In this document: positions 1 through 36,417 of the stretch, in pieces
How the letters are laid out: each line of letters starts with the position of its first letter
Position numbering within the stretch: position 1 is the stretch's first letter
Source of the DNA: an uncultured Roseovarius sp.
Lineage (GTDB): Bacteria; Pseudomonadota; Alphaproteobacteria; Rhodobacterales; Rhodobacteraceae
Length of the DNA: 36,417 nt
Direction: 5' to 3'
NCBI GenBank assembly: GCA_937884705.1
Contig: CAKZYL010000281.1
Coordinates: 1 to 36,417 of the forward strand
Program-made: the position numbers and the translations under genes
The notes under the pieces: model-generated
Told to the model about the DNA's origin: nothing
Seen by the model: the letters and a program-made list of their open reading frames with translations, nothing else
The model's database searches: none

Positions 1-59
1 AGGCGGGGCACACCACCGGAAGACCCGCATCCAAGGATGGTAAACCGTGTCTCCGCCAT
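1..59 (-). CDS. MBL-fold metallo-hydrolase (PhnP-like), N-terminal fragment cut by window edge
   Basis: Reverse complement of 1-59 reads MAETRFTILGCGSSGGVPR, a typical start of this family; its ATG overlaps the TatD stop (TAATG). Confidence 0.6.
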   Translation of the reverse strand, partial: MAETRFTILGCGSSGGVPR

Positions 60-853
60 TATGCGGCAGCCTTCAGACGGGCTTTGGCAAACAAGCGGTC
101 AAAATTGGCCTCGCACTGTGCGGCAAACTCTGGCCATTCCATCCCAAACACCTCGGCCCCAACTTGTGCGGTGTGCACGACATAGGCCGGCTCGTTGCGT
201 TTGCCACGATAGGGCGGCGGGGCCAGATACGGCGCGTCCGTTTCCACCAAAATACGATCGACGGACGCGGCTGCGAAGATCTCACGCAGCTCAGAGGACT
301 TGGGAAAAGCGGCAATACCGGACATCGACAGATAAAACCCACACTCGAGTGCCGCCCGGGCCAACGCTGCCCCGGAGGAAAAGCAATGCATCACGCAGGA
401 GTAAGGTCTCACCTGATACTCTTCGGTCAAAATTCGGGCCATATCGTCATCAGCAGCCCGCGCATGAATGATCAGAGGCAGGCCCGTCTGTCGCGCCGCT
501 TCAATGTGCACCCGCAGGCTGTCTTGCTGCGCGACTGCGCTTTCAGACGTGTAATGGTAATCGAGGCCCGTCTCGCCAATGCCCACAAATTTCGGATGTG
601 CCGCCAGTGTGACCAGCTCTTCAACCGACGCCATCGGCTCTTCCGCGACACTCATAGGATGCGTGCCAGCGGCATAAAAAACCGGCGCATATCGTTCCGC
701 CAATGCACGCACCTGCGGCTCCAGTCTGAGCTTGGTGCAAATCGTCACCATCCGCGTCACGCCCGCCGCTACGGCGCGCTCCACCACCTCGTCCAGCTCC
801 GGGGCGAAGGTATCAAAATCCAGGTGGCAATGACTGTCGGTGATCTCGACCAA
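59..853 (-). CDS. TatD family metal-dependent hydrolase
   Basis: MVEITDSHCHLDFD N-terminus, GETGLDYHY and VETDAPYLAP motifs typical of TatD. Confidence 0.95.
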   Translation of the reverse strand: MVEITDSHCHLDFDTFAPELDEVVERAVAAGVTRMVTICTKLRLEPQVRALAERYAPVFYAAGTHPMSVAEEPMASVEELVTLAAHPKFVGIGETGLDYHYTSESAVAQQDSLRVHIEAARQTGLPLIIHARAADDDMARILTEEYQVRPYSCVMHCFSSGAALARAALECGFYLSMSGIAAFPKSSELREIFAAASVDRILVETDAPYLAPPPYRGKRNEPAYVVHTAQVGAEVFGMEWPEFAAQCEANFDRLFAKARLKAAA

Positions 854-866
854 GAGCTCGTAAACC

Positions 867-1976
867 TCAGGCTTTGGCGCAGGATTGCAGCTTCAGGACC
901 GTATCCAGCACTAGCGCGGCGGGGTCAAGGTTCACCGCTCGTCCATGTCGGGCGCGCGCACCGATATCCTGCGCCAGTTGCGCCCAGTCACGCGCTTTGG
1001 CCGGTGTCGGCGCGAGAGCTTGAAAGGCCGCGCCCTCCCCTGTCACGGCATCCTTCGGCACCAGTCCAGACGCCCCAGATCGCGCCATTCGGGAAAGCAT
1101 CAGATCCGTCAGAGAAAAGAAGAGATCAAGCCGCTCTTCCGCGCCACGGGCGGCCATCTGCGTGCTGAGCTTGCCGGCGCGCGCACGGTCGAGGGACGGC
1201 AAAGTTCCCATGATATCAATAAGATCACGATAAAGCGCCAATCCATCAAGGCCAATGAGGCGCACCGCTTCGCCCACCGACCCGCCAGAGAGCTCTGTCA
1301 CTGACGGCGCATCCGGCCCTGCGTCAACCCCCGCTTGGATCAAAGCCTGCCCCATGTCCTCTGCGCCGAGCTCGGACAAGCGCAAATCCCGACAGCGCGA
1401 TCGGATCGTCGGCAAGAGGCGCGCAGGCTGGTGGGTGATAAGCAAAAACGTCGTGCGTTCTGGCGGTTCCTCCAGCATTTTAAGAAGTGCGTTGGCCGCT
1501 TGCGGGTTCATCTCATCCGCACTGTCTATGAGCACCACACGTCGCCCGCCATCCGTGCGTGACATCTGCAGGAACCGGTTCAGGTCACGCACATTTTCAG
1601 CCACGATATCATTGCGCAAACGCCCCGTTGTTTCATTCACGCGCCGGATGATGTGGAAAAAGCCGGGCTCCGCACCGGCAATCAGCCGCCGCGCCACCGG
1701 ATGCTCTAGCGATACATCAAGCGTGTCAGGCGGTACAGGCTCTCCAAAGAGGCCGCCATCCTCATCCGGCGTGGCCAGCAAGAACCGCGCGATCCGCCAG
1801 CCAAGCGTGGCTTTGCCAACACCGCGCAAGCCAGAAATCAACCACGCGTGATGCAGACGTTTGGCATTGAACGCGTCCAGAAAGGTCGCCTCAGCCTCGC
1901 TTTGCCCAAAGAGCACTGCCGCATCACGGGGATGCGGCGCGCCGGGCACGCGATCGGGTTCTGGCGTTTCGCTCAT
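867..1976 (-). CDS. holB: DNA polymerase III subunit delta'
   Basis: HHAWLISGLRGVGKATLGWRIARFLL P-loop, NALLKMLEEPPERTTFLLITHQPARLLPTIRSRCR; sits between tmk and tatD. Confidence 0.95.
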   Translation of the reverse strand: MSETPEPDRVPGAPHPRDAAVLFGQSEAEATFLDAFNAKRLHHAWLISGLRGVGKATLGWRIARFLLATPDEDGGLFGEPVPPDTLDVSLEHPVARRLIAGAEPGFFHIIRRVNETTGRLRNDIVAENVRDLNRFLQMSRTDGGRRVVLIDSADEMNPQAANALLKMLEEPPERTTFLLITHQPARLLPTIRSRCRDLRLSELGAEDMGQALIQAGVDAGPDAPSVTELSGGSVGEAVRLIGLDGLALYRDLIDIMGTLPSLDRARAGKLSTQMAARGAEERLDLFFSLTDLMLSRMARSGASGLVPKDAVTGEGAAFQALAPTPAKARDWAQLAQDIGARARHGRAVNLDPAALVLDTVLKLQSCAKA

Positions 1977-2584
1977 GTCAGGCGAGAGGTTACGATGCTC
2001 TCGATCTCTCGTGCAACGGTGTCTTCCGTGCGCGCGCCGTCAACCACGACATACCGCTTCGGAGCAGCCTGGGCCAAATCCAGAAAGCCCGCCCGCATCT
2101 GTGCCTGCAGATCGGCGCCGAACTGTTCAAATCGTTCCTCAGTACCGTGCCGCCCCAAGGCGCGCGCCAGCCCAACCTCTGGATCCATATCCACCAAGAC
2201 TGTCAGATCCGGCTCTCGCACGATCATAAGGTCATGCAGCATATCAACCTTTTGACGCATATCAGGGCCACGCAAACCCTGATAGACGCGCGTGCTGTCG
2301 GCAAAGCGATCGCAGATCACACTCTGTCCGGCGTCCAGCGCGGGCAGGATCAAACGCTCTAGGTGATCCCGTCGCGCCGCCGTAAAGAGCAGCAGCTCTG
2401 TTTCAGGTGACCACCGTTCGGGGTCTCCTTCCAGAACCAATTTGCGGATTTCCTCGGCACCAGGACTGCCACCTGGCTCTCGCGTCAGAACAACCTCATG
2501 CCCCTTCTCGCGCAGCGCATCTGCCAAACGACGCGCTTGTGTCGACTTGCCAGATCCATCAATGCCTTCGAAAGAGATAAACAC
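1973..2584 (-). CDS. tmk: Thymidylate kinase
   Basis: MFISFEGIDGSGKSTQARRLADAL, LTREPGGSPGAEEIR, CDRFADSTRVYQG. Confidence 0.96.
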   Translation of the reverse strand: MFISFEGIDGSGKSTQARRLADALREKGHEVVLTREPGGSPGAEEIRKLVLEGDPERWSPETELLLFTAARRDHLERLILPALDAGQSVICDRFADSTRVYQGLRGPDMRQKVDMLHDLMIVREPDLTVLVDMDPEVGLARALGRHGTEERFEQFGADLQAQMRAGFLDLAQAAPKRYVVVDGARTEDTVAREIESIVTSRLT

Positions 2585-2601
2585 GCCCGGCGTGACCCAT
2601 C

Positions 2602-3780
2602 TTAGCCTTCAGATGCCAAATCGGCATCCGGGCCGGCCTGCAACCGCGCCAGCAGGACCATTGATACGGTCTTTAGCCGGATCATGAAGCCGCCGGTGGG
2701 CACGTCTTCTGCGGCATAAAGCGGGATCTCCAGTTCGGGCAAACCTTCGGGTGTGATCACCAGCTTGGCCAACTCGTCCCCTTTCAAGACCGGCGCGTGA
2801 ATAGGACCGTCATATATGATCTCAGCGGCCACTTCATCAGACGACAAGATCGGCAGCAGGGTTGTGACATTCTCCATCGCTTCAAGCGCGACAGTATCCG
2901 TCCGCCCCATCCAGACATCCGCCTCAGCCACTTTGGTGCCCTTTTTTATGACGGATTTTTCGACGAACTGGCGGAAAGCCCAGCTTAGGATGGCCTCAGA
3001 CTCAATCGCTCTCTGGCGCGCTGTATCAAGGCCGTTGACAACAAACACAACCCGGCGATCGCCCTGCTTGGCCGAGCCCACAAGACCGTAACCCGCGCGC
3101 TGCGTATGACCTGTCTTCAAACCATCCGCGCCAATATTGAGACGCAGAAGCGGGTTCCGGTTCTGCGTGTTTTGCGGCGCGCGACCGTCAAACTCAAACT
3201 CCGTTTCGGCGAACATCGGATAGTATTCTGGGAAATCCTCAATGATGCGCCGTGCCAAAAGTGCCAGGTCGCGTGAACTCATCACATGTCCTGTCGCAGG
3301 CCACCCGCTTGAGTTCTTGAAGACCGAGTTTGTCATGCCCATTTGTTGCGCGCGTTGGGTCATGTATTGCGCAAATCCTGCTTCCGTTCCATCCGGGCTC
3401 AGGGCCTCAGCCAGAACCACACAGGCATCATTGCCGCTGAGCACGATGATCCCGCGCAGCAGATCTTCCACGCTGACCCGATCCGTTGTGTCCAGAAACA
3501 TGGTCGAGCCGCCAAAGCTCATGGCGTGTTCGGAAACGGGCAGTTTTTCTTCCAGCGTCAGCCGTCCGTCGCGGATCGCCTCAAACGTCACATAAAGCGT
3601 CATCAGCTTGGACATCGACGCAGGCGGTTGCGGTTCGTCCGCGTTTTTATTGAGCAGAATGGTCCCGGTCGACGTATCGATCACAATCGCGCCTCGGGCT
3701 TGCGTTTCGAACGCGTGTGCGGGCACCAAGAATACGGCCATCGAAAGAACAATCGCCAAGGGTGTAAGACTACGCAGCAT
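2602..3780 (-). CDS. D-alanyl-D-alanine carboxypeptidase (DacA/DacC-type PBP)
   Basis: PPASMSKLMTLYV (SxxK), SGNDACV (SxN), LKTGHTQRAGYGLVGS (KTG). Confidence 0.95.
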   Translation of the reverse strand: MLRSLTPLAIVLSMAVFLVPAHAFETQARGAIVIDTSTGTILLNKNADEPQPPASMSKLMTLYVTFEAIRDGRLTLEEKLPVSEHAMSFGGSTMFLDTTDRVSVEDLLRGIIVLSGNDACVVLAEALSPDGTEAGFAQYMTQRAQQMGMTNSVFKNSSGWPATGHVMSSRDLALLARRIIEDFPEYYPMFAETEFEFDGRAPQNTQNRNPLLRLNIGADGLKTGHTQRAGYGLVGSAKQGDRRVVFVVNGLDTARQRAIESEAILSWAFRQFVEKSVIKKGTKVAEADVWMGRTDTVALEAMENVTTLLPILSSDEVAAEIIYDGPIHAPVLKGDELAKLVITPEGLPELEIPLYAAEDVPTGGFMIRLKTVSMVLLARLQAGPDADLASEG

Positions 3781-3791
3781 GAATGATCCGG

Positions 3792-4730
3792 TCAGTTTGT
3801 GACAGCATAGGCGTCTTCAAAGCCCATGCCTTTGGCGCGTTTCAAAAGGTCTGCTCGTTCTGAAGACGTGTTGGCCGGCCCCACGATCACCCGCCAGAAT
3901 GGCTTCCCGCTGGCCTCTTGTTCAAAGACAGTCGGTGCCATGCCGTTCTGCTGCATCGCTGTTGCAGTGTTTCTCGCGTTTTGCTCGACGCTGAAGATGC
4001 CGATTTGGATGAATGGTTTGGAAAGCGTTGACGCCGTGCGCACGGGCTCCTCCGCGGCCGGCTCTTCGCGTACGGGCACCCCGGCCTCGATCTGGTTTGC
4101 GGCAGTTGCGGCGTCCCATACGTCCGCGGATACGGAACCGGGCGTGGCCTCAACCTCTTCGATCGCGGCTGCGGCCCCGGCCACCGGATCAAGCGCTTGC
4201 GTTTCAACCAAACTGGCGGATGCCAGGTCTTCCGCGGGTGCGTCGACCGGCTCTTGCGTTGGCGCCTCTTCGCGCCGCAGTGCTGTGACATTCAACTGAG
4301 ACGGCGACCCGGCCAGCATGCCCAAAGTCTCCGCTGCATCCGAGGACACCTGAATGCTCGGGCCCGGGGTTTGCCGCTCGCGTTTGAATAAGGCCCCGAT
4401 GACGAATTTCGAATTGGCCGTGTTGCGGATGATCACGCGCTCTGGCTCTGTCACATCGGGGTGCGCCACCCAAACCCCCCCCAGAGAGGGGCGCCCGTCC
4501 CAAAGACCGCTTTCGGTCAATTGAAACACATCGGGGGCCTCTACGTCACGCTCCACCAGTTTGGTGGTGGTCGTGCGTGCCGAAACTTCCTGACTTTCAT
4601 CCGATGGCTGCGTCTTTAAGAAGTCGAATGCACCGACGCCTTCCGCGCATCCCGTCAAAAGAAGAACCGCGGCCATAGGCAAAAGAGAACCGTAGCCGAA
4701 CTGCCCCTTGCTCGTCGTTAATTTCACCAT
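3792..4730 (-). CDS. SPOR-domain lipoprotein-like protein
   Basis: Lipobox-like LLLTGCAEG; C-terminal SPOR repeat FIQIGIFSVEQNARNTATAMQQNGMAPTVFEQEASGKPFWRVIVGP. Confidence 0.85.
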   Translation of the reverse strand: MVKLTTSKGQFGYGSLLPMAAVLLLTGCAEGVGAFDFLKTQPSDESQEVSARTTTTKLVERDVEAPDVFQLTESGLWDGRPSLGGVWVAHPDVTEPERVIIRNTANSKFVIGALFKRERQTPGPSIQVSSDAAETLGMLAGSPSQLNVTALRREEAPTQEPVDAPAEDLASASLVETQALDPVAGAAAAIEEVEATPGSVSADVWDAATAANQIEAGVPVREEPAAEEPVRTASTLSKPFIQIGIFSVEQNARNTATAMQQNGMAPTVFEQEASGKPFWRVIVGPANTSSERADLLKRAKGMGFEDAYAVTN

Positions 4731-4957
4731 ATCGTTCCTCTTGCCTGTAACGTCGCGCTGGTTCGCGCCAGGTGCCGGTTAACCCAGCTTTCATTGTCGC
4801 CCACGCCCCTTTTTATGGGGCTTATGTGTGCATATTACCCTGAGTTTATCCTTATGAAAAGGTTGCAACTCGCCCCGGGCGCAAATCCTTGCTGAATATT
4901 GGTCTCTTTCAGAATCAAATCGCAACCATTATGCGTGAATTTCCAAAGACCAGGCCC

Positions 4958-5047
4958 GGAGGAGTGGCAGAGTGGTCGAATGCACTGGTCTTGAAAACCA
5001 GCGAGGGTGAAAGTCCTCCGTGGGTTCGAATCCCACCTCCTCCGCCA
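4958..5047 (+). tRNA. tRNA-Ser(UGA)
   Basis: GGAGGAG/CTCCTCC acceptor stem, anticodon arm CTGGT-CTTGAAA-ACCAG, class II variable arm, T-arm GTGGGTTCGAATCCCAC, encoded CCA. Confidence 0.96.
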
Positions 5048-5059
5048 CTTGTACCTCAT

Positions 5060-5302
5060 GGTCAAAAAAACCTGCTAAGGCCTTGACGCTTATCGAGGTC
5101 TTTGCGGTTCGAACACACTCTTTTCGGCAGTAGGTCAGACGGTCGGCAAAGACCAGCTTTAGGACTGCTCTTTTGTCCTCTATCCGATCAGAAGTCCAAA
5201 GATTCCAAGGGTTTGCTTAAAAATCAAAAGCGGTTCGAAACGCGTCTGCAAAAGGAACGTTCGATTTGCCAATTTGGGACAGTTGCCCGGTCAAAAAAAC
5301 CT
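5060..5302 (+). repeat. Short direct repeats downstream of tRNA-Ser
   Basis: GGTCAAAAAAACCT at 5060-5073 and 5289-5302; GCGGTTCGAA at 5104-5113 and 5230-5239. Confidence 0.6.
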
Positions 5303-5503
5303 TCTGCGCTTTCATATCGTTAAGGCGTGTCTCAAACGCCGTACGGATACAGGCCCAGAAGGCAAGGCGGTACGAATACGTCTAGGCCAAAAACCAGTTG
5401 GCAACTCTCTTCTATGCTGGCTCAAAAACTGTCCTACTGAAACCGGCACGACTAAAGAACTTCTTAAAGCAATTCGCCTCGATGATAGATCTTTCGAGTT
5501 TGA

Positions 5504-6862
5504 CTACTCTCGATTGTATTTGATGTCCAAAACGTCCCCTGGTTCCATCCGGACATCGGGCGCCACTTTTTCACCTAACTCATTTGTATCAGCCGAATAA
5601 AGATAAAAGACAAATTCGCCGGCTACGTTTGTCTCATCAATAAACCCAAGTAACTCCCGTAGTTCCAGTTCACGCGCAGCGATCAAAGAACTGAGATCCT
5701 CAACCTCAAGCTCCAACCTCTCTATTTGCTCTAGCAGGCTGAGTTTGGACTTTTGTGATTGCAAGTTGTCCTGAACACTGATGCGAGCGGATTCAATCTG
5801 GACCCGAGCTAGGTCGTCTTCCGTCTCAAAAGCTCTCACGTTGGCCGTAGAAAGGGCGCGCTCGGCCTCATTTCTTCTATCTTCAACCATTAGGCCGCGA
5901 TCAGTAAGAGCTCGGTTTCGCGCAACTCTTTCCTGATTGAGCAACACAAGAGTTTCTTCTTCCTTTCTGCGCTCACCTAGTGTCTCAAGGCGGTCTATGA
6001 GCAGCGATTGAACCTGTCGATTTGCGGTTCGCTCTTCTTCAAGAAGAGCATCTCGAGAGCTTTGTAGATCGGCAATAACCAACGAAAGTTGTGATTGTTG
6101 GCCTGTTTTATCTTCTATCGGCGATTCTGGATTGGGTTCGAGACGACTATTCAACACGCGTAAAATGTTTTGTCGGGTTTGGATTTGGGATCGAGCCTGT
6201 TCAATGGTTGCCAAGACTGTGGCTTTGCGCTGTTGAATGAAATCGGTATCGTTAACCCGTATAATGCCCCCAGATGCTGCTATAGCTTGGCGCACCGTCA
6301 AACCGGGTGAAAACCGAAGGCTGCCCGGCGTTTCTACTGCGCCTTGTACAAAAACGGGGCGATACTCTGCGATGTCTAAGGACAATTCAGCGGGTCTAAG
6401 TTTCAGCCAGAACTCCGATCCGTCGGGTGTGACCTGCCGAATAGTGGTCAGATCTTCTCTGGCAAAGATCTCTTCCTCTAGAGATGCAAGTGTCTTACCA
6501 ACCGCTTCGAACCGCCCAAAATAAGGCAAGACGATGGTTCCATCCGAACCAACCATAACCTCCTTATCCATCGCTGCAGGCCCATTGATCGAGATTTGGA
6601 TAGCGTCGCCATAAGTAAGCGTGTAGGCGTCTTCGGCTTGCAATTGATCCGCCACGGTAACGCCCAAGACAGTCAGCGTGAGGAAAGCGACAGATCGAAA
6701 AAACTGAATGACAGGAAAGCGTCCGTACTTGGGTTTTGCTGAAGAATTCGAAGAACACGGTCTACCATTTGGCGATTTTATCTCAATTTGTCGAAATTGC
6801 TTGCGCCGCACTATCTCGGACGTGCAGCCCTCTTGGTCGACAAAGGCAACGCTGACTTGCAT
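5504..6862 (-). CDS. Polysaccharide export protein, ExoF/Wza-like with periplasmic coiled coil and C-terminal SLBB-like end
   Basis: YTLTYGDAIQISINGPAAMDKEVMVGSDGTIVLPYFGRFEAVGKTLASLEEEI, PVFVQGAVETPGSLRFSPGLTVRQAIAASGG, long heptad region, PDVRMEPGDVLDIKY. Start uncertain: about 50 residues precede the signal-like hydrophobic stretch. Confidence 0.85.
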   Translation of the reverse strand: MQVSVAFVDQEGCTSEIVRRKQFRQIEIKSPNGRPCSSNSSAKPKYGRFPVIQFFRSVAFLTLTVLGVTVADQLQAEDAYTLTYGDAIQISINGPAAMDKEVMVGSDGTIVLPYFGRFEAVGKTLASLEEEIFAREDLTTIRQVTPDGSEFWLKLRPAELSLDIAEYRPVFVQGAVETPGSLRFSPGLTVRQAIAASGGIIRVNDTDFIQQRKATVLATIEQARSQIQTRQNILRVLNSRLEPNPESPIEDKTGQQSQLSLVIADLQSSRDALLEEERTANRQVQSLLIDRLETLGERRKEEETLVLLNQERVARNRALTDRGLMVEDRRNEAERALSTANVRAFETEDDLARVQIESARISVQDNLQSQKSKLSLLEQIERLELEVEDLSSLIAARELELRELLGFIDETNVAGEFVFYLYSADTNELGEKVAPDVRMEPGDVLDIKYNRE

Positions 6863-7387
6863 GATCTTACTCCTGGCTCAACAGTGTTGAACAGCTAATC
6901 GTTTTACCTAGAGCCAACAGCACCTGGCTCTTAGATTTCGCGAATTGCGAACTCGCGCCTTTTCCACGGCCATCAAATTCGTAGTCATAGCGCGCTTTGG
7001 GTCTTGGGTCCGACCCAGTGGGTGGCAGAAATCAAACAGCCCTGCTCTGAGATGGCCAGTCCGAAGCGTCCGTTCAGTTGAATAATTGTCAAAGATTCCG
7101 GCAACACGCGCGGCGCTAGATTATTTTTTGAGCGCCAGTGAGCAGCAGGTGCAAAATCGCGAGTTTTTTCGCTGATAGTTATAGAAAGGTTAAAGCTCGT
7201 CACTAACGTTCATAGCACGGGCTGTGATCCCACCCTCACCGCGTACTTGTAAAACGTGATCTAGCTGCTTTGAGATCACCGATGCTTTTCTTGCGAAGAG
7301 ACGAGGGAACAGGATTTTGACCAGCCAAGGTTAACACTGAGTTTTTGAGCAACTTTTCGTTGCAACCATAAATCCGTGGGGGGTTTC
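6863..7387. promoter_or_regulatory. Divergent intergenic region between ExoF-like and ExoY-like genes, with inverted repeats
   Basis: Inverted repeats read directly: GTGATCT(7256-7262)-N10-AGATCAC(7273-7279); TGGGTC(7005-7010)-c-GACCCA(7012-7017); AGAGCCA(6910-6916)-N8-TGGCTCT(6925-6931). Confidence 0.45.
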
Positions 7388-8062
7388 ATGTCATTACAGG
7401 ACGTGAGCAGATCTAGTTTTGTCGAGCAACAACGAGAAGTCTTCGGCTTCACCCGTTTAAATTACCGCTTGAAATACAAACGCTTATTTGACCTCGGGCT
7501 AACTATTGCGGCTATGCCAATTTTAGTGCCAGTCATTTTTACGCTCGCAGTGCTTGTCAGTCTGGACGGGGGCAACCCGTTTTACGTTCAGAAGCGCGTC
7601 GGTCTTTACGGGCGCGTGTTTCGGCTTGTTAAACTCAGAACAATGGTGGTGAACGCTGACCAAGTTCTCACTAAACAGATTCGCGAAAACCCCAAAATAG
7701 CCGAGGAATGGCATACCAACCAAAAGATCGAAAATGACACGAGAATAACCCGGATCGGACGGCTACTGCGCGCGACGTCGCTCGATGAATTGCCGCAATT
7801 TTGGAATGTGCTGCGCGGAGACATGTCAATCGTAGGTCCGCGCCCGATGATTGTTGCTCAAAGACGGCTTTATGAAGGTAGTGCGTATTTCCAATTGAAA
7901 CCTGGGATCACTGGCAACTGGCAAGTGTCTTGTCGCAGTGAAAGCAGTTTCGCCCAGAGGGCGGACTATGACCTCGCATATCGCGAGAACTACTCGTTCC
8001 TTATTGATTTGCAGATCGTTCTGAAGACGGTGCTTGTGGTGCTTAGGTGCACCGGGCGCTGA
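7388..8062 (+). CDS. Undecaprenyl-phosphate sugar phosphotransferase (ExoY/WcaJ-type, single TM)
   Basis: KRLFDLGLTIAAMPILVPVI, PFYVQKRVGLYGRVFRLVKLRTM, ATSLDELPQFWNVLRGDMSIVGPRPM, KPGITGNWQVS. Confidence 0.95.
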   Translation: MSLQDVSRSSFVEQQREVFGFTRLNYRLKYKRLFDLGLTIAAMPILVPVIFTLAVLVSLDGGNPFYVQKRVGLYGRVFRLVKLRTMVVNADQVLTKQIRENPKIAEEWHTNQKIENDTRITRIGRLLRATSLDELPQFWNVLRGDMSIVGPRPMIVAQRRLYEGSAYFQLKPGITGNWQVSCRSESSFAQRADYDLAYRENYSFLIDLQIVLKTVLVVLRCTGR

Positions 8063-8113
8063 AGAGACTTAACCCCTCATTTCTCCTCCTCTCAATGCTT
8101 TGAAAGCGAACCG

Positions 8114-9406
8114 ATGAACGAAATTTCACAAAATTACGACCTTGATCTAGCGGCTCTACCTGTCTCACTTGAGGGTAAGCGCATAGCGATCGTTCATGAT
8201 CAATTGTACACGATCGGTGGTGCCGAAAAGGTGCTCAAAACGATTTGCGACCTGTTTCCCGACGCGGATGTTTTTGCTTTGTTTAGCACGCTCAACGATC
8301 AGGAACGTCAGCATCTCATGGGCAACCGGATGCCAAAGACAACGTTTTTACAAAAGGCACCTTTTGTAAAAAAACTTCGTAAGCTCTACTTCGCGATGAT
8401 GCCTCTGGCGATCGAACAGCTGGACCTGTCTAAATATGACGTCGTCCTGTCTAGCTCGTACTTGGTGGCAAAAGGTATTCTATCGCATCCCACGCAGACG
8501 CATATCTGTTACATGCATTCGCCGATGCGTTATGCTTGGGACCACCAAACATCATACATCCAGAGTATGCGTAGTTTTTTCGGTCTACGCAGGTTTTTTG
8601 CCAGACTACTGCTGCACTACATGCGCGGTTGGGACGTTCGAAGCAACAACGGTATTGACGTCTTGATTGTCAATTCTCGCTTTATCGCGAAAAGAGTGTC
8701 TAAAGCATATCGCAGGCAAAGTTTCGTTCTGCATCCGCCCGTGGATCTTTCAGAATTTACGGTAAAGGAAGATGTACAGCGCGAGCCAGACCTTTTCGTG
8801 ACGATGTCGCGCATAACAGAAGGGAAACGGATTGATCTGCTTGTCGACGCATTTCGACAACTGCCTCAGTGTCGCCTCGAGATCATAGGCGATGGACCTT
8901 TGTTAAATCATGTTGCTAGAAACGCGCCGAAGAATGTCACGTTTTACGGCCGCTTAGAGACGACGCAGGCCGTTGAGAAAATCAGAAAAGCGTCTGGTTT
9001 TGTTTATGCAGCGGAAGAGGACTTTGGCATTGCCCCGGTAGAGGCGCAAGCTTGTGGTACGCCCGTAATCGCGCTAGGGCGCGGAGGCACCCTTGAGACA
9101 GTGGTTGGTTCTGAAAGTCCAGATGACATTGCACCCACCGGGACGTTTTTTAAGGAACAGTCACCGACAGAAATTGCTCAAGCCGTCAAAAGGTTTCAAG
9201 ATCTGCGAGGTAAGTTTTCCTCAGCGGCGTGCAGAGAAAATGCTGAGCAGTTCGCCTCGCCTTTGTTCGTAAAAAGATTGATCGAGATGATCGATATCTC
9301 CGTGAAAGGTGTCGATTTCAGTACGGCTGGGCTTCCAAACATGGAACGGCAACCTGAGTGGCACGTGTCGCAGAGTACCTCTAAACAAATAGCGTATCAT
9401 TCGTAA
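8114..9406 (+). CDS. Glycosyltransferase family 4
   Basis: KRIAIVHDQLYTIGGAEKVLKTI; YAAEEDFGIAPVEAQACGTPVIALGRGGTLETV (EX7E). Confidence 0.93.
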   Translation: MNEISQNYDLDLAALPVSLEGKRIAIVHDQLYTIGGAEKVLKTICDLFPDADVFALFSTLNDQERQHLMGNRMPKTTFLQKAPFVKKLRKLYFAMMPLAIEQLDLSKYDVVLSSSYLVAKGILSHPTQTHICYMHSPMRYAWDHQTSYIQSMRSFFGLRRFFARLLLHYMRGWDVRSNNGIDVLIVNSRFIAKRVSKAYRRQSFVLHPPVDLSEFTVKEDVQREPDLFVTMSRITEGKRIDLLVDAFRQLPQCRLEIIGDGPLLNHVARNAPKNVTFYGRLETTQAVEKIRKASGFVYAAEEDFGIAPVEAQACGTPVIALGRGGTLETVVGSESPDDIAPTGTFFKEQSPTEIAQAVKRFQDLRGKFSSAACRENAEQFASPLFVKRLIEMIDISVKGVDFSTAGLPNMERQPEWHVSQSTSKQIAYHS

Positions 9407-9438
9407 ATCTAACTGAAATTGTTTAAGCTAGCTTAGTT

Positions 9439-11427
9439 ATGCAAGAAGCTCCTCAAGACGACCTAAGTCTACTTTTCGAAACGGTCAGATCGTCCGCTTT
9501 GTACATCTTGCTTGCGGGTTTGGTGTTTGGAGCGGGGGGCTACTTAACGGGCAAGCAATTGCCAAAAACCTATGAGGCTGAAGCTGTTGTTGTGTTGGGG
9601 GCACGCAGCAGCACAGCGTTTCAGGAACAAGAAGTGTACGCGCTACCTGAGGATGGAACGACACGCGCCTGGACGATGCGCGCTGAGGTGTCCGTCGCCA
9701 CCAGCCAAAAGATTGCAGAGAAAGCGTTAGCAACGCTGTCGGAAGAACAACTAGTCAACCTTTTGCCATCGGAATGGGAAACGACGACTAGCGGCCGCTT
9801 GTCGGACTTATTCGACGAAATTGAAGCGCCTTACAATGAGGCAGATGAAGAGACGCGTCGCGCGCTTGTTCGTGGCTACAAGGACAACATTTTTATTGGG
9901 AACGACCCAAACACATTTGTTCTGCGAGTGCGCGCTATCGCGGCCGAAAACACGCTCGCTGCGCACCTCGCCAATGCGCATGCCACCGCCTATGTGCAAC
10001 ACAATCTCGAACGCAAACATACCGAAATTGACCGAATTCTCAGGGCAATTGAAGAAGAACTGGGCAGCATAGATGCGAGCGCTTCTCAAACAAAGCAGCT
10101 CATCCAGGATCTCAACAAGAATGTACCCCAGCTTATCCAGAGCGGCCCTTCAATTGCGCAGGCGCAGCTTACCACGCTTATAGAACAGGTCGAAGAAACG
10201 CGCGATCAGCTCAGTTTAGCAAAACTCGATCTAAAACTCGCCCAGAACACCAACCCGCTTGATCTTGGCGAGGATGTCCAGAGATTGAACGAGGTCAGAA
10301 CTCAGCTGTATGAGGTTGAAACCCAAAAGCGAGAGTTTCAGGGCGCGACCAGCACTGAAGTGAGAAGTGCTTTGGAAAGACGAGAGCTATCGTTGCGAAC
10401 CATTCTCGAGGAGGGCGCGCAGGAAATCATTGCGACGAAAAAGATCCGAGTTGCATCGTTGGGCCAAAAACTAGAAACGCTTAATGTACGAGCTCGGGAG
10501 CTGTCGTCCCTTGTGAATGAGCATTTGGTCGTTCAAGCTCAAATTGATGACCTCTTGGAGACGTCTCGTGTTTATTCTTTGCGGCGCGCGGAACTTGAAA
10601 ACCGCCGCGCTGTAATTGAAGCAACAGCAGAGGTAATCGCAGCTGACGCGGAAATCATCGAAGCTGCAACACCACCCCTATTTCCACGATCTCCAAACTC
10701 CAAACTCCTCGGTTTGACGCTTGCTGTCTTTGGTGCATCGCTTGTGGTTGGCGTTAGCCTCTGGCGTAGACGGCGAAAAGGCGGCGTGCAATTCGATATG
10801 GGCCAACAGCCAAACGGTTTCCGCGAGGCTTTGATCGGCGTAGTACCCAGCGCACAGTCTGACACTCGCTCCACGTTAAATATGCAGCTACAGGAAGAGT
10901 ATGATCGCTCTATTGAAGCCGTGAGAGATCGGCTGATCCATCTTGTAGGATCGGCGGATAACGGTTGCCTTTTGGTAAAGCTGCACGCAAATTCTTCAGA
11001 CTGCGTTGTTTTTTTGAAATCACTGAAAAAAAGCTTCAAGGACTCAAAGTCAAAGCTGAAAATTGAAATTGAGGAACCACCTGACACGATTGGCAAAAGA
11101 GTAGCTGCTCTGAAGGTGTCGCGAGCCTTATCGCAAGCGGCGCAAGATTACCCAGGCAAGCGCAGTGCCAAAGTGCGAAACAGCACGATGCCAATCTCGG
11201 GCACGCGTGACGACAACGGCAAATACCCCAATACCGTCATACAAACTGACTTAAAAAAAGTAACTTACTCAATAAGCGTGGTCGACACGCGTTTGGCGAC
11301 GTCCAACGATTGGCGGATTGCATTTAACAACGTCAGTTTCCGTTCCAAAACGCTTGGTTTAGTTCTTGTCAACGCCACCACTATGAGCTCAGCGCCAAAA
11401 TGGTCTTCATATCGAGGAGCGGGGTGA
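9439..11427 (+). CDS. Wzz/Wzc-like polysaccharide chain-length/export protein with degenerate cytoplasmic domain lacking a P-loop
   Basis: Two TM segments (LYILLAGLVFGAGGYLTG; LLGLTLAVFGASLVVGVSLWRRRRK) flank a long coiled coil; PNSKLLGLTLA resembles the Wzc second TM; no GxGKT in the C-terminal domain. Confidence 0.8.
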   Translation: MQEAPQDDLSLLFETVRSSALYILLAGLVFGAGGYLTGKQLPKTYEAEAVVVLGARSSTAFQEQEVYALPEDGTTRAWTMRAEVSVATSQKIAEKALATLSEEQLVNLLPSEWETTTSGRLSDLFDEIEAPYNEADEETRRALVRGYKDNIFIGNDPNTFVLRVRAIAAENTLAAHLANAHATAYVQHNLERKHTEIDRILRAIEEELGSIDASASQTKQLIQDLNKNVPQLIQSGPSIAQAQLTTLIEQVEETRDQLSLAKLDLKLAQNTNPLDLGEDVQRLNEVRTQLYEVETQKREFQGATSTEVRSALERRELSLRTILEEGAQEIIATKKIRVASLGQKLETLNVRARELSSLVNEHLVVQAQIDDLLETSRVYSLRRAELENRRAVIEATAEVIAADAEIIEAATPPLFPRSPNSKLLGLTLAVFGASLVVGVSLWRRRRKGGVQFDMGQQPNGFREALIGVVPSAQSDTRSTLNMQLQEEYDRSIEAVRDRLIHLVGSADNGCLLVKLHANSSDCVVFLKSLKKSFKDSKSKLKIEIEEPPDTIGKRVAALKVSRALSQAAQDYPGKRSAKVRNSTMPISGTRDDNGKYPNTVIQTDLKKVTYSISVVDTRLATSNDWRIAFNNVSFRSKTLGLVLVNATTMSSAPKWSSYRGAG

Positions 11428-11431
11428 GGTC

Positions 11432-12568
11432 ATGGGCAAGCTTTTGAACGCGCAACGCGTTGTCTTTTTGTCTCATTCTGCCGAACTTGCTGGCGCCGAA
11501 ATTCTCATGCTACGCCTGCTCTCAGAGCCGATGTTTGACGACGTAAAAGTTCTTCTTTTTTCGCATGGCGAGTTGCGCGAAAAGTTTGCAGCTTTGGGCA
11601 TCTCCGCTTCCGTAATCGAAACGAAATCGCTGCATGACTTTCGTAGGAATGGCAGTGCTTTTTCCGCGCTGTCAAAGATACGACCAATGGTTGCAACCAC
11701 TAAAAACCTGTCGTCGCATTTGCGAAGCGGAGATCTACTTGTCGCAAGTTCACAAAAAGCTTTCGTTTTGGGCTGCTTGGTCAAAATGTTTCGCAAAGAC
11801 GTTGGCCCATTGATTTGGTGGTTGCACGACATACTGACCAAAGAACACTTTTCTTCGACAAATTTACGTACGGTTGTGCTTCTCTCGAAACTCTTTGCTT
11901 CCAAAGTGATTTGCACCTCTGAGGAAGTGCGTTCTGCGTATGAGGCGGCCGGTGGCAAGCGCAGTAAAGCAAGTGTCGTCGAGCCAGGGATTGATTTGAG
12001 AATTTTTACTGCGGAACACGAAACATCTCGCAAACGTACCAAAACGGCAATTAGTTTGAGCCGAATTAGCCCATGGAAAGGTCAGCGCAACTTTCTTGAC
12101 GCCCTCGCGTTGTTGCCTGACGCAAATGGGTTGATCGTGGGAGCCCCGCTTTTCGGCGAGCAAGACTATTTTGAGGACCTCAAGAAACATGCATCATCGC
12201 TTGGTTTAGATGATCGCGTGACGTTTATGGGACATCGCGATGACGTGGCGGAGGTTCTTCGCTCAGCCACTGTCTTCGTTCACGTTCCAGACGCTCCGGA
12301 ACCGTTTGGGCAGGTCGTGATAGAAGCCATGGCTTGCGGCTTGCCTGTGGTTGTATCAAACGAAGGCGCGCCGGGTCGCATTTGTAGCGGGGGAGGTGGA
12401 ATACTTGTGCCTCCCAACAATCCATCAAGGCTTGCTGAAGCGATCAACAAGGTAATGAGCAAGCCGGATTACCGGGGAGAGCTTGCTCGAAAGGCTAAGA
12501 CCATTTCAGCAAAGTACGACGCCGCATCTATGCGTCGGAATTTTCTCAGAGCTTTGAACGAGGTTTAA
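11432..12568 (+). CDS. Glycosyltransferase family 4
   Basis: AISLSRISPWKGQRNFLDAL, DDRVTFMGHRDDVAEVLRSATVFVHVPDAPEPFGQVVIEAMACGLPVVVSNEGAP. Confidence 0.93.
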   Translation: MGKLLNAQRVVFLSHSAELAGAEILMLRLLSEPMFDDVKVLLFSHGELREKFAALGISASVIETKSLHDFRRNGSAFSALSKIRPMVATTKNLSSHLRSGDLLVASSQKAFVLGCLVKMFRKDVGPLIWWLHDILTKEHFSSTNLRTVVLLSKLFASKVICTSEEVRSAYEAAGGKRSKASVVEPGIDLRIFTAEHETSRKRTKTAISLSRISPWKGQRNFLDALALLPDANGLIVGAPLFGEQDYFEDLKKHASSLGLDDRVTFMGHRDDVAEVLRSATVFVHVPDAPEPFGQVVIEAMACGLPVVVSNEGAPGRICSGGGGILVPPNNPSRLAEAINKVMSKPDYRGELARKAKTISAKYDAASMRRNFLRALNEV

Positions 12569-13426
12569 ATGTTAAATGAAAACAACAGATTAATAGATGA
12601 ATCTTCTGATGAGTTAGAGTCTCACAAGCTGTCGTGCATAATTCTTACCCGAAATGAAGAGGAGGTTATCGCGAGGTGTATAAACTCAGTGATCAAGGTT
12701 GCAGATGAGATTATAGTCTGCGACTCGGGCAGCGTCGATGGGACCATTGCAATCGCAACATCCCTTGGCGCGCATGTGGTCAATACCGATTGGCCAGGTT
12801 CTCACGGAATCGCGAGAAACAATGGCATGGCTCATGCTGCCCACGACTGGTGTTTGCATCTTGACGCAGACGAGATTGTCGATCGCGAAATGGGAAAGTC
12901 CATTCGTGAGGCGCTTAAACTTAAACCTTCCGAAAGCAAAGCCTTTTGCTTTACGCGACAAGCTGAATTCGCGGGGACGGCAATCCCTTCTTTACCTCGA
13001 CCCTCGAAAAGGATGGATCTTGTCCGCTTGTTTAGCAGACGTGTTGGACGTTTCACGACCGGCATGCATGAAATTGTGGTAGACACAAAAGAGCGCGAAC
13101 TTTTGCCTGGAAAACTTTACCATTGGCGCTCTTTCACGCTTCACGCGCGATTTGCGCAGTTTAATGACTATTCAGATAATGAAGCGGATGAAATCCATGC
13201 CAGTGGCAGCAGCTTCTCCGTCTTGCGGCTGATCTTTAAACCCTTCGCGCGGTTTGTATGGCACTACTTTTTCGATGGCTCTTGGAGGGTCGGAAAAACC
13301 GGCCTCATTCACGCTATGACCATGGCAATGGCAGAGTTTATGCGCCAGGCCAAACTATGGGAACGGCAACGCGGAACAGTAGAAGCTCCCAAGGTCGAAT
13401 ACTACGAGCAAATAGTCGAGCAATGA
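12569..13426 (+). CDS. Glycosyltransferase family 2 (WaaE/KdtX-like)
   Basis: LSCIILTRNEEEVIARCINSVIKVADEIIVCDSGSVDGT, WCLHLDADEIV, LYHWRSFT. Confidence 0.92.
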   Translation: MLNENNRLIDESSDELESHKLSCIILTRNEEEVIARCINSVIKVADEIIVCDSGSVDGTIAIATSLGAHVVNTDWPGSHGIARNNGMAHAAHDWCLHLDADEIVDREMGKSIREALKLKPSESKAFCFTRQAEFAGTAIPSLPRPSKRMDLVRLFSRRVGRFTTGMHEIVVDTKERELLPGKLYHWRSFTLHARFAQFNDYSDNEADEIHASGSSFSVLRLIFKPFARFVWHYFFDGSWRVGKTGLIHAMTMAMAEFMRQAKLWERQRGTVEAPKVEYYEQIVEQ

Positions 13427-14844
13427 CCGTGATCGGCTCGCCAGCCATCCAGAACACTGACCGTGAGCGCAGTGGTTTTGATCGATTGGGGCTTACACAT
13501 GCCTTTTTCGTTCTGGCAGCCATCTGCGCGTCTGCGTACTTAGGCGTTGGTAGCGCCGCGCGATATGCTTTTGTCGCCGCTGCTCTGGCGTTTGGCACTC
13601 TTTGGTTAGTTCGAGATCACCGCAGATATCTGATTTTTCTGATCTGTCTCTTTTTGTTTGCATCTCTAGCGCGGCGGATAATCGACCATGCTGTTGGGTA
13701 TGCAGATAGCAATGTTACTCTGCTTGCGCCCTACGCCGTGGGCTTGCTCACACTTGCCCATGCATTCAATTTTCTCGCCAGCGGAAGTCGGATGTCCGTA
13801 GAAATGATTGCATTGGTCTCTATCACCTTCTGGGCTTTTGCTCTTGGTGCGACAAGTGTTGGCTTAGGCGCAATTGCTGTCGACACGTTGCGCTGGTTTG
13901 CCCCTTTGGCCATATTTTGTTTTGTCATGACGCTTGAGGACGACCATGACTTGCACAAGGCGCTGACAGGCCCGCTCACAGCCGTGGCAGTTGTAGCAGC
14001 GCTATATGCCGTTTTACAGTTTTGTGCTCCACTTCCCTGGGATGTATACTGGGTTGAGAATGCGCCCATTGGTTCAGGTCCTCTGGGCATCCTTGGCAAA
14101 CCGGAGCCGTTTCAACTGCGGGTCTTTGGCACAATGAACTCGCCAGGAAGCCTGGCCGCAGCCCTCGCTGCGTTGGCGCTTTTGATTTTCGCCGCGAGCG
14201 GTCCAAGGGTCTTGACTACGCTGATGCTCATCTTTGCGGCTATTTCTCTCACTCAACAAAGAAGCGTCATGGGTGGGCTTGTAGTCGGTATTTTGGTCTT
14301 GTTGGCTTTAGGCGCGAGCAACCTGCGTCTGCGGATCTTACTGTTTGCCGCTTTTGGCTGCGTGTTTGTGCTTGTCGCGATCTCAATGCAGCCTGATATT
14401 GTCCAAGGTATTCTGCAAAGGTTTGCCGTAGGCGGATCCTTGGGTGACGACGGCAGTTTAGCCGCGCGCCTGCGTCAGTTGGAAATCTACCCGAGCTTGA
14501 TTGCAGAACGCCCGTTTGGATATGGTTTCGGCTACAGAGGCGTTTTGAGCATCGAGAACGGTGCATTGCCCTTCGTTTTGGACAATGGCTTTCTTGATCT
14601 GCTTTTCAACGTCGGAGCACCCTTTGGCGTTGTTTACTTGCTCGCGCTCCTGTCTCTTGTCCTGTCGGCACTGGCAATTGGTGTGGTACAGCGCCATTTT
14701 GCGCTCTGCGCCGCGTGCGCGTCCATTTGCCTTTTGGCGCAACTTCCGTTTGGGAGCGTGCAAACCAGCGAGCACGGTTTTTTTGCTTTCTTGAGTCTAG
14801 CGTTGGCATGCCACTCAAAGGCAAGCTCTAGTTATGAAAGATGA
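13423..14844 (+). CDS. O-antigen ligase/polymerase-like membrane protein (Wzy)
   Basis: Multiple TM segments, FGTMNSPGSLAAALAALALLIF, SLTQQRSVMGGLVVG, ERPFGYGFGYRG. ATGA overlap with the upstream stop supports 13423 over the tracked 13258 start. Confidence 0.85.
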   Translation: MTVIGSPAIQNTDRERSGFDRLGLTHAFFVLAAICASAYLGVGSAARYAFVAAALAFGTLWLVRDHRRYLIFLICLFLFASLARRIIDHAVGYADSNVTLLAPYAVGLLTLAHAFNFLASGSRMSVEMIALVSITFWAFALGATSVGLGAIAVDTLRWFAPLAIFCFVMTLEDDHDLHKALTGPLTAVAVVAALYAVLQFCAPLPWDVYWVENAPIGSGPLGILGKPEPFQLRVFGTMNSPGSLAAALAALALLIFAASGPRVLTTLMLIFAAISLTQQRSVMGGLVVGILVLLALGASNLRLRILLFAAFGCVFVLVAISMQPDIVQGILQRFAVGGSLGDDGSLAARLRQLEIYPSLIAERPFGYGFGYRGVLSIENGALPFVLDNGFLDLLFNVGAPFGVVYLLALLSLVLSALAIGVVQRHFALCAACASICLLAQLPFGSVQTSEHGFFAFLSLALACHSKASSSYER

Positions 14845-16333
14845 TTTGGCCAAAGCAGAACTCCCTCAGGTCGGCAAGGCGCAAAGCAGCGGTCTAAAAA
14901 CCTCGGCCATTTCTGGGGTTTTGACGTTAACTGCGCGGACTGTTTACATTCTTTCGCAGATTGTATTGGCTCAATCCCTTGGACCAGAGCAGTTTGGTTA
15001 TTTCGTGATTGCCTGGACCGTTGCGGGGCTGGGGATTGTATTCTCCAGCCTGGGTTTGCCGCAAACTTCTTTGCGTTACACAGTCGCTGGACACCATCTT
15101 TGGGGCCAGGGATATCTCGGCCTTTCGGCCATATCGAGTTGTCTGGTTGGTGGCTTGATCTTTGCAACAGCGCCTTTTGTTGCAGAACGTTTTTTTGACG
15201 CTCCAGGCGCCACCAATGCGATCAAGGCGCTTGCGTCAATCGTTCCGTTAACAGTGATATGTGCTCTGCTGGGCGCGGGTTTTCGGACTGAAAAAAGAAT
15301 AATACTGGGCATTTCGGTCAATTCCATTGGGCTAAACGTCGGACCTTTTCTAGGTGTAGCGTTTACGGCCTTGTTTCTTGACCCGACACCAGAGGCCTTT
15401 GCTTTAGGTTGGTCAATCGGTCTAACGCCAACTCTGTTAATTGCCTTACTCAAAACGCGCCGTAGCGACGTTCAGCCCAAGGCGGCTCGGACGATGGAAA
15501 AGCTTCGATTTGGTATTCAAAGCCTCGGCGTTCACTCGGTCAACATCATAAACATGTGGGTTGACCGTCTCATGATCGGCATGCTCACCACTACGACTCA
15601 ATTGGGCCTGTATCAGGCAGCTTCGCTTCTTTCCATGATCCCAATGATGCTGGGCACAACGATTGGTGCAGTGTACGAAGCCAAATTGGCACAAGCAAAA
15701 ACAATAGAGGAACGAAGTGAAGTCTATGCAGAAGCTCAAATGCTTCAGGTTCACCTTGTCACGCCAGGTTCTGTTTTGTTGATTTTTACTGCCTCTATCT
15801 GGCTTGAACTTTTCTTTGGAAACGAGTTCGAGGTCAGCGCGCCGTTTCTTGGGCTTCTGCTTCTAGGCCAAACTCTAAAGGCTTGGTGTGGACCTGCGCT
15901 GATTGCCTTGAACATGGGCGGATATGCTGGAACAGCGCTGTTAATCACCGGAGGCGGTTTCGTCACCAACGTTGGGTTGAACTTTTGGCTGATAGGGCAG
16001 TTTGGCGGTCTTGGTGCGGCCATAGCGACTATGGCCGTCACCACATGCGTTGCACTTATAGCATTGTACTGCTGCGTTTCTTACGGGTTAATTCGCGTAT
16101 ATCTGCATGGCTTGTTTGCGGCATTAATCAGCACCGCAGGGTTAATCGTAATTTATTTCGGTTTAAGAACCTTTTTCGAGCAGTGGATTGTCTTTGACTT
16201 CGTTTTGGTTGTTTTCTTGATTGCGGTCTATGCGATTTTGGTCGCGGTCGTTCGAGTTCCCCCGGCATACGATCTGTTTTCACTCGAAATGCGCCGCAGG
16301 CTCCTGGCGTGCTTTGCAAGGATTTCGACATAG
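14834..16333 (+). CDS. Polysaccharide flippase (Wzx/MVF-like)
   Basis: LTARTVYILSQIVLAQSLGPEQFGYFVIAWTVAGLG with many TM segments; typical Wzx N-terminus. Confidence 0.9.
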   Translation: MKDDLAKAELPQVGKAQSSGLKTSAISGVLTLTARTVYILSQIVLAQSLGPEQFGYFVIAWTVAGLGIVFSSLGLPQTSLRYTVAGHHLWGQGYLGLSAISSCLVGGLIFATAPFVAERFFDAPGATNAIKALASIVPLTVICALLGAGFRTEKRIILGISVNSIGLNVGPFLGVAFTALFLDPTPEAFALGWSIGLTPTLLIALLKTRRSDVQPKAARTMEKLRFGIQSLGVHSVNIINMWVDRLMIGMLTTTTQLGLYQAASLLSMIPMMLGTTIGAVYEAKLAQAKTIEERSEVYAEAQMLQVHLVTPGSVLLIFTASIWLELFFGNEFEVSAPFLGLLLLGQTLKAWCGPALIALNMGGYAGTALLITGGGFVTNVGLNFWLIGQFGGLGAAIATMAVTTCVALIALYCCVSYGLIRVYLHGLFAALISTAGLIVIYFGLRTFFEQWIVFDFVLVVFLIAVYAILVAVVRVPPAYDLFSLEMRRRLLACFARIST

Positions 16334-16341
16334 CAGAAAAA

Positions 16342-17355
16342 ATGAAAAAAAGCCGTCAAGCTACGCTGCAACGAACTTGGGAACATCCCGAACTCACTGA
16401 AATGTCAGAGCGTATGCATGCGCAAGGCATCGCGCCAAATCTGTTCCTGGTAGGAGCCCAGAAGTGCGGTACCACCACGCTCGCGTCGCTCATAGCGAAG
16501 CATTCTGATGTCTTCTTCTCAAGGATCAAAGAACCAAACTTTCTAAGCTTCGATGTACGGCCAGCTGAATTTACCGGCGATTTCAAAAAGTTGCACATAG
16601 AGGATGAAAACGCTGCACTGAAGCGATCTTGCACAGAGGATGTCCTCTACGCTTACATTGAAAATCCCGCAATTTATCAAGCCTTGTTCGAAGGTTCGTC
16701 GCAGTTTTCCATTCGTGCCGAAGGCTCCGTGACCTATCTTTTTTCGAGTGAGGCACCGTCTGCCATTGCAACACTTTTTCCGAGTTCCAAGATACTGGTC
16801 ATTTTGCGTGATCCGGTGAAGCGCGCGATATCAAACTATCGAATGCAATTTCAGGCTGGGGTCGAAACAGAACCAGATGTCTTCAAGGCCATCATGAATG
16901 ACCATGCAAAAGCATCATACACATGGGGCACAAAGCACTTCTATGTTGAGAGTGGCCGATACGCGGATCAGTTAGTGTCGTATTTTGATTTGTTTCCTAA
17001 GTCGCAAATCCACATTGCTTTCTTCGAAGAACTCTTTGGCAAGAAAGACGAAGTTGCAATTGCCAACCTAGCAGCGTTTCTTGGATTGGACGAATTCAAG
17101 CCAGAAGAAGACGCTCAGAAAAACGCCAGTCTTAAACCCAGAAACGCGGTGATAAACAAGCTGCTCTTTAAATCTGGTCTGAAGCGGCAGATTCAGCGCT
17201 ATGTGCCAAAATCGCTGAAAGACTTCGGTAAGACGTTGTTTTACGAGGAAGGTTCGTCACGTCTGGACCAAGGCGAAATGGAGCAACTGCAAGATCTTTT
17301 TCAAAGTGATCGAGATAAGTTAGAAAACCTGCTTGGCCGGCCAGCGCCTTGGTAG
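16342..17355 (+). CDS. Sulfotransferase domain protein
   Basis: PAPS-binding motifs NLFLVGAQKCGTTTLASLIAKH and KILVILRDPVKRAISNYRMQ; KEPNFLS. Confidence 0.93.
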   Translation: MKKSRQATLQRTWEHPELTEMSERMHAQGIAPNLFLVGAQKCGTTTLASLIAKHSDVFFSRIKEPNFLSFDVRPAEFTGDFKKLHIEDENAALKRSCTEDVLYAYIENPAIYQALFEGSSQFSIRAEGSVTYLFSSEAPSAIATLFPSSKILVILRDPVKRAISNYRMQFQAGVETEPDVFKAIMNDHAKASYTWGTKHFYVESGRYADQLVSYFDLFPKSQIHIAFFEELFGKKDEVAIANLAAFLGLDEFKPEEDAQKNASLKPRNAVINKLLFKSGLKRQIQRYVPKSLKDFGKTLFYEEGSSRLDQGEMEQLQDLFQSDRDKLENLLGRPAPW

Positions 17356-17405
17356 GCGGAAACTGCCTTAAATTTCGATCGCCGAATTGGGCAATTCTTA
17401 TGGGT

Positions 17406-17425
17406 CTATGACAATCTATGACAAT
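17406..17425 (+). repeat. Perfect tandem duplication of a 10-mer
   Basis: CTATGACAAT CTATGACAAT; the second copy supplies the stop codon of the minus-strand GT4. Confidence 0.8.
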
Positions 17426-18597
17426 AGAGACCGCGCTCGATCTGGGCGCTTTGCGTGGCTTTCAAAATACCCACCCATCCGATCCGCCATTGCATCGAGT
17501 GTGAAATTCTCGCGCGTCGCCGCAAGGCCCCGTGTTGCAAGTTCTTTTAAGCGACTGGGGTTTTTCCTTAAATCCGAAACCAATCCCATCAATGCGCGAG
17601 GGTCTCCTTCTGGAAAGATTAGTCCTCCTTTCGTCTGCTCGATCACTTCAGGTATTGCGCCTGAGTCACTGCCAAGAACAGGTGTACCACAAGCCAAAGC
17701 CTCAATAATCAAACGGCCGAATTGTTCTTTCCATCCAGGGTAAGATAGCGACGGCATAACGATGACGTCACACGCCGCCAATACGGGCGCCAAATCACTT
17801 TGGTTCGTGGGTGGCACAATGTGAAGCTGGTTTGCTATGCCTCGGTCCCGCGCACGTCTTTCCAATGCATCTTGCTCCGGACCTTGACCGACCAAAACAA
17901 TCTGAACTGACTCATCTTTAAGCATAGAAACTGCATCAATAAGGTCAGAAAGCCCTTTTTCCGGCACAAACCTACCTGCAAAACCGATCAAAAACGATTT
18001 TGGGTTATTGGTTATCCGCTTCCGCCAGGTGTTTTCTTTGCTCAGCCTGGCATCGAAGATTGAGGTGTCAACGTATAGTGGCATGTCGCAAATCTCGCCG
18101 TTGAACCCTTTACTACGGGCTAAGTCCGTTGCTTCTGAGCTGATTGGAAATAGGAAAGTCGCACCTTGCAAAACCTTTTTTTCAAAGTTTGAAATTGGAA
18201 AAGGAAAGGTTTTGAAAATGTTCTGGCTGGCATAGAAACCAATTGGAACGCCAACTCCGCGACGATTGGCGCGAAAGAGTTGGTACGCCGCCAGCATGTA
18301 ATAGTCGTGGTAGCCATAAATGATATCAGGCTTTGCTTTGGACAGGATCTTCCCAAGATCCGCTATGTATAGGTGTTTCGGCACGCTGGATCGAAAAGCG
18401 ACTGGTCTAGTGACGAAGTCGCCTCGGAAACCTGTGTGTTTTTGCGAAACCACGCAACTTTGACCAAAGGGGTTCATCCACTTTTCAGGCGCTAAGATTG
18501 TAACGTGGATATCAAAGCGCTCCATCAACCTTATGTATAAGCTTTGTTTTTTTGTGAAGGCGCAATTGTGATCCATTACAAATAGACGGAGAGCCAT
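17416..18597 (-). CDS. Glycosyltransferase family 4
   Basis: FLIGFAGRFVPEKGLSDLIDAV, VIVMPSLSYPGWKEQFGRLIIEALACGTPVLGSDSGAIPEVI. Confidence 0.93.
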   Translation of the reverse strand: MALRLFVMDHNCAFTKKQSLYIRLMERFDIHVTILAPEKWMNPFGQSCVVSQKHTGFRGDFVTRPVAFRSSVPKHLYIADLGKILSKAKPDIIYGYHDYYMLAAYQLFRANRRGVGVPIGFYASQNIFKTFPFPISNFEKKVLQGATFLFPISSEATDLARSKGFNGEICDMPLYVDTSIFDARLSKENTWRKRITNNPKSFLIGFAGRFVPEKGLSDLIDAVSMLKDESVQIVLVGQGPEQDALERRARDRGIANQLHIVPPTNQSDLAPVLAACDVIVMPSLSYPGWKEQFGRLIIEALACGTPVLGSDSGAIPEVIEQTKGGLIFPEGDPRALMGLVSDLRKNPSRLKELATRGLAATRENFTLDAMADRMGGYFESHAKRPDRARSLLS

Positions 18598-18686
18598 TTA
18601 ACTGTCCCATGCGTGCTGCAGATTATCGATAGAGACATCGGCAACGCGACAGGTCAACACGCCGCAAACCCCTGAGCTGTAAAAGC

Positions 18687-20735
18687 TTAAAAGTTTAGCT
18701 TGCACCACCACCGATTTGGTCCATCGCCGCCAAAAGTGGCCCCAAAAGATTCATCGGATCGGTTCGCAACCCGGATGTGTCCAGGTTCGTCATGTGAGGC
18801 AGTCCACAGAGCGTTATTGCTTGCATTGCTTTGGCCCCCAGCGACATTGATCGGAAAAAACCCTGAACTGGTGGTCGCAACGGCCAGCATGTTGTCCTTG
18901 GTCCAATCAAAGTTCTCTTCAAGCGCGACGCCGACCGCCATCACGGAGTCCGAGTTGAATTGGCCACAGAAAAGACCGGCTATTCCAACCAAGTCGAACC
19001 TTTTTGCAGCTGGATAATTAGTGGTTCCAAATCGAAAAAGAGTACCAGCCCAACCGTTCCCTTCAAGTTTGATCACGCCCCTAGGCACATGACCATGGTT
19101 TGCAATATGAAAAAACTGCAATGATCTGCTGTGCGCCGCAGATATAAATCCGTCGCAACTGTCAATGTAGACGTCTTGAGGCAAATCAGTAGCTCGAAAA
19201 GTTGCTTGATCGCGCGGCCGCCAACGATCTGGGTCCACGCTTCTTACAATCGAGACCCGTCTCCAGCGTTTAACGTCAATCAGTGCGGCCCTGGGAATAC
19301 TGCCACGGTACCCATTGGAAGACGCAGGAAACGAGGTTTGGGTGCCATGAACCTCGCGAAAAATGCAGTTTTGTAATGTCGTGTCGCGTAACTCATGACG
19401 GCGTGTAAGGTTACCCTCAGCAAAAACAGCATTGCCCACGCTCTCGAACTGACAGTGGCTCCATAAGCCTGTAACAAAATCCCTCCAATGCCCCTGATGC
19501 ACAGAGAGGGCTTGCGCGTCGGAGTAATCCTCATTTGTGCCTTCTTTGTAAACTGCGTACGGCGCTCCACCAACAAAACAGGTGTCTACGTGCCCGTACC
19601 AACCTGCATCAGGCGCAAGTGCAATGGCGGCAAAGCGTCCGGAGATATTGCACTTCTGCAAAACAAAATCCCCATGCGCAGCTTCTGTGAAAGTTACGTA
19701 AAGACCGTAATAGCATCCGTCGGTAAATAGTAGTTCTGCTGTTTTTTGACCGCCTCGCCAATTCACGCCGACGTGAAATCCGGAGACGAAAACACTCCTA
19801 ATGACTGTGCGTTCCCCTGCACTTATGCCACTATAGTTTTCGTAAATTTGCCCAATTCTTGGATTTTTCGGATTGTAAGCCTTCGTCCAGTCATCGGGTT
19901 GAAAACCATAACGCTCGACAAACCCGGCTTCACTTTCGGGGGCATTCCAACCACGCCAATTGCCCGGTCCCATGATGCTGAAATGGGCGAGCTCGCAGTC
20001 TGCATGCAGGTGTAAATGCTCGCCACTCCAAGACACGAAGCCGTTTTCAACATTTGCAAGCCGCGGTTGAACGACGTAGTTGTCATGGATCGGAGCTTTG
20101 TTATCACGCCACTGCAGTATCGTTGCGCCACGCCCGTGACCGTGGATGTTCACGGTAGGTTGATTTTTCCAAATCCACACATCGTTGGCGGGATAGAAAA
20201 GACTGCGATTGAAACGGCCAACGCCAGAAGGCAATTGGACCACGGCACCAAATCTAGTAGAGGACTTATCCCAATCCAAAACAACTTGGTTAATAGCTGC
20301 TTGGGTGGCGGCCCAGTCTATTTCATCTTCCAAGCTGTCTGCATGCGGATAGACAACTTGTGCGTCTTCTAGAGCCTCAAAAAAATCCGAGAGTGGGTGA
20401 GATTGACCGTCCCAAATCGCACCAAAGTTGATGGCGTGGTAATGTGAGGTTTGCCTAGCGTTTTTGATGCTTTCGGGAAGTGCATCCAACGACACTTGTC
20501 CTTTGTCGTTCAGTCTAAGTAACTGCCCGGACAAGTCAGTATCGCCCCCTTTGTCGGTGCTGCGCTCGAGGTCTTGCTCGACTGATACTATTCTATCAAG
20601 CGCTTCTTTTAACGCCGGCGACAAGATTGAATGGACGTCTGCTGTAGGCAAATAGGTGTCTCCCTTACTTTCGAACGCAGCAGATGCTGCGGATTGCAAA
20701 AAGAATTGCAAGCAACCTCTACGATTGGTTTTCAT
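18687..20735 (-). CDS. Right-handed beta-helix/pectate-lyase-like (tailspike-like) protein with Tat-like signal
   Basis: N-terminus MKTNRRGCLQFFLQSAASAAF; tail-fibre-like GQLLRLNDKGQVSLDALPESI; INFGAIWDGQ followed by WAATQAAINQ and VQLPSGVGRFNRSLFYP...NIHGHGRGATILQW as in tailspike/pectate lyase entry regions. Confidence 0.7.
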   Translation of the reverse strand: MKTNRRGCLQFFLQSAASAAFESKGDTYLPTADVHSILSPALKEALDRIVSVEQDLERSTDKGGDTDLSGQLLRLNDKGQVSLDALPESIKNARQTSHYHAINFGAIWDGQSHPLSDFFEALEDAQVVYPHADSLEDEIDWAATQAAINQVVLDWDKSSTRFGAVVQLPSGVGRFNRSLFYPANDVWIWKNQPTVNIHGHGRGATILQWRDNKAPIHDNYVVQPRLANVENGFVSWSGEHLHLHADCELAHFSIMGPGNWRGWNAPESEAGFVERYGFQPDDWTKAYNPKNPRIGQIYENYSGISAGERTVIRSVFVSGFHVGVNWRGGQKTAELLFTDGCYYGLYVTFTEAAHGDFVLQKCNISGRFAAIALAPDAGWYGHVDTCFVGGAPYAVYKEGTNEDYSDAQALSVHQGHWRDFVTGLWSHCQFESVGNAVFAEGNLTRRHELRDTTLQNCIFREVHGTQTSFPASSNGYRGSIPRAALIDVKRWRRVSIVRSVDPDRWRPRDQATFRATDLPQDVYIDSCDGFISAAHSRSLQFFHIANHGHVPRGVIKLEGNGWAGTLFRFGTTNYPAAKRFDLVGIAGLFCGQFNSDSVMAVGVALEENFDWTKDNMLAVATTSSGFFPINVAGGQSNASNNALWTASHDEPGHIRVANRSDESFGATFGGDGPNRWWCKLNF

Positions 20736-21388
20736 TTGCTTTGCTTTCTCTTCGATTTGGTAAATTGGGAGTTCTTTTACTTTATCTTAGGTTCTAGATT
20801 TTCGAGGATCTGAGCCGCTTGGACAGGATATCAGGATCTTTTCTCCACCTCCATTCACACTTCCTAAGATGTAGCTTGAGCAGCAAGCCGCCTTTCGATT
20901 AAGCCTTCGCTGCTGTTAATGTCGAAGTCTTGGTCGGTGAGCAGTTCGGACTTCTCGCATTACTCCTTTACAGAGAATTGTGTGTCGGATCACCCAATCC
21001 GAGTGAGATAAAGGTCTAAAACTTGGAACGTGTTAGCGTCATCGTATGTAAAACTGCATCACTGCCCGCGCTGAAAAAGATAGGAACATAAACGTTTAGA
21101 ACCTGCGTTTAATTGAACCAGCGTCGACCCAGATTGCATTGGATCAAGAATTCCAGAATGCATTCTTGTCCTTGCGATCCATTCGGCTGATTTAAACGGA
21201 CGAGCCAATCCAAAGTTGGGTCTGTTCGATGGCCAGATCGATACTTCTAGAAAGCGAGTTGCGTACACCTGAAACGCACATGATCGAAGAAAGTATTGCG
21301 ATGCGTCCTTTGATTGCGCTTCTCTGACTTGATCACATCTGGCCGCCTCAATCAGAGTAAGGCGGCAAGACCCAAAAAGGAGATTAGG

Positions 21389-21868
21389 ATGAGCGGCAAG
21401 CACACCCTTGAAATGACAGTTCTCATGACGCCGGAAATGGCCAACTTTAGCGGCAATGTGCACGGCGGCGCGCTGCTCAACCTGCTGGACCGGGTCGCAT
21501 TTTCTTGCGCGTCCAGATACTCGGGGCGGTATTGCGTCACTCTCTCCGTGGATCAGGTCATATTCAAGAAACCCATCTTTGTGGGCGAATTGGTGACCTT
21601 TATGGCCTCGATCAACGCCACGGGACGCACCTCGATGGAAGTGGGCATCCGTGTCGAGGCGGAAGAAATACGTTCCGGCAAGGTCCGGCACACCAATTCG
21701 TGCTATTTCACGACCGTTGCCGTGGACGACAATCGCACACCCGTTGAGGTGCCCAAACGGATCCCTGAAAACGACGAGGCCAGAAAACGGGAAGAGGCCG
21801 CCATCCTGCGCCGAAGCCTGCGCGAAGACTTCACCCGGCGCCATGCTGAGATCAATGGTGAACTCTGA
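21389..21868 (+). CDS. Acyl-CoA thioesterase (hotdog fold)
   Basis: MANFSGNVHGGALLNLLDRVAFSCASRYSGRYCVTLSVDQVIFKKPIFVGELVTF; AAGGAG about 6 nt upstream of ATG 21389. Confidence 0.93.
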   Translation: MSGKHTLEMTVLMTPEMANFSGNVHGGALLNLLDRVAFSCASRYSGRYCVTLSVDQVIFKKPIFVGELVTFMASINATGRTSMEVGIRVEAEEIRSGKVRHTNSCYFTTVAVDDNRTPVEVPKRIPENDEARKREEAAILRRSLREDFTRRHAEINGEL

Positions 21869-21916
21869 ACTCTATAGAAATCGATGGGCGCGCGACAGAA
21901 AACGAGGAGAGGACAA

Positions 21917-22702
21917 TTGACCGAACGCGGCACGCATGTCGATGAGTATGATGACGCGACGGTAGCCCTGTTGGAGCTGGTCTGGGGCAAGGGGTTCATG
22001 GCGCCAGGCGGGCCGCAAAATGTGCGCAAGCTGGTCTCCGGATTGGATATCAGAGACAAAACCATCCTTGATATCGGCTGCGGTCTCGGCGGCGGCGATC
22101 TTCTTTTGGAGGGTGAGCATGGCGCACGGGTGCTCGGTATCGATCTCGAAGTACCTCTCATCGCGAGGGCACGCGCCTATGCCGAAGTGGCGGGTCTGTC
22201 TGACCGGATTGAGTATCGTCAGGTCGACCCGGGTCCGCTTGGCTTTGAGGATGGCACATTGGACGTCGTCTACAGCTCCGGTGCATTCACACAGACAGCT
22301 GATAAGGCTGGCATCTTTGCCGACGCATTGCGGGTTTTGAAACCTGGCGGCAGCATCACGGCCTATGAATGGATGGGAAACGGCGAACCCTTCAGTGAGG
22401 ACATGCTGCACTGGTTCGAACTTGAAGGGCTCACCTATGCCTTGCAATCCTTACCGGCGCACAAAAGCCTGCTGGAAGACGCAGGGTTTGACGAGATTGC
22501 GGTGACGGACGATGGCGGCTGGTACACACAGGAAGCGCGCGTCGAATACGACCTTCTGAAGGGCGAGATGAAGGAGACCGCCATGACGATGCTCGGCACG
22601 GAGCAATATGCGCATTTCCTCGAAGACTGGGCGGCGTTGATCACCGTGCTGAGCAGCGGCGAACTGGTGCCGGGGTTTCTGCGCGGCAAAAAGCCAAGCT
22701 GA
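21917..22702 (+). CDS. Class I SAM-dependent methyltransferase (phosphoethanolamine N-methyltransferase-like)
   Basis: KTILDIGCGLGGGDLLL, VLGIDLEVPLIARARAYAE, DVVYSSGAFTQTADKAGIFADALRVLKPGG. TTG start at 21917 after GAGGAGAGG is inferred. Confidence 0.85.
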   Translation: MTERGTHVDEYDDATVALLELVWGKGFMAPGGPQNVRKLVSGLDIRDKTILDIGCGLGGGDLLLEGEHGARVLGIDLEVPLIARARAYAEVAGLSDRIEYRQVDPGPLGFEDGTLDVVYSSGAFTQTADKAGIFADALRVLKPGGSITAYEWMGNGEPFSEDMLHWFELEGLTYALQSLPAHKSLLEDAGFDEIAVTDDGGWYTQEARVEYDLLKGEMKETAMTMLGTEQYAHFLEDWAALITVLSSGELVPGFLRGKKPS

Positions 22703-22733
22703 TGCCCCTGCTGTCGTGACGCATCGACGGGCC

Positions 22734-23570
22734 CTAGACCGACCAAGTTGGAAAGCTGAGCCCCGTCATCGCCCGGAGCTTTTGCGCATCCGCGCGCAGA
22801 TCATCAGCAAAGCTCATGCGCAGCCCATCAGGAAAGACCGGCGGTTTGCGCGACGGGCGCAGAGCCAGCGCGTCGCGAATGCGGTCCCGCGTGCTTCGCC
22901 CCACGAGGCCTGCTGCGCGACGTCCAAACGGCGATTGTGCAAAGCGCAGGATCGGTGCGGGCACTCTGGAAATCTCCGCGCTGTCATTTCTAGCATCCGC
23001 ATTGGAAAGCGGTCGTGCGGCCACGCCGATATGGGCCGTCACCTTGTCCATCACGGCCTGCGGGGCGCGGACGAGCTCTGCAAAATCGAGGATGAGAATG
23101 GCCTCTTTGCGAAAGTACTGAAGGTAGGTTTCAAGCTGCTCGGCATAGAGGCTCCCATCCAGAATGTGCGCGTATTCATGCTTGGATTGGAAGTCATTTA
23201 GATCGGGCGACAGCGCGCCCATGAAAACGCCATGGTGGAATTGCGACTGCGCACGATCGATGGGATCGCGCAGAATATAGATCAGTTTGACGTCCGGGCA
23301 GACCTGAGCCATGCGTTCGGCCACGCCCGGAAAATCCCGGGACTTGGAATAGTTCGGGCTGGCTTCCCCACGCACCGCATCTGCCCGCGAAAACTGATTG
23401 CTGTACCATCCAAGACCGCGCGACCAGTTCTTTTCTGATACGAAAAAATCCGTTTCCTTGTCGCGCGACATGTCAACATCCGGGTGCTCATCGAGATGCC
23501 GATAGAGTGTCGTTGTTCCCGATTTCATGGCCCCAATGATGATGAAATGCGGCAGCAGCAGGTCTGTCAT
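22734..23570 (-). CDS. Sulfotransferase domain protein
   Basis: HFIIIGAMKSGTTTLYRHLDEHPDV, KETDFF, VKLIYILRDPIDRAQSQFHHG. Confidence 0.94.
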   Translation of the reverse strand: MTDLLLPHFIIIGAMKSGTTTLYRHLDEHPDVDMSRDKETDFFVSEKNWSRGLGWYSNQFSRADAVRGEASPNYSKSRDFPGVAERMAQVCPDVKLIYILRDPIDRAQSQFHHGVFMGALSPDLNDFQSKHEYAHILDGSLYAEQLETYLQYFRKEAILILDFAELVRAPQAVMDKVTAHIGVAARPLSNADARNDSAEISRVPAPILRFAQSPFGRRAAGLVGRSTRDRIRDALALRPSRKPPVFPDGLRMSFADDLRADAQKLRAMTGLSFPTWSV

Positions 23571-24490
23571 TTGGGTGGCGCCTGCGCGGGCGCGGCAACT
23601 ATGCCGTCACCGTAAAGATCTCTTTGCCGAAACCGCAGACAACCAGCACAGACGCCCGCATGAATCCTCCCCCGCAGGAGCCAGAACGCACGCCGCGTCA
23701 TCCAGGGCCAGGCCGCCAGCGCCTGCAGATGGCAATAAGCTGTCTTGAGCGCAGCGACTGCAAAAAGCTTGGCAAGCGCGCCGGGTTCCGAGGCCACGGC
23801 AGAATAGCTTTGACCGATGCGGAAGCGCCTCTTCAGAAGCCAGTTTAGATCTTGGCGAGCAGCCGGCACCTCTTCGTGCACGATGGCATTGTCGGCGATG
23901 GCATAGCGCGCACCAAGCGCCCGCAACCGAAAGAAAAATTCCGTGTCCTCGCCCCCGGATCGACCACGTTCAAGCGCAAACCGTTCATGCCTCCATGGCA
24001 CATCCCCCCACCGCAAAAGCGCGTTGCAGGTGTGCCCGGTCTCGACCACATCCCCACGGCGAGCCGCGACTTGGGAATGGAAATCTCCGTCGACCATCCA
24101 CTGGGGCGTGTCCGGGCCGTAGCGTGCGCGCATATGGCCAAACGCGGCGTCCACCCCGGTGGCGTTTACACAGGTGATCAATGCTGTCAGCCAATCAGGC
24201 TCCACAAGTTCATCATCATCGAGAAAAGCGATCCAATCCCCCGTTGCGGCATCAAGCCCGCCATTGCGCGCGATAGAAATGTTGGAACCGGGTACATGTC
24301 GGTAGTCGATGGTGAGCCCGGTGTCTTTTGCCACCTCAGCGACACGTGCTTGTGCAGATGGGGCGTCATCATTGTCGATGACGATGACGCGCAGGGCTAC
24401 CCCGGCCGGGATCTTGGCCCGCGCGACCGAGCGCAACGTGTCAGCTATGTGGGAGCGCCTATAGGTGCAGATGCACAGATCAATCTTCAT
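23567..24490 (-). CDS. Glycosyltransferase family 2 (ExoM-like)
   Basis: MKIDLCICTYRRSHIADTLRSVARAKIP, WIAFLDDDELVEPDWL, GGEDTEFFFRLRALG. ATGA overlap with the upstream stop gives start 24490. Confidence 0.92.
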   Translation of the reverse strand: MKIDLCICTYRRSHIADTLRSVARAKIPAGVALRVIVIDNDDAPSAQARVAEVAKDTGLTIDYRHVPGSNISIARNGGLDAATGDWIAFLDDDELVEPDWLTALITCVNATGVDAAFGHMRARYGPDTPQWMVDGDFHSQVAARRGDVVETGHTCNALLRWGDVPWRHERFALERGRSGGEDTEFFFRLRALGARYAIADNAIVHEEVPAARQDLNWLLKRRFRIGQSYSAVASEPGALAKLFAVAALKTAYCHLQALAAWPWMTRRAFWLLRGRIHAGVCAGCLRFRQRDLYGDGIVAAPAQAPPK

Positions 24491-25509
24491 CGTGGCGCGC
24501 CTTTGATCATCTGCAGCAGGAACCCCGCGCTCCACACCATGTGCATCGTAAAGAGAACCGGCCCGACCCAAAGCGCGCACAGGCTGCGCTTACATGTCAG
24601 GGTTTTCAGCGTGACGGCGGCGAGCAGCGTGAGGTACGCCACGGGCACCAGCAAAGCCATCGGCAGGACAGGCGCCAGCATGAGCCCGACCAGATTGCTG
24701 AGGAAGATCACGGGCGGTATCACCTGTCGCAACCGGGGCCGCATGCGATGTTTGAGAATATTGTGCGCCCGCCACATGCCATAGTGCCAATACTGCACCG
24801 AGAGCCGCCGCAAAGACGGCCGCATCATGTAGTTCAACCGGATCGTGGCATCCAGCCAGATACGCCCGCCGGCCAAACCGATGCGGTGATCAAGCTCCGC
24901 GTCTTCATTGGCCACAAAGGAGGGATCATAGCCGCCCACCTTGCGAAACATATCGAGGTCAAAGCCTGCATTGTGACCATGATCGACCCAGCCTGAACGC
25001 GTGCCGCCCCGGTGACCAGATCCGCCCGAGCCGAGCTTGCTCTCCATCGCCCAGGCGGCCCCGCGCTGAAAGCAGGCCTCGCCCATTGAATCCATCACTG
25101 TGCCGAGCCCTTGGGCGCCTCGTGCAACCAAGCTTTGAGCCACGGACATCACATATCCCACGGGGTAGTCGGAATGAGCATCGGCCCGCACAAGGATAGA
25201 GTGATGGGGATCGGCCGCATGCTCCACAACCCGGTTGATCGCCGCAGATTGGATGCGGTCGGGATTTTCGATCAGGTGAATATTGCGATGATGGGCCGCC
25301 ATATCCTTTACGATCTCACGGGTTTTATCGGTGCTTCCTCCATCTGCCACGACCACCTTGAACGGAAGCGAGCCATCCCCGATCAAGGCCTTCAGCGTTG
25401 CGCCAATGTGCTTATCTTCATTGAGCGTCGGGATCGCTACCAAGACGGATCTTGGATCAACAGATGCGCGGTCTTCGAGCGTCAGTACTGGGTCAGAACT
25501 GTCCATCAT
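24487..25509 (-). CDS. Glycosyltransferase family 2 (ExoA-like)
   Basis: SVLVAIPTLNEDKHIGATLKALI, VVADGGSTDKTREIV, FVANEDAELDHRIGLAGGRIWLDATIRLNYMMR. Confidence 0.92.
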   Translation of the reverse strand: MMDSSDPVLTLEDRASVDPRSVLVAIPTLNEDKHIGATLKALIGDGSLPFKVVVADGGSTDKTREIVKDMAAHHRNIHLIENPDRIQSAAINRVVEHAADPHHSILVRADAHSDYPVGYVMSVAQSLVARGAQGLGTVMDSMGEACFQRGAAWAMESKLGSGGSGHRGGTRSGWVDHGHNAGFDLDMFRKVGGYDPSFVANEDAELDHRIGLAGGRIWLDATIRLNYMMRPSLRRLSVQYWHYGMWRAHNILKHRMRPRLRQVIPPVIFLSNLVGLMLAPVLPMALLVPVAYLTLLAAVTLKTLTCKRSLCALWVGPVLFTMHMVWSAGFLLQMIKGAPR

Positions 25510-26714
25510 CGCGCCTCCTGCATCACGCGATCGATCACGTCCGAGAGCTCATTGCGGGATTGGACAAACGCGTCCATTGGACGGTCGAGCAAAGCCTGCC
25601 CGCGCGCCATGATCTCTTTGCGTTCAAGCCGGTTGAGCAACTCTATCAAGAGGTCTGGATCGGCACGCTCAATCACCCAGCCGAGCTTGTCCTCAGCGAC
25701 CCGGCGCCCGGTTTCTGTGGTGGCTAGAGCGATGTTGGGACATCCCGCCCAGCTCGCCTCATAAATTCGGTTGGGCAACAGCCAATCAGAGTTATTGCCG
25801 GTTTGCCAAAGGTCCTGTGACCAGACCAGATCAAGCCCGGCGTAAACATCAGCAAGACCGTCAGGATACGCATAAGGCCCGTGAAAGGTGATGTTGTCAT
25901 GCTCGGCGATCGCAGCGTTAAAACCTGGCAGCGCGTGATCATGCACAACGCCGTGAATGTGCAGGTGGAGCCTCGGGCCCAACCTGACTGCCACGTCTTT
26001 GAGCAGGGCGAGGCTGGGTGCGCAACGGATTGTCCCCACCCAGCCCAGACGCAAGGGCGTGTCTGGGGCGGAGACCTCCCGCATCTTGGGACGTGGCGGC
26101 AGTGCAGCACCGGCGGCAAGTTTGTTCTCCCAAATCGCCCAGGCACCCCGATAGCCCTGTATCGGTTGAAAATAGTTGCGCACAAAGCCCTGGCTTGACA
26201 CCACCAGCATCTGAACCCTGGCCAGGAGAAATCGCTCGGCCGCCCGCATGATCCGTGCTTTCGCACCGGAGCCGCAGAGCGCCCCGTTGATGTCGAGACA
26301 CTCGTAGACCAGCGGCGCCTGCCTGGCCCCGGCCAGCGCACGCGCCGCCCAAGCGATGACCAGCATGTCAAGATTGCGCGCAATGATGACGTCTGCTTGA
26401 CGCATTTGCTGCCGATGAAACATCATCTTCAAAACAGACGCAGCAACCACGCGGGCGCGTTTCAAAAGGTTTTCATTCTCGGTCGCGTAGAGATGTGTGT
26501 TGGGCCAGTCAGGCTCAAACCGCTGCTGCATATTGTTGCGGCGCATCGTGAAACTGTGCACCTTGTGACCCAGGCTGCGCAGCGCGCGGATGCGGCGGAT
26601 CTGAGAGATTTCAGCCACGTCAAACCCAAAAACCTCGAGCCGAAGCGCATCTGCGATACCCATGTCCGGTGTCTCAGCCAACGCGATGCTGTTGACGTCA
26701 TGCGCTTGGTCCAT
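25506..26714 (-). CDS. Glycosyltransferase (GT4-like/ExoL-like)
   Basis: EISQIRRIRALRSLGHKVHSFTMRR, RLGWVGTIRCAPSLALL, NRIYEASWAGCPNIALATTETGRRV. Confidence 0.82.
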   Translation of the reverse strand: MDQAHDVNSIALAETPDMGIADALRLEVFGFDVAEISQIRRIRALRSLGHKVHSFTMRRNNMQQRFEPDWPNTHLYATENENLLKRARVVAASVLKMMFHRQQMRQADVIIARNLDMLVIAWAARALAGARQAPLVYECLDINGALCGSGAKARIMRAAERFLLARVQMLVVSSQGFVRNYFQPIQGYRGAWAIWENKLAAGAALPPRPKMREVSAPDTPLRLGWVGTIRCAPSLALLKDVAVRLGPRLHLHIHGVVHDHALPGFNAAIAEHDNITFHGPYAYPDGLADVYAGLDLVWSQDLWQTGNNSDWLLPNRIYEASWAGCPNIALATTETGRRVAEDKLGWVIERADPDLLIELLNRLERKEIMARGQALLDRPMDAFVQSRNELSDVIDRVMQEAR

Positions 26715-26757
26715 CCGGTGTCACCTTATCCCTTTCTTTGCGAGGGAATGGATCACG

Positions 26758-29079
26758 TCAGCCGTCATAATCCATGATCTCGTTTTGATTGAACAATCGG
26801 TACTTTCTGATGTTGGCGCGCGAGAACACGACGCCCATAATCCGGCTGGTCGGCAAAAGCCGGTTTTGGAAAACCCATTTCACATGACTGCGCTGCGTGA
26901 CGCCCCACCGCACCGTGTAGATCAGCCGGTGACACAGCTTTGCCAGCAGCCTCGTGTCGGCGACCCCCTGCACTGGCGGAAGATCAAGCACGATGACGTC
27001 GAAATGGTCTCTCAGACGGGCCAAAAGCGCGTCTAAATGTGCATGGTCCTGCATCATCGTGACGGGTCGCTCGGTGTTCTTCGGATTGGCGATGACCGCC
27101 AGATTTGGAAACTCGGGAATTGGCTCAATGCGCGCCACGCTGTCCGGTTCCAGGTCGATAAGCTTCGACAAGTCGTTGCTCTCAGGCAGCAACGGATCAA
27201 TCAGTCGTGACATCTGCCAATTCGCAACATCAAGATCAACGATCACAACCCGCTCATTCTGCTGCGCCAAGAAACTTGCAAAATTAAAGGCGACCGTCGT
27301 CTTACCCTCTCCCTGGGTTGTGGACGTGAAGCCGATGATGTTGCCTTTGGCAACGCTGGCGGATTTTTCCCGCTGCAGCTTGAGTTGCACATGCATGGCG
27401 CGCATGGTTTCTGCGCTCACCGATGACGGCTCGCGGATGGCAAATCCAAGCCGCTGACCTGCACGAGAGAGATTCTTGGATGTATGGCTGGCCACAGATC
27501 CAAACCTGAGGGTCCATGGGCGTATCAAACCATCAGCCTGGAACTCTGAGGCAAAGTTCGGCACCAGACCCAGATAGTTCAGTCCCAAGTCATGGCTGAC
27601 ATCATCTTGGGTGCGGAAGCTGCCATCGAACGCTTCTCGGACAATCACAACGCCCATCGCCAGCACCATCGCTCCGAAGACGGCCAGCACCACGATCTGG
27701 CGAGATTGCGGCGCGGATTTCTTATCTGGCGGGACGGCCCAAGCAATGACGCGCGCCGATGTCCCTTCAAATGTGAGCAGCTGGGAAGAGCTGTTAAATT
27801 CTTCGAGCAATTGCTCGTAAAGCTGGCGTTTGGCGTTGGCTTCACGCTCCAGATTGAGCAGCTCAACACTCCGTTGAATGTTGTCACTGTAATCGCCGCG
27901 CATGTCCTCAATCACTGTCTCGATGGCACTGAGCTGGCGCGCCAAGGCATCCCGGCGCGCGGCCAGCCGGTCGCGCACTTGCCGGTATTCATCCAAAATC
28001 AAAGAGCGTATCTGATCCTGCTGTTGCCGAAGCCCGACAACGACGGATGAGTCTTCTGACCAATTCAGCAAAAGCTCGGTCTCTTCGCGCAGCAACTCAG
28101 CAAAGCGCGTTTGGAATTCATTCAACGCGTTGGATCGCTCTTCTAGCGGCACTTGCACCGCCTCAATCTCGCCCTGTGCGATCTGTTCGGTGAGTTGCTG
28201 GACCTGCACATCGACGACCAGAACATCACCGCGCAGGCGGATCAGCTCCTCGACGGCAGCGTTGAGCGCCACCTCGCTTGGCAGCAATTTGTCGGGAAGC
28301 GCCACAAGCTCATGTTCGCTGCGAAACGTCGCCACGGCTGTTTCGGCGTCTCGCACGCTGATTTGCAGCGCCTCGATACGTTCCGACAACCAGTCGCGCA
28401 TCCGCTCCACATCCTGGCGTTGCCGCTGTCCGGACGCACGCAGATATTCCTGCATCAGCGTGTTGACGGCTTCTGCGGAAAAGGCCAGATCGGGGGAGGT
28501 GTAGGTGATGTCGATAACATAGCTGTCACCCGCCCTTTCGGCCGACAGACCTTTCACAAAACGCCGGCGCTCTGCTTCGAGGCGTCTGACAACCTTGAGA
28601 TCATCGGGCAAAGCCATGGCCTGCGACGTCGCCGCATCGATCCCAAACATGCGTTGTAGGCGTTGGCGCAATGAGGGCGCGGCACGCTCTCCACCGCCCT
28701 GTCCAAAACGATTGGCGACATCGAGCGCGAGCATGGTTTGCGATGTCACCTCGCGTGAGGTCAGAACACGCAACTCACTGTCGACCGTCAGTTCATCCAG
28801 CGACCCAATGGCCGATATGGACTGCGGACGATTATCGAGCGCCTCACCCTCTCTCGGGTCGATCAAGAGAGACCCGTTGGCGGTGTATTGCGCCTGCGCT
28901 GTCAGGACATAGTAAACAGAGCCAACGAGAGACAGCACAAAAAAGAGCGCGAACAGTCGCCGATTGCGCAACAGTTTGAGCCATGCCTCACGCAGGGTCT
29001 CTCCCATTTCAAGCGGCGGCAGAAAGGTGTCTCTGTCTGATGCTTCGGGCGTTACGAGGGAAAACCGAGGCGCGTTCAT
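26758..29079 (-). CDS. Wzc/ExoP-like polysaccharide co-polymerase with BY-kinase domain
   Basis: Wzz N-terminus, coiled coil, second TM, NIIGFTSTTQGEGKTTVAFNFASFLAQQNERVVIVDLDVAN (Walker A and A'), DVIVLDLPPVQGVADTRLLA. Confidence 0.95.
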   Translation of the reverse strand: MNAPRFSLVTPEASDRDTFLPPLEMGETLREAWLKLLRNRRLFALFFVLSLVGSVYYVLTAQAQYTANGSLLIDPREGEALDNRPQSISAIGSLDELTVDSELRVLTSREVTSQTMLALDVANRFGQGGGERAAPSLRQRLQRMFGIDAATSQAMALPDDLKVVRRLEAERRRFVKGLSAERAGDSYVIDITYTSPDLAFSAEAVNTLMQEYLRASGQRQRQDVERMRDWLSERIEALQISVRDAETAVATFRSEHELVALPDKLLPSEVALNAAVEELIRLRGDVLVVDVQVQQLTEQIAQGEIEAVQVPLEERSNALNEFQTRFAELLREETELLLNWSEDSSVVVGLRQQQDQIRSLILDEYRQVRDRLAARRDALARQLSAIETVIEDMRGDYSDNIQRSVELLNLEREANAKRQLYEQLLEEFNSSSQLLTFEGTSARVIAWAVPPDKKSAPQSRQIVVLAVFGAMVLAMGVVIVREAFDGSFRTQDDVSHDLGLNYLGLVPNFASEFQADGLIRPWTLRFGSVASHTSKNLSRAGQRLGFAIREPSSVSAETMRAMHVQLKLQREKSASVAKGNIIGFTSTTQGEGKTTVAFNFASFLAQQNERVVIVDLDVANWQMSRLIDPLLPESNDLSKLIDLEPDSVARIEPIPEFPNLAVIANPKNTERPVTMMQDHAHLDALLARLRDHFDVIVLDLPPVQGVADTRLLAKLCHRLIYTVRWGVTQRSHVKWVFQNRLLPTSRIMGVVFSRANIRKYRLFNQNEIMDYDG

Positions 29080-30091
29080 GCGTTGTTACCCTGGTTGCCG
29101 CCCGGGCGCCCTCAAGGGCGGTGAGGGCCGCGAAGACAAGGCGTCACGACAGATGGCAAGTATGCCAAGACTGCCGCGACGCCGTGTCGACACAGAGCTG
29201 AGAGGCTGTGCAGATTTACCAGTCGGATCCGCACCTTTTAAGAGAGCCGCGCCCACAGCTGCATCCGTGTTCACGTGAACAAGATTTAGATCGAGGTTTT
29301 GAGCGTCTAGCACGCGTCTCACCGGTCGACTGTTCAAATCTTGTTTTCCACGCAGACATTCGACAATGGCGCGCCACTGTCCTTGAAGTGTGGCCCCAAA
29401 CCAAATGGAGTTTGGGGCAAGCCCTCTCATCGTCCACAGCATTATTTTCGCGCCATAGTTGTATTTATAGTTCGCGCCTTGCGCGGCTCACGGTAATTCA
29501 AACCCCTATGCCAAACCGCGAAACGAACTCGTCAAACTGGTGCATTGGATTTTCATTTGGGATCACAGAATGAGGTACCGGCAAAATCAGCGCCTCACGG
29601 GTGAACAAGATTTGGGTTGGCACAGTTTCTGAACATCTTTTGATCATGACATTCAGGAAATTAAAAATTTATTAATTCCAATTGTTAACGTGAGATTTAT
29701 TGACCCAGTGGCCTGACATGCCGATGAATATGGACAAGGATGTCGACCATCTCACAGACTGTGACGAGGGAAGCAGCTCAGATAAGATTGCACTCGCAAA
29801 ACTTGCGATTGGGCGTGATGAAGGATCGAAGGCCTGCCGTGATATCGGTCACGCCATTCTCGAAGATACAATTTCTTAGGTTGTATTATGACTTGCGGAG
29901 ATGGGCGATGTCTTGGAATTACTCTTTCCCGCAAAGGTTGCTGGGCAGCAATTGATTTTCTGCGTATAAGTGTCTCTGTCGTTCATCTTGTATGGCACGA
30001 CACCCGCACTGACGCGGTGCAAACGCGCCTTAGGCTTGGTTTACCCAAGGCGTGCCTGACCAAAAGGACCATGTGACGGAGGGACAGGCAC
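29080..30091. promoter_or_regulatory. 1-kb divergent intergenic region between wzc-like and exoF-like genes, with repeats
   Basis: GTGAACAAGATTT at 29275-29287 and 29601-29613; inverted AAATCTTGTT 29336-29345; GCCCCAAA(29393-29400)-N10-TTTGGGGC(29411-29418); AT-rich imperfect palindrome 29656-29679. No convincing long ORF. Confidence 0.5.
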
Positions 30092-31297
30092 ATGCTGAAG
30101 TACTTAGGCCCGATCGCGCTTTTCGTTGCGATGGCTTTGCCCGCATTGGCAGAGCCCTACCGTTTGACCATCGGTGACCGCGTGACCGTGACGTCAGGAT
30201 TTCTAGAGGTACCCAAGACCATTGGCGTCGATCTCGACGGGAACCTCAGACTGCCCGAGATCGGCAGCCTGTTCGCCGCGGGCAAAACCCTCGATCAATT
30301 GGAAGAAGACGTCGTTGATCAGATGAAGATGGGGGGCTTCAGTGGACCGTCTTCGGTCCTCGTAGAAATCGAGGCCTACGCGCCTGTGGTGGTGTCAGGT
30401 TTTGTTGAGCGCAGCGGAAAATTTGATTTCTTGCCCGGCATGGATGTGGGCGCCGCACTCGCTCTGGCCGGCGGTTTGGGTGCGGGCGACATATACGGGC
30501 CCAATGCCGATGTCCTGGCTGTAAACGCGCGGCGGCGCGCAGCGGCGGCGGCCGAGCAAATCGCTGCGGCAATCTCTGACTTAGCAAAGTATGAGGCCGC
30601 GCTGGCCGGGCCTCAGGTTGCGATTGCGCTGTCCGAGACGCTCCGCGCTGTCGTTCCGATTGAAGTGCGCACCACCATGGATGCCCGCATCAAGGCGGAA
30701 CGCATACAGTTGGACCAGATCCGCGATACAACAAAACTGCTGGTTACGTCGTGGAACAGCGACATTGCTGATTTTCAGGATCAGACGGTCCTATTGGACG
30801 AGCGCATCGTCATTAAAAAAGAGATCATCGCGACCTTGTCAGCCGATTTGGCGGATCTCGAAACCCTCCGCACCCAAGGCCTGACCACGTCATCGCGATT
30901 TTCAAACCTGCAACAGCAGCTCTCCGATGACCGCGAAGAATTGCTCAACCTTGAGACAGCCAAGATTACGGCCCGGCGTCAGGCCACGCTTGCCGCTCGA
31001 AATCGCAACCAGTACTTGGCAGATCAGCGCAAGAACAACCTCACCGCGCTGGAAGCTGCGCGCGCGTCCCTGGCCTTGGGTCTGAGCGACCATCGCTTCG
31101 CCGTTGATGAACTGACTGTGCTGAAGGGCGGCTCGGCGACGCTGGAAGACGCGATCGCCTTGCTTGACGTTTCCCTGACAATTCGCGGCCCTCGCGCGGA
31201 TCGGTTCAATGGAGACGTCGTGGATTTTGAAACAAAACTCCTGCCGGGAGACATCGTGGTTGTCGAAGTGAAAGACCCTGTCGTCAGTTCAAACTAA
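30092..31297 (+). CDS. Polysaccharide export protein (ExoF-like)
   Basis: Signal peptide MLKYLGPIALFVAMALPALA; YRLTIGDRVTVTSGFLEVPKTIGVDLDGNLRLPEIGSLFAAGKTLDQLEE; PVVVSGFVERSGKFDFLPGMDVGAALALAGG; LLPGDIVVVE. Confidence 0.92.
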   Translation: MLKYLGPIALFVAMALPALAEPYRLTIGDRVTVTSGFLEVPKTIGVDLDGNLRLPEIGSLFAAGKTLDQLEEDVVDQMKMGGFSGPSSVLVEIEAYAPVVVSGFVERSGKFDFLPGMDVGAALALAGGLGAGDIYGPNADVLAVNARRRAAAAAEQIAAAISDLAKYEAALAGPQVAIALSETLRAVVPIEVRTTMDARIKAERIQLDQIRDTTKLLVTSWNSDIADFQDQTVLLDERIVIKKEIIATLSADLADLETLRTQGLTTSSRFSNLQQQLSDDREELLNLETAKITARRQATLAARNRNQYLADQRKNNLTALEAARASLALGLSDHRFAVDELTVLKGGSATLEDAIALLDVSLTIRGPRADRFNGDVVDFETKLLPGDIVVVEVKDPVVSSN

Positions 31298-32113
31298 ATC
31301 GCGCGCCGCCTCAAACAGCGCGAGATCGGGTGCGCATAGCGCCTCAATCTCAGAGCGGTGCGATGCCTCAAGAACCGGCTCATCCCCTTTGGCAGCATTG
31401 AGCCTTGCCAATCTCAGCTTGACCCCAAACATGTCGTGATAGGCGCGTATGAACGCGTCTGTCTGATCCAGAAATCCGATCAGCGCAAAATGCCCGAGCC
31501 GCGACTTCGCCAGCGCCAGAGCGTCGGGCACCTCGTCTTGCGGGATGTCATTGCGCCCGCAAAGATAGCGCAGATAGACTTGCGCGTGTTTTCTGGCGAT
31601 CGGCGTCGAGAGATAGCTTCCAAGGTCTTGCGTCACCACGCCACTGCGCTGCGCCATTCGAAAATTTGAGATCATCCGCGCCACCGGGTCGCGCATGATC
31701 GTCACGTATTTGTAGCGGTTGCCAAAGTGGCTCCATGCCGTCTCTGACCACAGGACATGCCCATGGATCAGCATCGTGTCCCAGGCCATGTGCTGCAGCA
31801 AAAGCGCCTCGCGGGTGTCAAAGGTGAGATGGCCATTTTCCCCGTCTTCGTGGCATTTGAGAACGTCATCGGCGTCAAAATGCAACATGGCCGCAGCGCG
31901 GCGCGTGGCCAAAGCGTCAATCACGCCGATCCTGTGGTTCAAAGGAATCGTGGCATACATGGCCTCAGACAGAGACGTGCCGCCGCATTTGGGAAGGTGG
32001 AAGAAAAGACTGGGATGCTTTGGCCCGCGTCCAGGCAGGGAGCGGGCTATGCGTCCGCTGGCAATCGCCGCGCGCCGAGACATTCGTTCGCGAAACGGAG
32101 CTCTCCGCGCCAT
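31289..32113 (-). CDS. Sulfotransferase family protein (Sulfotransfer_2/HS2ST-like)
   Basis: HPSLFFHLPKCGGTSLSEAMY and YKYVTIMRDPVARMISNFRMAQRSG motifs. Confidence 0.9.
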   Translation of the reverse strand: MARRAPFRERMSRRAAIASGRIARSLPGRGPKHPSLFFHLPKCGGTSLSEAMYATIPLNHRIGVIDALATRRAAAMLHFDADDVLKCHEDGENGHLTFDTREALLLQHMAWDTMLIHGHVLWSETAWSHFGNRYKYVTIMRDPVARMISNFRMAQRSGVVTQDLGSYLSTPIARKHAQVYLRYLCGRNDIPQDEVPDALALAKSRLGHFALIGFLDQTDAFIRAYHDMFGVKLRLARLNAAKGDEPVLEASHRSEIEALCAPDLALFEAARDLV

Positions 32114-32125
32114 TACTTTGAGTCC

Positions 32126-33475
32126 TTATGCTGCAGGATCAGGACCATGGAATGCACCTTCCAACTTTCGCCTCTCCCACATCAGCGACAGGGCGGTCGT
32201 GTCCACGCCGGTGTGCCAGCGGCACATGGCAAAGAGCAACGTCTGATAGGATGCAACGGCCACAGCGGCGCCGATGATCACGCCGGCCGTCTCCGCCAGA
32301 GCCTCGCCGACGAAGACACCCAGCAGAATGGCCCCCGCCCCTGCCAGCGCGCACCAGAACAGCACCTGTTTATGACCCGTCACATTCAGCACCAGATTGG
32401 CCGGGCCAAAAACCGCCCTCGATGCCGGGATGAGCACGAGCACAAGAAACATCGTTTCGATCCCGGCATAGTCGGCACCCATCACATCCAGTGCCAACGG
32501 AATAAACACCCACGCCAGCGGGACGCCCAGCATGAGAACGCAGAGCTTGCCTACGCCGCAGAGTGTCAAAAGCCGCGCGCAGCCTTTGGAATTGCCCTGC
32601 ACAATGGCGCGGGAAATCTTGGGGCTGAAGGCCATGTCAAACGCATTCAAAGCAAAGTTCAAAATGCCGATCATCGACAACGATATGCCAAGCTTGGCCA
32701 CATCGCCGGGCAGTAGGACAAACCCCGCGGTCATGATGATCACATCACGCAGATATTCATGCATCACCAGCGTCGGGCTGAGCATCAGCCCAAATGGCAC
32801 CCACGCCAGCGCCTGATCGAAACGCGCCGGAACAGCACGACGGAAGGCCAGCGCGTGCCGGATAAACGCCCATTGCAAACCGGTCTCAAGAGCCGCCGCG
32901 ACGCACAACGCCGCCATGATGTGCGTGGCCGTCAGTGTCCAGCCCATCACCGTGGCGGTGCCCAAAAACGCCACCATGACCAGCGGACGCACCAGAATAC
33001 GGGGCAATGACGCGCGCAGCACAAGGCCCAGCGCCACGCCCTGGCGGCTGTTGATCCTCGCATTGGCCATGATGGGCGCTGCGGCAAAGCTAAGCACGAA
33101 AGGCCCCATGGCATCGAGGCCATAGATCCAGATCATTATGGCCGAGACGGGCACCATAACAGTTGCGCAGATCACCAAAACTGTCCGCCGGCACCAAAAA
33201 ACGAATCCCGCCGCGTCTTCCGGGCGATCCGTCTCCAGGTAAAGCGGCAGGAAGCGAATAGAGCCTGCCTCAACGTTGAGCGAGGCCACAACGGACAGCA
33301 AAAATCCCGTTGAAAGAGCGGCAAAGGCACGGCCCACCTCATCAGGAGGCGCGACCGCGACCATCAAGAGCGTGTATGTCAGTGTCAGCAATGTTCCTAC
33401 GACACGCACGCTCAGCATGATCGAAGCCGTGCCGAACAGGCGGACATCTTCGGATTTCTGCACCAAGGAGATCAT
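32126..33475 (-). CDS. Polysaccharide flippase (Wzx/ExoT-like)
   Basis: Multi-TM protein of about 450 aa in an EPS operon; FGTASIMLSVRVVGTLLTLTYTLLMVAVAPPDEVGRAFAALS resembles Wzx N-termini. Confidence 0.82.
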   Translation of the reverse strand: MISLVQKSEDVRLFGTASIMLSVRVVGTLLTLTYTLLMVAVAPPDEVGRAFAALSTGFLLSVVASLNVEAGSIRFLPLYLETDRPEDAAGFVFWCRRTVLVICATVMVPVSAIMIWIYGLDAMGPFVLSFAAAPIMANARINSRQGVALGLVLRASLPRILVRPLVMVAFLGTATVMGWTLTATHIMAALCVAAALETGLQWAFIRHALAFRRAVPARFDQALAWVPFGLMLSPTLVMHEYLRDVIIMTAGFVLLPGDVAKLGISLSMIGILNFALNAFDMAFSPKISRAIVQGNSKGCARLLTLCGVGKLCVLMLGVPLAWVFIPLALDVMGADYAGIETMFLVLVLIPASRAVFGPANLVLNVTGHKQVLFWCALAGAGAILLGVFVGEALAETAGVIIGAAVAVASYQTLLFAMCRWHTGVDTTALSLMWERRKLEGAFHGPDPAA

Positions 33476-34770
33476 TGGCCGGTCGCGTCTTTCTCGGCCT
33501 GACGCCGCATGCGATACAGATCCTCTCCGGCACTGACCGCAAACGCCACGACCAGGATGATCATGATCTCATGGGCACGGTAAAGCGTGGTGCCCGTCAA
33601 CGAAGACAAAACGCAACCCAAGATCAGGGTGATCGCACCCGCAACCGCGGGCGACTGCGTGGAGCGCAACAAAGCAAACAACCGTGCGACCGTGACCCAC
33701 AGCAGCACGAGCATTGCCAGAAGCGCAGCCCACCCCGCAGACACAAGGATTTCAAGCGGGAAATTGTGAAAAGACCTGCTGGTCACAGCACCGGCATCCT
33801 GCGTCAAAAGCTGTTCGTTCAAAAACTGGGGGGATTGCCAAAAGGCCTGGTACCCAACGCCGAGGATTGGATGCTCGCGGTACACTTCGACGGCCACCTG
33901 CCATATGTACACGCGCCCCGTCAGCGAAGTGCTTTTGCCGATGGCGTCCAAAACAGCCTCGATCGGATTTATGCCCGCAATCACAAAAATCACCGGCCCG
34001 AGCGCTATCGCCGCGATCACGATCAACAACCCGGCGCTGAAGATGGTCGACGGAACGCGGTGCCAGCACAGGATCAAGAGCGCCATGACCAGCACCGGCG
34101 TCAGCAGCACCGACGTCATCGACAGCGACACTGCCAACGCGAAGATGTTTCCTAAAAGGGCGATCATGGCAAACGTCCTTAGGGTCGGCCAGACCTCATG
34201 GCGCTGCATCATCAGGAGTGCGACAATCGCTGTAACAGCGAAAAGCGCCCGTATCCCCAACATCCCTTTGGACGAAAACAGACCGGCAAGCCCGCCCGTT
34301 CTCGTATAGACCGGCCAGGGGAATATCCCGGTGGCCCAGTGCAGGATCGACAACCAAACGCCGATTGAAAAAACCACGATGAGCACCTTGATCAAGACGC
34401 TCAGCGTGTACCGCCAGCCCAGATACATGGCCATTATCATGGTCATGGTGAGCTGCAGGCCTGAGGTCAGTGTCGCGGCTTTGTTGACGGACCAGAGGAT
34501 CGACGCCAGGCAAATCGCGGGAAAAAGAAGGACGAACCAGTTTCGCAAAAGCATCTGGAAAAACGCGGACCACACCGTGGCTATGCGCAAGATCATCGCC
34601 GCATAACACAAAAGCCACATGGGCGATTGCACAAATCGAAGCTGCACCAGCATGTCCGAGCTGAGCATGAAAATCAAAGTGAGGAGGGTTGCGTCAAAAA
34701 TGGCCCAAAAGATCTCGTTTGGGTGCGATGAGCGCGATCCGTAGGTGCCTTGATCAACCGCAGAGATCAT
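33472..34770 (-). CDS. O-antigen ligase/polymerase (ExoQ/Wzy-like)
   Basis: Multi-TM; GGLAGLFSSKGMLGIRALFAVTAIVALLMM, SLTGRVYIWQVAVEVYREHPILGVGYQAFW, RSFHNFPLEILVSAGWAALLAM. ATG at 34770 preferred. Confidence 0.92.
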   Translation of the reverse strand: MISAVDQGTYGSRSSHPNEIFWAIFDATLLTLIFMLSSDMLVQLRFVQSPMWLLCYAAMILRIATVWSAFFQMLLRNWFVLLFPAICLASILWSVNKAATLTSGLQLTMTMIMAMYLGWRYTLSVLIKVLIVVFSIGVWLSILHWATGIFPWPVYTRTGGLAGLFSSKGMLGIRALFAVTAIVALLMMQRHEVWPTLRTFAMIALLGNIFALAVSLSMTSVLLTPVLVMALLILCWHRVPSTIFSAGLLIVIAAIALGPVIFVIAGINPIEAVLDAIGKSTSLTGRVYIWQVAVEVYREHPILGVGYQAFWQSPQFLNEQLLTQDAGAVTSRSFHNFPLEILVSAGWAALLAMLVLLWVTVARLFALLRSTQSPAVAGAITLILGCVLSSLTGTTLYRAHEIMIILVVAFAVSAGEDLYRMRRQAEKDATGQ

Positions 34771-34778
34771 ATCACGCC

Positions 34779-36417
34779 CTATTCGCCAACACGCGTCACA
34801 TCGGGGGATGAAAGCCAACCTGCATCGGCCGCGCGCGCGCCGAACAGGGCCGCGCCCTCCAACGTCCAGTGAAGGTCATCATACATTGTCTTGAACCCAT
34901 CATCGGTCACCAGCGTGCAGGTCGCATGATCCGGACAGACCAGTGCTCGACGGGACAGATAGGTCGCGCCCGCCATTTCTGCGATGTGCCTTATCTCGGC
35001 ATTGTAGACCTGCGACCGGGCATCTTCGTACTTTGGCGCAAGGGCATTGAGGTCTTGCAGCAGCGCTGGATCACCCGACTTGATCAGATACCAATCAAAG
35101 AGCGGATGCGCCCCACCTGGGTTGAATTTCGCTGTGTTGCCGAGGACGATGATCTCTTTACCCTGGCCCCCAACGGCCTCCAGCATCTGATCAAGCGCAT
35201 GGCGATATGCGCGATAGTGGTTGGGTGCGATCACAACCACGTCGGCTGCGGCAAAGTTGGGCGTCCCTCGCAACGTTTCAAGATCGTTTTCCAGGGATTT
35301 CAGGTTCACATTGAAGCGCGCAAATTCATGATCGAGAAAGCGGTCGGCGTTGAGCGTCAGCGCATTGTAGACATCCTTCGATAGGCTGTCTCCGATCAGC
35401 AGAACCTTGCGTGTGTCTGCGCCTTTGAACCAGAGCTTTGTGACCCCCGACACCGACGGGCGCAGCGCGTTCCAAGTGCCGATGTCTTCCTCCGGAAACC
35501 GCTCATTTAAGGGGTCCCATGTGGCGTCACGCAGCACAGAATTGTCAATTTCGTTCTCTCCATAGAGCACCGTCAGCGCCTGTGTCCGCGCGGATTGAGC
35601 GCCGCCCCCCGAAAGGGTCAAACTCATTACAAGACCGATCGGTGCGAGTGCCGCGACCGTCGCGATCGAAAAAGCTCGGGGTTTCAAGCGGAAGCGAAAC
35701 GGCCTTTCAATGAGGGTGTATCCCAGTGCAGACAACGCGACCGTCAGCACCACCCATATCGCCATTTCAAATGGGCTCGGTGTGCCGACAGACAAGATCC
35801 TGCCAAACGCAAAGATCGGAAAATGCCAAAGGTAGAGAGAATACGAAACCTTGCCAATCCACACCATCGGGCCTGTCGACAAGACCCGCGTGACGGGCTC
35901 TCGCGGATCTGCGCACCAGATCAGGCCGCAGGTGGCCGCGATCACGGGCAGGGTCCCGACACCTGGATGCCGCATCTCCACCAGATCCTGTGTCACGAAC
36001 GCCCATCCCAGTACGAGCAAAGACAGACCGGGCACATAGAAAAACCCGCGCCCATTCAGGCGCCCTGCCCCGTATCGCGATGCAACAGCCAGCAAAGCAC
36101 CCGCCAGTAATTCCCATGCGCGGCTGGTCGGCGCGTAAAACGAAAACGCGGGATGCAGCGCGGTTGTCACCGTTGCCAGTAAAAACCCAAGCGCGGTCAT
36201 TCCGGCGATGGCGGCCATCACGTGTCGCAAGGTCAGGTATCGCATCAAAACGATCATGAACGGCGGAAAGATCAGGTAGAACTGCTCTTCGATCGCCAGG
36301 CTCCATGTGTGCAAGAATGGCTGCAGCAGCCCCGATTGCGCACCATAGTCACTCAGTTCCAGAAACCAGAAGAAATTGCTGACAAAAGCAAGGGCTGCGG
36401 CAAGCGACAGGGTATAA
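34779..36417 (-). CDS. OafA/YrhL-like acyltransferase with C-terminal SGNH-like domain, N-terminus beyond window edge
   Basis: Frame stays open to the edge (...TLSLAAALAFVSNFFWFLELSDYGAQSGLLQPFLHTWSLAIEEQFYLIFPP); YSLYLWHFPIF; VLLIGDSLSKDVYNAL. The tracked start at 36314 is an internal TTG. Confidence 0.93.
   Translation of the reverse strand, partial: YTLSLAAALAFVSNFFWFLELSDYGAQSGLLQPFLHTWSLAIEEQFYLIFPPFMIVLMRYLTLRHVMAAIAGMTALGFLLATVTTALHPAFSFYAPTSRAWELLAGALLAVASRYGAGRLNGRGFFYVPGLSLLVLGWAFVTQDLVEMRHPGVGTLPVIAATCGLIWCADPREPVTRVLSTGPMVWIGKVSYSLYLWHFPIFAFGRILSVGTPSPFEMAIWVVLTVALSALGYTLIERPFRFRLKPRAFSIATVAALAPIGLVMSLTLSGGGAQSARTQALTVLYGENEIDNSVLRDATWDPLNERFPEEDIGTWNALRPSVSGVTKLWFKGADTRKVLLIGDSLSKDVYNALTLNADRFLDHEFARFNVNLKSLENDLETLRGTPNFAAADVVVIAPNHYRAYRHALDQMLEAVGGQGKEIIVLGNTAKFNPGGAHPLFDWYLIKSGDPALLQDLNALAPKYEDARSQVYNAEIRHIAEMAGATYLSRRALVCPDHATCTLVTDDGFKTMYDDLHWTLEGAALFGARAADAGWLSSPDVTRVGE

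Follow-up and report, generated by a model that had tools for sequence, protein, structure and literature searches.

The window analysed here (the whole 36,417-nucleotide stretch, contig CAKZYL010000281.1 of an uncultured Roseovarius sp.) carries an EPS locus, locus 1, that by Pfam annotation is a complete Wzx/Wzy system and includes a sulfotransferase. Its genes are ordered as export protein, initiating sugar transferase, GT4, Wzz-like protein, GT4, GT2, Wzy, Wzx and sulfotransferase, with a further GT4 and the gene of main concern here, the spike gene, on the opposite strand. The frame of the spike gene is open from 18687 to 20735 and has an ATG start; an earlier note on this DNA had described the same open reading frame, which is real, but had given no strand for it, and that strand is minus. 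All the stretches quoted in that note are present in the translated product (P0001): NRRGCLQFFLQSAASAAF at residues 4-21, SPALKEALDRIVSVEQDLERS at residues 39-59, GQLLRLNDKGQVSLDALPESI at residues 69-89, and INFGAIWDGQ...WAATQAAI...VQLPSGVGRF at residues 102-176. The features are as follows.

5000-21000, no strand: low-GC island with locus 1 and the spike gene, GC 0.48-0.52 versus 0.55-0.61 outside (composition profile)
5504-13426, both strands: rest of locus 1, with export protein (minus) and initiating sugar transferase, two GT4, Wzz-like protein and GT2 (plus) (Pfam)
13402-14844, plus strand: Wzy polymerase of locus 1 (PF04932; reciprocal best hits in spike loci)
14834-16333, plus strand: Wzx flippase of locus 1 (PF13440, 2.2e-21)
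16309-17355, plus strand: sulfotransferase of locus 1 (PF00685, 3.9e-14)
17416-18597, minus strand: GT4-family glycosyltransferase, downstream of the spike gene after an 89-bp gap (PF00534, 4.3e-35; reciprocal best hit in the Roseomonas mucosa spike locus)
18687-20735, minus strand: spike gene, encoding the tailspike-like beta-helix protein P0001, 682 aa (open frame, translation, fold model, Foldseek)
20670-20735, minus strand: twin-arginine-like signal, residues 1-22, MKTNRRGCLQFFLQSAASAAFE (Tat-like rule; RR starts in relatives)
20562-20630, minus strand: helical, possibly coiled-coil stalk, residues 36-58 (model helix at 40-58, low confidence)
20469-20531, minus strand: putative linker, residues 69-89 (likeness to phage GKVPxxQLP not supported)
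20286-20432, minus strand: beta-helix entry module, residues 102-150 (phrog_13768, 4ru4, alignment A2)
19176-20258, minus strand: predicted right-handed beta-helix, residues ~160-520 (AF2 with 15 sequences, Foldseek, homology of the head-less protein to L034/L021)
19443-19670, minus strand: stretch with the candidate catalytic acids D356, E398 and E431 (conservation; function inferred)
18690-19175, minus strand: C-terminal region, residues 521-682, without detectable relative (hhalign negative; pLDDT <50)

Locus 1 is strain-specific and probably acquired, as 84 further same-genus genomes contain neither its Wzy nor the spike. A second EPS locus of normal GC lies at 22734-36314. Besides two sulfotransferase-like genes it has its own Wzy, Wzx, Wzc-like kinase and export protein, and its polymerase (Wzy2) resembles Wzy proteins found on Phaeobacter and rhizobial plasmids.

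The start of P0001 was compared with a Tat-like rule (RR, a hydrophobic residue at +4 and at least 13 uncharged residues), which it passes with 15 uncharged residues. The rule is passed by 13 of 22 family members versus 6 of 287 non-family neighbouring ORFs, a background drawn from local ORFs and not genome-wide, and several of the family members failing it have textbook starts (MKRRTFLRAG, GRRSFLKG, MKRREILKG). The source genome encodes tatA and tatB, along with a tatC gene cut by a contig end. The Tat-like N-terminus described earlier is thus upheld, and P0001 is probably exported in a folded state via Tat, as far as its sequence can tell. The accompanying remark that this route would be unusual for such a protein does not stand: WceF of Pantoea stewartii, a trimeric, tailspike-like protein encoded in an EPS cluster that hydrolyses stewartan, carries a Tat signal (PMC7949094), and RR signals are present in many relatives of P0001. 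Export is not universal in the family, as no signal is seen at the annotated or probable start of the homologues from Roseomonas sp. KE0001 and Skermanella.

Residues 69-89, in which an 'LxxLDxxGKVPxxQLP' linker of phage tail fibres had been recognized, do fit a loose form of the pattern, as do 0.7% of shuffles. Upstream of the head, the pattern is found in only 1 of 106 relatives, no more than in shuffled sequence, and residues 1-102 match no family in a PHROG search; the likeness to the phage linker is therefore not supported.

What follows resembles tailspikes beyond chance. Residues 92-150 match phrog_13768, a PHROG tail-protein family (9.5e-14), and residues 102-150 match the sequences of 4ru4, the LKA1 gp49 tailspike (E = 5.3e-12), and of the phi297 tailspike crystal structure (4e-11), with 64% identity to phi297 gp61 over the 47 aa of the beta-helix entry. 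This bears out the tailspike-like entry region proposed in the earlier note. In LKA1 gp49 the virion-binding part comprises residues 1-167 and the beta-helix begins at residue 181 (PMC5701251), which would place the shared stretch where the catalytic module begins, outside the virion-binding part. Beyond the entry module, the rungs of P0001 are not alignable to gp49 by sequence, including the region of the gp49 active-site residues Asp497, His499, Arg459 and Arg329 (PMC5701251). P0001 matches no Pfam or NCBIfam family, the pectate-lyase-type families PF12708 and PF13229 included, although some relatives do match these two.

An AF2 model built from P0001 alone has a pLDDT of 31, while the one built from alignment A3 (15 sequences) is a right-handed beta-helix with a pTM of 0.56 and a mean pLDDT of 54; pLDDT values are mostly 75-90 in residues ~90-180 and 300-400, weaker in 211-300 and below 50 in 521-682. 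The best Foldseek matches of this model in the PDB are the LKA1 and phi297 tailspikes (4ru4, 3.6e-9, and 4ru5), followed by other tailspikes, a GH87 glucanase, AlgE epimerases, an alginate epimerase/lyase and V. cholerae RbmB, and its matches in BFVD are mostly tail proteins of the pectate-lyase type. P0001 without its head is homologous to L034 and L021 (~1e-11). Structure prediction and Foldseek, the check proposed in the earlier note, therefore return a beta-helix with tailspikes at the top, and both the tailspike kinship and the beta-helix of P0001 are supported by sequence and predicted fold. The AlgE4 and AlgE6 mannuronan epimerases are also among the fold and profile matches, and an EPS locus would be a natural place for a polymer-modifying enzyme, such as an epimerase acting after polymerisation in the manner of AlgE or AlgG; that P0001 is such an enzyme and not a depolymerase seems quite improbable, since tailspikes are the best matches and the known tailspike-like proteins of EPS loci cut the chain. 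Within the helix, D356, E398 and E431 do not vary in A3, and among 12 wider core members they are kept in 11, 11 and 12, respectively; their conservation makes them candidate catalytic acids. With some stretches confident and others not (mean pLDDT 54), the model does not resolve active-site geometry.

The C-terminal domain of the Azospirillum EPS spikes is matched by Phage_cement_2 (PF09956) in 9 of the 15 A3 members (e.g. L022, 436-535 aa; best 1.1e-5), which accounts for the 'DUF2190' annotation of these spikes. P0001 has no Phage_cement_2 domain; hhalign comparisons of its C-terminus with the Roseomonas C-termini and with the phage-cement-like Azospirillum domain were negative, and homology to the latter was rejected.

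Searches of genome and viral contigs with the single P0001 sequence found no relative, and relatives were obtained by searching with the entry-module alignment. Scanning 84,980 species genomes for this module yielded 16 loci, 13 of which are EPS loci (11 from Azospirillum, the others from Roseomonas and Pararoseomonas); the remaining three are a Sphingomonas prophage, a Paenibacillus gene with a sugar ABC transporter as neighbour (these two assigned by visual inspection of their ORFs) and a contig too short to place. Plasmid matches in Roseomonas, Skermanella, Azospirillum and Sphingomonas sit within annotated EPS loci. The Pararhizobium plasmid match lies in what we consider a capsule locus, because its neighbours are a KpsF-like SIS/CBS protein, pyruvyl transferases, an ABC-2 permease and an export protein. 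Spike relatives thus recur in EPS or capsule loci of six other alphaproteobacterial genera (Azospirillum, Roseomonas, Pararoseomonas, Skermanella, Sphingomonas and Pararhizobium). Profile matches in genomes of the same class and family were generic beta-helix proteins without an HPLSE-type entry and were set aside.

Several of these loci have other features of note. In Azospirillum, a large protein with two CBM60 stretches is encoded after the spike (L004:15052-17781 and equivalents), and the Roseomonas and Pararoseomonas spikes are adjoined by a gene similar to that of a Roseomonas carbohydrate-binding protein. The Paenibacillus eucommiae gene (L028:9560-11440) encodes a Tat-type spike that has this entry module too, and its position beside a sugar ABC transporter suggests a catabolic use.

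Viral contigs contain at least 97 tailspikes with this module, and nearly all of the 80 that were fetched have only the entry module in common. Two viral-contig beta-helix proteins (L107:7866-10091 and L116:7881-9497) are related to the EPS spikes past that module; they have RR signals (MKRREILKG and MNRRNLLRS) and lie next to further proteins whose starts look signal-like. The tree of entry modules covers a short stretch (~90 columns) and has weak support in most of its parts; we use only the group that joins P0001 to the Roseomonas EPS spikes (support 0.91), in which there is no phage. With EPS-locus spikes as the closest relatives of its head, P0001 is not a recent capture from a known phage; that it is a domesticated phage tailspike, as had been suggested, is still plausible.

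A spike borne by a particle, be it of a prophage remnant or of a gene transfer agent (GTA), and lying near an EPS locus by chance, would have the same entry module, as this is common to phage tailspikes. There is also a precedent in TspA of the Rhodobacter capsulatus GTA, a biofilm-degrading, GTA-regulated spike whose gene lies apart from the GTA cluster (PMC13420450). TspA, however, adjoins lysS and is near-universal in GTA-bearing Rhodobacterales (PMC13420450), whereas the P0001 gene lies in an EPS island and is absent from the 84 same-genus genomes. As none of the examined neighbours of the spike is a phage gene, no phage family covers residues 1-102 and relatives recur in EPS loci, we consider a particle-borne origin of P0001 highly improbable.

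Beyond their general setting, the spike loci share particular genes with locus 1. Reciprocal best hits of its Wzy and of GT4a, GT4b and GT4c are found in the Skermanella and Azospirillum spike loci, those of Wzy, GT4b and GT4c in the Roseomonas mucosa spike locus, and those of some glycosyltransferases in other spike loci of the Roseomonas group. The locus 1 Wzy (Wzy1) matches only 16 of 72,556 plasmids, and a spike match is found on 11, with 5 plasmids having both; the chance of this overlap is ~1e-16 over all plasmids and 0.004 over the 132 EPS-type plasmids, bearing in mind that plasmids are not independent. Wzy2 has 307 plasmid matches and no reciprocal hit in the compared spike loci.

Rhizobium tumorigenes and Methylocystis possess loci with related Wzy and glycosyltransferases that contain no spike, and a ~440-aa unrelated gene is found among them (L135:16888-18216 and L136:13312-14622, both unannotated). 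These genes have NEP/NEG...TEF/TEA motifs, with one weak GH5 match below cut-off (E = 0.022), and from these motifs we read them as clan-A-type glycosidases; the Methylocystis one begins with TRRSLIGS, an RR signal. This suggests, without proving it, that the spike and the glycosidase-like gene occupy one enzyme slot in related loci. There could then be a conserved class of alphaproteobacterial EPS loci with an interchangeable slot for a Tat-exported glycan cutter matched to Wzy, a tailspike-derived beta-helix in some lineages and a barrel-type glycosidase in others, which would act with Wzy and Wzz in setting chain length, a generalization that we offer tentatively.

The exchange also bears on whether P0001 might be a catalytically dead, secreted lectin or scaffold whose beta-helix holds on to the EPS, cross-linking or anchoring it without cutting. 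WceF agglutinates with stewartan and cuts it slowly (PMC7949094), and P0001 lacks any enzyme family match in Pfam or NCBIfam, both of which would fit such a role. The retention of D356, E398 and E431 in diverged members argues against it, as does the apparent presence of an unrelated glycosidase-like gene in place of the spike in related loci, and we find a purely binding role unlikely.

It seems likely, then, that P0001 is a processing enzyme dedicated to the locus 1 EPS, exported by Tat and cutting the polymer of its own locus. The trimming or release of this polysaccharide put forward in the earlier note is the best reading, and it has a biochemical precedent in WceF, mutants of which make larger stewartan (PMC7949094). 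P0001 would be exported folded, would form a tailspike-like right-handed beta-helix, perhaps as a trimer, and would cut the Wzy-made, probably sulfated polymer within the chain, as a hydrolase or a lyase, using acids such as D356, E398 and E431. Its site of action could be the periplasm, where the chain is still growing, or the matrix outside the cell, and the outcome would be chain-length control and the release or softening of the matrix. If this is true, bacteria have taken tailspike-type enzymes into their EPS loci on more than one occasion, independently of WceF, and have paired them with a particular type of polymerase. The family would then give a genetic handle on the length and release of Wzy-dependent EPS, and would supply polymer-cutting enzymes matched to alphaproteobacterial EPS, with that of Azospirillum and marine sulfated polymers among them.

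Among known systems, TspA resembles P0001 in being an alphaproteobacterial spike, but the P0001 gene is rare and has EPS genes and not lysS as neighbours; its identification as a GTA TspA is rejected on gene context and distribution. V. cholerae RbmB is a beta-helix lyase of a biofilm locus that cuts the cell's own matrix polysaccharide (PMC11637428) and is matched by the P0001 model (Foldseek E = 2.6e-3), but the two have no sequence relation and our search saw no tailspike entry module in RbmB. LKA1 gp49 and phi297 gp61 (4ru4, 4ru5; PMC5701251) share the 47-aa entry with P0001 and are its best fold matches; P0001 differs from them in having an RR-type signal instead of a virion-binding domain, an EPS context instead of a phage one, and later rungs that BLAST does not align. 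The closest parallel in kind is WceF, likewise the product of an EPS-cluster gene, with a Tat signal (rule-based in P0001) and a right-handed beta-helix (predicted in P0001). The head of WceF is of the P22 type and its neck of the CBA120 type, whereas P0001 has by sequence neither of these and carries an LKA1-type entry module instead, and PDB sequence searches with P0001 or A3 returned no WceF chain. Differing from WceF in both head domain and sequence, P0001 therefore represents a separate lineage of the same kind, and on these sequence comparisons its family is a previously undescribed one, distinct from that of WceF.
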